Of a stretch of DNA of 45,425 nucleotides, positions 1-45,425 are shown piece after piece. How positions within the stretch are numbered: the first letter of the stretch is position 1; every line of letters starts with the position of its first letter. The position numbers were made by a program, and so were the translations under genes. Below the pieces are notes generated by a model that was given only the letters and a program-made list of their open reading frames with translations, searched no databases and had not been told where the DNA came from. The stretch is from positions 1 to 45,425 of IMG/VR virus record IMGVR_UViG_3300023223_000914. The stretch is one strand, 5' to 3'. Source of the DNA: a virus.

Positions 1-858
1 GACACTGCCGTTGACTTGGCTAAGGCATTTAATAACGCGAGTATTAAAGCAGTAGCGCTATCAAGTAAAACGGATGATACAGAACGAGAGCGAGAAATGG
101 AGAATTTTGGAAAAAAGCACATACAGGTCGTCGTCAATGTTGATCTTTTTGATGAGGGCCTGGATATCCCCGGTCTTGACGCCGTTATATTAGCAAGACC
201 CACTGAATCCCTTTCTAAGTATATGCAGATGTGTGGCCGTGTACTACGGATCTTAGAAGGGAAATTGGAAGCTGTTATTGTCGATTCTGTACGCAATTGG
301 GAAAGACACGGGCCCCCACATTTTCCCCGCATATGGACACTTGACCGCCGTGAGAAAACCAGCCGCTCAGCCTCAGATACGCGACCACAGAAAGTATGTA
401 AAGGGTGCTCACAGATCTATGAGGCATTTTATAAGACCTGCCCTTTTTGCGGTAAGACACCTGTGCCCGCAGCACGGAAGACACCCAAACAGGTCGAAGG
501 TGATTTATTCGAATTGGACATTGAAGGGATGGCAGCGTTGTTTGATAAGGTACACAAAGCTGATATGTCAGATGAAGAGTTTCGAGTAGATCAGATTGTT
601 AGACATGTTCCACCAATAGGTCGTAATGTTGATATGAAGCGGCATTACGCGGCAAAGTATAAGCGTAAAGTGTTAAAGGAACTAGTTGGCTGGTGGGTCG
701 GCATGGCCCCCGCAGGGCGCGATATGAGCGAGATACATCGCCGGTTTTATATCCGCTTCGGTATCGATATCGGCACAGCGTTTACGCTTAATGCTAAAGA
801 CACCGAGGCGCTAACGCTACGTATTCAAGATCGATTCACTGAGGATTTAATACGATGA
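1..858 (+). CDS. Superfamily 2 helicase, C-terminal part (5' truncated)
   Basis: The reading frame is open from base 1, so this is the C-terminal part of a larger protein; a TTG at 16 is only an internal codon. Counting from that TTG, residues 39-52 (VVNVDLFDEGLDIP) match helicase motif V and residues 71-78 (QMCGRVLR) match motif VI with its arginine finger, as in DEAD/DEAH proteins of the type III restriction/ComFA-like group. Cysteines 128, 131, 142 and 145 (CKGC, CPFC) form a zinc ribbon. The rest is charged and unassigned. It probably acts as an ATP-dependent DNA or RNA helicase in phage replication or recombination. The stop overlaps the start of the nuclease gene by four bases, so the two are probably co-translated. 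Walker A and B lie outside the window. Confidence 0.85.
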   Translation, partial: DTAVDLAKAFNNASIKAVALSSKTDDTEREREMENFGKKHIQVVVNVDLFDEGLDIPGLDAVILARPTESLSKYMQMCGRVLRILEGKLEAVIVDSVRNWERHGPPHFPRIWTLDRREKTSRSASDTRPQKVCKGCSQIYEAFYKTCPFCGKTPVPAARKTPKQVEGDLFELDIEGMAALFDKVHKADMSDEEFRVDQIVRHVPPIGRNVDMKRHYAAKYKRKVLKELVGWWVGMAPAGRDMSEIHRRFYIRFGIDIGTAFTLNAKDTEALTLRIQDRFTEDLIR

Positions 859-1343
859 GTGAATACACAACCTGGGCAGCACGTTGGCCACAGGCGGCTG
901 CAGAGTTACAAGAAACTATTGGTGCGATGCCGTGGAAAACCGGTGTTGAGAATACGGGTAAGTCAGAGGCCTGGGCACAGCAAAATACCCGTTTTACCAT
1001 AGGCCATGCTGGTGCATTCTCATGGCGTAATAACGTGTTAGCTACACCGTCTAAATGCCCGAAATGCAATGCCAAGCAGCGTCCTATACGTTGTGGATTA
1101 GCAAACGATTCCACTGAGTTGAATGATGAAATTAAATCCAGTGACTTGATTCTGGCTATCCCTCGTCTTATCACACCAGAGATGGTAGGCACGACAATGG
1201 CTCAATTTGGCAGTGTTGAGTGTAAGAAACCGGGTTGGAAATATACAGGCAAAGAGCAAGAACCGGCACAGGCTGCTTGGCTAGCGCTGGTAGCGAGTTT
1301 CGGCGGCTATGCTAGATTCAGTACAGGAGATATTCAGTTATGA
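855..1343 (+). CDS. VRR-NUC domain nuclease
   Basis: A 162-residue protein. The C-terminal half has the pattern of the VRR-NUC family of PD-(D/E)XK nucleases: an aspartate in SSDLILAIP, then GSVECKKPGWK supplying the E-x-K catalytic pair, then a Gln-rich helix (EQEPAQAAWLALVASFGG) ending in a short strand. The CPKC pair near residue 70 may bind metal. Such stand-alone phage enzymes usually sit beside a helicase and are thought to resolve or process branched DNA. Here the gene overlaps the helicase upstream (ATGA) and the DUF7220 gene downstream, which supports a joint role in replication or repair. The family call rests on motifs only. Confidence 0.75.
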   Translation: MSEYTTWAARWPQAAAELQETIGAMPWKTGVENTGKSEAWAQQNTRFTIGHAGAFSWRNNVLATPSKCPKCNAKQRPIRCGLANDSTELNDEIKSSDLILAIPRLITPEMVGTTMAQFGSVECKKPGWKYTGKEQEPAQAAWLALVASFGGYARFSTGDIQL

Positions 1344-1564
1344 CAGGGCAAACACGCGTACAGTCGGCAGTTGAGTCTGTGACAAATGTAATCATTGGGT
1401 ATTCGGTAAATATGCTGGCAAACTTTGCCGTATTTCCGTTATTCGGTTGGTCGATTTCATTAGAACAGAACCTTATGGTGGGTGTAATATACACGGTAAT
1501 ATCATTGGTTCGAAGCTATCTGCTGCGTCGATTTTATAATCGCATACATGGTGCAAAGACATGA
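1340..1564 (+). CDS. DUF7220-like small membrane protein
   Basis: A 74-residue protein with two hydrophobic segments, roughly residues 15-38 and 44-60, and a basic C-terminal tail (SYLLRRFYNRIHGAKT). The pattern of a short polar N-terminus, VTNVIIGYSVNML, then VGVIYTVISLVRSYLLRRF is what I recall for the phage family DUF7220, whose function is unknown. It lies between the nuclease and the methyltransferase, overlapping both by four bases, so it belongs to the same transcript. An inner-membrane location is likely. Nothing in the sequence says what it does. Confidence 0.7.
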   Translation: MTGQTRVQSAVESVTNVIIGYSVNMLANFAVFPLFGWSISLEQNLMVGVIYTVISLVRSYLLRRFYNRIHGAKT

Positions 1565-2580
1565 TAAAATACGGCTCTGTGTGTTCTGGTATTGAATCGG
1601 CTAGTGTAGCGTGGGAGCCATTGGGTATGCGGGCAATATGGCTTTCTGAGATAGAACCATTTCCGTGTGCTGTACTCGCACATCATTGGCCAAATACGCC
1701 AAACCTCGGAGACATGACAACCTTGCCCGCTTTAATACGTATAGGTCTTATACCTGCCCCGGCTATTCTTGTCGGTGGTACACCCTGCCAGGCCTTTTCA
1801 GTGGCGGGTAAACGTGACAGCCTAGAAGACGACAGGGGCCAACTCACCTTATCATATGTGGATTTATTCAATGCAATCGATGAGCAACGACAAGGCGACG
1901 AGGCAGTCGCAGTCTGGGAAAATGTGCCCGGGGTACTTAACACAAAAGATAACGCCTTTGGGTGTTTTCTTGGTGAGCTTGCCGGCTCCAGTTGCGAGCT
2001 CAAGCCATCAGGGAAGCGATGGGGGAACGCTGGTTATATCGCTGGACCCCAAAGAGCAATCGCATGGCGGGTCCTCGATGCCCAATTTTTCGGAGTGGCC
2101 CAACGACGCCGACGTGTGTTTGTTGTCGCAAGTGCTAGAGACGGGTTCGATCCCGGAGAGGTACTTTTTGAGCAAGAGGGCATGCGTCGGGATATTACGC
2201 CGAGCCGCGAAACTGGGGAAAATAATTCCGCCTCTGTTGAAAGCTGCACTAGTATTGCAGAACAAAGTATAGGGTATTTTCCTTTATCGGGACATTCTCA
2301 TTTCATTTTAGATAACATCTCTTCACCTGTTAACGCACATGAGGCAAAAGAATGGTCTGATTTAATAGTCCAAGGTATACCTCGCAGAGGGCTGGCAGTG
2401 CGCCGGCTTACTCCCACAGAATGTGAACGGCTACAGGGTTTTCCCGACGGGCATACTGATGTGCCATATCGCGGCAAACCGGCTACAGATAGCCCACGGT
2501 ACAAAGCAATTGGCAACAGTAAAGCCGTCCCGGTCATTCAATGGGTTGGTAAACGGTTACTAGCGGAGTTAAGTCAATGA
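1561..2580 (+). CDS. DNA (cytosine-5-)-methyltransferase
   Basis: This 339-residue enzyme should transfer a methyl group from S-adenosylmethionine to C5 of cytosine in DNA. The conserved motifs appear in order: motif I (SVCSGIESASVAWEPLG, residues 6-22), motif IV with the catalytic cysteine (GGTPCQAFS, Cys76), motif VI (WENVPG, 119-124), motif VIII (QRRRRVFVVA, 181-190), motif IX (RRLTPTECERLQGFPDG) and motif X (KAIGNSKAVPVIQW). The target-recognition stretch between VIII and IX is short, which is common in phage enzymes, so the target site cannot be guessed. No cognate endonuclease is seen, so it is probably an orphan enzyme that protects phage DNA from host restriction. It overlaps its neighbours by four bases on both sides. 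Confidence 0.95.
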   Translation: MIKYGSVCSGIESASVAWEPLGMRAIWLSEIEPFPCAVLAHHWPNTPNLGDMTTLPALIRIGLIPAPAILVGGTPCQAFSVAGKRDSLEDDRGQLTLSYVDLFNAIDEQRQGDEAVAVWENVPGVLNTKDNAFGCFLGELAGSSCELKPSGKRWGNAGYIAGPQRAIAWRVLDAQFFGVAQRRRRVFVVASARDGFDPGEVLFEQEGMRRDITPSRETGENNSASVESCTSIAEQSIGYFPLSGHSHFILDNISSPVNAHEAKEWSDLIVQGIPRRGLAVRRLTPTECERLQGFPDGHTDVPYRGKPATDSPRYKAIGNSKAVPVIQWVGKRLLAELSQ

Positions 2581-2849
2581 GAACGTGCCCTAAATGTAAT
2601 ATGACAACACTTGTTAACACGCACAGTTCACACGGTTGGAACTGTGCGTACTGCGGTGCGTGGCTGACACCCAAATCAGTGCAAAGAGATCTTCATCCCT
2701 GCCCGTTTTGTGGTGAAAAACCCCAACTGTTTGAACCAAGTCGTGGCCTTTTTACTCTCCGGCATAAATGCCTGGCTATCAAAGCAGACATAAAACCCGG
2801 GCCGCTTAAAAATGTAATAGCCCGATGGAATTGCCGTGATGACTGCTAG
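2577..2849 (+). CDS. Double zinc-ribbon protein, Lar-like
   Basis: A 90-residue protein with three CxxC knuckles: CPKC and CAYC in the first half, CPFC near residue 42. The second half (HPCPFCGEKP, a downstream Cys and a final ARWNCR) follows the layout of the Lar family of phage restriction-alleviation proteins, where CPFCG-x-P is followed by a W-N at the end. Lar in Rac prophage dampens type I restriction by enhancing host modification. Position directly after a DNA methyltransferase fits an anti-restriction role, but the family contains many small zinc ribbons of unknown function, so the role is inferred. Confidence 0.6.
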   Translation: MRTCPKCNMTTLVNTHSSHGWNCAYCGAWLTPKSVQRDLHPCPFCGEKPQLFEPSRGLFTLRHKCLAIKADIKPGPLKNVIARWNCRDDC

Positions 2850-3411
2850 AATTTCAGTCCTTACGCTTGTTGCACTTGATCCCGACTCACAGGGAAAAGG
2901 CCGGATATTGTCTTGTCTGCCTCATGGCGATACTGATTTTCGCGTACTACGCAATATGCATGATTTGCAGGGATGCTCATCGTCTGATCTGCTGTGGGCG
3001 CTCCCCCATTCAACATTGACGAATGCCGAGGTTAAGCTGGTTGCCGTTAGATTTGCAACATTTTGTGCAAGGAAAGTACTGCCGTTATTCGAAGAGACTC
3101 ATCCGCGTGATAACAGGCCACGTAGGGCGATTGAATCAGCGGAGTATTGGATAGCAACCGGACAAATCCCTACAACGGCTGTTGCACAGGATGCGGATCG
3201 TTCAGCAAAAACCACGCGTTACCTCAGAACGCGCTACGCTGAAGCTGCTGCATACCATTCTGTATATGCAGCAGCTTCAGCGCCTGGATGGGCTGCCGCA
3301 CACTTTGCCACTGCCGCCCAATCTGCAGCAAAGCATGCGTTGGGGTTAGGACAAGATCATGAGTTATATCGAAAACGTTTAAACACAATATTACAAGAGG
3401 CAGGACAATGA
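2839..3411 (+). CDS. Imm5-like alpha-helical protein, copy 1
   Basis: About 190 residues. The central part has the signature FCARKVLPLFEETHPRD followed by RPRRAIESAEYW, which I recognise as that of the Imm5 immunity-protein family (CAERVLPLFE...DDRPRxAIEAAxxW). After it comes an alanine-rich helical tail. Two paralogues lie at 8179-8838 and 8841-9302 and share W(T/A)LP, F(A/V)xFCA and RPR(K/R)A. In polymorphic toxin systems Imm5 neutralises a partner toxin; no toxin is visible here. The codon before ATG 2839 is GTG, so either could start it; both overlap the zinc-ribbon gene. A later ATG at 2956 would remove a poorly conserved N-terminus. Confidence 0.6.
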   Translation: MTARISVLTLVALDPDSQGKGRILSCLPHGDTDFRVLRNMHDLQGCSSSDLLWALPHSTLTNAEVKLVAVRFATFCARKVLPLFEETHPRDNRPRRAIESAEYWIATGQIPTTAVAQDADRSAKTTRYLRTRYAEAAAYHSVYAAASAPGWAAAHFATAAQSAAKHALGLGQDHELYRKRLNTILQEAGQ

Positions 3412-3788
3412 ATCTAAAAGACATACGTGAAAACCGCGACATTATGAAAATGATTTTTAAAGCTGAGATAACAGGTGCCGATGTACAAGTACGAAGTAGG
3501 AGCGCTGATCGCATATGGGCAAAGTTAACTGATAATGAAAACCATGATTTTGACACTAGTTTATATGAATATCGCATTGACCCTAAAAAGACCGTGACAT
3601 ACACCACAATATATTTCGATCAGCATAAGGAGGCAGAGACTGATGAAATGTTTGATACGATGGAGGAGGCGTTAAGGCTACGTGAACGCCACCCTTGCTT
3701 AGGCCTTCTGACGGTTACGAATATAGAAGGTATAAAAATTACTGCCACCTTCACACCGTGGAAGGAACTGCCTCATGTACCAAGATAG
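3408..3788 (+). CDS. Conserved phage protein of unknown function
   Basis: A 126-residue soluble protein that I cannot assign. It starts with IRENRDIMKMIFKAEITG, has a middle section rich in acidic residues and aromatic strands, and ends in ATFTPWKELPHVPR. A decayed relative follows at 4038-4219, sharing the N-terminal helix and the ATFTP tail but missing the middle. The start overlaps the Imm5-like gene by four bases (ATGA) and the end overlaps the next gene by 14 bases, so it is part of the rightward operon. Confidence 0.6.
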   Translation: MNLKDIRENRDIMKMIFKAEITGADVQVRSRSADRIWAKLTDNENHDFDTSLYEYRIDPKKTVTYTTIYFDQHKEAETDEMFDTMEEALRLRERHPCLGLLTVTNIEGIKITATFTPWKELPHVPR

Positions 3789-4041
3789 CCTGATACAATT
3801 TCGCGGCAAAGATTGCTATTTACAACAACCGTTTGCTACATATCGATTTGAATTATTGCCGGTGAAACGCCGTGGCCGCAAAACACGGCTGCAGAGGGTG
3901 AAGGTATTTCACTGTTGGGTTGACGTTGTGCAACCTGGGCAAGTACTCGAGATGGCTGATAAGATCATTATGCATAAAGTGGATTGGGTTAAGTTACGTA
4001 TGCAAATTGCTAGAGCCTATAGGCCTACGGAGACGAAATGA
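3775..4041 (+). CDS. Hypothetical basic protein
   Basis: An 88-residue basic protein of unknown function, without a signal peptide or membrane segment. It has a run of Arg and Lys (VKRRGRKTRLQRVKVF, about residues 29-44) that could contact nucleic acid, then a more hydrophobic second half. It overlaps the preceding gene by 14 bases and the following remnant by four (ATGA). I have no family match. Confidence 0.55.
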   Translation: MYQDSLIQFRGKDCYLQQPFATYRFELLPVKRRGRKTRLQRVKVFHCWVDVVQPGQVLEMADKIIMHKVDWVKLRMQIARAYRPTETK

Positions 4042-4219
4042 ATATACATACAATATCCACAATACGCAGAAACCGCGCAGCTATTGAACTGATTTTCGAA
4101 GCTGATAAGAACGGTGATACGGTTCAGTGCCGGTTTGGATCGCAAGGTGACTTTTATGACGTTGACGAGGTGAAAGAATAAGAGCGACATTTACACCACG
4201 CGAGAAGCTGCCCGAGTGA
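4038..4219 (+). pseudogene. Remnant of a paralogue of the 3408-3788 gene
   Basis: ATG 4038 (coupled as ATGA to the gene before) opens a 47-codon frame ending in TAA at 4179-4181. Its residues 9-35 (IRRNRAAIELIFEADKNGD...) align with the start of the 126-residue protein (IRENRDIMKMIFKAEITGA...). Just after the stop, in another frame, bases 4184-4219 encode ATFTPREKLPE and a stop, matching the other protein's ATFTPWKELP. The middle is missing and the frame is broken, so this looks like a duplicated copy that has lost an internal segment. The short 47-residue product could still be made. Confidence 0.65.
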
Positions 4220-4228
4220 GGGTCTTGG

Positions 4229-4579
4229 TTAGTGTATTTCGCTGTATATCGACTTAGGGACTTTAACAAACTCCGCATTCTTCCAGCAATGTTCTTTGCC
4301 GTCAGAGAGTTTGTTAATGATATAGTTAAAAGACCCATCACTCGCAACTATAAACCCTATTGAGCAGCATATTTCTTCTAGTGAGGCCTTCTTGGATGAT
4401 AGGGCTGATATCTCTATAACCAGGTCACCGTAGTACCATGTACGCATCTCATCAAACAATGTATCGTCCCTACCCCTAATTGCTGCAGACCATAATGCTA
4501 TCGAACAACGATAGAGCGTAACAGCCAACCTTTCTTCATGGCTTATCTTCTTACATTCTGGCGGGTCCGGATCGTTCAT
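4229..4579 (-). CDS. Hypothetical protein, end of leftward operon
   Basis: A 116-residue soluble protein of unknown function. It is mixed alpha/beta by eye, with an acidic N-terminus and a W-containing segment (IALWSAAIRGRDDTLFDEMRTW cut across residues 29-50). Its start codon overlaps the stop of the DUF1289 gene (ATGA at 4576-4579), which marks it as the last gene of a translationally coupled leftward operon. It converges on the rightward genes ending near 4181-4219; the 10 bases between show no clear terminator. Confidence 0.55.
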   Translation of the reverse strand: MNDPDPPECKKISHEERLAVTLYRCSIALWSAAIRGRDDTLFDEMRTWYYGDLVIEISALSSKKASLEEICCSIGFIVASDGSFNYIINKLSDGKEHCWKNAEFVKVPKSIYSEIH

Positions 4580-4752
4580 CGTTTCTGCCTCTCTAACCTC
4601 TGCATTATCTCGCGTTTACGTTCATCGCTGTAGGTGTTCCAGTCACGCACCTCTTCGGCTGTACGGCCGCAGCCTCTGCAGATGGGATCGCCTAATGCCG
4701 TAGCGCTACAGATGCCGACGCAGGGTGTTAGAGGGCGGGATAGGACACTCAT
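4576..4752 (-). CDS. DUF1289 family protein
   Basis: A 58-residue protein beginning MSVLSRPLTPCVGICS. The pattern PCVGICS, then DPICRGCGRTAEEVRDW, then a C-terminal helix with two basic clusters is typical of DUF1289, small cysteine-rich proteins common in Proteobacteria. The four cysteines probably bind a metal. I chose ATG 4752, not the longer frame from 4770, because the ATG overlaps the stop of a newly noticed upstream small gene (ATGA at 4749-4752), matching the coupling throughout this operon. The role in a phage is unknown. Confidence 0.75.
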   Translation of the reverse strand: MSVLSRPLTPCVGICSATALGDPICRGCGRTAEEVRDWNTYSDERKREIMQRLERQKR

Positions 4753-4898
4753 CGTTTCAACTCTTCGCACTGATCATACCGATAAAGGCCTTTTAACCCC
4801 TTTACCTTTTCCTGGGTCTTTATTATCCTCGGTAGATTTTTTATCTCGCGAACTGTCAAATTTGGCTTTACTATAAACCGGTCCTCTCGTTTATTCAT
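4749..4898 (-). CDS. Small basic protein (49 residues)
   Basis: Reading the minus strand from ATG 4898 gives 49 codons beginning MNKREDRFIVKPNLTVREIK and ending EELKR, stop at 4749-4751. It starts inside the stop of the 92-residue gene upstream (ATGA 4895-4898) and its own stop overlaps the DUF1289 start in the same way. This coupling on both sides is the main reason to believe it is real. The product is highly charged and has no recognisable domain; VREIKNLPRIIK may form a helix. Confidence 0.6.
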   Translation of the reverse strand: MNKREDRFIVKPNLTVREIKNLPRIIKTQEKVKGLKGLYRYDQCEELKR

Positions 4899-5173
4899 TC
4901 ATCGGCTCCTATCACATCTAATAGCCATTTGGAAAGTTGGAGAATATGCCTACGATCCAAAATTACTGCATTGAAGCTCTCGGCCCCATCTACACTTAGA
5001 CCTATGCATTTTGAACCGTGACAACCACCTACTTCGATTGTCAGCTCTCCTATTTTAATTTTGTCTGGCGTAATAACATCTATTTTGTGTGGTATTGATA
5101 CGACATTTCTTGCCGGCGCGAAACTGCAGATATACCGGCCAAGTTTCAGTAAGAACTTTTCACGTTTGTTCAT
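4895..5173 (-). CDS. Hypothetical protein in replication operon
   Basis: A 92-residue protein starting MNKREKFLLKLGRYICSF, with a basic N-terminal helix and a beta-rich middle (IKIGELTIEVGGCHGSKCIGLSV region), ending in a helix (HILQLSKWLLDVIG). No family recognised. Its first codons resemble those of the next small gene (MNKRE), a hint of a local duplication of the start region. It is coupled by ATGA to the PrimPol-helicase gene upstream and to the 49-codon gene downstream. Confidence 0.6.
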   Translation of the reverse strand: MNKREKFLLKLGRYICSFAPARNVVSIPHKIDVITPDKIKIGELTIEVGGCHGSKCIGLSVDGAESFNAVILDRRHILQLSKWLLDVIGADE

Positions 5174-7614
5174 GGTTCATCCTTTCTGGGATTGAGTTGT
5201 ATGACTTGAGCAGGGGTAAAGGCGGCAGCTGTGCCTTCCTGTCGCAGCGTTAGGCCTTTGTATCCACGGAATTGCTTCACTGCATCAGCTAGACGATGTC
5301 GGCCATACTTGCAGCCTTTGCCGCGTACAGCTGAGGTAAATGCCGAGGTAAATGGACGCCTCATTAGCACGTTATCCTCACGATTACCTATCGCCCATTT
5401 TAAGTAGGCATCATAAATATCTGCAGATGAGACAACGTTATCCCCGCCAAGCGTGCAGGTCTCTTCAATAAATTCATTCAGAGGGCTGTACGCCTCAGCG
5501 ATGTTGTGCGTCTCTACTTGGCTGGCCTGGGGCATCGTAAATCGACCGTTGGCGCTCAGCCTGGCTAGCCCTTGTAGCGACCATGCCCCTATGCCCTCAA
5601 TCTCAGTCAACAACCGGCCGGTTAACAAGGTATCCTCTCTGCCTAGAAAACTGACATCAAAAGGCAGCACCATCATTCGTGAAGCCAGTGCGCCTGAGTC
5701 ATCAAATAAATTCGGGATTTGATTAGCGGCAACGGCAACGCGGGTAGGCAATGTCGTGGACATAGTGGGTTTATATTTGCGGGCAAAAATCACTTTATCA
5801 TCACCGCTAATACTCTTCAAACGCTCAATCACATTGTCGATAGCAAACCGATTAATGCGCTTGGCCGCATCGCCAATAAACATCACAGGCTTGTTGCGTA
5901 GGCTGTCCATAAACGGGTCTGAGTTGAATGCCAGTAGACTGCCCCCGCTAAAGTTTTGCGTGCCAACAACGTGTTCCAGTACCCGTCCTACGGTACCCTT
6001 ACCACTGCGGGCAGGACCCAATAAGAATAGAACCTTATGGTGGATATAGCTGGATGACAACATATAGCCAAACCACTCCTGTAACAGGTCTACGCGTTCC
6101 TGATCCCCCTCGAATACCTCGTAAAGAAATGCCAGCCATTGGTTAGCTAATTTCGTAGGGTCGTAGCAATAGGGGAGGATATTGGTTGTAAAGTACTCCG
6201 GAGAGTGGGGCAGTAACTGACCGGTATATAGATCCAGCACCCCGTTATCAAACAGTATCAGGTTGCCGGGGATATCTGCACCGCAGCGTTTATTGATGTG
6301 CACCAGTTTAGTCAGGATGCTATAGGTGCCGTTGATGACGCTGTCCTGCGGTGCGCTGGGCAGCATATCCAGCATGAGCTGATGTGATACGTCATCATCC
6401 GGTGCTTCTTCCCAGGCCTTGCCGTTGTAGGCGTACCATAGCTGATCAGAGCGCACGAGGCTCCCATCCGGATAATGTGTGGCCACAAACTGTAGGGCAT
6501 TTTCGGTATGGTTCTTGCCATACATGCCAGGAATTTTGCCATCAATGCGCGTTAAGCTGTCGAGCCTATCGGATATCTTTTTATCCAACACCCCCTCTGA
6601 TTTGAGCGCTGCTTTGAGCGCCAGGGATAGCAGGTCACGTTGCAGCGCATTGCAGCCTGAGTTGTGAATAGCCTCTACAATGGCAACGGTTTGCCCAATG
6701 TCGGTCCCCGATTCGTGAATACGGGTAACCAGGGCATTAAATATCTCGACGGAGGCTGCACCCGCGCCGAAGGCTAATGCCGTGTCGATACCCGCAGGGG
6801 GCTGCCAGCCGGCCGCTATGGCGATATAAAATAGGGTGGCTATAGTGATGCCACCTTCTGGTTTAAACGACATAAAATCGCTGTACATCCTTTCACTGAC
6901 GTAATTATGCGGACAGCCATCGGGCCAAAGCTCCCCGCTTGACCATTGATCGAAAATTGCATAGCCGGTTTGCTCATCATCATGGAACTGATGGCGCAGA
7001 GCTAAGCCTATTTTTAGCCACGTACCGCGCCCACAACCGGGATCGATATGCCGTAAGGCCTCAACGATGGAATCAACATCTTTATCGCCTACCGGCAGTG
7101 TCGTTTGTGCGGGAACATGAAAAACCTGCTCAAATACTGCACGGCAGGCATCAGGTAACCTGGGCAGAGAGCCGGGAAACGCAAAAGCAAACACGCCAAA
7201 GGCCAAGGGGGTATAACCCTCCCCCGTACAGACGTAGCCCTTACCCCCAACCCGGGTATCCAGGCCTCTAATGCCGGCAATGTCAGAATTTTGAATGACA
7301 GGCCAATCTACGCTAAACGCGTAGTGCTGTCCGCCATGCATGGTGGTCTGAATCATGGCCATATCCCATGGCAAAGCGCAACCCACCAGCTGTTCGACGT
7401 GTTCACGGGTGACGCCCTTATAAGTATCTAAGTCGATAACAACCGCGCCGAGAGGTACCGGTACGCCAATAACCGGTGAAGGCCAGGCGTTTTCTTCAGG
7501 GGGTCGTTGCGCGTAGATATTCCAGTCTTCACCCTTACGGACGGCGGGGCATTTATTGGCGTAACAAGGAAATACCGATATGCCAGCTGCATAGAGCTGG
7601 CTAGCGAGTTGCAT
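5170..7614 (-). CDS. PrimPol-SF3 helicase replication protein
   Basis: An 814-residue replication protein joining a primase-polymerase and a hexameric helicase. From ATG 7614: the PrimPol domain spans about 1-165, with metal ligands in VIDLDTYKG (Asp61, Asp63), GGQH at 94-97 and GLDTR at 118-121. A PriCT-2-like region follows near 180-270. A D5_N/P4-type region begins near 380, and the SF3 helicase carries Walker A GPARSGKGT (533-541), Walker B-like VMFIGDA (577-583), motif C VAVAANQIPN (626-635) and an arginine at 646. It would unwind the origin and lay primers. ATG 7614 has GGAG eight bases upstream; an earlier TTG (7644) and ATG (7638) are possible. It overlaps the HTH gene by 14 bases. 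Confidence 0.92.
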   Translation of the reverse strand: MQLASQLYAAGISVFPCYANKCPAVRKGEDWNIYAQRPPEENAWPSPVIGVPVPLGAVVIDLDTYKGVTREHVEQLVGCALPWDMAMIQTTMHGGQHYAFSVDWPVIQNSDIAGIRGLDTRVGGKGYVCTGEGYTPLAFGVFAFAFPGSLPRLPDACRAVFEQVFHVPAQTTLPVGDKDVDSIVEALRHIDPGCGRGTWLKIGLALRHQFHDDEQTGYAIFDQWSSGELWPDGCPHNYVSERMYSDFMSFKPEGGITIATLFYIAIAAGWQPPAGIDTALAFGAGAASVEIFNALVTRIHESGTDIGQTVAIVEAIHNSGCNALQRDLLSLALKAALKSEGVLDKKISDRLDSLTRIDGKIPGMYGKNHTENALQFVATHYPDGSLVRSDQLWYAYNGKAWEEAPDDDVSHQLMLDMLPSAPQDSVINGTYSILTKLVHINKRCGADIPGNLILFDNGVLDLYTGQLLPHSPEYFTTNILPYCYDPTKLANQWLAFLYEVFEGDQERVDLLQEWFGYMLSSSYIHHKVLFLLGPARSGKGTVGRVLEHVVGTQNFSGGSLLAFNSDPFMDSLRNKPVMFIGDAAKRINRFAIDNVIERLKSISGDDKVIFARKYKPTMSTTLPTRVAVAANQIPNLFDDSGALASRMMVLPFDVSFLGREDTLLTGRLLTEIEGIGAWSLQGLARLSANGRFTMPQASQVETHNIAEAYSPLNEFIEETCTLGGDNVVSSADIYDAYLKWAIGNREDNVLMRRPFTSAFTSAVRGKGCKYGRHRLADAVKQFRGYKGLTLRQEGTAAAFTPAQVIQLNPRKDEP

Positions 7615-7783
7615 CCAGCACACTCCGTTCAATGACATCTTCAAGGCTTTGACTGTAAATACGGATGCACTTACGACCTAGCCTTATGGCTTTAAGGTCT
7701 CCGCGTTCAATCATGTTGTAGATTTGCTTGCGGGTTACATTTAATCGTTCTGCAGCTTCTATAGGCTTTAGAAATTCGGACAT
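7601..7783 (-). CDS. Excisionase/MerR-type HTH DNA-binding protein
   Basis: A 60-residue protein that is almost entirely one winged helix-turn-helix domain of the excisionase (HTH_17) type: FLKPIEAAERLNVTRKQIYN carries the helix-turn-helix and IERGDLKAIRLGRKCIRI the wing. It is the first gene of the leftward replication operon and overlaps the PrimPol gene. An AGGA lies nine bases before ATG 7783. The upstream promoter is covered by an inverted repeat, so it could be an autoregulator or bind the iteron region as a replication accessory factor. Those roles are inferred from position; a recombination-directionality role is less likely as no integrase is seen. Confidence 0.8.
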   Translation of the reverse strand: MSEFLKPIEAAERLNVTRKQIYNMIERGDLKAIRLGRKCIRIYSQSLEDVIERSVLDATR

Positions 7784-7804
7784 CTATCCATTTCCTGTAT
7801 TTAA

Positions 7805-7842
7805 GACATAGTAATCATAGACGCCGTTTTATACTATGTCAA
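7805..7842 (-). promoter_or_regulatory. Leftward sigma-70 promoter with overlapping inverted repeat
   Basis: On the minus strand, TTGACA (7842-7837) is followed after 17 bases by TATGAT (7819-7814), a near-consensus promoter that would start close to 7807, 24 bases before the HTH gene. A 9-bp inverted repeat, GACATAGTA at 7805-7813 and TACTATGTC at 7832-7840, overlaps the -35 box and flanks the -10 box. This geometry is that of a repressor operator. Confidence 0.75.
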
Positions 7843-7843
7843 C

Positions 7844-8109
7844 CGTCACTCATGCGTCACACAGCTTTTCTACAGAACGTCACAAAGCTGAGGCGTTAAT
7901 GAGGCAACATGACTTTGTGACGTTAGTGACGTTCTGGTGACGCTTCTGTGACGCTATGAAAAGGGCCTTTAGGCCTTACCGCATATAGCGTTGTGACGGT
8001 GTGACGTTCTATCTTTGTTAAAGTATATAAATATTAAAGTATATAAATAATAGGTAAAATATAATATATACATAACGTATAGACACTAGAACGTCACTAA
8101 CGTCACAAA
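7844..8109. repeat. Iteron-like GTGACG/CGTCAC cluster, probable replication origin
   Basis: Eleven copies of the hexamer CGTCAC or its complement fall in 266 bases. As CGTCAC they start at 7844, 7855, 7878, 8092 and 8101; as GTGACG at 7917, 7926, 7937, 7948, 7993 and 8001. Neighbouring copies are mostly 8-11 bases apart, about one helical turn. A longer form, AGAACGTCAC or its complement, occurs at 7874, 7926, 8001 and 8088; AACGTCACAAA or its complement at 7876, 7914 and 8099. The cluster is beside the PrimPol-helicase operon and flanks an AT-rich repeat, as in iteron origins. It could instead be a multi-site operator. Confidence 0.65.
8018..8080. repeat. AT-rich 16-bp tandem repeat, candidate unwinding element
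   Basis: TTAAAGTATATAAATA occurs twice in perfect tandem at 8018-8033 and 8034-8049, followed by further A/T-rich sequence to about 8080, including TATAAT at 8060-8065. It lies between iteron groups. It fits a DNA-unwinding element; the TATAAT could also be a rightward -10 box, though no good -35 box precedes it. Confidence 0.55.
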
Positions 8110-8152
8110 TGTGAGCTACCTGGCTGTGAGACAGGCTGACTGCTGGGGGCTT

Positions 8153-8174
8153 TAACTCGAGAACAGACGAGTTA
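8153..8174 (+). promoter_or_regulatory. Hairpin just before the 8179 start codon
   Basis: TAACTCG at 8153-8159 pairs perfectly with CGAGTTA at 8168-8174 across an eight-base loop. It ends four bases before ATG 8179, where a ribosome site would be, and no good Shine-Dalgarno is visible. It may regulate translation, or mean that the later ATG 8290 is the real start. There is no T-run, so it is not a terminator. Confidence 0.35.
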
Positions 8175-8178
8175 CGAA

Positions 8179-8838
8179 ATGGTACGTATCGTATCTAAAT
8201 GCTGTGTGTCTGTAAGAAGAATATTCTTTGACGAGCAGGCTAAAAGGTTCTATATTCCATATACACTTATCGGCAAGAGAGCGTCAGAAATGCAAAACCA
8301 GACAAATGTCCTGCCTATGAATTTTGATTCTTATGATCTTTTCTGGACGCTCCCCGCCTCTGATCTGACCGAAAAACAAATAAAGGTTATTGCTATTAAG
8401 TTTGCCGTATTCTGTGCCAAGCGTGCGCTGCCTCTATTCGAGGTTAACCGGCCGAAAGATGACAGACCGCGTAAGGCTATCGGGGTAGCTGAGCTTTGGC
8501 TGTGTCGTAATGCACAAGGTTTTGTTGCAAAGTTGCGTAATTTACGGTGCAAGGGTCACCGTGATGACCCGTATTTAGCCGCTGACGCTGCTGCAGAGGC
8601 CATTGAGGCCCCTGCCGGAAAGGCTGCAGCCCAATCTGCAGGGTGGGCTGGAGATGCTGCACAGTCTGCTGTGAGTGGCAAAGTGAGTACTGTCATATGG
8701 TCTTCGATATGGGCAGCCGAATATGCTGATGATGCGGCGGCATTAGTTTTTGATGAAGGTGCTATGCGAACACGCATACGGCGTGATAACAAAAGGGTAT
8801 GTGTTGAGTACTTAAGTAAACTCATACAGGAGGTTTAA
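8179..8838 (+). CDS. Imm5-like alpha-helical protein, copy 2
   Basis: A paralogue of the proteins at 2839-3411 and 8841-9302. From ATG 8179 it has 219 residues, with DLFWTLPASDLTEKQIKVIA, then FAVFCAKRALPLFEVNRP and RPRKAIGVAELWL, the Imm5-type core, then a long alanine-rich helical tail. The first 37 residues have no counterpart in copy 3; ATG 8290 (residue 38) would give a 182-residue protein whose N-terminus matches copy 3 in length and has GAGAG upstream. It is the first rightward gene after the origin region and is followed two bases later by copy 3. Immunity to a toxin, or inhibition of a host factor, is possible but no partner is visible. Confidence 0.6.
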   Translation: MVRIVSKCCVSVRRIFFDEQAKRFYIPYTLIGKRASEMQNQTNVLPMNFDSYDLFWTLPASDLTEKQIKVIAIKFAVFCAKRALPLFEVNRPKDDRPRKAIGVAELWLCRNAQGFVAKLRNLRCKGHRDDPYLAADAAAEAIEAPAGKAAAQSAGWAGDAAQSAVSGKVSTVIWSSIWAAEYADDAAALVFDEGAMRTRIRRDNKRVCVEYLSKLIQEV

Positions 8839-8840
8839 GC

Positions 8841-9302
8841 ATGTTAGGACCGACGTGTAAATACAAAGGTGATACATGCGAAATCTCTCAGGCATTATGG
8901 GCGCTTATACGTTCAGATCGAAGTGACGAACGTATTAAATATATCGCCGTTAAGTTTGCGGTGTTCTGTGCCAATGAACTGGCGCTACCGGTTTTTAAAG
9001 ATGTGGAGCCTGGTGATTACCGCCCGCGAAAAGCTGTTGAAGCCGCAGAGCGTTGGCTGTCTGACGGTACCCGTCCTACTAAAAACGTAAGGGATGATGC
9101 GGTCATGGCGGCACAATGCGCTAAGACAGATCTGCCTGCCTGGTCAGCGGTTTCTGCGCTTATTGCTGCAACATCCTGGTCTGCTGATGCGGCTGTATCC
9201 GCTACCGTTTCTACGCTTTTGACTGCGATAGCCGCGCAGCCAACAGATGACAGAAACGCCGCCAAGGATAGATGCCAAGATTATTTAAACACGTTGTTGT
9301 GA
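8841..9302 (+). CDS. Imm5-like alpha-helical protein, copy 3
   Basis: A 153-residue protein, the shortest of three paralogues. It has WALIRSD, then IAVKFAVFCANELALPVFKD, then RPRKAVEAAERWL, followed by an Ala/Ser/Thr-rich helical tail and a final QDYLNTLL that matches the ends of the other two (RKRLNTILQEA and VEYLSKLIQEV). AGGAGGT lies upstream of ATG 8841, which follows the stop of copy 2 directly. The conserved core and divergent tails look like paralogues adapting to different partners. The family name is from memory of the motif; the role here is unknown. Confidence 0.6.
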   Translation: MLGPTCKYKGDTCEISQALWALIRSDRSDERIKYIAVKFAVFCANELALPVFKDVEPGDYRPRKAVEAAERWLSDGTRPTKNVRDDAVMAAQCAKTDLPAWSAVSALIAATSWSADAAVSATVSTLLTAIAAQPTDDRNAAKDRCQDYLNTLL

Positions 9303-9320
9303 ACCAGAGGAGTACAGATC

Positions 9321-9545
9321 ATGCATACATATTCTTCGAGATTATACCGGAAGACACGTATACCAGGGCATATGCTGCAAATTGCTGCAACGATCAGAGT
9401 CTTGATGTATCTGAGCGAGCGTTATACAGAGTTGTCAGCAACGCGACATGGCATTAGAGCGGTAGAGGCAATGGAGCATATTGAGGCGGGTTTTTGGGCG
9501 AGGCCTCACGCCTGCCAGGAAGTGACGCTGACAGCTCATATTTAA
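9321..9545 (+). CDS. Hypothetical small basic protein
   Basis: A 74-residue basic protein with a helical middle (MLQIAATIRVLMYLSERY) and no known domain. I chose ATG 9321 because AGAGGAG lies eight to ten bases upstream. A competing frame that starts at 9272 inside the Imm5-like gene lacks such a site and is rejected. Function unknown. Confidence 0.5.
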   Translation: MHTYSSRLYRKTRIPGHMLQIAATIRVLMYLSERYTELSATRHGIRAVEAMEHIEAGFWARPHACQEVTLTAHI

Positions 9546-9578
9546 TCACGTAACGAATGATGTGTAAGTGAGGTGGGT

Positions 9579-9956
9579 ATGTATATTATTATAAAACATG
9601 CTCTGAATAGGGATTGGCCAGGTGGTTACCCTGGCTGTCCTGGAGCTATTTTTCTGGAGGGGGATATTGTTAGGTATGCAGAGGACCGGGAGGGACTGCT
9701 GAAGATAGAGCACATTGCTAAAAGTGTTTTAACGGGAGAGGAGTTTTGTATCGGCCGCTGTTACTCGGGAGACTATGAGGAGGCATATATAAAACAACTT
9801 ATGCCTGCGTTAACGGGTGATTTAGAGTTATGGCGTGAGTCAGAATGCCTTAGGACGGGCACAGGTGCAATAACTAATGGAATTATGGCTGCAGTTGCGG
9901 GGATCATAGTGGTGCTCGCTGTATCTTATTTTTGTGTTGAGGTAATACCGTTATGA
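9579..9956 (+). CDS. Hypothetical protein with C-terminal membrane anchor
   Basis: A 125-residue protein with a soluble N-terminal part (GDIVRYAEDREGLLKIEHIA region) and one strong membrane segment at the end (about residues 95-122, ITNGIMAAVAGIIVVLAVSY), so it is probably tail-anchored in the inner membrane. GAGGTG lies just upstream of ATG 9579; the GTG at 9573 is a less likely start. Its stop overlaps the dUTPase start (ATGA at 9953-9956), and its last codons carry a 20-bp sequence repeated before the DHH gene. Confidence 0.55.
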   Translation: MYIIIKHALNRDWPGGYPGCPGAIFLEGDIVRYAEDREGLLKIEHIAKSVLTGEEFCIGRCYSGDYEEAYIKQLMPALTGDLELWRESECLRTGTGAITNGIMAAVAGIIVVLAVSYFCVEVIPL

Positions 9957-9957
9957 A
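9938..9957 (+). repeat. 20-bp repeated translation start region, copy 1
   Basis: TGAGGTAATACCGTTATGAA occurs here and again at 10668-10687. Both copies carry a GAGG ribosome site and the ATG of the following gene (dUTPase here, DHH protein at 10683). In this copy the sequence also encodes the end of the upstream protein (EVIPL); in the other it begins in the dUTPase stop codon. It looks like a duplicated or copied start cassette. Confidence 0.7.
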
Positions 9958-10675
9958 CGCAGAACAGCTAAAAGTTATGCTGGATATGCAGTTCCAAATG
10001 AATGCTAAGGTTGACCCTAAGTGGTTGAACAGTCGTTATCCATGGTGGCGTGCGATTTGGATTGAAGCCGCTGAGGGCGTTGAGCACCACGGCTATAAGT
10101 GGTGGAAGAAACAGACGCCCAATCTTCCACAGATCCAAATGGAAATTGTCGATATCTGGCACTTTGGTCTTTCTTTGGTCATACAAACCCGGGCTGACTT
10201 TGATGCGGGTGTAGAAGATATACACGCCAGTTTTACAGATGATCCTGAATTATATGATAGCAGCTTGGCTGATATTGCTAAGGCTATGGTAAGTTTTTGG
10301 CGAGGTGTCAGCATACCTATGCTTGATCAAGAGTGGGTAAAGGATAAGGTAATCGTTTTGGCATTTGAAAGAATAGCTATTGATGCCCTAACTTTGGGGA
10401 CGATTTCAATCAGCGCTTTCGTCTATCTCCTAAAGTTTGCAGAGATGACGTCTGATGACCTTTTTGAAGCCTACATGGCAAAGAACGTTCTAAACTTTTT
10501 CCGCCAAGATAATGGGTACAAAGAGGGCACCTACACCAAGATTTGGAATGGCCGTGAGGACAATGAGTACCTGACGGACATTATGACTGAGTTGCGTGCA
10601 AGTGGCGTTTCGCCTGCTCACTGGAAGGATATAATCTATGATCGTTTGGACACCCTGTATAAAACACTGAGGTAA
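9953..10675 (+). CDS. Dimeric (type 2) dUTP diphosphatase
   Basis: A 240-residue all-alpha NTP pyrophosphatase that should hydrolyse dUTP to dUMP and pyrophosphate, keeping uracil out of DNA and feeding thymidylate synthesis. The metal-binding motif is clear: EAAE at 38-41 (after YPWWRAIWI), then HHGYKWWKK, then EIVDIWHF with Glu64 and Asp67. The C-terminal half has LNFFRQDNGYKEGTYTKIW, typical of the dimeric dUTPase_2 family. It is coupled to the membrane-anchored gene upstream and followed seven bases later by the DHH gene. The thymidylate synthase at 31268-32101 would use its product. Confidence 0.9.
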   Translation: MNAEQLKVMLDMQFQMNAKVDPKWLNSRYPWWRAIWIEAAEGVEHHGYKWWKKQTPNLPQIQMEIVDIWHFGLSLVIQTRADFDAGVEDIHASFTDDPELYDSSLADIAKAMVSFWRGVSIPMLDQEWVKDKVIVLAFERIAIDALTLGTISISAFVYLLKFAEMTSDDLFEAYMAKNVLNFFRQDNGYKEGTYTKIWNGREDNEYLTDIMTELRASGVSPAHWKDIIYDRLDTLYKTLR

Positions 10676-10687
10676 TACCGTTATGAA
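10668..10687 (+). repeat. 20-bp repeated translation start region, copy 2
   Basis: Perfect second copy of TGAGGTAATACCGTTATGAA (first at 9938-9957), spanning the end of the dUTPase gene and the start of the DHH gene. It provides GAGG about eight bases before the ATG. Confidence 0.7.
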
Positions 10688-11528
10688 GAATCCATTTAAA
10701 AAGCCATTATGTATTTATCATGCTAACTGTTCTGACGGCTTCGGTGCGGCCTGTATAGTCAACAAGGCAATACCAGATGGCGTTGAGCTTTACCCTGCCA
10801 GCCACGGTGACGCACCCCCTGATGTGACCGGCCGTAACGTCGTTATGGTGGACTTCTCATATCCTCGCCAGGAAATAACGGCTATGGCTAAGAAGTGTGA
10901 ATATATGCTTATACTGGATCACCACAAAACGGCCGAGACAGCGTTAAAGGGAATTTTCGAGGATGATAAAATCGATGGCATGTTTGATATGGAGCGTTCA
11001 GGCTGCATGATGGCCTGGGAGTGGTTCTTTCCGGATCAAAAGGCGCCTGCACTGGTAGAGCATATACAGGACCGTGATCTATGGCGGTTTCATTTGCAAG
11101 GGACCGATGCAGTGATGGCTGCTGTCTTCTCTTACCCGCAGAACATCGGAACCTGGAGCGTCCTGATGCGCCCTGATGCGTTAGACGGTTTAAATCGAGA
11201 TGGTGCCGCTATTCTTCGGGCACATAATAAGAACATAAAGGATGTTACCAATATTCCAACCCGTCGTATGAAGTTTCAAGGGTATGATGTACCTGTTGCT
11301 AACGTGCCTTTCTACATGGCATCTGATGTAGGGAATGCCTTAAGCCTTGATGAGTTCTTTGCTGGGACATATTACGACTCACTTGAAGGCCGCCACTTTA
11401 GCCTGCGTTCGCAATCAGGAGGTGCGGACGTATCACAGATAGCTGAAGAGTATGGTGGCGGTGGGCATGAACATGCCGCAGGCTTTCTTGCGAAGTTCGA
11501 TGTCCTTCCAGAGAATGGTTGGCTGTAA
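10683..11528 (+). CDS. DHH/DHHA1 family phosphoesterase
   Basis: A 281-residue member of the DHH phosphoesterase superfamily, manganese enzymes that cleave short oligoribonucleotides, cyclic dinucleotides or phosphonucleotides. Visible motifs: HANCSDGFGAA (13-23), VMVDFSYP (54-61), the name motif LDHHKT (78-83), an acidic DRDLW further on, and the DHHA1 signature GGGGHEHAAGF near the C-terminus. It could be a nanoRNase-like recycler of nucleotides or act against cyclic-nucleotide signals used in anti-phage defence; the sequence does not decide between these. It sits with dUTPase and overlaps the next small membrane gene by one base. Confidence 0.85.
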   Translation: MKNPFKKPLCIYHANCSDGFGAACIVNKAIPDGVELYPASHGDAPPDVTGRNVVMVDFSYPRQEITAMAKKCEYMLILDHHKTAETALKGIFEDDKIDGMFDMERSGCMMAWEWFFPDQKAPALVEHIQDRDLWRFHLQGTDAVMAAVFSYPQNIGTWSVLMRPDALDGLNRDGAAILRAHNKNIKDVTNIPTRRMKFQGYDVPVANVPFYMASDVGNALSLDEFFAGTYYDSLEGRHFSLRSQSGGADVSQIAEEYGGGGHEHAAGFLAKFDVLPENGWL

Positions 11529-11674
11529 TGAGTATTTGGGTAGCACTTTATCTTCTTCTTATTCTGGGTATGGGTGGGGCATGTATTACACACTCAGAAG
11601 TCATTGTAATTTTAATCGGCATAGGGATGGGGTTGGTTGGGATTTTTGCTATTGTGATTCAAGTAGGAGGGTAG
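11528..11674 (+). CDS. Tiny membrane protein (48 residues)
   Basis: ATG 11528 overlaps the last base of the DHH stop codon and opens a 48-codon frame ending TAG at 11672-11674. The product begins MSIWVALYLLLILGMGG and is nearly all hydrophobic, with two possible membrane helices separated by ITHSE (residues 20-24). The 3' end contains an AGGAGG that can serve the deformylase gene. It fits a small phage membrane protein; holin, lysis inhibitor or exclusion protein are all possible. Confidence 0.55.
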   Translation: MSIWVALYLLLILGMGGACITHSEVIVILIGIGMGLVGIFAIVIQVGG

Positions 11675-11680
11675 TGGGAG

Positions 11681-12088
11681 ATGCTAACACTCGATGACAG
11701 CGTTCTGCACGACGTAGCCGACGAGGCTGATCCGACAGAGTGTGTGGCACTTATCATACAGATGGTCATTCTGATGAATGAGCTCAATGGTGACGGCCTG
11801 GCAGCCCCACAGGTGGGGGTATCAAAGCGCGTCATCGTGTTTAAGCATAATGGCCAGGATAGGGCTATGATTAACCCTCAGATAACGCGCAGGTACGGAG
11901 ACAGGAAGGCAAAAGTAGAGAGCTGTTTATCCTTTTGGGGCCAGTCTGTTAAAGTGAGGAGAAAAGAGCGAATTGAGACTGTTTTTCTAGATACCAATGG
12001 GTACCAGCACGCTATACGCTATCGGGGTAGGGCAGCCCGTATTATACAACACGAAATCGATCATCTCGACGGGATAACGATCGTGTGA
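11681..12088 (+). CDS. def: Peptide deformylase
   Basis: A 135-residue enzyme that removes the formyl group from the N-terminal methionine of new proteins. The three motifs are present: GDGLAAPQ (37-44), ESCLS with metal-ligand Cys82 (usual form EGCLS, so Ser replaces Gly), and QHEIDH with His124, Glu125 and His128. It ends soon after motif 3 and lacks the long C-terminal helix of bacterial enzymes, as phage versions do. Phage deformylases are known from marine viruses and are thought to sustain processing of phage or photosystem proteins late in infection. It follows a tiny membrane protein and precedes a secreted protein. Confidence 0.92.
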   Translation: MLTLDDSVLHDVADEADPTECVALIIQMVILMNELNGDGLAAPQVGVSKRVIVFKHNGQDRAMINPQITRRYGDRKAKVESCLSFWGQSVKVRRKERIETVFLDTNGYQHAIRYRGRAARIIQHEIDHLDGITIV

Positions 12089-12132
12089 CATAATACGGCC
12101 TTTAATATTAACCTAACTCAATGAGGCACCCC

Positions 12133-13872
12133 ATGAAAACTTACTTTTTAACGACACTATTCGCTGTCCTGTCCCTTGTATTACCCTTACCGATCCTGGC
12201 GGGCTCTGCCCCTGATGGCGGCTGGGCTACCAGTTTGAATACCGAATGCACCACGCCCGAGAACGAATGGATCTGGTGTGATGACTTCGAAACTGACCGC
12301 AGCGCCGACTATGCTGACGGCACTGAGATGTACCACGATACCGCCAACACGCAAGGCATTAACGGCACGAAAGCCAATGCCTTTCACTTCATAACGACCG
12401 ATGAAAATGGTGGCGATATTAAAATTGGCTTTGGTGATAATGCCCTGGGTGGTTTTGCCGATTGCTCTAGCTGTCTTGGTGGCAGTTATAATGAAATATA
12501 TTGGCGTATGTTTGTTAAGGTCCCGCAGGCCTGGGCAGGTAACTCCGGCGAGAAGCTAAGCCGTGCTGTAGTGTTTAGTAATGGCAGTGACTGGACAGTA
12601 TCATCGTACTTTCACGTTTGGGGGCCTTTAGATGATGGCGATGGCGATGGTAGTGGTGATGCCGCACACCTTAACATAGACCCTGTTAACTGCACTACAG
12701 GTAGTACTGTTCAATGCTCCGGATATAATAACTGGCCAAACATGGAATGGATAGCATACGGCGGTGAAGGTCTTAAAATTTCAAACCATGAGCCATTTAT
12801 GCCTTCTGAGTTTAACGAGTATCAGTGCATCGAAGTCCATGCCAAGCTTAACACGCCAGGGCAGAGCGACGGTATACAGGAAGTGTGGATTAACGGCACC
12901 TTGTCGAATTCAAATACCGGCCTGAATATGCGCGATTCGTTTACAGGCAAAGGCATTAACGCAGTATTTTTCGAGAATTATTGGAACAGCAACAGTCCTG
13001 TAGACCAGACGCGTTACTTTGACAATCTGGTTGTCAGTACTGCGCCTATCGGATGTCCTGCAGCAGGTGGCGGACAACCCCCAGCCTTTGAGCCGAATCT
13101 GGATGCGATGAAAGCAGCAGCCGTTACGCTGGACACTAATGTTACAGCTGCGAAAGACGCCATTATTGCCATGGAGGTAGAAGTCGCTTCTGCGCTGCAA
13201 GGTGCAACTACCGTAGATGGTTTGTCTATCGCATTGGATACAGACGTCACTACGGTAAACACAATGGTTTTGGATACACAAGCGTTAATGGTATTGACAG
13301 ATGGTGCTGCTGACCTCCTTGTTGCGACAGCTGACAGTGCTGACGCTACGGTCACAACTATTGATATTGACGCTGCTGCTGCGCTAGCTGCTGCTACCGC
13401 CTCACAGGCTGAAATAGCTACAGCGGATACTACAGCCGGCGTCTTTATGACTAACATACAGTCTACGAATGACAATGTACTCTCTATGCCGAAGTTGGTC
13501 ACAGACTCTACGGCAGTATGGACAGCTGTTGACGGTCTAGAGACTGATGTCGCTACGGTAGTCAGCACTATGACCACTATCGACGGCACTCTAACAGGCA
13601 TGGCGGCAGATACGTCGCTATTAAACACAAAAACTGACGCACTTAAGGTCAATACGCTGACGCATGCCGCCGACCTTGCTGCTATGGATACGCTAACGGT
13701 GGCTATGATAGCTGACGGTGTTCAGCTGTTATCGAAAACAGGCCAAGTGGTGACACATACTACCAACGTATCTACAGAGACTACTGCTTCTAGGGCTGAT
13801 CTAGAAGCCTTGGAAGCAGAAGTCACTGCGCTAAAAGCCCTAATCGATGCGTTTAGCTGTGACGCTCCTTAA
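12133..13872 (+). CDS. Secreted protein: ConA-like lectin domain plus coiled-coil tail
   Basis: About 579 residues. ATG 12133 is chosen because GAGG sits six bases upstream, within the longer frame that starts at 12121. Residues 1-23 (MKTYFLTTLFAVLSLVLPLP then ILA) are a Sec signal peptide. Residues of about 25-310 resemble the concanavalin A-like/polysaccharide lyase fold (YWRMFVKVPQAW, then TRYFDNLVVSTAPIG) and contain many cysteines. After a Gly/Pro linker, the last 240 residues are a long Ala/Thr/Asp-rich helical region with many VTT/VDT-type repeats and no prolines, as in fibre stalks. It may bind or cleave host polysaccharide from outside the cell. It lies away from the tail genes, so it need not be a virion part. 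Confidence 0.6.
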   Translation: MKTYFLTTLFAVLSLVLPLPILAGSAPDGGWATSLNTECTTPENEWIWCDDFETDRSADYADGTEMYHDTANTQGINGTKANAFHFITTDENGGDIKIGFGDNALGGFADCSSCLGGSYNEIYWRMFVKVPQAWAGNSGEKLSRAVVFSNGSDWTVSSYFHVWGPLDDGDGDGSGDAAHLNIDPVNCTTGSTVQCSGYNNWPNMEWIAYGGEGLKISNHEPFMPSEFNEYQCIEVHAKLNTPGQSDGIQEVWINGTLSNSNTGLNMRDSFTGKGINAVFFENYWNSNSPVDQTRYFDNLVVSTAPIGCPAAGGGQPPAFEPNLDAMKAAAVTLDTNVTAAKDAIIAMEVEVASALQGATTVDGLSIALDTDVTTVNTMVLDTQALMVLTDGAADLLVATADSADATVTTIDIDAAAALAAATASQAEIATADTTAGVFMTNIQSTNDNVLSMPKLVTDSTAVWTAVDGLETDVATVVSTMTTIDGTLTGMAADTSLLNTKTDALKVNTLTHAADLAAMDTLTVAMIADGVQLLSKTGQVVTHTTNVSTETTASRADLEALEAEVTALKALIDAFSCDAP

Positions 13873-13891
13873 ACTTTGAGGTAACAATAGG

Positions 13892-14101
13892 ATGAATGAA
13901 CTACTTTTATATTGGGTCTTGCCCAGCTTGGTTACACTGTTAATGCTAATAAGGTTAACAGCTATTGAGCACAAAACGTCTATTGCCGAGTTTACTAACG
14001 TTGAGTGGATTGCTTGCTCAGTATTCTCGGTTTTATATCCTATAGGGCTTTATATTGTCGTTTGGGATGGGATTGATCTGATATATAAGAAGTTTCCATG
14101 A
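13892..14101 (+). CDS. Small membrane protein, duplicated module gene A1
   Basis: A 69-residue protein with two membrane segments, about 4-22 (LLYWVLPSLVTLLMLIRL) and 40-60, and a short polar loop (EHKTSIAEFTNVEW). It is a clear paralogue of the protein at 14366-14575 (same MNELLLYW start, TLLM, AEF, VLYPIG). It pairs with the soluble gene after it, overlapping it by four bases, and the pair is repeated. GAGG precedes the start. Function unknown. Confidence 0.6.
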   Translation: MNELLLYWVLPSLVTLLMLIRLTAIEHKTSIAEFTNVEWIACSVFSVLYPIGLYIVVWDGIDLIYKKFP

Positions 14102-14373
14102 GGTTTTTAAGTGTAGATCTTTGGGACGAATGGGTAGCTTCCAGGCCGGAAGTTGTTCGGGATCTTTGCCAGCGTTTTCCAGGCTACAATCTGTACCGTT
14201 TAAAACCAACAGATCAGATAGTACAAATGGTCGGTTACCATGAGAACGGAACGATGAAAGTCTATGTGTTAGAGGAGCATAACGCAATAACTAGTGGCTA
14301 TTGCGTTTTTGGTATTTTCCCAGAAGATTTGATGGTATACGATTTTTGTCCAACGAGGAGACAGCATGAATGA
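14098..14373 (+). CDS. Soluble partner, duplicated module gene B1
   Basis: A 91-residue soluble protein: DLWDEWVASRPEVVRDLCQR, then FPGYNLYRL, a central MVGYHENGTM hairpin and a closing GIFPEDL. The paralogue at 14580-14864 has KWDKWVATRSEVVQDLCHRF, MGYSGDGSM and GIHPEHLLPY at the same places. No known family. ATGA overlap with the membrane gene before it and overlap with the next membrane gene suggest a stoichiometric pair. Confidence 0.6.
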   Translation: MRFLSVDLWDEWVASRPEVVRDLCQRFPGYNLYRLKPTDQIVQMVGYHENGTMKVYVLEEHNAITSGYCVFGIFPEDLMVYDFCPTRRQHE

Positions 14374-14575
14374 GCTACTTTTATACTGGGCTTTACCCAG
14401 TGCGGTTACATTGTTAATGGTGATAAGGCTAGTGGCTTTTGAACAGAAAACAACTGTTGCTGAGTTTGATAAGATTGAGTGGTTTACCTGTTTGACGGCT
14501 TCGGTTCTTTATCCCATAGGGTTTACTATTCTTGTTTGTGATGTGGCTACTATTATGTCCAGAGAGGGGTCTTGA
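14366..14575 (+). CDS. Small membrane protein, duplicated module gene A2
   Basis: Sixty-nine residues, paralogue of 13892-14101, with two membrane segments and the loop EQKTTVAEFDKIEW. Many differences between the two genes are at third codon positions (for example in the MNELLLYW start), which suggests both copies are kept by selection after an old duplication. GAGGAGA lies upstream of ATG 14366. It overlaps B1 by eight bases. Confidence 0.6.
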   Translation: MNELLLYWALPSAVTLLMVIRLVAFEQKTTVAEFDKIEWFTCLTASVLYPIGFTILVCDVATIMSREGS

Positions 14576-14579
14576 TAGT

Positions 14580-14864
14580 ATGTTACTAGATGTAAATAAG
14601 TGGGATAAATGGGTAGCCACCAGGTCTGAAGTCGTCCAGGATCTTTGCCATCGGTTTCCACCGTACAGCTTGTATCAGTTAACTTTTTCTTCGTTTGAGA
14701 TATCAGGGATTGTAGTAGAGTTAATGGGTTACTCAGGAGACGGGAGTATGGAAGGCAAGGTAGTAGATAGAGATGAGGAATTTCCACATGGGTGTACAAT
14801 CTCTGGTATTCATCCAGAGCACCTATTGCCCTACGAAAGGCCGTCAGTAAGAGGGAGTTACTAA
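14580..14864 (+). CDS. Soluble partner, duplicated module gene B2
   Basis: A 94-residue paralogue of the protein at 14098-14373, with a slightly longer middle (SSFEISGIVVELMGY). I chose ATG 14580, preceded by GAGAGGGG, not the in-frame codon at 14532, because homology to B1 begins here. Function unknown; see B1. Confidence 0.6.
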   Translation: MLLDVNKWDKWVATRSEVVQDLCHRFPPYSLYQLTFSSFEISGIVVELMGYSGDGSMEGKVVDRDEEFPHGCTISGIHPEHLLPYERPSVRGSY

Positions 14865-14866
14865 CG

Positions 14867-15145
14867 ATGGGTTGGGAGATGGAGACAAGAACCGACCCAG
14901 TGGCCAGGAAGGATTACCATTGTCAGGCTTCAGACTGGATATGTGAGTCAGGCAGAGATGAGAGCGAGTACGAAGTGAAAGATTGGGCTACCATCAAGAA
15001 GGCGAAAAGCGAAGATTGGAAGATCCTCAAAGGCACAAAATATGTAAAGGTTTCTGGCAAGTATGATGGGGACTTTGCTACCTTTCGAGCGAGAGAGGAC
15101 CTTGAAGATATTTGCCAACGATACGAAATATACTCTTATGACTGA
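14867..15145 (+). CDS. Hypothetical protein with DPVARKDYHC start
   Basis: About 92 residues. The N-terminal DPVARKDYHCQASDWI resembles the start of phage proteins that pair this segment with a cysteine knuckle, but only two cysteines remain here (CQASDWIC). The C-terminal half (YDGDFATFRAREDLEDICQRY) resembles the VVRDLCQRF helix of the preceding soluble proteins only slightly. ATG 14867 has AGGGAG ten bases upstream; ATG 14879 is an alternative. Function unknown. Confidence 0.5.
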   Translation: MGWEMETRTDPVARKDYHCQASDWICESGRDESEYEVKDWATIKKAKSEDWKILKGTKYVKVSGKYDGDFATFRAREDLEDICQRYEIYSYD

Positions 15146-15153
15146 GGTGCAAC

Positions 15154-15330
15154 ATGCAAAAAGTTAATGAACAACTGGACTTTCCAATTGATACACCTTC
15201 AGATGCGGAGTTGCGTCGTTGTCATGAGGCTTTAGCTAAGGAGGTACGACCTCCGGTATTTTTCGAGAATACACCTGGGCGCGGACGTAAGTGTGGGAAA
15301 GGCAAGAGACGGAAGGATTATCAACATTGA
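15154..15330 (+). CDS. Small protein with basic tail (58 residues)
   Basis: ATG 15154, ten bases after a GAGG site, opens 58 codons beginning MQKVNEQLDFPIDTPSDAEL and ending in a basic tail (RGRKCGKGKRRKDYQH). The next gene starts on the last base of its stop codon. It has no recognised domain; the tail suggests nucleic-acid contact. Confidence 0.5.
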   Translation: MQKVNEQLDFPIDTPSDAELRRCHEALAKEVRPPVFFENTPGRGRKCGKGKRRKDYQH

Positions 15331-15467
15331 TGGGCAATAAGGCTAAAAGGCATAGACGCAGAAAGTTCAAGCTTAAAGCGATGCAGCGTGCGAAGATGCA
15401 GCGAAAAATTGAGGCTAAGGCTGGGGGTAAAGCAGATAGTGAGGGTAACTTGCATCGCGTAAGTTAG
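15330..15467 (+). CDS. Very basic small protein (45 residues)
   Basis: ATG 15330 overlaps the preceding stop by one base; the frame runs 45 codons to TAG at 15465-15467. The start MGNKAKRHRRRKFKLKAMQR is almost continuous Lys and Arg, so RNA or DNA binding is likely if it is made. No family recognised. It precedes the lysis/terminase block. Confidence 0.45.
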   Translation: MGNKAKRHRRRKFKLKAMQRAKMQRKIEAKAGGKADSEGNLHRVS

Positions 15468-15474
15468 GAGTGAA

Positions 15475-16035
15475 ATGAAGCCAGTCACCATTTTATGCTG
15501 GTTTGTGTTAACATTGGGCACAAGCCCCACAGCCTATGGAATTGTTGCGATGTATGACAAGCAAATAGAAGCTGCCAGCAACATGTACTTACCCGGGCTG
15601 GATTGGCGTTTGTATAAGGCGCAATTGATTGCTGAATCTAATCTAAACCCTGATGCCGTATCCCCTGTAGGGGCTAAAGGCATTGCACAGTTTATGCCGG
15701 GTACCTGGTATGATGTCGCATTAGAATTAAACTTCCCCCCAAAGGCGCTACCCACAGACCCTGAATATGCCATACCTGCAGGCGCTTATTACATGAGCAA
15801 GCAATTTAAAAGCTGGACTGCCCCTAGGCCAGATGTAGACCGTTTCTGCCTGGCATTGGCCAGTTATAATGCCGGCTTTGGGAACCTTTTAAAAGCGCAG
15901 CATAAAGCCGGTGGGGCGAATGAGTATAATGTTATTATCGCTGCATTACCCCAAGTTACCGGTCGTCATGCAGTGGAGACTGCGACATACGTTTGGCGTA
16001 TTCTTCGTATTTTTTCTGGATTAGTTACGGGATGA
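15475..16035 (+). CDS. Lytic transglycosylase (SLT type)
   Basis: A 186-residue enzyme that should cleave peptidoglycan between N-acetylmuramic acid and N-acetylglucosamine. Residues 1-22 form a signal peptide or signal-anchor (VTILCWFVLTLGTSPTAYG). The SLT motif is QLIAESNLNPDAVSPVGAKG with catalytic Glu54, followed by GIAQFMPGTW and ALASYNAGFGN. The signal sequence and the position beside a membrane coiled-coil protein and upstream of the terminase suggest it is the host-lysis enzyme, not a tail-borne lysin. AGGAG lies just before ATG 15475. Confidence 0.88.
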   Translation: MKPVTILCWFVLTLGTSPTAYGIVAMYDKQIEAASNMYLPGLDWRLYKAQLIAESNLNPDAVSPVGAKGIAQFMPGTWYDVALELNFPPKALPTDPEYAIPAGAYYMSKQFKSWTAPRPDVDRFCLALASYNAGFGNLLKAQHKAGGANEYNVIIAALPQVTGRHAVETATYVWRILRIFSGLVTG

Positions 16036-16039
16036 TGTT

Positions 16040-16351
16040 ATGCCTGCTAAGTTCCAGCAGCATCTGCAAACAGGTATTTCTACCATAGCAACGGCTGTTT
16101 TACTGTGGGTAGGGGTCTCATTGAGCTATTTGCAGCAAGGCGCTGCAGAGGTAAAAGTCGAACTGGAGTACATCAAAACCAATCTCGAGGACATTAAAGA
16201 GACCAGTGATCAAGCCTACCCACTGTCCCAGGCAATGCAGGATCGAAAGGATATAAAGGATCTTGAAGCACGTGTTCGTATGCTAGAGGTACGGGGAGGC
16301 GTGACAAAGGCTCATGAGCTATATTCAGGGTATGAAGTAAACCACCGGTGA
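16040..16351 (+). CDS. Membrane protein with coiled coil, holin- or spanin-like
   Basis: A 103-residue protein with one membrane segment (about 13-33, ISTIATAVLLWVGVSLSYLQ) then a charged helical stretch with heptads (VELEYIKTNLEDIKETSD; KDIKDLEARVRMLEVR). It follows the transglycosylase by four bases. This single-helix plus coiled-coil layout occurs in inner-membrane spanins and in some small holins. I cannot decide which; no outer-membrane spanin partner with a lipobox is seen next to it. Confidence 0.5.
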   Translation: MPAKFQQHLQTGISTIATAVLLWVGVSLSYLQQGAAEVKVELEYIKTNLEDIKETSDQAYPLSQAMQDRKDIKDLEARVRMLEVRGGVTKAHELYSGYEVNHR

Positions 16352-16355
16352 TATT

Positions 16356-17012
16356 TTGTCTGATCTAAGAGAATTGAATTCTGATCAACTTGATTTATTT
16401 AGAAAACTACCAGATTTTGAAAAAGCCCTAGCAATAGCTTTGTTATCAGGTCTGGGGTCTGTGCAGGCCTTTCGACAGGCAAACCCCGCAAGTACAACCC
16501 CCAATGTAAATGCCCGTGTTATCGTCAGCAGAACCCGGGCAAAGCCTGAATTTATGGCGTTTATGGATGCTGTACAGCTGGGTATGGCCAGTATCGCTAT
16601 TATGGACTTTGAAGAGGCTATGGAGAAGTTAACGGTCATTGCCCGCGCCAATCTAGATGAGATGATTACCTATCGCACGGTAGTATTGGGTCAAGATGTT
16701 AAAGGTAATGATATTGAGCAGTCTGTCTGGAAGTTCAATGATTCGTTAACGCAACTGCCTGGCAACATGGAAGCTATCTCTGAATTAAAGTCGGGTGCCA
16801 ATGGCCTATCGATCAAGCTGTATTCAGCGCCTAATGCTATTGCGCAGATGGCTGTTATGCGCGGATGGAATATGGCCGCCAAAGTTGATCTTAAAAGCTC
16901 TGACGGCAGCATGACGCCTAAGCCTGCTGTTACAATAGACACCTCTAAACTATCCAATGAAGCCCTTCTTGAGATAGCCAGTTTGTACTATGCCCCTAAA
17001 GATAACGAATGA
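16356..17012 (+). CDS. Terminase small subunit (putative)
   Basis: A 218-residue protein directly upstream of the terminase large subunit and overlapping it by 23 bases, the usual place for the DNA-recognition subunit. The N-terminal third (FEKALAIALLSGLGSVQAFR, then NVNARVIVSRTRAKPEFMAF) looks like the helix-turn-helix of small terminases that begins with repeated 'grow/extend' helices. The start is a TTG at 16356; an in-frame TAA at 16338 rules out a distant upstream start and no ATG is near, so a rare start (TTG, or ATT 16353) must be used. The weak start may keep this protein scarce. Confidence 0.7.
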   Translation: MSDLRELNSDQLDLFRKLPDFEKALAIALLSGLGSVQAFRQANPASTTPNVNARVIVSRTRAKPEFMAFMDAVQLGMASIAIMDFEEAMEKLTVIARANLDEMITYRTVVLGQDVKGNDIEQSVWKFNDSLTQLPGNMEAISELKSGANGLSIKLYSAPNAIAQMAVMRGWNMAAKVDLKSSDGSMTPKPAVTIDTSKLSNEALLEIASLYYAPKDNE

Positions 17013-18453
17013 GGACGTATTAGCTGCAGAGCGTGAGGCTTGTAGCCGTTCTCTCGTGTATTTTATTAAACGTGCTTGGTCATCTGTTGAGCCTGTAACA
17101 CCCTATGTTCATGGGTGGCATATTGAGGCATTGGCGGAACACTTAGAGGCTGTTACACGCGACGAATTAAATAGGCTTTTCATCGCTGTGCCCCCCGGCA
17201 TGATGAAGTCCTTAATGGTGACCGTATTTTGGCCAGCTTGGGAATGGGGCCCAAAGCAATTAGCAAACTATCGGTATGTTGGCTGTTCCCATGATCTACG
17301 TCATGCAGAGCGTGATAACGTGCGTATGCGCAGACTGGTTCAATCTGATTGGTACCAGGGTCTGTGGGGTAATGACGTTATCTTGACGGGGGATCAAAAC
17401 GCAAAACTTAAATTCGAGAACACGATGACCGGTTTCCGTGAGTGCTGCGCCTTTACCAGCCTTACAGGTTCTAGGGGTCATCGTGTTTTGATGGATGACG
17501 TTTTAAGTATAAAAGCAGCCAGATACTCTAGGCAACGTGAAGCGGTAAATGAGATTTTTCTTGAGTCTGTTCCATTACGACTTGATAGCCCTATACTATC
17601 CGCCATTATCAACATACAGCAACGGTTGCATCCTGAAGACACTATCGGTATTTCTATTGCTAAAGAACTGGGGTATGAGGGCCTAGTATTGCCGATGGAA
17701 TTTGAAAGGGCTACCCGATGTCACACAAAAATCGGTTTTAAAGATCCCCGCACTAAAGAGAATGAGCTACTGTTTCCTGAGCGTTTTCCGCGTGAGGTGG
17801 TAGATCGTGACAAGGTACCTTTAGGCAGTTGGGGGGTAGCCAGCCAGTTTCAACAACGCCCTGTACCTCGCGGCGGAGGTATGTTTCATCCAGACTGGTT
17901 CGAAGTAGTGGATGCGGCACCGGCTAACATTCAATGGGTGCGCGGCTGGGATTTAGCCGCCACTGAGAAGGGGCAAGGCCAGGACCCCGCATATACTGCA
18001 GGCGTTAAACTTGGTATCGATAGCAACGACGTGTACTATATCCAAAACGTTGTGCGTGGCCAGTTATCCCCAGGTAAGGTTGAGAAATTAATAAAGAATA
18101 CCGCAACACAGGACGGGTATACCATCCCTGTTGACCTTCCTCAAGACCCAGGACAATCAGGTAAATCACAAATTCGAACATACGTTAAGTTATTGAAAGG
18201 CTTCACGATTAAGTGGAGTACAGAGACCGGTAGTAAGGAGGCACGCGCAGACCCGGTTGCGTCACAGGCTGAAGCGGGTAATATCAAGTTAGTCAGAGGG
18301 CCATGGAATGAAGCTTTTTTGGAAGAAATAGGGCTGTTTCCGAATGGTAAATTCAAGGACCAGGTTGATGCGTTAAGCCGTGCATTTGCTCGATTAGTTA
18401 GACCGGTAGCCAATAACGAGTTTGCAGGTCCTATTGTGGTAACAGGAAGCTGA
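16990..18453 (+). CDS. terL: Terminase large subunit
   Basis: A 487-residue DNA-packaging motor with ATPase and nuclease parts. Walker A is VPPGMMKS (67-74), the Walker B stretch is VLMDD (166-170), with a second Asp where Glu is usual, and a coupling SLTGSRGHR precedes it. The C-terminal RNase H-like nuclease begins at VRGWDLAATEKG with Asp321, has Asp332 in GQDPAY, and closes with KDQVDALSRAFARL. It cuts concatemers and pumps DNA through the portal. The start ATG 16990 lies within the end of the small-subunit gene. The subfamily (and so the cos or pac mechanism) cannot be settled by eye. Confidence 0.93.
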   Translation: MPLKITNEDVLAAEREACSRSLVYFIKRAWSSVEPVTPYVHGWHIEALAEHLEAVTRDELNRLFIAVPPGMMKSLMVTVFWPAWEWGPKQLANYRYVGCSHDLRHAERDNVRMRRLVQSDWYQGLWGNDVILTGDQNAKLKFENTMTGFRECCAFTSLTGSRGHRVLMDDVLSIKAARYSRQREAVNEIFLESVPLRLDSPILSAIINIQQRLHPEDTIGISIAKELGYEGLVLPMEFERATRCHTKIGFKDPRTKENELLFPERFPREVVDRDKVPLGSWGVASQFQQRPVPRGGGMFHPDWFEVVDAAPANIQWVRGWDLAATEKGQGQDPAYTAGVKLGIDSNDVYYIQNVVRGQLSPGKVEKLIKNTATQDGYTIPVDLPQDPGQSGKSQIRTYVKLLKGFTIKWSTETGSKEARADPVASQAEAGNIKLVRGPWNEAFLEEIGLFPNGKFKDQVDALSRAFARLVRPVANNEFAGPIVVTGS

Positions 18454-18457
18454 AGTT

Positions 18458-19777
18458 ATGCGCCATAATCATAAACTTATCCCTGGTCCTCAGCGTAATA
18501 AACCCAGCAAAGAGGCAGGTGTTTCGGGTACGCCTATCTTTGGTGGGTATATCGATGATGGCGAAAAGAACCCGAAACTAACTAATGATAATCGATACCG
18601 AACAGCTGCTGATATACTGGCTAATATCTCAGTGGTGGCGGCCAGTGTCCGATATTTTCTTAATTTACTTGCCAATCCTAAATGGACAGTGGCTCCCTCA
18701 GATGAAGACAATCCTGCAGCTGTTGAGGCTGCAAAGTTCGTAGAGGATGTTATTGATAACCTTACCGATAGTTGGACGCGTATCATACGTCGTTCAGGCA
18801 TGTATAAATTTCACGGGTTCAGTATACAAGAGTGGACGTCCATCCGTCGTAAGGATGGACGTACAGGTTATGCCAGCGTGGAGTCAAGGCCACAGCATAC
18901 GATAGAAAGATGGGAAACTGAGGAAAACGGGACAGTATGGGCTGTATGGCAACGTTCGCCACAAACCAGTGAAGAGTTGTTGATAGAGCGTTGGAAGTTC
19001 GTATATATGGTGGATGATACCCTAACTGATAGCCCTGAGGGGATGGGATGGTTTCGTCATCTTGCAGAGCCCTCATTTCGGCTTAAGGATTATTTAACCT
19101 TAGAGAAAGTGGGCTTTGAGCGTGACTTAGCGGGAGTGCCTATTGGCAAGGCCCCCATTACTGGATTGAATCGCGCTGTAAAGGCAGGAACGATGTCTAA
19201 AGCTGATGCCAATACGATGCTTGATGGTCTCAAGAATTTCGTCAAGTTGGAGATTAAGAAAGAGAATACAGGCATGGTGCTTGATTCTCAGCCATTTGAA
19301 AATCAGACAGCAGATGGCGCAACAGCCTCCGGTGTGAATCAATGGGGCATTGAGCTATTAACGGGTGACCCAGGCAGCATTGCAGAGCTTGGTGCTGCTA
19401 TTCAACGCATTAACGTAGAGATGGCGCGTATTGTTGGTACCGAGAATATTTTTACTGGATCAGATGGTAGCGGGTCTTTAGCCCTATCTAAGGATAAATC
19501 GACTAACTTGTATCTAAACGTAAACTCTACACTCGATGAGATGGCAGAGCAGTATACGAAAGACTTTATTGGCCCGTTGTGGATGCTTAATGGCTTTGAC
19601 CCAGACATACGGCCTAAGTTCGTAACAGAAGACGTTTCGTTTAAAGATGCTGAGCAGATATCGCTAGCCTTGCGAGATATGGCTTCTGCCGGTGCAGTGT
19701 TAGATACTGACGATCCGGCAATTAATGATTTGCGCGATATGCTAGGTATCCCGCGCCAAGAACGACCACAAGTATGA
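18458..19777 (+). CDS. Portal protein (DUF935/Mu gp29-like)
   Basis: A 439-residue protein immediately after the terminase, where the portal belongs. It has the DUF935-type pattern: an N-terminal AADILANISVVAASVRYFLN helix, GFSIQEW, a RWKFVYMVDD stretch, then RLKDYLTLEKVGFERDLAG and a central AELGAAIQRINVEMARIVG segment, ending in a short acidic tail. The portal forms a dodecameric ring through which DNA passes and to which terminase and connectors attach. After it the usual head genes are interrupted by the glycan cassette. Its last codon overlaps an ATG (19774) that I do not take as the next start. Confidence 0.82.
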   Translation: MRHNHKLIPGPQRNKPSKEAGVSGTPIFGGYIDDGEKNPKLTNDNRYRTAADILANISVVAASVRYFLNLLANPKWTVAPSDEDNPAAVEAAKFVEDVIDNLTDSWTRIIRRSGMYKFHGFSIQEWTSIRRKDGRTGYASVESRPQHTIERWETEENGTVWAVWQRSPQTSEELLIERWKFVYMVDDTLTDSPEGMGWFRHLAEPSFRLKDYLTLEKVGFERDLAGVPIGKAPITGLNRAVKAGTMSKADANTMLDGLKNFVKLEIKKENTGMVLDSQPFENQTADGATASGVNQWGIELLTGDPGSIAELGAAIQRINVEMARIVGTENIFTGSDGSGSLALSKDKSTNLYLNVNSTLDEMAEQYTKDFIGPLWMLNGFDPDIRPKFVTEDVSFKDAEQISLALRDMASAGAVLDTDDPAINDLRDMLGIPRQERPQV

Positions 19778-19788
19778 GGAGAACTAGC

Positions 19789-20136
19789 ATGAAGTATAGG
19801 GTTATATACGTCGATATTGACGGCACACTACTGTTTTGGCCGGGTAAAAGTAAGGGCACGCCACCAAAGAAAAACGAAGAGGGATATGGCTTAAAGCCAG
19901 AAGTAAACCGACCATTGGTGGCCGCCCTAAAGGCGTGGCATAAAGATAAAAGGTTCCTAGCCTTTTGGTCGCGAGGCGGTGCGGAACATTGCCGAAATAC
20001 CGCTAAATTGTGCGGTCTAAGCCCCGATGCCTGCCTGCCAAAACCCTATGCGTGTTTTGATGATGCGCCTAGATCCGTAACCGCCGGGGACAGGAAAGGA
20101 TTTTTAGTTATAGACCCGAATTCATTCCATTGGTAG
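19789..20136 (+). CDS. HAD-superfamily phosphatase-like protein
   Basis: A 115-residue small HAD-like protein. The nucleophile motif is VDIDGTL (Asp9, Asp11), motif II is FWSRGG with its Ser, motif III Lys lies in LPKPY, and FDDAP supplies the acidic pair. Members remove phosphate from small molecules, such as sugar phosphates or nucleotides. I chose ATG 19789 with GAGGAGA eight to ten bases upstream over the ATG at 19774. It opens the glycan cassette, so a sugar-phosphate substrate is plausible, but stand-alone phage HAD proteins near terminase genes are also common. Confidence 0.7.
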   Translation: MKYRVIYVDIDGTLLFWPGKSKGTPPKKNEEGYGLKPEVNRPLVAALKAWHKDKRFLAFWSRGGAEHCRNTAKLCGLSPDACLPKPYACFDDAPRSVTAGDRKGFLVIDPNSFHW

Positions 20137-20141
20137 CGGGT

Positions 20142-20738
20142 ATGACCGGTACGACCTGGGCAATTATAGCATGCGGTTCCAGTGTACAGGCTTCAGATAT
20201 TAACCAACTTGAGGGTAGGGCACGGGTGATCGTTGTTAATGACAGTTGGCGTCTTTGCCCGTGGGCTGACGTGCTTTATGCCGCTGATCAACGTTGGTGG
20301 AAACATCATCAATACGTGCTAACCTTTAAAGGGGAGAGATGGACGCAGCAACAGGGAACCGTAGATTGGCCTGAAGAGGCCAAACTGGCAGGAATACAGG
20401 TCATACACAGCGTTAACAATCCAGGCATTTCCTTTGATCCACAACAGATACATACCGGTATGAATAGCGGCTTTCAGGCGCTTAACCTAGCAGTGCTGTG
20501 GGGCGCTACGCGTATCTTGCTGTTGGGTGTAGACATGGCAATATTAGACGGCAAGCGCCACTGGTTCGGGGACCATCCGAGAGGGCTTCACAGAAACAGC
20601 CCGTATGCTAGCTTCAGTAAAGCATTTATTTTAGCCGCGCCACAACTCAAGCGGGCGGGGATAGAAGTTATAAATTGCTCCCTTCGATCTACTCTTAATT
20701 GCTTTCCAAAAATGACCATAGCTGAGACCCTTGCATGA
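20142..20738 (+). CDS. MptE-like/DUF115-type protein, putative glycosyltransferase
   Basis: A 198-residue Rossmann-like protein. It begins WAIIACGSSV, has VNDSWRLCPWADVLYAAD, then the strongest signature HTGMNSGFQALNLAVLWG followed by RILLLGVDM and a downstream HWFGDHP. This SG-x-A-x-x-A...GAxxIxLxGxDM arrangement is that of MptE/DUF115 and Maf-type flagellin glycosyltransferases, and occurs in many phage proteins. A relative lies at 29471-30025. I prefer ATG 20142; the TTG at 20130 sits inside the HAD gene. Donor and acceptor are unknown. It overlaps the next gene by four bases. Confidence 0.65.
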   Translation: MTGTTWAIIACGSSVQASDINQLEGRARVIVVNDSWRLCPWADVLYAADQRWWKHHQYVLTFKGERWTQQQGTVDWPEEAKLAGIQVIHSVNNPGISFDPQQIHTGMNSGFQALNLAVLWGATRILLLGVDMAILDGKRHWFGDHPRGLHRNSPYASFSKAFILAAPQLKRAGIEVINCSLRSTLNCFPKMTIAETLA

Positions 20739-21481
20739 AGGTTGCCAACATCTTGCTACACCATTCACCGCACTATCGTTTACAGGTTTTTACAGCAGGG
20801 CTCCAGACTCACGGGTATCGTGTAGTCAAAGATCGTAACACTCAACCTGATGCTGACGATCTGTTGTTGATTTGGAATAGAAGTCCAGGTGATGAGCGGA
20901 TTGCTAAAAAATATGAGGCAGCGGGTGCCACAATCCTGGTGACTGAGAACGGGTATATCGGCAAGACTAAAGCGTTGGCTAAAACACATCATGCCGGCGC
21001 CGGCGAGTGGTATGTCGGAGAGCACGACCGATGGGCCGAAACCGGTATACCGGTATCACCCTGGCGTGAAGACGGTGATCACCTACTTATTTTACCCCAG
21101 CGCAGTATCGGTGAGATAGGCGTTGCTATGCCTCGTAACTGGGAGCTTCTGATACTTAACCGTTTAAAGCGTATAACCAACCGCCCCCTTCACATACGCA
21201 AGCATCCTGGAAAGAATCCGACAAAGCCACTAGAAGACGATTTACGTAATGCCTGGGCAGCGGTAACCTGGGCAAGCGGGGCAGGCATTAAAGCGATATG
21301 TGCCGGCATTCCCGTGTTCCATGATCTTAAAGATTGGATTGGGGCGCCGGCCGCAACCTGTACTTATGATATCGAGAATCCTTACCTTGGGGACCGTTCG
21401 GCTATGCTACATCGGTTAGCGTGGGCGCAATGGACCTGGGAGGAAATAGCGGATGGGACAGCCTTTAAACGGCTACTGTAA
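20735..21481 (+). CDS. KpsS-like glycosyltransferase-fold protein, copy 1
   Basis: A 248-residue protein, first of three tandem paralogues. The C-terminal half has SPWREDGDHLLILPQRS, LHIRKHPGKNP, WASGAGIKAICAGIPVFHD and WAQWTWEEIADGT, which resembles the GT-B-like domain of capsule enzymes of the KpsS/KpsC type and related CDP-glycerol transferases. This copy has KHPG where the other two have RPKP, so it may use a different ligand. The N-terminal half is a Rossmann-like region. ATGA overlap with the MptE-like gene. A glycan or glycerol-phosphate transfer role is inferred. Confidence 0.6.
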   Translation: MKVANILLHHSPHYRLQVFTAGLQTHGYRVVKDRNTQPDADDLLLIWNRSPGDERIAKKYEAAGATILVTENGYIGKTKALAKTHHAGAGEWYVGEHDRWAETGIPVSPWREDGDHLLILPQRSIGEIGVAMPRNWELLILNRLKRITNRPLHIRKHPGKNPTKPLEDDLRNAWAAVTWASGAGIKAICAGIPVFHDLKDWIGAPAATCTYDIENPYLGDRSAMLHRLAWAQWTWEEIADGTAFKRLL

Positions 21482-21491
21482 GAGGTGTGAT

Positions 21492-21728
21492 ATGCCAGCT
21501 GTAGAGATATATGAAGCTCTTGTTCTAAAAGAAGAATGGGAGAAAGTAAAGAAAGGGGACAAAGAGGCTATAACTAAAATGCGTGCTGAATTTGACGGAA
21601 TGGAACTGTATTTCCATATTCTATCATGGGATGTGCTTAGAAAAGATACGGAGAGTGTATCTCTATCTGAGCTATGTGATAAACGTATTATCGAAACGGT
21701 AACACTGACGGCGTACAGTGAATCCTGA
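21492..21728 (+). CDS. Hypothetical small protein within glycan cassette
   Basis: A 78-residue acidic protein (start MPAVEIYEALVLKEEWEKVK), probably alpha/beta and soluble. I chose ATG 21492 with GAGGTG upstream rather than the frame from 21453 that runs inside the preceding gene. It overlaps the next gene by one base (TGATG). No family recognised. Confidence 0.5.
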   Translation: MPAVEIYEALVLKEEWEKVKKGDKEAITKMRAEFDGMELYFHILSWDVLRKDTESVSLSELCDKRIIETVTLTAYSES

Positions 21729-22570
21729 TGGCTACTGTAGACGTATTTTTTGCAGGGGGAAACAGGCGGTCACGGACTATAGCCGATGCCGCGTATAAGG
21801 GCCTGCGGGCTGTGGGGGATAAGCCGCGTATATTGGATTCCACTTTGTATAACGGTGTACGCAGTGATTATGCTGTATTCTATGGGTTGGCTTGTGGCCT
21901 AGATAAAATATTCGAAGACTATAAAGCTAATGCAACGGCGATTTATGTCGATTTGGGCTACTGGCGACGTCGTATTAGCTCTCGCTACGACGGCTATCAT
22001 AAAATGTCTATAAACTCCCGTCATCCTACCGCATACTTTCAGAACCATAAGCATGATCCTCAGCGGTTCAAAGACCTAAGGCTGTCCGTCAAGCCCTGGA
22101 AAGAAACGGGTGAAGTCATTTTAATAGCGGGTATGTCTCAAAAGGCGGCCAGGGCTGAGGGGTTAAATCACCAGGCCTGGGAGCGGGCAGCGTTAGCATC
22201 CATACAAGCTAAGAGTAAGCGTCTTGTTATATACCGTCCTAAGCCCAACTGTATGCGGTCATACCCCCTGCAGGGTGCACGGTTCGACAAAAAGACGCCT
22301 TTGGCTGCCATGTTTAGTAATTGCCATGCTTTAGTAACAAGGCAGTCTAATACGGCGGTAGATGCTTTGCTTGCCGGCATACCCGTTTTTTGTGAGTTGG
22401 GCCCTGCCTCAGTCATGGGACAAAGTGACTTAAGTAAGATCGAGTCGCCGATTTATCCGGAAGACAGACAGCGATTTGTTGAAGATATTGCTTGGTGCCA
22501 GTTTAAAACAGCTGAGATCGCCGCAGGGTTGCCTTTCCGTCACTTTAAAGAAGAGGGTCTAATACCGTGA
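21728..22570 (+). CDS. KpsS-like glycosyltransferase-fold protein, copy 2
   Basis: A 280-residue paralogue of 20735-21481 and especially of 22567-23394. It carries KPWKETGEVILIAGMS, LVIYRPKPN, SNCHALVTRQSNTAVDALLA then GIPVF, and an end IAWCQFKTAEIAAGLPF. The RPKP loop and the CHA-V-T-x-x-SN-x-x-x-x-A motif are those of capsule-type transferases where they bind the nucleotide donor. The N-terminal GGNRRSRTIADAAYKGLRA is Rossmann-like. Coupled to neighbours by overlapping codons. Confidence 0.62.
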   Translation: MATVDVFFAGGNRRSRTIADAAYKGLRAVGDKPRILDSTLYNGVRSDYAVFYGLACGLDKIFEDYKANATAIYVDLGYWRRRISSRYDGYHKMSINSRHPTAYFQNHKHDPQRFKDLRLSVKPWKETGEVILIAGMSQKAARAEGLNHQAWERAALASIQAKSKRLVIYRPKPNCMRSYPLQGARFDKKTPLAAMFSNCHALVTRQSNTAVDALLAGIPVFCELGPASVMGQSDLSKIESPIYPEDRQRFVEDIAWCQFKTAEIAAGLPFRHFKEEGLIP

Positions 22571-23394
22571 AGATTGCATTTTTCTCGTCTGATAAACCCC
22601 GAGAGCGCCAACTAGCGGCGGCATTTGCCAGGGGCGCACAACGTTTTAAGCATAAAGTATATATATTACGGGTGGGTGATACAGGCTACGATAAAGATTT
22701 CGATTTAGCGTGTATGGTGGGCGTAAAATCCAGGATCTTATGGCAGCAAATGCGTGTACTGGGTATACCGACGATGATGTTTGATAAAGGGTATAGCCGG
22801 CAAAAAGTGGGGGGTGGGTGGCTGTATTGGCGTATTGCTTATGATAGTCACCAGCCAACACCCCACACGTTGAACCGCCCATATAGTGACGATAGATTTA
22901 AACGGTTAAAGCTGCCTGTGTGCCCGTGGCGTGAAAAAGGCAAGCACATCCTGATAGCAGGCTCCAGTGAAAAATATCAACAGTTTTACGGGCTACCTAA
23001 CCCCACAGAGTATGCAAAGGGCTTGGTACGTAAGTTACGCCAAGATACTAGTAGACCTATCATTTATCGGCCTAAGCCAAGTTGGAGAGCAGCCGTACCT
23101 GTTGCAGGTACAGAGTTTTCGAAAAGTAGGTCATTGCTCGCTGATTTAGAGAACTGTCATGCTGTTGTTACCCATGGCTCTAATGTGTGTTATGAGGCGG
23201 CGCTTTATGGAATACCCAGCGTGATTACAGGTCAAGCGGTTATGAAGTCCGTATCGTCTACCGAACTGAGTGACATTGAGCATCCGCTAATGGGAGAGAG
23301 ATGGGGGGTCTTTAGGGCGCTAGCCTACCACCAATGGACGTTGAAGGAGATGGCCCGGGGTACCATGTTCAATACCGTTAAGGATTGGCTATGA
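22567..23394 (+). CDS. KpsS-like glycosyltransferase-fold protein, copy 3
   Basis: A 275-residue paralogue with a GTG start at 22567 that overlaps the stop of copy 2 (GTGA). Motifs: PWREKGKHILIAGSSEK, PIIYRPKPSW, LENCHAVVTHGSNVCYEAAL, GIPSV and YHQWTLKEMARGTMF. THGSN is the typical form of this motif, so this copy and copy 2 look catalytically intact. Its stop overlaps the start of the FAD oxidoreductase gene. Substrate unknown. Confidence 0.63.
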   Translation: MKIAFFSSDKPRERQLAAAFARGAQRFKHKVYILRVGDTGYDKDFDLACMVGVKSRILWQQMRVLGIPTMMFDKGYSRQKVGGGWLYWRIAYDSHQPTPHTLNRPYSDDRFKRLKLPVCPWREKGKHILIAGSSEKYQQFYGLPNPTEYAKGLVRKLRQDTSRPIIYRPKPSWRAAVPVAGTEFSKSRSLLADLENCHAVVTHGSNVCYEAALYGIPSVITGQAVMKSVSSTELSDIEHPLMGERWGVFRALAYHQWTLKEMARGTMFNTVKDWL

Positions 23395-24380
23395 GAGTAC
23401 GCATTATTGGTGCGGGCTTCTACGGTTGTCACATCGCTACAACGCTCATCGATGATGGACATGACGTGAGTATTGTTGAAGTAAAGAAAGATCTTTTCAG
23501 AGGTGCGTCGGGGAAGATACCCGCCCGTTTGCACCAGGGCTTTCACTACCCCCGGTCAAAGGCTACACGGGATGCTTGTCGGGCTCATCTACCGGAGTTT
23601 ATGGAAATATACGGTCGCTTTACTGAGTCAGTGCCAAACAATATTTACGCCATTGCCGAAGGTGGCAGTCTTGTGGATTTCCCGCAGTACGTAGACAGTT
23701 TGAGTGGTGAGGTCCCATTTGAGATAATAGACCCCAGGTCATATGGGTTAAGGAATGTTGAGGGTGCAGTGCTAACAGATGAAAGGCACATAATTATTGA
23801 TGAGGTCAAGGCATTTTTTCGAGAAAGACTGCATAAACATATAAAGTATGGTCACAAGCTTGTAGATCCTGGTGGCCGTGATTTTGATTTAACTGTAGAT
23901 GCTACATTTTGTACCTACGATAACACATTTGTAGATCGATATGAGCCTTGCGTTGTTGGATTGTTAAAGGGTCAAACGGATACAGCTATAACGATCATGG
24001 ATGGCCCTTTCAGCAGTTTATACCCCTGGAATGAAGGCAGAAACTTATGCAGCATATCCAGTGCTAAATGGACCCCTTTATCGAAGCAGTGTAGAACCTG
24101 GAGCGAAGCCAGGGCAATATTGCGGGAGCTAACATGTCGCGAGATGACAAAACGTGTTGAGGAGATGATGGAGGATTTAGCGCGTTACTATCCGGGAATT
24201 CATAGCTATGACATGCTAGATGTTATGACGTCTGTAAGGGCAATGCCTTTTTCTGGTGCTGATACACGCTTAGTGAATATCGTGGATGTCAGTGAGCGTA
24301 TCGTTCGCATCCAGGCGGGAAAGATTGACGCTGTTATTCATGCGGCAAAACTTATACAGCAAAGGTTGGAGGCGTTATGA
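23391..24380 (+). CDS. FAD-dependent oxidoreductase (DAO-like)
   Basis: A 329-residue protein beginning with a dinucleotide-binding fold: RIIGAGFYGCHIATTL (GxGxxG-type, residues 4-19) and an acidic IVEVKKD at the end of the second strand. SGKIPARLHQGFHYPRS is like the FAD-linked segment of sugar- and amine-oxidising DAO proteins found in surface-polysaccharide loci. The start is ATG 23391, overlapping the previous stop (ATGA), not the TTG at 23385. In this cassette it may modify a sugar nucleotide or sugar, but that is inference from neighbours. Confidence 0.75.
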   Translation: MRVRIIGAGFYGCHIATTLIDDGHDVSIVEVKKDLFRGASGKIPARLHQGFHYPRSKATRDACRAHLPEFMEIYGRFTESVPNNIYAIAEGGSLVDFPQYVDSLSGEVPFEIIDPRSYGLRNVEGAVLTDERHIIIDEVKAFFRERLHKHIKYGHKLVDPGGRDFDLTVDATFCTYDNTFVDRYEPCVVGLLKGQTDTAITIMDGPFSSLYPWNEGRNLCSISSAKWTPLSKQCRTWSEARAILRELTCREMTKRVEEMMEDLARYYPGIHSYDMLDVMTSVRAMPFSGADTRLVNIVDVSERIVRIQAGKIDAVIHAAKLIQQRLEAL

Positions 24381-24973
24381 AACTGGGTATAACCGGAGTT
24401 AGGAGTGCTATTACACAGGCCTTTATACCCTTATATGATGCTAATCCATCTCGTCGGGCAACGTGGTATTCACGCGCTATTCAGGATATGCCTTTAGATC
24501 TGGACGATTACTTACTATGTGCGGGGGTCTTACATGGCAAGCGTATTGGTGAGATGACAGGCTTAGAGCTCTCTGAAACGATGAGTGTTAATTTTGCCAG
24601 CATTGCCTCGTTTTGTGACCGGCTATTTGACTATAATGATAAAGCCAGGGTATGCGTTATAGGCTCTCAGTCAGGTGTTAATGGATCTTATGATATGGCC
24701 TATGCTGGCGCCAAGGCAGCGTTGCATTTATACGTTGAGACTAAAGCCCTATCCACCATCCAGCAACATTTAGTTTGTGTAGCACCAACAATTATCGAAG
24801 ATGCAGGTATGACACAACGTCGGGGAGATTTAAAGGCCAAATTGGCTGAGGGCAAATGCCGCCGTCTTAGACGATGGCTGAAGGCGGAAGAGGTTGCGCG
24901 TATAGCTTTATTTGCACTTAAAGAGCCGGCATTATGCAATACAGTGATTAACGCCTCGGGGGGCAACTGGTGA
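24377..24973 (+). CDS. Short-chain dehydrogenase/reductase
   Basis: A 198-residue compact SDR. The NAD(P)-binding turn is GITGVRSAI (short and atypical against TGxxxGIG), LLCAGVLHG stands for NAG, and the active site is SQSGVNGSYDMAYAGAK with Ser97 or Ser99, Tyr109 and Lys113. The end VINASGGNW matches the usual IDGGxxW. SDRs reduce or epimerise sugars and many other substrates. The Rossmann part is trimmed, so it may be specialised. It overlaps the oxidoreductase gene before it and the methyltransferase after it by four bases. Confidence 0.82.
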   Translation: MKLGITGVRSAITQAFIPLYDANPSRRATWYSRAIQDMPLDLDDYLLCAGVLHGKRIGEMTGLELSETMSVNFASIASFCDRLFDYNDKARVCVIGSQSGVNGSYDMAYAGAKAALHLYVETKALSTIQQHLVCVAPTIIEDAGMTQRRGDLKAKLAEGKCRRLRRWLKAEEVARIALFALKEPALCNTVINASGGNW

Positions 24974-25584
24974 TAGGACAAAAGGAAGTCCAGCGTATTG
25001 AGGCACAACGCGTGCACGCCATAATGGCGACCGGTTACGTGCCGTGTAACAGCGGTGTGGCGATTGACGGGGGAGCGCATATTGGGTCCTGGACTGTTGT
25101 GCTATCAGAATATTTTGATGAGATCTATGCCTTTGAGCCTTGTGAAAAGAGTTTTAGCATGCTGCTCAGAAATGTTGCCCTTGAATGTAATCCATTATGC
25201 CAAGTAAACACCCGGCGTAGAGCTTTAGTGGACGGTCCCTGTACAGTTGATGTCGTACAGCCCCGCCCCAAGCGTAGGGCGCTGACCGCCCGCCAAATCC
25301 GCATGGGCGGTACCGAGGTACAGGGCGTGGCAATTGACAGTCTGAATCTGTCCGGGTGTGACCTAATTAAACTCGATTTAGAGGGGGCCGAAGGTTTAGC
25401 TTTAGATGGGGCATACAGAACCATAAATAAATTCAAACCCTTTTTAGTACTCGAGTTTAACAATTTAGCATCTCAATTTGGCTATACAGAGGCGGGTATC
25501 ACAAAGGCTTTGCTGTCACATGGCTATGTTGAAGTGTGGCGGGAAGACGTTGATAGAGGGTTCGCATGCAAGCGCAAACAGTAA
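24970..25584 (+). CDS. FkbM-family SAM-dependent methyltransferase
   Basis: A 204-residue methyltransferase: motif I AIDGGAHIGSW, acidic motif II YAFEPCEKS, and the FkbM mark LIKLDLEGAEG followed by FLVLEFN. FkbM enzymes O-methylate sugars and polyketides and are frequent in phage and bacterial glycan loci. The start is GTG 24970, sharing bases with the previous stop (GTGA). A sugar O-methylation is the likeliest reaction given its neighbours. Confidence 0.85.
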   Translation: MIGQKEVQRIEAQRVHAIMATGYVPCNSGVAIDGGAHIGSWTVVLSEYFDEIYAFEPCEKSFSMLLRNVALECNPLCQVNTRRRALVDGPCTVDVVQPRPKRRALTARQIRMGGTEVQGVAIDSLNLSGCDLIKLDLEGAEGLALDGAYRTINKFKPFLVLEFNNLASQFGYTEAGITKALLSHGYVEVWREDVDRGFACKRKQ

Positions 25585-26321
25585 TTGTGACGGGCTTTTC
25601 GGCTAAAGGTTATGACGAGTATGGACGTCGTTTTCTGCAGACTTTTGAACAATATAATAATGGGTATCCTTTACACGTTTACACGGAAGATATACCACTG
25701 ATAGGGGGTTTTGCTGCTGATGTAAAACAATATTCACAAAGCGATATCCCAGGTTTAGACAATTTCTTAGCATCATCAGTGGGCGTCCCTGTTCAGAAGG
25801 GCAAAGAGAATAACGGGCATTGGCGGCCAAAAGAGATTAAAGCCGGCTATTCGTACCGTTTTGACGCTTACAAGTTCTGCAAGATGGTTTACACAATGCA
25901 GGCTGCCGCGCAGCGTATCGGCAATGGGTATATGGTGTGGCTTGACGGTGACACGGTTATTCGTCAGGCTATCCCTAAAGACCTAGTCAAAAAGTCATTG
26001 TCAGATAATAGCGACTTTGCTTATTTAGGCCGTGAGCCAAAGCACACTGAAACCGGATACTTGGTTTTCAAACTGCCTGAGGCAATGCCGTTACTGGACA
26101 GATGGGTTGAGTTTTATAGGAGCAGATCTTTCTTAATGCAGAATGAGTGGCACTCCGCTTATCTATTTGATCGCGCTCGTGAACTTCGCCCAGAGATAAA
26201 AGGCCACAACCTGACGCCGGGTGGTCGCGGCCATGTGATTCATAAGTGTTGGGTGGGCGATATTTTTGATCATCAGAAGGGCGCTCGCAAAGGTATGGCA
26301 AAGAGTCCAGAGGCTAAGTAA
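25566..26321 (+). CDS. GT-A-type glycosyltransferase-like protein
   Basis: A 251-residue protein whose middle holds MVWLDGDTVI with a DGD triplet (127-129), the metal/nucleotide-sugar site of GT-A transferases. It is followed by SDFAYLGREPKHTETGYLVF and a late RGHVIHKCWVGD. The C-terminus is basic. It overlaps the FkbM gene by 19 bases and the following GT gene by one. The pair of GT-A genes probably act on the same glycan. Confidence 0.65.
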   Translation: MQAQTVIVTGFSAKGYDEYGRRFLQTFEQYNNGYPLHVYTEDIPLIGGFAADVKQYSQSDIPGLDNFLASSVGVPVQKGKENNGHWRPKEIKAGYSYRFDAYKFCKMVYTMQAAAQRIGNGYMVWLDGDTVIRQAIPKDLVKKSLSDNSDFAYLGREPKHTETGYLVFKLPEAMPLLDRWVEFYRSRSFLMQNEWHSAYLFDRARELRPEIKGHNLTPGGRGHVIHKCWVGDIFDHQKGARKGMAKSPEAK

Positions 26322-27043
26322 TGTTACAAGTGTTTATTGGATATGATGCCAGGGAATATGAAGCCTTTGACGTTGCACGTAAATCATTAGCCATGCATAA
26401 CTATAATTATAACTATCTGTATTACAGCTCTGTCAATAAAATTTGCATAAGGGATTGTCGTAAAGAAGGGTTATATTACCGACCAACCTCTATGCGAGAT
26501 GGACAGCTATACGATGATATATCGCAGGCTCCGATGGCAACAGAGTTTGCCTTGACACGCTTTTTGGTGCCGGAGCTGGCAGGTGATTCAGATGATCGAT
26601 GGGCATTGTTCATGGATTGTGACGTATTGGTTCGCTGTGACATCCTGGATATCATGAAACACGCGGACAGCAAATATGCTGTGATGTGTGTGAAGCATGA
26701 TATTGACCATGGTACAGGGACTAAAATGCGTGGTTACAAACAGACACAATATGCACGTAAAAATTGGTCTTCAGTTATGCTGTGGAATCTGGATCATCCC
26801 GCCAATAAACGCTTAACAGTCGAGCATGTCAACACTTGCAAGGGCCTTTGGTTACACCAGTTATCCTGGCTAGAAGACCATGAAATAGGAAAGCTACCCT
26901 ACGAGTGGAACCATTTGGTGGGGTTGTTGCCAGAAAACGAAAATGCTAAAATCGTGCATTATACGCTGGGCACCCCCAATTTGGCGGGGTATGAGGATTG
27001 CGAGTACTCGAATGAATGGAAAGTTGAATTTAAGCGTTTTTAG
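26321..27043 (+). CDS. GT-A glycosyltransferase, GT8-like
   Basis: A 240-residue protein with VFIGYDAREYEAFDVARKSL at the start, the DxD site ALFMDCDVLVR (Asp99, Asp101) and a C-terminal AKIVHYTLGTPNL, the pattern of retaining GT8-like transferases that use UDP-sugars. It also has SSVMLWNLDHP, where the conserved N-x-G/N-D region sits in relatives. It closes the glycan block; a 12-base gap separates it from the next structural gene. Confidence 0.78.
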   Translation: MLQVFIGYDAREYEAFDVARKSLAMHNYNYNYLYYSSVNKICIRDCRKEGLYYRPTSMRDGQLYDDISQAPMATEFALTRFLVPELAGDSDDRWALFMDCDVLVRCDILDIMKHADSKYAVMCVKHDIDHGTGTKMRGYKQTQYARKNWSSVMLWNLDHPANKRLTVEHVNTCKGLWLHQLSWLEDHEIGKLPYEWNHLVGLLPENENAKIVHYTLGTPNLAGYEDCEYSNEWKVEFKRF

Positions 27044-27055
27044 TGGGGATACACC

Positions 27056-27316
27056 ATGGCCAGTACTGTTAAGCATCAGCCTAGTACTTCTGAATACATC
27101 TTAGTGATCAGCGGCACAACGAATGAATTCCTGCTCCAAAACGTCAGCACAGGTAATACGGCAGTGTATATCGTGTGGGCGGCAGCTCTGCCTGTCGGCA
27201 GCACTATAGGGCATCTATTACGACCAGGTGACGGGTTAACGCGTAACAGCTTAACAGGACAAGTTTTTGCTCGTGCCCTTACCGCTGACGCTATTGTTGC
27301 TGCGACAGAGGAATAG
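27056..27316 (+). CDS. Small virion-like beta protein
   Basis: An 86-residue protein rich in Ser, Thr and hydrophobic strands (YILVISGTTNEFLLQNVST, then VYIVWAAALPVG). It resembles small phage decoration or fibre-base proteins. No firm family. It is followed five bases later by the larger beta protein. Confidence 0.5.
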   Translation: MASTVKHQPSTSEYILVISGTTNEFLLQNVSTGNTAVYIVWAAALPVGSTIGHLLRPGDGLTRNSLTGQVFARALTADAIVAATEE

Positions 27317-27320
27317 TGTC

Positions 27321-28229
27321 ATGGCCAGGAGAAAGGAACGTAGAGGTTTTAGGCTGGTTAATGCTGTAGGCGGCACGGCTGCCGGTGGCGGTGGTGTGGA
27401 TGGTATCTTAGAGGGTGGCGCCGATAACTTCGAATCACCTGCCGTCAATAATTCTACCACACGTGGTACCACTTTAACGGCAGGATCTGCGAACACTAAA
27501 GGGTCGTTTGTAGAGTTAGATGCCTCTACGGCTTTCGCCGCTATAGGTGTTATTGTTTACGCTCAAGACTTTAGCGCTAGCAATCAAAGGCATCTTATAG
27601 ACATAGCTACCGGTGCGGCTGCCAGTGAGACGGTTGTTATTCCTAATGTCTTTTATGGTTCTCCCTCAACTTCGTCAGCCAGTCACCCTGCCCCCGTATT
27701 TTTGCCCATTGCCGTTGCCGCCGGGGCACGCATATCTGCCCGCACTCAGTCGGAGGACGGGTCGGCCACAATTGATGTCAGCATAACGTTGGTAGGCAGT
27801 ACAACGAGCACAGCTACACCCTCTGCACTTATTCGTGACTACGGTCCTGATACCTCAACAACATTACTGCCAAGTAGAGACTTTGGTTCTGCAGGGTCGG
27901 AGACGGTACACGTTAAATCTGCGTGGACAGAAATAACTGCAGCGACTACTGCAGCACATGAGTTTATTGCAATCGTATTCGGTGGGTTTAATAACGGTTC
28001 AGCGACACGCCAGTTTCTCGTAGATATTGGAACTGGGGGTGCTGGGAGTGAGGTTGTATTGCTCCCAGACATGCTTGTTAGCGTGGATCACGCAACAGAC
28101 AGAATTACTGCCTATGTAGGACCGTTGCCTGTGACTATCGCCTCAGGCACCCGTCTGTCTTTTAGGGCACAAGCTGACAACGTAGAGACATCATTTAATA
28201 TTATAGATGTCGCCGTTTACGGGTTGTAA
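27321..28229 (+). CDS. Two-repeat beta-sandwich protein, putative fibre/decoration
   Basis: A 302-residue protein. A basic start (MARRKERRGFRLVNAVGG) leads to a Gly-rich linker and two similar domains. Domain 1 has LIDIATGAAASETVVIPNV then ISARTQSEDGSATIDVSIT; domain 2 has LVDIGTGGAGSEVVLLPDM then LSFRAQADNVETSFNI. The shared '(V/I)DI-TG-AxSE-VV-(I/L)P' marks an internal duplication of about 120-130 residues. No catalytic residues seen. It is likely a virion surface or fibre component. I chose ATG 27321 with GAGGAA upstream. Confidence 0.6.
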   Translation: MARRKERRGFRLVNAVGGTAAGGGGVDGILEGGADNFESPAVNNSTTRGTTLTAGSANTKGSFVELDASTAFAAIGVIVYAQDFSASNQRHLIDIATGAAASETVVIPNVFYGSPSTSSASHPAPVFLPIAVAAGARISARTQSEDGSATIDVSITLVGSTTSTATPSALIRDYGPDTSTTLLPSRDFGSAGSETVHVKSAWTEITAATTAAHEFIAIVFGGFNNGSATRQFLVDIGTGGAGSEVVLLPDMLVSVDHATDRITAYVGPLPVTIASGTRLSFRAQADNVETSFNIIDVAVYGL

Positions 28230-28231
28230 AT

Positions 28232-28918
28232 ATGAAAAATTATGAATTAGCATTGATTTGTAAAGACGCATATAAATTCAGTACTTTTTCTAAATGCGAT
28301 GTAGAAGTGTTGGTTAAGTATTACGATAATTTATGTGTTATTGCTGTGCGGGGGACTGAGGCCCGTGATCTATGGACACAACGCGATAACTTTCGATGGC
28401 GTGACATGCTTAAGCGTAAGCAATGGAAGAACTGGTTTGGCGGCATAACGGATATAGCCAGAGACTTAATGGCCTGGCCTAAATATTCGCCAGAGCTCAA
28501 TGCTTACTTTCACGCGGGGTTCTTAAAAGGTGCAGAGCATGCCCGTGACGAGATTCTATCCGGAAAGTACGATATTACAAAGCTCACACCGCTGATTATC
28601 ACCGGACACAGTCTAGGGGGTGGAATAGCTCTGCCTTTGGCCTTGTTGCTGAAAAAGGAACGTGCAGAGGTGCAATCATGCGTGGTATTTGGCTGCCCCC
28701 GGGCTGTCCGCAAAAACTCAGAATTTGTTTTTAAAGACCTGCACGTGGCAAGCTATCGTTATGGTAATGATTTCGTAACTACTGTACCTAAAAGAGGTTG
28801 GGGATACAGTCACCCCGTGCCTTTACTTCAATTAGGCAATAGTACCGGCAGAAAGCCGAATTGGAGTGATCATTCTATTGACCTGTACATATCGGCATTA
28901 AAACCAAAGAGTAAATGA
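28232..28918 (+). CDS. Class 3 lipase-like alpha/beta hydrolase
   Basis: A 228-residue hydrolase of the fungal-type lipase (Lipase_3) family. The nucleophile elbow is GHSLGG (Ser127), after VIAVRGT (the oxyanion-side strand); Asp180 in YGNDFVTTVP and His214 in WSDHSID complete the triad. No signal peptide. It could hydrolyse host lipid or an acyl ester on a surface polymer during entry or exit, or deacylate LPS. Placement between two virion-protein genes suggests it may be packaged. It starts two bases after the preceding stop. Confidence 0.85.
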   Translation: MKNYELALICKDAYKFSTFSKCDVEVLVKYYDNLCVIAVRGTEARDLWTQRDNFRWRDMLKRKQWKNWFGGITDIARDLMAWPKYSPELNAYFHAGFLKGAEHARDEILSGKYDITKLTPLIITGHSLGGGIALPLALLLKKERAEVQSCVVFGCPRAVRKNSEFVFKDLHVASYRYGNDFVTTVPKRGWGYSHPVPLLQLGNSTGRKPNWSDHSIDLYISALKPKSK

Positions 28919-28919
28919 T

Positions 28920-29471
28920 ATGGCTACAGTAACAATCGGCAGTACTGAATATACAGTATACTCAGACGTAGCCACGGCAAATACCTATTTTAACGGCTCT
29001 ACTCAGTTCACAGACTGGGACCCGTTTACTGATGACGAGAAGTCACGCGGCCTTGTGTCATCTACTCGCTTAATTGAAAGACAGCAATGGCTGGGTGAAG
29101 TTGAAGTCGAGGGACAAGCCCTTGCTTTTCCCCGTACAGGCTTAAACGATTGCCAGGGTGATACAGTAACTGCTGCTGAGTCCCTGGTTATAGCTACCGA
29201 AGCCAGCCAGCTTCTTGCGCTTGATATTTTAGAGGGTGATGATGTTGAAACAAACATCTCTACTGAAGACTTAACTAAACGTTTAAAAGCCGGCTCTGTT
29301 GAGATTGAGAATTTTAGGGCGCAACTGGGAACAAGCACACGTTTTTCTCTCGATGTTATGGAATTGATAGGTTGTTTTCTGGCAGGCAGTTCTGCCATAG
29401 CCGGCAGCATTTCCACTGGTACCGACGGTGAAGCGCTTGATGATGACCTTTCTTTAAATCGGGGTTTTTAA
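28920..29471 (+). CDS. Head-tail connector, DnaT-like (putative)
   Basis: A 183-residue protein starting MATVTIGSTEYTVYSDVATA, with helices and the segment RLIERQQWLGEVEVEGQALA then FPRTGL. That short 'W-x-G-x-x-x...L-x-F-P-R' sequence is typical of the adaptor family often labelled DnaT-like in phage head-completion genes. It would attach to the portal. It overlaps the next gene by one base. Confidence 0.6.
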   Translation: MATVTIGSTEYTVYSDVATANTYFNGSTQFTDWDPFTDDEKSRGLVSSTRLIERQQWLGEVEVEGQALAFPRTGLNDCQGDTVTAAESLVIATEASQLLALDILEGDDVETNISTEDLTKRLKAGSVEIENFRAQLGTSTRFSLDVMELIGCFLAGSSAIAGSISTGTDGEALDDDLSLNRGF

Positions 29472-30025
29472 TGCGCGTAGCTCTAGTACTTGGCGGGGCG
29501 GACACACTGCAGGATGACTTAAAAAGAGCATGCGCAATGTGCTCTCCGGATACGCTGATTGCAACCAATAACGCGGGCCGAGATCTATCTGGAGTGTTAC
29601 CTCACTGGGTAACATTGCACACCGAAAAAATGCCTATTTGGATGGCAGAACGTAAAGCAGCTGGACACCCTGACGCTGAACAATTCTGGACTTCGAATAC
29701 TAAAACCATACCCGTTGAGCATGAAGGTTTATACAACCACGTGCCGACCTGGGACGGGTCCTCAGGGTTGTTGGCTATTACAGTGGCATTACATCTAGGG
29801 TATGAACGGGTAATACTGTGCGGTGTGCCTATGGATAAAAAGGCTAACCATTATGATGATGATCAGCCCTGGATGGATGCGCCACGCTATCGTGCTGCAT
29901 GGACACGCCACCTGTCAGAAATGAAAGGTAAAGTTAAGAGCTTTACGGGCTGGACTTCTCTTATATTAGGTGAACCGACGCAGGCATGGGTAAATGGCCA
30001 AGAGTCAAAAGCAAATACTAATTGA
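29471..30025 (+). CDS. MptE-like protein, second copy outside the glycan block
   Basis: A 184-residue Rossmann-like protein: VALVLGGADTLQDDLKRA, an ATNNAG strand end, then WDGSSGLLAITVALHLGYER and VILCGVPMDKKANHY. The SG...A...LG...ILCGxPM pattern matches the MptE/DUF115 type seen at 20142-20738, but overall similarity is low. It lies between connector genes and overlaps the head protein gene by 32 bases. It may add to the same glycan pathway. Confidence 0.6.
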   Translation: MRVALVLGGADTLQDDLKRACAMCSPDTLIATNNAGRDLSGVLPHWVTLHTEKMPIWMAERKAAGHPDAEQFWTSNTKTIPVEHEGLYNHVPTWDGSSGLLAITVALHLGYERVILCGVPMDKKANHYDDDQPWMDAPRYRAAWTRHLSEMKGKVKSFTGWTSLILGEPTQAWVNGQESKANTN

Positions 30026-30950
30026 TCAACTGAGCAAAGAGGAGCGCCAGATTCGCGAGGCGTTCTTACTGTTTATTGAAACTGTTAATTCCGATACCGT
30101 AATCAAGCAGATAAATGCTTTTCTTACGGCTGGAGATATTAACGGGGCATTAAACATAGTTGACACGCATGTCATTCGAATGTCGACGGTACTCCCCCGT
30201 GTGTTTCAGGACGTAGGCCAGGCGGAAACCGCCTCATTAGCTGCTGGGTTAGGTGCGGCAGGTGTTGGGGTATCATTCGATCCGACAGACATACAATCCG
30301 CTAACTTAATGCGTAACAGCCGCTTAGAGTTCATTCGTGAAACAACTGAGGCCCAGCGTGCTGCAACACGTCAGGCCTTAACGCGGGCATTTGAGACCGG
30401 TCAAGGGCCCCGTCAAACGGCTACAGCCTTTCGTGATAGTCTTGGTTTGACGGCTAAGCAAGAGCAGGCTGTAGTAAACTACCGTAGCCTACTTGAATCA
30501 AATGATCGACAAGCTCTTAGCCGTGACCTGCGAGACAGGCGTTTTGATAGAACTGTTGAGCGTGCGTTTTCAGAAGATCAACCCTTAACCAAGACTCAGA
30601 TTGATCGTATGGTGGATCGGTACCGTGAGAGGGCCGTACAGTTCCGGAGTGAGGTTGTAGCCAGGACCGAAGGAGTTCGAACTACCAGTTTAGCTCGTGA
30701 CCAGGCATTACGTCAGACTATCGATGATGTGGGTATACCGATTGAAGATGTTCAGCGCACCTGGAACCGTATTTCAGACGGTCGCCAGCGTGATGCTCAC
30801 GATGTTATGCAGGGGCAAACAGTAGGGCTGGATGAACGTTTTATCGACGGTGACGGCAATGAATTACGCTTTCCCGGGGACCCCCAGGCGCCTATTAAGA
30901 CAACGGCGCAATGCCGCTGCTTTATAACAGTGAAATTTACTAATCGTTAG
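29994..30950 (+). CDS. Minor head/head morphogenesis protein (Mu gpF-like)
   Basis: A 318-residue protein. The C-terminal third has VVARTEGVRTTSLARDQAL, then RTWNRISDGRQRDAHDVM, GQTV, and a CRC close (TTAQCRCFI), the signature of the phage Mu gpF/SPP1 gp7 family. These proteins bind portal and DNA in the head and may be injected. The N-terminal two-thirds are helical. It is the last rightward gene before the leftward island; its TAG overlaps the stop of the opposing gene. Confidence 0.87.
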   Translation: MAKSQKQILIDQLSKEERQIREAFLLFIETVNSDTVIKQINAFLTAGDINGALNIVDTHVIRMSTVLPRVFQDVGQAETASLAAGLGAAGVGVSFDPTDIQSANLMRNSRLEFIRETTEAQRAATRQALTRAFETGQGPRQTATAFRDSLGLTAKQEQAVVNYRSLLESNDRQALSRDLRDRRFDRTVERAFSEDQPLTKTQIDRMVDRYRERAVQFRSEVVARTEGVRTTSLARDQALRQTIDDVGIPIEDVQRTWNRISDGRQRDAHDVMQGQTVGLDERFIDGDGNELRFPGDPQAPIKTTAQCRCFITVKFTNR

Positions 30951-31255
30951 TGCGCATCTATCCAAGCCTTGCATTCTTCTTGTGTTTCTGCCCAGCAGAA
31001 AATTGGTTGATTACCAAACACTGCGCCTACCTCCAGCCACCCACAGTCTTGACGAATGAAAGCTTCACATAATGCAAAAGCCTCACTTTCTGTTACTGAC
31101 ACGGACAATTCTATATCTATCCCAAGATCGTTGCGGTCCCTCATCGCTATTTTGTTCCAGACCTCTGTAGCTAAATTTTGGTTAAGTCTTGAGGTTATCT
31201 TGCTGTAAAGTCTTGTAACTAAACCCCGACCAGGCCTTAGAATTATATGGTTCAC
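30947..31255 (-). CDS. Hypothetical protein at end of leftward island
   Basis: A 102-residue soluble protein that I cannot assign. It has a conserved-looking N-terminus MNHIILRPGRGLVTRLYSK and a C-terminal WAETQEECKAWIDAH. It is transcribed against the structural genes and meets the head gene tail to tail: their stop codons share bases 30948-30949. The ATG at 31255 lies 12 bases downstream of the thyA stop. Confidence 0.55.
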   Translation of the reverse strand: MNHIILRPGRGLVTRLYSKITSRLNQNLATEVWNKIAMRDRNDLGIDIELSVSVTESEAFALCEAFIRQDCGWLEVGAVFGNQPIFCWAETQEECKAWIDAH

Positions 31256-31267
31256 TTTGTGCCTCCG

Positions 31268-32101
31268 TTAGATTGCAACCGGTGCTTGGATGCCTGGGTA
31301 CGGATCATAGCCCTTGAGTTTGAAGTCCTCAAAATTATAACCGTAGATAGAATCAGGTTTTCTTTTAATCGTTAGCTTAGGCAAAACCCGTGGCTTACGA
31401 CAGAGTTGCAACTGTACTTGATCCGTGTGATTAAGGTATATGTGGCTATCTCCGATGCTGATAACGATTTCGCCTAGTTCCAGGTCACATTGTTGTGCCA
31501 GCATGTGAGTCAATAGCGCCACGCTGGCAGTATTATAAGGCAGGCCAAGCAGCGAGTCAGAACTACGAATATACACCTGTGTTGATAGCCTATTGTCAAC
31601 AACATAAAATTGATACAGCACGTGGCAGGGTGGTAGGGACATTTTGCCTTGTCTTACATTTGCGTGTGGGGAGAATTTCTCATTTGGGAGGTATTCGACA
31701 TTCCAGCCAGAAAACAGAATACGGCGGCTGTTAGGATTGTTCTTAAGGCAGTCGATTACGTAGTCAATCTGGTTAATTGTCTTACCGTATTTAGTAGGCC
31801 AGGCTGTCCACTGCTTGCCGTAGATAGGACCAAGATCACCATCTTCTAGCGCCCATCCGTTCCAAATAGACACACCGTGTTCTTTCAGCCAAGTGTTGTT
31901 AGTGTTACCACTTAAAAACCAAATCAGTTCGTTAGCGATACTTTTAAAGTGGAGTTTCTTGGTGGTCAGCAGCGGAAAGCCTTCGTTTAAGTCATGTCTG
32001 AATTGGCGTCCAAATACTGAGAGGGTACCGGTGCCTGTCCTATCGCCTTTTACTGTACCGTTTTTGAGAATGTCTTTTAATAAGTCTAAATATATTTTCA
32101 T
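31268..32101 (-). CDS. thyA: Thymidylate synthase (ThyA)
   Basis: A 277-residue enzyme that makes dTMP from dUMP with methylene-tetrahydrofolate. The N-terminal [20 protein letters not shown] is the phosphate-binding loop, [15 protein letters not shown] and GPIYGKQW follow, the catalytic cysteine is in [12 protein letters not shown], and [15 protein letters not shown] binds dUMP. The usual QRSxD is IRSSD, and LPFN is LPYN, mild departures. It complements the dUTPase at 9953-10675, which makes dUMP. It sits in the leftward island with a lipoprotein gene three bases upstream of its start. Confidence 0.95.
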
Positions 32102-32103
32102 TT

Positions 32104-32292
32104 TTAGTTAATCTCTTTAAATTTGATCAGGTCCCCGTTCAGGCAATACCCGATGATTTTAGTATCCTTCATGAGTAAAAACTTAATGCCGCGTTCTCCA
32201 TCAGTGCATTGGCCTGGTAGAATCTCTCGGTCCTGTGACGTGCTGCACGATAATATTGTACTGACCAACGCCAATAAGGTTATGACTTTCAT
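32104..32292 (-). CDS. Small lipoprotein
   Basis: A 62-residue protein with a lipoprotein signal: [16 protein letters not shown], with Cys16 the likely lipidated residue (lipobox ILSC). The mature part is about 47 residues with one more pair of cysteines. I chose ATG 32292, preceded by GGAG ten bases away, over an earlier frame from 32310. The residues after Cys (STSQ) suggest the outer membrane. Phage lipoproteins can be outer-membrane spanins or superinfection-exclusion proteins. Confidence 0.65.
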
Positions 32293-32293
32293 A

Positions 32294-32573
32294 TTATTTA
32301 ATCTCCTCAAGTTTGCATCTATCTAAGAACTCTTTGCCGTTTATGCGCCAAGCCACATTCCAGCCATAGTCAGAGGGCACCCAGAGCGCAACAGATATGT
32401 CCTCCAAGTTTTCTTCAGTTTCAGCCTCCTCTAAAAAAAGTGTGTAGCCCACTTGGACCAACGCGTTCAATTACAAGGTTCGGCAGTTCTAGCGAGTAGA
32501 ATGAAGTCTTTACGCGGTTCTCATATTCGAAGGGGATGGTTATCGTTTCTGGGGCGTTCAGGATAGAGCACAT
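32294..32573 (-). pseudogene. Frameshifted small gene (intact ORFs too short to list)
   Basis: ATG 32573 opens 50 codons ending RVGPSGLHTFFRGG and TGA at 32421-32423. A second frame, one base over, runs from about 32470 to TAA at 32294-32296 and ends WVPSDYGWNVAWRINGKEFL then DRCKLEEIK. If one base is dropped from the GGG at 32448-32450 the product reads through as VGPSGYTLFLEEAETEENL and continues to about 90 residues; dropping one T from the seven-T run gives a similar result. So the sequence has either a frameshift mutation, a sequencing error or two small genes. The second frame has no ATG and no ribosome site. Confidence 0.55.
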
Positions 32574-32591
32574 AGCCTAGGCCTCTATAAG

Positions 32592-32993
32592 TTATTCAAT
32601 GAGTGATGCGGCGTATTCTACTAGCCATAGCTTTGGCGCTATCCATATCTTTAGCCATACTAGGTTAAAGTATAAGAACCCGAAGAGGAGGAAAAACCCA
32701 CCTATAATAACCGTAAGTTTGTCGGTAAACCACTTTTGCTCTACGGTAGCAGATCCACTTATACTCGTGATTTTTTGTGCTTTTATAAACACGAATATCA
32801 TGCTGGCACCTATCAAAAGCAAAACGATGCCCAGTAGACACGCTAATAGGCTAGCGGTTGCGTGCCATAGTAGCGCCTGCTCTGCAAGTTCAGGGGCTTG
32901 TTCAAGGGTGAAGGTGACAGCATCCTCTATAGCACCCCCAGCTTTTTGTATGTTTTCTGCAAGTACTGCATTGAGCTCATCGTTATCATTCAT
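32592..32993 (-). CDS. Two-helix membrane protein, first gene of leftward island
   Basis: A 133-residue protein with an acidic helical N-terminus (MNDNDELNAVLAENIQKAGG), then membrane segments near 45-70 (TASLLACLLGIVLLLIGAS) and 94-115 (VIIGGFFLLFGFLYFNLVW). Two helices and an N-terminal coiled part would suit a holin or exclusion protein, but no family is recognised. It leads the leftward island, 32 bases from the candidate promoter region. Confidence 0.6.
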   Translation of the reverse strand: MNDNDELNAVLAENIQKAGGAIEDAVTFTLEQAPELAEQALLWHATASLLACLLGIVLLLIGASMIFVFIKAQKITSISGSATVEQKWFTDKLTVIIGGFFLLFGFLYFNLVWLKIWIAPKLWLVEYAASLIE

Positions 32994-33024
32994 ATGGGCA
33001 GTTTCTATAGTGGGGGTAAGATAC

Positions 33025-33053
33025 AGTAAAGATCTATATTTCCGTTATGTCAA
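33025..33053 (-). promoter_or_regulatory. Candidate leftward promoter of the thyA island
   Basis: On the minus strand TTGACA (33053-33048) is a perfect -35 box. Seventeen bases on is TTTACT (33030-33025), a weak -10 match. It would start transcription near 33018, 25 bases before the 32993 start codon. The strong -35 and divergent gene layout support it; the poor -10 keeps confidence low and may mean an activator is used. Confidence 0.4.
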
Positions 33054-33074
33054 ATAAAAATCTTGGCACGAAAG

Positions 33075-33104
33075 TTGACTTTGATAGTGGGCTTAGTGTA
33101 TTAG
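33075..33104 (+). promoter_or_regulatory. Candidate rightward promoter for capsid genes
   Basis: TTGACT (33075-33080), an 18-base spacer and TATTAG (33099-33104) form a moderate sigma-70 match just upstream of the XkdF-like gene, the first rightward gene after the island. A new promoter is needed here because the leftward genes separate these from the upstream head genes. The sequence TTGGCACG-AAAG-TTGA at 33063-33078 also resembles a sigma-54 site but lacks the key -12 GC. Confidence 0.4.
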
Positions 33105-33114
33105 TAGAAGGAAA

Positions 33115-33543
33115 TTGAATTACAGAGTGTTCTTAATGGCTGATACCCCTATAAACATATCTGCTACGATCTGCAAGATTGACCAGAGCCTGGGCTTAGT
33201 ATTCGGATTCGCCATGGTCTGTAAGATCGATGATGAAGATCATTTTGACAAGCAGGGGCATCATATCCCAGAAGAAACCATGCTCCGGGTGATGGCTAAA
33301 GCAGTAGACAGAGGTCCCATCATAGCAAAGGACATGCACAGTGGAGAGCAAATCGGTACTTACGTGTTTGCCTTTCCACTGACAACTGAGATAGCTAAGT
33401 CGTTGGATATTACTATTAAGCAGAGCGGTGCGATCGTTGCCATGAAGCCTGACAGCACTGAGATACTGGAGAAGTTTGTAACCGGTGAAAGAACCGGGTT
33501 TTCTATTGGTGGGACGAAAGCTGTGTTTGAGGATGTAGAGTGA
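33115..33543 (+). CDS. XkdF-like prohead protease-type protein
   Basis: A 142-residue protein. VFGFAMVCKIDDEDHFDKQG then IPEETML, a middle KDMHSGEQIGTYVFAF, and the end FVTGERTGFSIGG match the XkdF family, which has a protease-like fold and precedes the scaffold and capsid genes. It may process or chaperone the capsid. I take TTG 33115 because AAGGA lies just before it; ATG 33136 is the alternative. The next gene starts within its stop (TGATG). Confidence 0.72.
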   Translation: MNYRVFLMADTPINISATICKIDQSLGLVFGFAMVCKIDDEDHFDKQGHHIPEETMLRVMAKAVDRGPIIAKDMHSGEQIGTYVFAFPLTTEIAKSLDITIKQSGAIVAMKPDSTEILEKFVTGERTGFSIGGTKAVFEDVE

Positions 33544-34670
33544 TGCCTAAGCACACGCCTAAACGCAAGATATTAAAGGACTTTTCTCTTGATGAGATAT
33601 CGCCTGTTGATCGCCCTGCGCAGGCTACAGCGTTGGCTACGATTATTAAAAATGATACCGGCTCAGGAGACAGCGATGATCTAGCAGTCGAGATAGTTAA
33701 AGCGTTTTGCCTTAAGGATGATCATAACGCGCAGACTTTTGCTGAAACGTTGATGGTGGATCGTGTTGATGACGCGCTCTGGCCTATGAATCGTGCATTA
33801 TCCTCGACTATTCAGAGCATTATGGGTGATTCGGGTATGGACGTCGTTGCCAAAGCTGCGGCTGTCAGTCAGGCAATTGATGATTTTGCTACAAAAATGC
33901 GCGGCCTTGTGCTAGGGGCTGATAGCCCTTTAATTAAATTTGCTACAAACCTTATCGCCGGGAAAGTCGGCGGGAGTCCTACCGACGAGGGGAACACCAT
34001 GTCTAAAGAATCAGAATTGCAAAAGCAAGTTGATGGTTTAACCACTGAGCTGGCGGATATGACGCTTATATCCAAGCTTAGCGATGATGAAAAGACCTTC
34101 ATGAAAGACATGGACGATGATGCGAGGGCAGCGTTTAAAGCCATGACCGCTGATGAGCGTAAGGCGAAAATGAACTTGGCAAAGCATGATGATGAAACCC
34201 TGGAAGTTGATGGTGCTGTTGTCAGTAAACGCGCAGTGGGTGACGACGTGTTTGCCGTTCTTAAATCTCAACAGGCCCAAATTACTCAGCAACGGGAGGC
34301 TGTAGCCAAGGCGCAACATGATACCAAAATGGCTACTCTGGCTAAACGCGCCGGTGACGACTTCAGCCATCTACCCGGTACCCCCGAAGACTTGGCTAAA
34401 GTACTCGAGACGCTTGAAGGGGCTGATGAGGCCGTTCGCACAACAGCTGAATCCGTTTTAAAAGCGGCTGAAGAAACAATGGCTAAAACTTTCACTCCAC
34501 AGGGCCATAGCCTGGGTACTACAGCCGTTAGTGGTACAGCGGCAGAGAAGCTGGATGCCTTAGCAAAAGCGCATGCTAAAGAGAATAACCTTGAATATGC
34601 TATTGCGTACTCAGAAGTCATTCAAAAGAACGACGATCTGTATGCGCAAACGCTTGACGGCGCACAGTAA
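33543..34670 (+). CDS. Scaffold protein with XkdF-tail-like N-terminus
   Basis: A 375-residue acidic, Lys/Glu/Ala-rich, mostly helical protein just before the decoration and capsid genes. The N-terminus (KILKDFSLDEISPVDRPAQA) resembles the end of XkdF proteins (ISxVDRPA). The rest, from about 153 on, is coiled coil (ELQKQVDGLTTELADMTLIS region) and an internal helical domain, as in scaffolds. Halfway, an in-frame ATG at 33999 follows a strong ribosome site, so a shorter scaffold from residue 153 is probably made too. The family is inferred from position and composition. Confidence 0.72.
   Translation: MPKHTPKRKILKDFSLDEISPVDRPAQATALATIIKNDTGSGDSDDLAVEIVKAFCLKDDHNAQTFAETLMVDRVDDALWPMNRALSSTIQSIMGDSGMDVVAKAAAVSQAIDDFATKMRGLVLGADSPLIKFATNLIAGKVGGSPTDEGNTMSKESELQKQVDGLTTELADMTLISKLSDDEKTFMKDMDDDARAAFKAMTADERKAKMNLAKHDDETLEVDGAVVSKRAVGDDVFAVLKSQQAQITQQREAVAKAQHDTKMATLAKRAGDDFSHLPGTPEDLAKVLETLEGADEAVRTTAESVLKAAEETMAKTFTPQGHSLGTTAVSGTAAEKLDALAKAHAKENNLEYAIAYSEVIQKNDDLYAQTLDGAQ
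33987..34001 (+). promoter_or_regulatory. Internal ribosome site and start for a nested scaffold
   Basis: GAGGGG at 33987-33992 lies six bases before ATG 33999, in frame with the scaffold gene. The next residues MSKESELQKQVDGLTTELAD begin the coiled-coil half. Nested scaffold genes are known from lambda (Nu3 in C) and relatives. Confidence 0.6.
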
Positions 34671-34705
34671 CCGGTAGGGTACTTGGTACTTAAGAGGATA
34701 GGACG

Positions 34706-35053
34706 ATGACAGAAGAATCACTGAAAATAATTAGTCTGCAATCAGCGGCCGATTTCTCAACCACTGGACAATATCGTTTTGGTATTGTGGATAGTAATGG
34801 TCGAATCGCATTAGCGGGCGCAGCTGCTCGTGTTGACGGCATTATACAAGGTAATCCAGATGTAGCAGACCGTGCCGTTGGCGTGGGTATATCTGGCGTC
34901 TCATTTATTGAACTTGGCGCTACGCTAACGGCGGGTGATAGTGTTCAATCAGGAGCATCAGGCGTTGCAGTTGCAGGTACGACGAATGTAACCGCGACTT
35001 TACTAACATCCGGGGTATCCGGTGATATTCGTAACGTCCTGTTGAAAGGATAA
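34706..35053 (+). CDS. Head decoration protein
   Basis: A 115-residue protein rich in Ala, Gly, Ser, Thr and Val, with short strands (ATLTAGDSVQSGASGVAVAG). Composition, size and position directly upstream of the capsid gene match capsid decoration proteins of the lambda gpD or DUF2190 type. GAGGA precedes ATG 34706. It would bind the expanded capsid surface. Confidence 0.7.
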   Translation: MTEESLKIISLQSAADFSTTGQYRFGIVDSNGRIALAGAAARVDGIIQGNPDVADRAVGVGISGVSFIELGATLTAGDSVQSGASGVAVAGTTNVTATLLTSGVSGDIRNVLLKG

Positions 35054-35087
35054 CAATTTTCGGCCATATGCCGTAGGAGAGACTGCT

Positions 35088-36101
35088 ATGCCACAGCCAA
35101 CACGCGGCGACGTTCATGTCAACACGCCCCTGACAAATATTTCGATCGCCTATATGCAGGCTGCATCGCATTTTATTGCAGATCGATTTTTTCCTAATGT
35201 GCCCGTTAACAAGCAGTCTGATCGTTATTTTACTTTCGATCGTGGGGATTTTAACCGCGATGAAATGAAGCCACGTGCGCCAGGCACGGAGTCTGCGGGT
35301 TCTGGCTACGCCCTGGATAATACACCAACGTATTATGCGGAAGTTCGCGCTTTCCATAAAGACGTTGATGATATAGTTCGTGCAAACTCTGATAGTGTGC
35401 TGGCCCCTGACCGTAACGCCACTATGTTTGTCACCCAAAAGGCTTTGATCAGTCGTGAACGTACGTTTGCAGCGAATGCATTGGCTGCCGGTGTTTGGGA
35501 TAATGAAAAGACCGGCGTCAACTCTGATGTTGTTCTTGGTAGTGAGTTCCTGTTATGGAACGACAATAATTCAACACCTATCGAAGATATTCGCTCGGCG
35601 AAACGCTCTGTTCTTGAAGCAACCGGCTTTGAACCTAATAAGATCGTATTAGGTACAGCGGTATTTGATGCGCTGGTTGATCACGTTGACATCATCGATC
35701 GGATTAAATTCGGGCAAACACCGGGTTCGCCTGCAATGGCCAATGAGAGCACGCTGGCACAACTGTTTGGGCTGGAAGAGGTATTGGTCTCTAAGGCAAT
35801 ACACAATACAGCAGCGAAGGGTGCAACAGAGGTTTCTGCCTTTATTTCCGGCAGTAATGCACTGTTGGGTTATGTCACACCTACCCCCGGCCTTGAGATT
35901 CCAACTGCAGGGTACACTTTCAGTTGGAACGACTGGATGGGTGCAAGTACTTTCGGTCATCGTATTAAGCGCTTTCGCATGGAAGAGCTTGAGGCAGACC
36001 GTATTGAAGTACAAATGGCGCAGGATCAAAACGTTGTCGGTTCTGATCTTGGTTTCTTCTTTGATAATGCTGTCGATTTTAATGCTGTGGTATCTGTGTA
36101 A
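35088..36101 (+). CDS. Major capsid protein
   Basis: A 337-residue protein where the capsid gene belongs, after scaffold and decoration genes. It has the features of a phage major capsid family with HK97 fold: FIADRFFPNVPVNKQSDRYF in the N-terminal arm, FDRGDFNRDEMKPRAPGTES, YALDNTPTYYAEVRAFHKDV in the E-loop part, VLLGTAV-like strand FEPNKIVLGTAVFDALVDH, and a C-terminal GSDLGFFFDNAV. Family assigned from layout. GGAGAG precedes ATG 35088. A terminator hairpin follows 39 bases after its stop. Confidence 0.85.
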   Translation: MPQPTRGDVHVNTPLTNISIAYMQAASHFIADRFFPNVPVNKQSDRYFTFDRGDFNRDEMKPRAPGTESAGSGYALDNTPTYYAEVRAFHKDVDDIVRANSDSVLAPDRNATMFVTQKALISRERTFAANALAAGVWDNEKTGVNSDVVLGSEFLLWNDNNSTPIEDIRSAKRSVLEATGFEPNKIVLGTAVFDALVDHVDIIDRIKFGQTPGSPAMANESTLAQLFGLEEVLVSKAIHNTAAKGATEVSAFISGSNALLGYVTPTPGLEIPTAGYTFSWNDWMGASTFGHRIKRFRMEELEADRIEVQMAQDQNVVGSDLGFFFDNAVDFNAVVSV

Positions 36102-36550
36102 TGGCTAAAAAACGTAGAGATCGATTACCTTTCGACGTTAACGGGCCCTTTGTGGCCCGTTCTATTTTTCTTTTTAACGGCATACGCTCTATACCTGGGG
36201 AGCCCTTCGAGGGATATAGCGCAAGACCGCGTCGACTTCAGCAGTTATACGACGCGCGTGCTATCGATATGGCACCCGTGGTAGTCCAGGAGACTCCAGT
36301 ATTAGTCGAGGAGGCACCCATGGTTGCCCAGAGGACGCCTGTGGCAATTCAAGAGGTACCCGTAGCAGAAATAAAACCGCCGTTGCCCATCATAGCTCAA
36401 GAGGCACCTGTAGACTGGCGTCAGTTAGACGAGAAGGGCATCTTTGACTATCTGTACGATAAGACGGGTGTACGTCGCCGTAACATAGAGATAGCCATTA
36501 AAGAGCTTAACAAGCTGGAGCCGAGTAATGAAAGGGCTGCTAACGGGTAA
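36101..36550 (+). CDS. Head-tail region protein with Pro-rich repeats
   Basis: A 149-residue protein. After a short N-terminal part, residues of about 57-105 hold six imperfect copies of a six-to-eight residue unit of the type V-x-x-Q/E-E-x-P-V (VVVQETPV, VLVEEAPM, VAIQEVPV, IIAQEAPV), an extended flexible linker. A helical end (GIFDYLYDKTGVRRRNIEIA) resembles a small SAP/HeH-like fold. It starts on the last base of the capsid stop codon. The terminator at 36140 is within its coding region. Function unknown. Confidence 0.6.
   Translation: MAKKRRDRLPFDVNGPFVARSIFLFNGIRSIPGEPFEGYSARPRRLQQLYDARAIDMAPVVVQETPVLVEEAPMVAQRTPVAIQEVPVAEIKPPLPIIAQEAPVDWRQLDEKGIFDYLYDKTGVRRRNIEIAIKELNKLEPSNERAANG
36140..36175 (+). 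terminator. Rho-independent terminator inside the post-capsid gene
   Basis: AACGGGCC (36140-36147) pairs perfectly with GGCCCGTT (36154-36161) around a six-base loop, followed by CTATTTTTCTTTTT. It lies 39 bases after the capsid stop. It would cut part of the transcription into the tail genes and leave capsid mRNA high. Confidence 0.7.
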
Positions 36551-36920
36551 AATTGCCAAGGATATATTCAAAGGCTTTAAGGGCAAGTTGTTAAAAGGCG
36601 AGCTGCGCAGAGAGATTCCTGTTGCAAGCCTGGATGAATTTGGAGACCCCCAGGCTTCCACTATTCAGTATTTCGCTATCGAGGGGTTTACCGATAGATT
36701 CTCTGATTTTTACCGAAAGAAAGCCGGCATCCCTGAGACTGATTTAAACGTCGCTATATTTGCTCAGTCCTCCCCCGGCCTGGTACCGGCAAAAGATGAT
36801 AAGGTAACGTTCAAACCCAAGAATACGTGGTATCAACTGCGTACTCAGAACGTTGATCCTGCCGATGCATTGTTTGAGTGTCGAGGATTCGAAATATCCC
36901 CACCTATTGACGCGAGCTAG
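36528..36920 (+). CDS. Head completion-region protein
   Basis: A 130-residue protein with a basic amphipathic N-terminus (MKGLLTGKIAKDIFKGFKGK) and a mostly beta remainder (ASTIQYFAIEGFTDRFSDFY). It sits with the connector genes, overlapping the repeat protein by 23 bases. It may be the head-closure/stopper protein; no firm family. Confidence 0.55.
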   Translation: MKGLLTGKIAKDIFKGFKGKLLKGELRREIPVASLDEFGDPQASTIQYFAIEGFTDRFSDFYRKKAGIPETDLNVAIFAQSSPGLVPAKDDKVTFKPKNTWYQLRTQNVDPADALFECRGFEISPPIDAS

Positions 36921-36924
36921 CGAC

Positions 36925-37335
36925 ATGACAGTTAACTGGGACACAGAGGGTCTTATAGAAGATGTGCGGGGTGCCGCGCTTCGTGGTGTTGCTGACGGCG
37001 TTGAGCTCGTTAAAAGTGCTGCTGTTCAAAAGATAGCCTCAGGCTCTAAGACAGGCATAGTCTACCGTACGAGGGGTGTTGATCACCAAGCCTCAGCACC
37101 AGGAGAATCGCCTGCCAGTGATACCAGTAGACTGATTCAATCAGTCCGCACACCTTTGGATATCGCTAACATCAGCGGACAAGTCATATTCTCAACAGCA
37201 TACGCTGCAGCACTTGAATTCGGAAGAGAAGACGGAAGCATTGAGGCTCGCCCTTATGCGAGGCCAGCACTTGAGGAGAGTCGTGATCAAATTCAAGGCA
37301 ACATTGCTGCGGAAGTCTTGGCGGTTGTATCATGA
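36925..37335 (+). CDS. HK97 gp10-like tail-completion protein
   Basis: A 136-residue protein: helix N-terminus, then a GIVYRTRGVDHQASAPGESP segment and a C-terminal YAAALEFGREDG followed by ARPYARPALEESRD. The YAxxLEFG...RPxxxPAxxE pattern is the mark of the HK97 gp10 family. These sit between head and tail. ATG 36925 is chosen; longer frame from 36853 lies in the preceding gene. The end overlaps the next gene by four bases. Confidence 0.8.
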   Translation: MTVNWDTEGLIEDVRGAALRGVADGVELVKSAAVQKIASGSKTGIVYRTRGVDHQASAPGESPASDTSRLIQSVRTPLDIANISGQVIFSTAYAAALEFGREDGSIEARPYARPALEESRDQIQGNIAAEVLAVVS

Positions 37336-37763
37336 GCCTGGATCTAGCGCCTGCAATACGGACAGCCCTGATAGCTGATCCAACTATCACAGGGTTAATA
37401 ACTGAATTTCTTGGGGAGCCTGCAGTATTTACCAAGAGGCCTGTAGATGATGATGCGGTATTACCCTTTATTGTTATCAGTGAGGATGTGTCAATAACAG
37501 ATGCCGATGGATTGACATCTGATAGGCCTGTGGTGATGCGTGATATTTTTGCTTATGGCCATCAACCGGACGACTATAGGGCAATAGAACAAATAGGCTA
37601 CGCTGTTCGTGAGCTATTCCATCGCGAGTCTTTTTCGCTTATTGTGACAGATTATGATGTAATAGAGATCATCGCGACAGGGCCAATTGCCGCACCGACC
37701 AGTGATGACGAGATTATAGGCCGGGTTGTTACCCTGACTATACAACTACGGAGTACAATCTAA
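37332..37763 (+). CDS. Tail terminator-like protein (DUF3168)
   Basis: A 143-residue protein with LAPAIRTALIADPTITGLI at the start, LPFIVISEDVSITDAD in the middle and a C-terminal VVTLTIQLRS. It fits the DUF3168/gpU-type tail terminators that cap the tail tube and join it to the head. It overlaps the neighbours on both sides. Confidence 0.75.
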   Translation: MSLDLAPAIRTALIADPTITGLITEFLGEPAVFTKRPVDDDAVLPFIVISEDVSITDADGLTSDRPVVMRDIFAYGHQPDDYRAIEQIGYAVRELFHRESFSLIVTDYDVIEIIATGPIAAPTSDDEIIGRVVTLTIQLRSTI

Positions 37764-38230
37764 TGAGTGTTAATACAGCATCAGGCGTCCAGTTCTTTAT
37801 CGGAACAACCCTAGTGGCAGAAAACTTGTCACAGTTTTTTAATGACACTTATACCGAAGTTGGCGAGGTTGAAGACCTGGGTGAATTCGGGGATGAATCC
37901 GAGGAGGTCACTTTCGCGTCACTGGCTAATGCCCGTCTGCAAAAGCTTAAAGGTGTTCGTGATGCAGGTACTATCCCGTTAATCTGTGGTCAGGATGACG
38001 CCGACCCAGGCCAGGACGCATTAATCACGGCTGAGGCTGACAATACCCTCGATTTTAACTTTAAGGTTATCTTAAATGATAAATTGACCGTTAGTGGTAC
38101 GCCTTCAGAGCATTATTTCAGCGGCAAAGTGATGAGTAAACGCACAGGTGTGGGCACAGTCAACAACGTTGTCCGCAGAACATTTAACATTGGTATCAAC
38201 AGCGAAGTACTGGATGTTGATGCAACATAA
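37763..38230 (+). CDS. Major tail tube protein
   Basis: A 155-residue beta-rich protein directly before the tail chaperones and tape measure. It carries SVNTASGVQFFIGTTL, EVEDLGEFGDESEEVTF and FSGKVMSKRTGVGTVNNVVR, in the way tail tube proteins of the lambda V/GTA type do. It forms the tube wall. It is tightly spaced with DUF3168 (overlap one base). Confidence 0.8.
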   Translation: MSVNTASGVQFFIGTTLVAENLSQFFNDTYTEVGEVEDLGEFGDESEEVTFASLANARLQKLKGVRDAGTIPLICGQDDADPGQDALITAEADNTLDFNFKVILNDKLTVSGTPSEHYFSGKVMSKRTGVGTVNNVVRRTFNIGINSEVLDVDAT

Positions 38231-38239
38231 GAGGAAAGT

Positions 38240-38593
38240 ATGAGCGAACCAAAAATTGGTGCGGGAGACATATCCCTTAGTCTTAATGAACATGAGATAG
38301 TTTTACACCCTACTTTGAGAGCTGCGACGACGCTGTCATCATCTCAGGGGGGTATTACTCGCATGGTAGAGCGTTGCTTACAGCTTGAATTTGAAGCAAT
38401 CTATGCAGTCATATTGGCGGGTATGGGAGGTAAGCAGTCAAAGGATCTACGCGAGCTAGTATACGCTAAGGGTATGCTTGATTTATCGCCAATATGTATT
38501 AGATTTCTACATATTTTGGCTAACGGGGGTCGGCCTCTCACACCTGATGAAGAACCCGAGAGTGATGATGACCCTTTGGAGGAAAGCTCCTAA
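38240..38593 (+). CDS. Tail assembly chaperone (G-like)
   Basis: A 117-residue acidic-ended protein directly upstream of the tape-measure gene: GDISLSLNEHEIVLHPTLRA then a helical domain and a DDDPLEESS tail. It resembles the GTA-family tail assembly chaperone. Its end overlaps a -1 frame that extends it to about 197 residues (see next). GAGGAAAG precedes ATG 38240. Such proteins coat the tape measure during tail assembly and are not in the virion. Confidence 0.75.
   Translation: MSEPKIGAGDISLSLNEHEIVLHPTLRAATTLSSSQGGITRMVERCLQLEFEAIYAVILAGMGGKQSKDLRELVYAKGMLDLSPICIRFLHILANGGRPLTPDEEPESDDDPLEESS
38572..38578 (+). other. Putative -1 ribosomal slippery site
   Basis: The heptamer C-CCT-TTG (38572-38578) lies in the chaperone frame at residues 111-113, in the X-XXY-YYZ phase. 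The -1 frame opens exactly here: TGA at 38569-38571 is its last stop. Slippage would be most favoured at the two codons CCT and TTG re-pairing with CCC and TTT. Confidence 0.55.
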
Positions 38594-38832
38594 TAGACGA
38601 CTACTATCGGGAGCTAGCAAAATACGCTATGGGGTGGCTCGGGTGGACAGAAGCGCAAGCCCTGGATACTGATGTTAATAGTATCCAAATCGCGATGGAG
38701 GGCAAAGAGGAGATGCTATATCCTGAATTAAGGGGGAGGGGAAGGAAGAGGGTTAAAGGTCCGAGCTCGTTGAGCTCACGTTTTAAAAGCCTTTTCAAGG
38801 AGCATAATGCGCAGCTAAAAAGCAGGGGGTAA
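38572..38832 (+). CDS. Tail chaperone frameshift extension (GT-like T part)
   Basis: In the -1 frame relative to the chaperone gene, the sequence reads from 38572 to TAA at 38830-38832, giving LLIDDYYRELAKYAMGWLGW, TEAQALDTDV and a basic end (RGRGRKRVKGPSSLSSRFKS). There is no ATG until 38629. So it is either an 84-residue extension made by -1 frameshifting, as in lambda G/GT, or a short separate protein from ATG 38629 (67 residues). Position just before the tape measure, and the fact that the frame opens at the slippery site, favour frameshifting. The extension would bind the tape measure. Confidence 0.7.
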   Translation, partial: PFGGKLLIDDYYRELAKYAMGWLGWTEAQALDTDVNSIQIAMEGKEEMLYPELRGRGRKRVKGPSSLSSRFKSLFKEHNAQLKSRG

Positions 38833-38837
38833 CTGCA

Positions 38838-41612
38838 GTGGCCGGTGAGGTAGTAGTTGATGTCAAGGCCACGACGGCTGACTTTGAAAAGGCCATAGCT
38901 AAAGCCGAAAAGGAGGTCATGCGCTTTGACAAAGAGGCCACCGAAGCTGCTGCAGGGGCATTGAAACTCGGTAAAGCTGCCACCGAAGCTGCCAAAGCTG
39001 CCACAAAACTAAAAACTGAGGCCGCAGGCTCAGCAAAATCTACAACCACACTACGTAAAGGTGCCACAGCTGCTGCAAAAGAAGCCAAGGCCCTCAAGAC
39101 CCAGGTTACCGCCGCTGCTAAAGCCGCTAAAGCCCTCGAAAAAGATGCGAAGAGTTCTGCAAAGGGTACTGCTGCACTGAAGGCTGAGGCGCAAGCAGCA
39201 GCCGTACAAGTGAATGTTCTCCGCACTGCCGAGCAAGAGGCTGCCCGTGAGGCGAGAGTACTGCGTAAAGCAGCAGAGGATTCAGCCAAGGGTACTGCGG
39301 TACTCAAGAAGGAAGCCGGAGAGGCAGCAAAGAAAGCCCGAGCATTAAAGATCGGAGCCACCAGCGCATCTAAAGGCGCCAGAACGCTTACCAAACGTTC
39401 GAAAGATGCAGCGCGTGAAGTCAAAAAATTACGGGTTGCAGCCGCTAAAGCTAAACCTGCCTTAAATGGCATCCAACGTGCGTTAAAAAAATCGGCTGAC
39501 GCTGCTGCACTGTTGACCGGTCCCTTGGGTGGTATCGCCTCGCGACTGTCTGTATTAGGACGTGTGGCTAGTGTAGGCGGTGCAGCACTGCTAGCCTTTT
39601 CTGTGGCGGTAGGTACCCTAACCTTTGGCTTAACTGCAGCTATAACAGAGTCTGAGAAATTTGAGCGCTCAGGCTTCCGGGTTCAAGCTGTACTTGAGGC
39701 AACGGGTAGCTCAGCAGGATTTACGGCTAAAGAGATCAGGGGCCTATCGAAAGATATTGCCAGAACGACATTAGCTACATCACAGGGCGTGGAAGCCACA
39801 GCGGCTAAACTCTTGACCTTCCGTTCGATACAGGGAGACGTTTTTACCGAAGCACTGCAACTATCGCAAGACCTAGCCGAAACAGGCTTTGGGTCTATTG
39901 AAGGTGCTGCTGTTCAATTGGGCAAGGCATTAGAAGACCCAATCGCCGGTGTATCCGCACTTAAAGAAGTGGGTGTCTCTTTCTCTCCAGTGCAGAAAGA
40001 GCAAATCAGGCAGTTTATCGAGTTAAATCAACTGGCTAAGGCTCAGGCTGTCATACTCGAAGTTCTTAGCGGGCAAGTGGGAGACGTCGGCGTTAAAGCC
40101 GCTGAAGGCCTAACAGGATCTTATAATAAGCTTAACTTTCAAATCAGTGAGTTTCTCCAGGATATGGGTAATGCAGGCCTTGTTCAGGAGATGTCGAAGG
40201 TCGTCAAAAATTTAGCAACAGAAGTGGAGTTGTTAAACGGACTGTTCTTTAAAACAGATGCCGATAAATTGACAGAACTAATGGATCAGCGTGCTGATGC
40301 AGATAGAACATCCAGGTTAGGTATTCAGGGTATATCTCAAGCAGCTGCATTACGTGTAGATAGTATTAACCAAGAAATTAATGCGCTGAAAGCCAAGGAA
40401 AACGTAGAGAAAAAAGCGTCTGCAGCGGCTAAAGCGGCGGCTGCAATATCCGCTAGACAAGCTGTAGAAGATGCGCGTTTATCTAAAGTCCTGGAGGCAC
40501 AAGCTACAGAGCGCGAAAGGCTGAAGAAGCTACGCGAAAGCACTACTCGAGGGATTACGGAAGAAATCGCTGTATTAACGGCTGTGTCTGCTGCCTATGC
40601 TGACTCGTCGGTATCGGCTCGCGAGTTTGCAAAAGTTGAAGAGCGTATAACCCTACTCACTAAATTAAACCTAGAGGCCACCAGCAAGGAGGGCGAGGCT
40701 ATCTCTAAGCTTGTTGCGGAACGCACACAGTTAGCCGAAGCCCTTGCCCAGGAAAGAGCTGAACGCGAGCAATCAGCTGCTACTGAAGCACGCTTGCGGT
40801 CGTTACAGGCTGAGATAGTTGTTGTTGAAACACTCACAGCGTCTATCGGCAAATCAACCGCTCAGGTACGTGAGGCGCGTATTGAGGCAAAAGCACACCG
40901 TATTGAACAGGAAATGACAGCAGCAGCCTTGCAGAAACAGGGGGAGCTTACTGTAGGTCAAACTGCTGCAATTCGACAACAATCACAGGCTATTGCTGAG
41001 ACAACCGTTCGCCTTGAGGATCTACGAACAGTACAGAATCAAACGCTTGCAGCCGAAGAAGAAGCAAACGCTAAACGCCTTGAGTTTCAACAGACTGTTG
41101 CCTCAGGCATTACCGATCTAGTATTCGAGACTGAGAGCCTGGAAGATGCGTTAAAGAGTATGGTTTTACAGTTATCGCGTGCTATCGTTGAAGCAAAAAC
41201 TTTAGAAGCCATACAATTTGCCTCAGGTACAAATGCAGGAGGCGGGGGCAATGAGGGTGGCTTTATTAACGCTATTGCCGGGTTCTTTACCAGTGCTACA
41301 AGCAGTAATACGGGTACCACAACTGCAACACAGATGCACCAGGGCGGCCGTGTGGGTCTAGCTGGACGGCAGGTCAGTGTGCCATCTTCAAACTTTATAA
41401 ACGCTCCACGTTTTCACGAGGGGTTGAGGCCTGATGAGTTCCCCGCTATTCTCCAGAGAGGTGAGGACGTTATACCTAAGGACCAGGTAGGCGAGCGTCA
41501 GTCAGGCGTTCGTGACGTTACCTTTAATATTACAACACCGGATGCTGATTCATTCCGCAAATCGAAACGACAGGTCTCCCGGGAATTTAGAAGGGCAACG
41601 GCAGCAACATGA
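38838..41612 (+). CDS. Tape measure protein
   Basis: A 924-residue protein. Residues 1-205 are an Ala/Lys-rich coiled coil with repeated AxxAxxALK units; about 230-275 are hydrophobic (LGGIASRLSVLGRVASVGG); TMP_2-type sequence follows (GFRVQAVLEATGSSAGFTAK; FGSIEGAAVQLGKALEDPIA); then more coiled coil and a Gly/Ser-rich end. It sets tail length; about 924 residues at roughly 1.5 A each would give a tail near 140 nm (inference). The GTG 38838 start has AGGGGGT upstream. It ends four bases into the DUF2460 gene. Confidence 0.9.
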   Translation: MAGEVVVDVKATTADFEKAIAKAEKEVMRFDKEATEAAAGALKLGKAATEAAKAATKLKTEAAGSAKSTTTLRKGATAAAKEAKALKTQVTAAAKAAKALEKDAKSSAKGTAALKAEAQAAAVQVNVLRTAEQEAAREARVLRKAAEDSAKGTAVLKKEAGEAAKKARALKIGATSASKGARTLTKRSKDAAREVKKLRVAAAKAKPALNGIQRALKKSADAAALLTGPLGGIASRLSVLGRVASVGGAALLAFSVAVGTLTFGLTAAITESEKFERSGFRVQAVLEATGSSAGFTAKEIRGLSKDIARTTLATSQGVEATAAKLLTFRSIQGDVFTEALQLSQDLAETGFGSIEGAAVQLGKALEDPIAGVSALKEVGVSFSPVQKEQIRQFIELNQLAKAQAVILEVLSGQVGDVGVKAAEGLTGSYNKLNFQISEFLQDMGNAGLVQEMSKVVKNLATEVELLNGLFFKTDADKLTELMDQRADADRTSRLGIQGISQAAALRVDSINQEINALKAKENVEKKASAAAKAAAAISARQAVEDARLSKVLEAQATERERLKKLRESTTRGITEEIAVLTAVSAAYADSSVSAREFAKVEERITLLTKLNLEATSKEGEAISKLVAERTQLAEALAQERAEREQSAATEARLRSLQAEIVVVETLTASIGKSTAQVREARIEAKAHRIEQEMTAAALQKQGELTVGQTAAIRQQSQAIAETTVRLEDLRTVQNQTLAAEEEANAKRLEFQQTVASGITDLVFETESLEDALKSMVLQLSRAIVEAKTLEAIQFASGTNAGGGGNEGGFINAIAGFFTSATSSNTGTTTATQMHQGGRVGLAGRQVSVPSSNFINAPRFHEGLRPDEFPAILQRGEDVIPKDQVGERQSGVRDVTFNITTPDADSFRKSKRQVSREFRRATAAT

Positions 41613-42280
41613 CACGCTTTATTGACACGGGTATACCTGATGAAGTGCCTGGTTTTCCTTGCATCTCTTCTCCGCGATGGTCAACAGACCTGCAGCAGGT
41701 TGACTCAGGCGCCGAGCGTGCTAATCAGCGATGGGTGCACCCCCTGCATACGTTTATTTTGCCTGAGGCGATACGTGAGCAAGCGACGTTTGAGATCATA
41801 CATGATCATTGGATGGCGATGCGGGGGCCGCTGCAGTCCTTTCCGTTTAAAGACCCACTGGATTTTGCGAGTGCTCCCTTGGTGCAACCTAATTTTGTCC
41901 CAACGCTGTCACGAACAGATCAACCATTGGGCACAGGGGATGGGTCAACCGTAGCATTTCAGCTTAAAAAGGAATATACGCGCGGCTCACAGACTTACAC
42001 ACGTGATATCTTTCACCCTGTTGTTAGTACGGTGATTGTCGCCTTTGATGGTGTTGACCCAGATACCTTTTCACCCTCACAAACGTTTACGGTGAATCGG
42101 TTAACAGGCATAGTGACTTTTGATATAGCGCCTACCCCCGGTGTGGTGATACGTGCCGGGTACCTGTACGATGTTGAGGTACGTTTTGATTCAGATGACG
42201 CCTTTGACGGTATTGTAAGAACTTTTGGCGTCGGTGGTTTTGCTAATCTTACTTTCACAGAGATAAGGCCTTGCGAATGA
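41609..42280 (+). CDS. DUF2460 tail-tip protein (GTA-type distal tail)
   Basis: A 223-residue protein with FPCISSPRWSTDLQQVDSGA, SFPFKDPLDFA, LKKEYTRGSQTYTRDIFHPV and a late IRAGYLYDVEVRFDSDDAF, all features of DUF2460, the gene-transfer-agent protein of the distal tail. It forms the ring after the tube and binds tape-measure ends. It is coupled to neighbours by ATGA overlaps. Confidence 0.88.
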   Translation: MTRFIDTGIPDEVPGFPCISSPRWSTDLQQVDSGAERANQRWVHPLHTFILPEAIREQATFEIIHDHWMAMRGPLQSFPFKDPLDFASAPLVQPNFVPTLSRTDQPLGTGDGSTVAFQLKKEYTRGSQTYTRDIFHPVVSTVIVAFDGVDPDTFSPSQTFTVNRLTGIVTFDIAPTPGVVIRAGYLYDVEVRFDSDDAFDGIVRTFGVGGFANLTFTEIRPCE

Positions 42281-43365
42281 CTTTACTTTTTATCGATGGC
42301 TTTGACCACTATGGTACAGATACCGCTAATATGACTGATGGGGCATGGGCAGATTTCGGGTCTGTTGCCTCAGACGGGTTTATCAGTGTCGCTAACCCCC
42401 GGACGGGCACGCACTCGTTGTTGTTTGAAAATTCTAGCGCTTCAAACAACCCGACACGACGGGTATTTGGCGGTGCAAAGGTGACGGTGGGTGTCGGTGC
42501 TGCTTTCTGGTTCTCTAACCTGCCAACTGACAATGATCGGGCCATACTTTACGAGTTTCGAGATGCAGCGAATGCCCCGCATATAGCGGTACTACTGCAG
42601 TCTACAGGTGTCATAGAAGTTAAGCTGGGGTCCACTAATGGCGGTACTAAAATTGGCGACAGTGTGACGCCAGCTATTACTGCAGAGGCCTATACGCATA
42701 TAGAATGCGTGGTAACGATCAACAATACGGCGGGTTCAGTTGAGGTTCGCGTTAACGGTGTGACAGTTATATCACTATCCGGCATAGACACGACAAATAC
42801 CGCAAACGAGGAAACAAGCCAACTGGCCGTCGGCCATGTCGAGGGACCTAGCAGATCGACGGGCATTACATCGATGTATATTGACGATATATTCTGCTTT
42901 GATGACCAGGGCTCATTTAATAACGCCTTTCTGGGTGATCGCAGGGTTCAGACACTGTTCCCTAGTGCGAACGCAGTCATACAAGATTGGAGCTGGAATA
43001 CAGGACCTACTGCCTACCAGGCCATAGATGACGCCGACCCCGATGATGATACGACGTATATTTTTGCTAACGCGGGGGGTTCACCTGCGCCTGTCTCAGA
43101 GTTTGAAATTGATGATTTGCCTGCAGGTGTATCTACGGTATCCGCACTTGTATTGGTAAACCGTGCACGTAAAACAGATGCGGGAGTTGCAAATATCCAG
43201 GCGTCTCTCGTGTCTGTAACCTCAGAGGTTGCCGGCGCTGACCGCGCATTGACAGAAGCGTATACATACTACCACGAGGTTATCGAGGCGGACCCGGATA
43301 CCGCTGCGCCTTTTACGCCTGGTGCAGTTGATACTGCAAAACTTAAACTGGAGCGCACTGCGTAA
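42277..43365 (+). CDS. Lectin-like (ConA/LamG fold) tail protein, copy 1
   Basis: A 362-residue protein. The first 200 residues have a ConA-like pattern: FIDGFDHYGTDTANMTDGAW, GTHSLLFEN, then AYTHIECVVTINNTAGSVEV and YIDDIFCFDD. The C-terminal part begins DRRVQTLFPSANAVIQDW and is shared with the next gene. It starts at ATG 42277, overlapping the DUF2460 stop. A fold of this type in the tail tip is probably a receptor-binding or fibre component. Confidence 0.65.
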   Translation: MTLLFIDGFDHYGTDTANMTDGAWADFGSVASDGFISVANPRTGTHSLLFENSSASNNPTRRVFGGAKVTVGVGAAFWFSNLPTDNDRAILYEFRDAANAPHIAVLLQSTGVIEVKLGSTNGGTKIGDSVTPAITAEAYTHIECVVTINNTAGSVEVRVNGVTVISLSGIDTTNTANEETSQLAVGHVEGPSRSTGITSMYIDDIFCFDDQGSFNNAFLGDRRVQTLFPSANAVIQDWSWNTGPTAYQAIDDADPDDDTTYIFANAGGSPAPVSEFEIDDLPAGVSTVSALVLVNRARKTDAGVANIQASLVSVTSEVAGADRALTEAYTYYHEVIEADPDTAAPFTPGAVDTAKLKLERTA

Positions 43366-44396
43366 TGGCCATTACATTCTTTGACGGTTTCGACTTGTAT
43401 GGCAGCACTACGACTATGCTCGCACAGTGGGCCAACAATGGTTCCCCCGTTATAACCACTACCGGTGGACGGTTCGGCGGGGGCGGTGCAATTTGTGATG
43501 GAAGCGCTAACGAGTCCATATATAGGGTAGATGTACTGAATAATAACTTTGTGACAGTGGGGTTTGCTTTCAAAACTGATTTAGTCGACCCGACCCGCAT
43601 TTTTACCTGGAACCGGCTCGCGGGGTCGACATTAACAAGCGTGATTAACGGGTCTATATTTTTGAACACTGACGGATCAGTAGTCATTGAAGGCGCAGGT
43701 GGTGCGGATATGGGTACCTCTGCAACGGGCGTTGTGGTTGCCGGACAATGGTTCTACATGGAAGTGCAGATTTTCAGAAACAATACGACAGGGTCTATCG
43801 AAGCGTTTATCGGAGGTTCTTCTATCGTATCGGCGACAAGCGTTGATACCGAAGCGACCACGGCTGCAGGCTCCTTTATGTGGGGCAGCAGTGACTCAGC
43901 TACAGAGGTCGTATTCGATGACATATATCTTGCGCAAGACGCCTCTTCACTGCCGGCAACGTTAGGTGACGTAAAGGTATCAACGTTATTGCCTAATGCC
44001 GATACAGCGCAGGCTGATTGGACACCGTTATCGGGTACTGGCTTCTCTAATATTGATGATGCGTTGGGTACTGACGGTGATGCCAACACGTCATATATCA
44101 GTGAAACAACGTTAAACGGCAAATCTGAGTTTGACTTAGAGGCCTTGCCAGAAACGCCCATTGCGATTCACTCGGTGTCGATAGCGACACGGGCAACAAA
44201 GACAGATTCGGGATCTATTGAGTATAAGCACCACGTAGACAGCAATGGCACAGAAGCAACTAGCGTTGCAATAGCGCCTTCTGAGACAAATTACAACATG
44301 ACTTTCAGCTACCACAATACTGATCCAGATACCGCCTCTGCGTGGACTGAGTCAGGTGTTAATGCAATGAAGTTGGGAGTAGAGGTCACTGCCTAA
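43365..44396 (+). CDS. Lectin-like (ConA/LamG fold) tail protein, copy 2
   Basis: A 343-residue paralogue of the preceding protein, starting on its last base (TAATG). Shared: FFDGFDLYG against FIDGFDHYG; YMEVQIFRNNTTGSIEAFIG; VFDDIYLAQD; DVKVSTLLPNADTAQADW; and a closing TxTDSG/KTDAG strand. The sequences differ enough to have separate targets. It is followed by the DUF2163 gene, so both lie between DUF2460 and DUF2163, which are often close together in related phages. Confidence 0.65.
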   Translation: MAITFFDGFDLYGSTTTMLAQWANNGSPVITTTGGRFGGGGAICDGSANESIYRVDVLNNNFVTVGFAFKTDLVDPTRIFTWNRLAGSTLTSVINGSIFLNTDGSVVIEGAGGADMGTSATGVVVAGQWFYMEVQIFRNNTTGSIEAFIGGSSIVSATSVDTEATTAAGSFMWGSSDSATEVVFDDIYLAQDASSLPATLGDVKVSTLLPNADTAQADWTPLSGTGFSNIDDALGTDGDANTSYISETTLNGKSEFDLEALPETPIAIHSVSIATRATKTDSGSIEYKHHVDSNGTEATSVAIAPSETNYNMTFSYHNTDPDTASAWTESGVNAMKLGVEVTA

Positions 44397-45425
44397 ATGA
44401 CTGACGTACGGGTAACGCAGGGCGCATCTGAAGTATTATACGGACCGCCACGGCCAACCGTACGGGTAACGCAGGGCGCATCTGAAGTATTATACGGACC
44501 GCCACGGCCAACCGTACGGGTAACGCAAACGGCTGCAGAGGTTTTATACAGTTTTACGGCGCCACCGCCACCGCCTTATACTGAAGATCCCGGTGCCATA
44601 AGAGAGACACAAGGGGCGATGTTGGCCCTGATAGACTTCGATGCACAAGTTCGTGACACCCAGTCAGTGGTGCTTGCCCTACATGATGAAACACCGATTG
44701 CCCGTGATACACAGTCCCTTATGTTGGCATTACTGGAATTCGATGCTGATGTTAGGTCTACGCAGTCTATAGCACTTGCTCTCGTGGATATTGTGCCTTG
44801 TCTCACTAAATGGACGCAAACCTGGACCATAACACGCACAGATGACGTCGTATTCGCATTCACTGCTTTAGATCGCGATATAATTTATAGAGGCGTAACG
44901 CATAAGTCCTGTGACTCTTTGGCAGCAACGGCTAGTGAAATGGCCGCTGCAGTTGGATCAACAGGCAGCATGGAGTTACGCGGGCTTATATCAGACAGTT
45001 CTATTAAGGATGTTGACTTGTTTAATGGGCTTTTCGATGGCGCCTTTGTCGAAATATGGTCTGTGCCGTGGGAGACCGTTACTAATGAGATACCCTTTAG
45101 GCTATTAGCCGGCACACTGGGTAACGTGTCTCAGGGAACTGTAGCGTTTGAGGCAGAAATCATATCCCCGGGTGCCACGATGCAACAAAAACCGTTGCTG
45201 GATGTATACACGCCTGCATGCCGGTATAAATTAGGTGATGAGCGTTGCCTGTTTGACTTAGATACGTTGGAGGTATCAGGGTCAATAACAGCTATACCTG
45301 CAGTCATTGCGCCGAATTCAGCAAAACGCCGCATATTTACCGATGTCAGTCGCACAGAGGCTGACCGGTTTTATGAGTACGGTGAACTGACCTGGGTCTC
45401 TGGCGACAACATAGGCTTGACATCT
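44397..45425 (+). CDS. DUF2163/BR0599-like tail-tip protein with repeat N-terminus (3' truncated)
   Basis: Open to the window edge with at least 343 residues. From about residue 135 the DUF2163 signature is seen: TWTITRTDDVVFAFTALDRD, IIYRGVTH, then VDLFNGLFDGAFVEIW; the BR0599 part follows with TPACRYKLGDERCLFDL and later FTDVSRTEAD. Before it, the first 130 residues are a repeat region: RVTQGASEVLYGPPRPTV twice, then RVTQTAAEVLY, a Pro-rich linker, and four units of the form (V/I)R-x-TQ-(S/G)-x-x-LAL. The hinge and repeats may link it to fibres. ATG 44397 is next to the previous stop. This part would normally be followed by an NlpC/P60 protein. Confidence 0.82.
   Translation, partial: MTDVRVTQGASEVLYGPPRPTVRVTQGASEVLYGPPRPTVRVTQTAAEVLYSFTAPPPPPYTEDPGAIRETQGAMLALIDFDAQVRDTQSVVLALHDETPIARDTQSLMLALLEFDADVRSTQSIALALVDIVPCLTKWTQTWTITRTDDVVFAFTALDRDIIYRGVTHKSCDSLAATASEMAAAVGSTGSMELRGLISDSSIKDVDLFNGLFDGAFVEIWSVPWETVTNEIPFRLLAGTLGNVSQGTVAFEAEIISPGATMQQKPLLDVYTPACRYKLGDERCLFDLDTLEVSGSITAIPAVIAPNSAKRRIFTDVSRTEADRFYEYGELTWVSGDNIGLTS
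44406..44527 (+). repeat. 54-bp perfect tandem repeat in DUF2163 gene
   Basis: The 18-codon unit 44406-44459 is repeated exactly at 44460-44513 and continues for 14 more bases to 44527. It encodes RVTQGASEVLYGPPRPTV and keeps frame. Exact identity implies a recent duplication (or an assembly artefact). Confidence 0.85.

Follow-up and report, generated by a model that had tools for sequence, protein, structure and literature searches.

Gene content of the locus

The window, meaning the whole stretch of DNA that was analysed, is a virus record of 45,425 bases. It lacks terminal repeats and is open at both ends, with a helicase gene truncated at the left. A 395-bp gap (7784-8178) lies between a minus-strand gene for a small DNA-binding protein of the HTH_17/excisionase family (7601..7783), probably the operon regulator, and a plus-strand ORF at 8179. 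The HTH_17 gene overlaps the minus-strand gene of a PrimPol-SF3 helicase (5170..7644; PriCT_2, D5_N, DUF5906; TIGR01613), which is the proposed initiator. Both genes form one operon downstream of the gap, in agreement with the initial annotation, which had placed the site upstream of a PrimPol-SF3 helicase operon. The PrimPol stop overlaps the next ORF, so that no noncoding gap follows it directly. Searches of the window for Rfam families, tRNAs and DnaA boxes (TTWTNCACA) give no match.

Among the ORFs at 2836-3411, 8179-8838 and 8841-9302, two adjacent ones match Imm5_like (PF21805), and those at 2836-3411 and 8841-9302 match phrog_38757. They are possibly paralogues flanking the replication module on both sides. 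Genes for nucleotide metabolism and translation are present at 9953-12088 and 31268-32101 (dUTPase/MazG-type pyrophosphohydrolase, DHH phosphoesterase, peptide deformylase and thymidylate synthase). The ORF at 1561-2580 encodes a Dcm-type cytosine methylase (TIGR00675), a family that also occurs in a group of phages of about 57 kb described below. Methylation of the iterons is conceivable because many of them contain the palindrome GTNAC, which is absent from the iterons of L010, L012 and L036.

A sigma-70-like promoter for the HTH_17/PrimPol operon (TTGACA-17-TATGAT, 11 of 12 matches) is on the minus strand at 7814..7842; chance alone would also produce one such promoter-like site. The promoter is covered by a perfect 9-bp inverted repeat, GACATAGTA (7805-7813) and TACTATGTC (7832-7840), which is a candidate HTH_17 operator (7805..7840). 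This reading is weak because 37 of 1000 shuffles of the gap contain an equally good inverted repeat. The repeat is weakly preferred to the iterons as the more natural HTH_17 operator.

Iterons and AT-rich tract

Eleven exact CGTCAC/GTGACG hexamers are present at 7844-8106, the number originally reported. When the gap is shuffled by dinucleotides, the mean is 0.2 hexamers and the maximum is 2. The hexamers also form the densest cluster of the window (11 in 300 bp); in 30 shuffled windows no hexamer exceeds 6. On the plus strand, promoter-side CGTCAC iterons start at 7844, 7855 and 7878 (7844..7883). They are followed by a distal array of minus-strand GTGACG iterons at 7917, 7926, 7937 and 7948 (7917..7953; spacings 9, 11 and 11), and this array is also found in relatives. 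After a spacer (7954..7992; 45 bp from iteron to iteron), a proximal minus-strand pair at 7993 and 8001 (7993..8006; 8 bp apart) lies on the PrimPol side of the AT-rich tract. The far-side pair, on the plus strand at 8092 and 8101 (8092..8106; 9 bp apart), has the opposite orientation to the proximal pair. A 26-bp inverted repeat (96%; 7914-7939 and 8084-8109) is also present, with an iteron pair as each arm and the AT-rich tract between the arms. Four of the hexamers are embedded in AGAACGTCAC or its complement. A hairpin in the 45-bp spacer was considered and is unconvincing, with a combined z of about -2.2 over 20 phages.

The AT-rich tract (8010..8085, 86% AT) is a putative DNA unwinding element. 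It includes the most AT-rich 70-mer of the window (87% AT, 8011-8083), which in turn contains two plus-strand copies of the 16-bp sequence TTAAAGTATATAAATA (8018-8033 and 8034-8049; together 8018..8049). The tandem repeat is perfect, and the embedding of four hexamers is also as first described; two other parts of that description hold only in part. Both sides of the AT-rich repeat are occupied by hexamers but unevenly, with nine on one side and two on the other. The spacings, in order, are 11, 23, 39, 9, 11, 11, 45, 8, 91 and 9, so that a helical-turn spacing applies to only some hexamers.

Domain structure of the PrimPol

The PrimPol matches TIGR01613 (phage/plasmid primase, P4 family) over residues 462-755 with 168.9 bits against a cut-off of 108.7. 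The PDB sequence match of its profile is the SaPI5 primase-helicase (E 3e-19), and no origin-binding domain is found in it by sequence profile. A model of the whole protein reaches moderate quality (mean pLDDT 70.8, pTM 0.39). Modelled alone with AlphaFold (19 sequences), the last 100 residues have the predicted order helix-strand-helix-helix-strand-strand, which is a winged helix, with a core pLDDT of about 92. This domain, at residues about 721-803 (5236..5484, minus strand), is the proposed origin-binding domain.

The best PDB matches of the C-terminal model are RFX1-DBD on the X-box (Z 10.1) and RFX5 (Z 9.8); a viral PrimPol is also among the best solved matches, through its C-terminal part. 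The origin-binding domain of phage P4 (1KA8) aligns with Z 9.3 and rmsd 2.6 over 82 residues at 21% identity. By predicted fold only, the PrimPol has a C-terminal winged helix like the origin-binding domain of P4 alpha. The wing of RFX is the part that reads DNA. The invariant residues R62, G63, Y68 and R81 (model numbering) are at or beside the wing.

Conservation among related phages

The PrimPol scan recovers 15 viral loci with identities of 42-55%, and many more come from a profile scan. Named relatives are Alteromonas phages R9Y1-3, Aeromonas phage AeroV_348, Oceanospirillum phage PD0307 and two Vibrio phages. For one cultured relative, Alteromonas phage vB_AmaS-R9Y2 (laboratory host ATCC 27126), the origin is predicted at about 30.3-30.7 kb of the record. 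Protein scans of L010 and L012 match only themselves, and that of L006 matches only contigs already known. No phage record is similar to the 1.7-kb region at the DNA level, so conservation was sought in the pattern instead of the sequence. An exact search with the window's own iteron pair gives no match elsewhere.

About 20 PrimPol phages, with PrimPols that are 31-55% identical, share the layout upstream of the PrimPol gene. In most full-length relatives, a short word peculiar to the phage is clustered around the most AT-rich stretch upstream of PrimPol. CGTTACA is the word in most, and the others are GTGTTACA, GTGTGACA, CGGTACA, GCGTAGT, GCGTAAC, AAGTGGTCA, GACTACA and AACTACA; CGTCACA also occurs in the PrimPol-phage set. 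In several relatives the word has AAGYG at its 5' end. A clean iteron array is absent from several relatives (L022, L029 and L056).

Read in the PrimPol direction, the geometry begins with a minus-orientation pair (8-9 bp) and a stretch of 89-103 bp that includes the AT-rich tract, a distance measured at the loci where both pairs are clear. A plus-orientation pair (8 or 9 bp), a step of 43-45 bp and a plus-orientation array with 11-12 bp spacing follow. The 43-45 bp step is found at 15 of the 19 loci scored, a count that is descriptive and carries no significance test because motif expressions were picked by eye for each locus and the loci are related. The other four loci have steps of 55 (L015), 54 (L076), 66 (L037) and 131 bp (L021), two of which depart by about one extra helical turn. 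The geometry is thus mostly kept in relatives, where the initial annotation had suggested looking for conserved hexamer spacing, but the hexamer word itself changes. Across these sequences, the spacing appears to be kept unusually strictly while the word changes; in other respects the site would be ordinary, an iteron origin next to an initiator that loads itself.

Other repeats also occur in these phages. In L036, about eight tandem GGTTA units (1049-1090) lie in the origin region between two iteron groups. In L057, 16 copies of GCAGTCC (3253-3550), all on the same strand, precede a PrimPol fragment, an arrangement that differs from the iteron layout. A blind search for the densest repeats in three complete relatives finds other repeats and misses the origin; repeat density alone is therefore not diagnostic. 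The GC-skew check proposed at the outset gives no usable origin signal in three complete relatives, where skew tracks gene direction.

Iteron recognition

The reading of the site as an iteron-type phage origin beside a PrimPol-helicase is the best supported, because most relatives retain the arrangement, the AT-rich element and the position while differing in iteron word. On this comparison, the 300-base gap is very likely the phage replication origin. The HTH protein, the helicase and a small operon protein had been named as possible readers of the iterons. The sequence comparisons and fold models narrow this choice to the PrimPol C-terminal winged helix and point away from HTH_17.

In the covariation set of 17 related phage sequences, on which several tests were run, the best correlation is that of iteron distance with C-terminal-domain distance (Mantel r 0.34, p 0.003). 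The partial correlation with SF3 distance held constant is r 0.26 (p 0.036). These values suggest a modest covariation of domain and iteron. A one-residue code in the wing (YG-X-HR) fitted the relatives compared at first but does not hold for L015, L032 and L037.

If the iterons were HTH_17 operators, the region would be mainly a regulatory switch between divergent operons. The HTH_17 gene does adjoin the site in most relatives, and a good promoter is present at the edge of the array. However, HTH_17 distance shows no link to iteron distance (r 0.09, p 0.22), and L012, L023 and L054 have iterons and no recognisable HTH_17. The promoter carries another inverted repeat, and an operator has no need of the 89-103 bp layout around an AT-rich tract. 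This explanation is considered quite unlikely. It is unlikely too that the site is an origin whose iterons are read by another phage or host protein, common to phages without SF3 helicases, with PrimPol recruited later. More than 75 loci have AGYGTKACAAGYGTKACAA arrays with AT-rich inner flanks, and among the matches listed D5_N is present in just 9 of 50 records, which speaks for such a reader. Against it, the iteron word varies with the PrimPol C-terminal domain; a comparison of winged-helix profiles found no common candidate near those sites, and the window has no DnaA boxes. Given that the gap is the origin, the PrimPol C-terminal domain is very likely the reader of the iterons.

Occurrence of the arrays outside the PrimPol phages

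The search with AGYGTKACAAGYGTKACAA finds at least 120 stretches. At most of the sites listed, the inner side is occupied by an AT-rich tract, often accompanied by an inverted partner. Some adjoin other SF3 primases (L138, L168, L189, L262 and L263), and in L262 a second PrimPol family (BT4734-like) has an iteron site directly upstream. DUF5906 is found in 11 of 36 of the matches listed. In the group of phages of about 57 kb, the site is between a cytosine methylase operon and the small terminase gene. Arrays of the AGTGTGACA type with similar geometry are seen there in L253-L261 and L264 (for example G044:C1:52576, G049:C1:36653 and G032:C1:42706), flanked by the C5 methylase operon and by a small terminase gene of phrog_51. 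No P4-type, DnaB-type or winged-helix relative is recognisable in these phages, whose records may be incomplete. This leaves room in this group for a packaging site or for an unrecognised initiator.

For the window, it is very unlikely that the site serves packaging (pac/cos) with the small terminase subunit as its reader. The site adjoins the small terminase gene in several relatives as well as in the phages of about 57 kb, and the small terminase of the window belongs to the same PHROG as those site-adjacent ones. In the window, however, that gene (16356-17012) is about 8.2 kb from the site, PrimPol is adjacent, and inverted iteron pairs enclosing an AT-rich element are a hallmark of origins. 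Phages with the CGTTACA word differ in small terminase family (phrog_51 versus phrog_309/12540). Distance and family mismatch together disfavour the packaging reading for the PrimPol phages, and on the mismatch the small terminase was rejected as the iteron reader. Tentatively, and with more doubt than belief, the sites might represent a widespread class of origin in which the distances are fixed (inverted clusters on the two sides of an AT-rich tract, and a distal array at 43-45 bp or, one turn further, at 53-54 bp) and the words are exchangeable. Such a class would be used by several PrimPol-SF3 families and by the phages of about 57 kb, the latter with an initiator of no known helicase family.

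Comparison with known replication systems

The alpha protein of phage P4 has primase, SF3 helicase and a C-terminal winged-helix origin-binding domain in one chain. The PrimPol resembles it in combining primase, SF3 helicase and predicted C-terminal winged helix, in the fold match to 1KA8 and in its TIGR01613 score above the cut-off. The P4 primase fold differs from the AEP type, whereas the primase here is AEP-type with PriCT_2. No second CGTCAC cluster comparable to P4 crr is seen in the window, which is a fragment.

The SF3 domain is homologous to that of the SaPI5 primase-helicase (7OLA, 7OM0). In SaPI Reps, the C-terminal domain acts on iterons downstream of the gene (PMC7581432). Unlike the SaPI origin, which is directly downstream of rep, the site in the window is upstream, in the same intergenic region as the operon promoter. 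In SCCmec Cch2, the C-terminal domain mediates binding to direct repeats, and the protein needs an AAGTG iteron for helicase activity (PMC7581432). The likeness to Cch2 lies in the D5-type helicase and in the many phage iterons that start with AAGYG, such as AAGTGGTCA in L036. Cch2 differs in that its three iterons follow the gene and its polymerase-primase is separate. The iterons of the window read AACGTCAC or AGCGTCAC, with AACG or AGCG and TCAC; AAGTG iterons are not found in the window and are carried by the relatives L006 and L036.

In the pRN1 ORF904 replicon, as here, a gene for a small DNA-binding repressor precedes the primase-helicase gene. The pRN1 origin, unlike the site described here, is a downstream stem-loop without iterons, and no gap that could hold a large noncoding stem-loop is present directly downstream of PrimPol. 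The arrangement of iteron plasmids, in which RepA acts with DnaA and a DnaA box lies beside the iterons, is not found in the window. Neither is a site beside the small terminase gene, as in terminase pac systems. For an attP with excisionase sites, an HTH_17 gene by itself is no diagnostic feature. By analogy, the best reading is that the origin of the window would work like the P4, SaPI and SCCmec systems, but from an upstream position beside the promoter and with a different geometry.

Proposed model of initiation

Several lines argue for an origin read by PrimPol: the excess of iterons over shuffles around the most AT-rich 70-mer of the window; the same layout, with different words, upstream of PrimPol in about 20 relatives; and the winged-helix fold match with its covariation and the iterons of L012, which lacks HTH_17. 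Homologous SF3 initiators that bind iterons, and the BT4734-like PrimPol family with its upstream site, point the same way. Against it stand the many phages with the same array and no recognisable SF3 helicase, the relatives without a clean array and the four of 19 loci off the 43-45 bp rule. The 21% identity of the 1KA8 match, the negative profile search for an origin-binding domain and the silent GC skew also count against it. Taken together, the sequence and model evidence makes it likely that the gap is the origin and that the adjacent PrimPol-helicase, reading it through its C-terminal winged helix, is the initiator. The literature searched yielded no experimentally mapped origin for any PrimPol phage in this group.

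In the proposed mechanism, the C-terminal winged helix of PrimPol would bind the short iterons. Together with the array lying another 45 bp outward, the oppositely oriented pairs would bring helicase subunits to both sides of the AT-rich tract. The SF3 motors would then melt the tract and load as two oppositely facing rings, and the AEP domain would prime the strands thus exposed. Regulation of the operon by HTH_17 probably takes place at the inverted repeat over the promoter, and the promoter-adjacent iterons may contribute to autoregulation. By analogy with P4 alpha, SaPI Rep and SCCmec Cch2, the best reading is a bidirectional, PrimPol-recognised origin with a new layout.

The testable pieces are PrimPol residues 721-803 and the 300-bp DNA. 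A conserved ruler with changing words is a natural experiment on how the specificities of initiator-helicase and origin change together. If the reading is true, such origins would be findable in other phages through their geometry and not their sequence.

Follow-up and report, generated by a model that had tools for sequence, protein, structure and literature searches.

The window analysed here, all 45,425 nucleotides of the viral record IMGVR_UViG_3300023223_000914, contains eleven co-directional and translationally coupled ORFs (g01 to g11, 19774-27043, plus strand) between portal and head genes. An earlier note made from the sequence had placed an eleven-gene glycan-type cassette at this position; all eleven ORFs were found, and the cassette is real. 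The description of nearly all starts as overlapping holds for the junctions from the portal to g11, with overlaps of 1-29 nt, except at g01/g02, which are separated by a gap of +5 nt. The upstream portal gene (18458-19777, plus strand, phrog_113) overlaps g01 by 4 nt, which couples the cassette translationally to the portal. g11 is separated from the head-tail adaptor (28920-29471, phrog_477) by three further ORFs (27056-28918), and a search for relatives of the ORF at 27318-28229, a candidate acceptor protein, found none. The adaptor is followed by a second MptE/sialyltransferase-like gene (29471-30025, plus strand, phrog_4603 at 2.2e-7), which adjoins the gene of a head morphogenesis protein (29994-30950, plus strand, phrog_3517 at 2.3e-79). 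This second MptE-like gene falls outside the range first given for the cassette, and it stands beside the module in relatives too (24 loci). A simple promoter and terminator scan gave sites no more numerous than in shuffled sequences, so that no transcription unit can be called.

The first gene, g01 (19774 or 19789 to 20136), is a small HAD-type phosphatase-like ORF and appears to be accessory. It has no family match, and the HAD label is based on DIDGT, S, K and DD motifs that are readable in the sequence. One distant homologue of g01 was found, adjoining g07 in a related locus (L132), and the 91-aa ORF g04 (21453-21728), whose function is not known, has no homologue in the cassette loci. Judged by these comparisons, neither gene belongs to the module core, and the view of the cassette as an eleven-gene unit is therefore reduced to a recurrent core block. 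The MptE-like label of g02 (20142-20738) stands in part, as the match to PF01973 (MptE-like/Maf_flag10) is 17.3 bits and under the gathering cut-off of 34.6, while the match to phrog_4603, "alpha-2,3-sialyltransferase", is at 4.8e-43. A weak profile match to the GT42 sialyltransferase CstII was also seen (E 0.0074), in which the CstII catalytic His is not aligned. g02 weakly resembles GT42/Maf sialyltransferases at the level of sequence.

The names given to the FAD oxidoreductase, the SDR and the FkbM protein are borne out by matches that pass the Pfam cut-offs. g07 (23391-24380) matches PF01266 (FAD/DAO) at 3.5e-7 with 30.5 bits, above the cut-off of 27.9, and contains the GxGxxG motif. Its predicted model (pLDDT 92.8) has the fold of DAO, glycine oxidase and L-2-hydroxyglutarate dehydrogenase, with Z about 25 to glycine oxidase, 3dme and GlpD. 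UDP-galactopyranose mutase was rejected as an identity for g07, since the sequence matches only at the FAD-binding start, and amino-acid and hydroxy-acid oxidases come out best by structure. The short SDR g08 (24377-24973) matches PF00106 at 4.4e-8, and the classical catalytic residues N72, S99, Y109 and K113 (N, S and YxxxK) are invariant in 26 sequences. g08 adjoins g07 in 35 of 43 loci, and the tight pair that they form was found once without the phage genes, in a glycosyltransferase-rich cluster of a Patescibacteria MAG (L092), which speaks for a role in sugar chemistry. The FkbM-type methyltransferase g09 (24970-25584; PF05050 at 5.7e-11) is a variable part of the module. The last two genes encode GT-A-like proteins in which the DxD motif is retained: g10 (25566-26321; D127 and D129), for which the PDB gave a single match, to a PBCV-1 capsid glycosyltransferase at a non-significant E of 0.063, and the GT8-related g11 (26321-27043; phrog_28018), which is widespread in phages.

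Relatives of the cassette were traced through g07. Scans with one sequence each, g05 against viral sequences and g07 against genomes, gave no relatives, megablast of the whole region against phages gave no match, and g07 was absent by tblastn from 50,697 phage records and from plasmids. The alignment search with g07 gave 49 viral and 3 MAG loci; after clustering at 90%, g07 defines 44 distinct loci, almost all of them viral. The module has the order g03-g05-g06, then the FAD enzyme, the SDR, in some cases FkbM, and two GT-A genes. The order g03-g05-g06 upstream of g07 is fixed in all 35 loci with three KpsS-like genes (non-deduplicated), at least three KpsS-like genes are present in 26 of the 34 distinct loci with sufficient upstream sequence, and g10 follows downstream in 34 of 37 distinct loci. 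Since dozens of divergent loci repeat this order, a chance origin of the cassette is excluded. Module genes have correlated pairwise distances (Mantel r 0.30-0.56), which in part reflects shared ancestry. The relatives carry the genes as one block and not scattered among unrelated neighbours, in line with the coherent glycan pathway proposed in the earlier note. Of the two findings that the note named as refuting its reading, scattered genes and predicted structures unlike transferases, neither was seen.

The backgrounds of these loci are unrelated phages, with the cassette in head or tail gene clusters. It lies in a portal/head-morphogenesis setting in the window lineage and in L009, L093, L106, L107, L111, L116, L120, L135 and others, immediately 3' of the gene for an HK97-type major head protein in L113, L114, L124, L127, L131 and L136, near or before the terminase in L098, L099 and L108, and by tail genes in L105, L119, L134 and L027. 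The exceptions are L102, where it is beside ribonucleotide reductase, and L090 and L128, which have no clear setting.

The three KpsS-like genes g03 (20735-21481), g05 (21728-22570) and g06 (22567-23394) form three separate orthologue groups. They have no Pfam or PHROG match, and KpsS profiles detected no relative in the PDB by sequence; the KpsS-like name is supported by the predicted model of g05 (pLDDT 96). When this model was compared with known structures, as suggested earlier for capsule transferases, the top 15 matches were all retaining beta-Kdo transferases of GT99, GT107 and GT140 (Z 14.6-10.8), with KpsC at 14.6, WbbB at 13.0 and KrkA at 11.0, and the next unrelated fold at 10.2. 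g05 is therefore predicted to have the modified GT-B fold typical of these enzymes, and g03 and g06 probably share it by homology.

A link to Kdo also comes from gene content. In two relatives, L098 and L047, kdsB-kdsA (CMP-Kdo synthesis) lie 5-10 nt upstream of g03, and KdsA/KdsB also occur in the cyanophage S-SCSM2R near a g11 homologue. These genes are a small minority, each in 6 of 138 cassette-related loci (non-deduplicated), and phage kdsA loci are mostly without the cassette (KpsS-like genes in 10 of 80). No kdsA or kdsB was found in 84 comparison loci, close Mosig relatives with a glycosyltransferase island nearby (including 4 ThyA loci), which are a poor control for KpsS-like genes. 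The presence of kdsA/kdsB in some relatives points to CMP-Kdo, a donor already made by Gram-negative hosts, and we infer that it is supplied by the host here.

The glycan pathway as such is well supported, and the target we infer from the setting: the association of the cassette with head and tail genes across unrelated phages favours glycosylation of the virion over that of the host surface. With moderate confidence we favour the reading that the cassette glycosylates the virion, probably the head, with a glycan containing Kdo or another ulosonic acid, using host-derived CMP-Kdo. The cassette would then be a presumably late-expressed module, with a putative order of steps in which the g07-g08 pair works on an intermediate sugar, where it plausibly oxidises a carbon and then reduces it again. 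The soluble glycosyltransferases g02, g03, g05, g06, g10 and g11 would build a short acidic glycan on structural proteins of the phage, probably those of the head, and an O-methyl cap may be added by FkbM or, in relatives, by other methyltransferases. For at least g02 and g03 the donor would be an ulosonic acid activated with CMP, for instance CMP-Kdo, from the LPS pathway of the Gram-negative host or from phage KdsA/KdsB in some relatives. The position among head genes could also reflect the convenience of late expression only.

The main alternative, which we consider unlikely, is that the KpsS-like transferases act on host polysaccharide, so that LPS or capsule is altered in infection and receptors are masked or superinfection is excluded. 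The nearest folds, KpsC, WbbB and KrkA, do act on capsule or O-antigen, g07-g08 occur in a bacterial glycosyltransferase cluster, and kdsA/kdsB are listed under LPS biosynthesis among marine viral auxiliary genes (PMC10653327). However, none of the cassette proteins has a clear membrane segment, and neither a clearly membrane-embedded protein nor a flippase or GtrA/GtrB-type gene was seen among them. Known genes for serotype conversion usually form units of their own that are expressed from the prophage, unlike the present genes, which are coupled to the portal and found repeatedly among head genes. PADLOC models of anti-phage defence gave no match among ten ORFs (g01-g08, g10 and the lipase), and a role in defence is rated as unlikely.

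The KpsS-like proteins depart from ordinary Kdo transferases at the active site. The QXXXD motif, which carries the nucleophilic Asp of retaining beta-Kdo transferases (PMC10148158, PMC12887879), is absent in the g03, g05 and g06 groups when the site is placed by secondary structure and not by superposed coordinates. At this site g03 has Q in 23 of 29 sequences but G at +4 in 28 of 29, and the loop following the first C-terminal strand reads GMSxKAA in g05 and GSSxKY in g06. The (K/R)XHP motif, which binds CMP in sialyl- and Kdo-transferases (PMC12887879), is retained in g03 only (28 of 29 sequences of the group) and is replaced by RPKP in the g05 and g06 groups. With the nucleophile missing as well, the donor of g05 and g06 may differ. 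The same two observations could mean that the trio are not sugar transferases but binding or scaffold proteins, or have another activity, in a pathway other than glycan assembly on proteins. We find this distinctly improbable, as the strong conservation of other polar residues in g05 (R14, D75, R113, R170, S207, N208, R247, Q258 and E263) and the retention of three orthologue groups argue for enzymes, and an alternative nucleophile or an inverting mechanism is possible. It is tempting to speculate, tentatively, that these families represent a novel branch of the Kdo-transferase fold without a covalent Asp intermediate and that, with an epimerising pair of DAO flavoenzyme and SDR, they form a nearly phage-exclusive pathway for a modified ulosonic-acid glycan on tailed-phage capsids. 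The cassette exposes a branch of this fold without its signature catalytic residue.

Several phages glycosylate their DNA, and FAD enzymes of the DAO type take part in the hypermodification of thymine, but it is highly improbable that the enzymes make a sugar-decorated hypermodified base from a nucleotide supplied by the nearby ThyA homologue (31268-32101), as none of the 138 cassette-related loci has a homologue of this ThyA, the genes scanned included no recognisable base kinase or hydroxymethylase, a glycan pathway suits FkbM and the KpsC-fold proteins, the cassette lies among head genes, and g07-g08 occur in a bacterial glycosyltransferase cluster.

That phages glycosylate their virions is already known; a pathway with this gene set is new, and no published description of the set was found in the literature searched by gene names. 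The mycobacteriophages Che8, Corndog and Myrna decorate their own capsid and tail proteins with phage-encoded glycosyltransferases, which are the known requirement there (Freeman et al. 2023, cited in PMC12363180); the present block has 7-9 genes, among them a redox pair, a methyltransferase, a Maf/GT42-like protein and KpsC-fold proteins, and its product and target are putative. The likeness to KpsC (GT107), WbbB (GT99) and KrkA (GT140) lies in the g05 fold and in (K/R)XHP of g03, while g03, g05 and g06 are smaller single-module proteins for which profile searches detected no similarity in sequence. Maf enzymes transfer CMP-ulosonic acids, among which is Kdo, to Ser/Thr of proteins (PMC11339370). 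With Maf_flag10 and CstII g02 shares a weakly scoring core motif (NSG..A..LA..G...I.L.G.DM) and an N-terminal GPS motif, but it has only the size of the central domain, about 200 aa, and the CstII catalytic His was not identified in it. PBCV-1, a chlorovirus, encodes most of the glycosyltransferases that build its capsid glycan (PMC11571054), but it is a eukaryotic virus and its gene set is unrelated apart from the weak g10 match.

To our knowledge, only a few phage isolates have so far been shown to form glycosylated particles. Yet the module turns up next to head genes, with its gene order preserved, in uncultured phage lineages that are unrelated to one another, so glycosylated capsids may be much more common than is known. 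Such modification could affect antibody recognition, adsorption and diffusion of phages. Parts of the gene set are also present elsewhere: Caulobacter phages CcrColossus, CcrBL9 and relatives have glycosyltransferase islands with g02-, g03-, g06- and g11-like genes side by side, in CcrColossus directly after tail genes, and Pelagibacter phage Mosig has g05-, g10- and g11-like genes. No g07 was found in these phages, and their islands likewise have a putative function. The Caulobacter phages with a partial gene set are in culture, which makes the question directly testable.

All eleven ORFs of the cassette, which the earlier note had placed between portal and head genes, were found on the + strand, with junctions overlapping by 1-29 nt and a single exception, a 5-nt gap. 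The cassette has a GC content of ~45-49%, the same as the remainder of the window, and so gives no hint that foreign DNA was inserted here recently. The 45,425-base virus record carries primase, terminase, portal, major head and tape-measure genes, its terminase large subunit (TerL) belonging to the PHROG family phrog_38 and its major head protein to phrog_1005. The block recurs in the head-gene context of unrelated phages. In the window lineage, and in some twelve loci besides, it has portal or adaptor on one side and head morphogenesis on the other. It stands 3' of an HK97-type major head protein (phrog_10) in L113, L114, L124, L127, L131 and L136, and upstream of a phrog_9 terminase in L098 and L099; TerL is phrog_9 in L136 and L108, as opposed to phrog_38 in the window. 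Tail genes lie near the block in L105, L134, L119 and L027, and a tail-collar protein in L016, the exceptions to a head or tail context being L102 (ribonucleotide reductase), L090, L128, L118 and L092. That the cassette modifies the host surface is an alternative to which we give some weight, though clearly the smaller share.

For glycosylation of the virion, two ORFs, each K/R-poor with 21% Ser/Thr, are possible candidates, judged from composition, for decorated surface proteins, decoration proteins or glycan acceptors. One (27056-27316) lies directly 3' of g11, the second GT-A-like gene; the next (~27318-28229) contains an internal duplication, and searches of viral contigs and phage records turned up no relatives of it. 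The head operon also contains a class-3 lipase (28232-28918; PF01764, 4.4e-13), which is not at the corresponding place in the closest relatives L088 and L089. A second MptE/sialyltransferase-like gene, MptE2 (29471-30025), overlaps the head morphogenesis gene and stays its neighbour in many of two dozen loci, including those whose cassette is different.

The KpsS-like genes follow the order g03, g05, g06 in 35/35 loci with three upstream KpsS-like genes (scored against these three, loci not deduplicated), with an extra g06 in five. They are three orthologue groups, in an arrangement that is old and stable and did not arise by tandem duplication in recent times. In the comparison with capsule transferases suggested in the earlier note, the best fifteen structural matches of the g05 model (pLDDT 96) are all KpsC, WbbB and KrkA (Z 14.6 to 10.8; first unrelated 10.2), with rmsd of 4-5 Å across 230-245 residues. 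It is quite improbable that the trio are not transferases. The fold is shared with retaining beta-Kdo transferases, and g03 shares their CMP-binding motif, (K/R)XHP, in 28/29 proteins (RPKP in g05 and g06). However, the trio lacks QXXXD, the defining nucleophile motif of these enzymes (PMC10148158, PMC12887879), and cannot therefore be classified among them; the equivalent loop, placed by secondary structure and not by superposed coordinates, is PQRxIG in g03, AGMSxKAA in g05 and AGSSxKYH in g06. Comparison of the g05 model with BFVD also gave several proteins of this fold in the algal Tetraselmis virus 1 (TM up to 0.75); for some of these the annotation is capsule polysaccharide biosynthesis protein.

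Genes for the synthesis of CMP-Kdo, the presumed donor, accompany the block occasionally. kdsB and kdsA lie directly upstream of g03 in L098 and L047, where ~5 and 10 nt separate the KdsA stop from the ATG opening g03; both genes are inside the glycosyltransferase (GT) islands of L074/L076 and cyanophage S-SCSM2R, while L118 has kdsA only and L042 kdsB only. KdsA scores above the NCBIfam equivalog cut-offs, whereas for the KdsB-like proteins the top-scoring models are those of CMP-Kdo synthetase, with scores below cut-offs. In the reciprocal scan phage kdsA was common, with KpsS-like genes nearby in just 10/80, so that the cassette cannot be predicted from kdsA by itself. No recognisable kdsA or kdsB is present in the window; its CMP-Kdo would be supplied by the host, if Gram-negative.

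The g07 model (pLDDT 92.8) is a DAO-fold oxidase with Z ~25 to glycine oxidase, a Bordetella DAO protein (3dme) and glycerol-3-phosphate dehydrogenase, and its motif HxGxHYPRS aligns with HAGIYYPxxS of 3dme. The neighbouring SDR, g08, retains its catalytic residues. MptE-like g02 matches phrog_4603, and its match to CstII is weak; Maf_flag10 (PF01973), the central domain of Maf, resembles CstII, and flagellin receives CMP-ulosonic acids, Kdo included, via Maf (PMC11339370).

The mechanism proposed here has its observed basis in the conserved block, the folds and motifs, the head-gene position and the occasional donor-synthesis genes. By analogy with DprE1/DprE2, a known flavoenzyme/SDR pair, g07 would oxidise and g08 reduce one sugar carbon, giving a net epimerisation. 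The glycan may be extended by the GTs and methylated by FkbM. Its acceptor is presumably a structural protein, with Maf-like g02 as the foremost candidate for joining glycan to protein. Modification of DNA by the cassette is unlikely, since ThyA is absent from its relatives. A check for defence systems did not indicate a defence function. Virion glycosylation by phage GTs is already known (Freeman et al. 2023, as cited in PMC12363180), and we rate this variant of the pathway as new; no published description of the gene set was found in a literature search that covered few subscription journals.

By itself g11 is common, with at least 591 related stretches in viral contigs, and it is g07 that marks this particular module. 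Its alignment search, pattern-based and so giving lower bounds, returned at least 49 viral loci vs at least 3 contigs among 84,980 prokaryote genomes; with those reached through g11, g07-bearing loci number 59 (44 clusters at 90% identity). The lineage closest to the window (L088, L089, L091, L095, L137) has the order portal-g02-g03-g05-small ORF-g06-g07-g08-g09-g10-adaptor-MptE2-head morphogenesis, and lacks HAD, g11 and lipase. Remoter loci keep MptE-(three KpsS-like)-(methyltransferase)-FAD-SDR-(FkbM)-GTA-GTA. g07 and g08 are adjacent (<150 nt) in 35/43 loci, and distances of g07 correlate with those of other module genes (Mantel r 0.30-0.56), which is compatible with co-inheritance or shared phage ancestry alike and does not tell them apart.

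The small ORF of ~92-95 aa between g05 and g06 (L088:1444-1728, L089:3412-3696, L091:3485-3760) has no sequence relation that we could find to the similar-sized g04 of the window, which stands between g03 and g05 instead. ThyA (31268-32101, -) and a primase/helicase-like gene (5170-7644, -) of the window lie on the strand opposite to the structural genes. In L056-L081, largely marine-type contigs, there are large GT islands that lack g07 and include multiple KpsS-like and GT-A paralogues, some on alternating strands. In L092, a Patescibacteria MAG contig, g07-g08 occur alone among GT2/GT4/GT11-type and methyltransferase genes. L093, a contig binned to an archaeon (Candidatus Methanoperedens MAG), carries the full cassette with portal and head-morphogenesis homologues; it is a phage that was binned wrongly or else a tailed virus of archaea.
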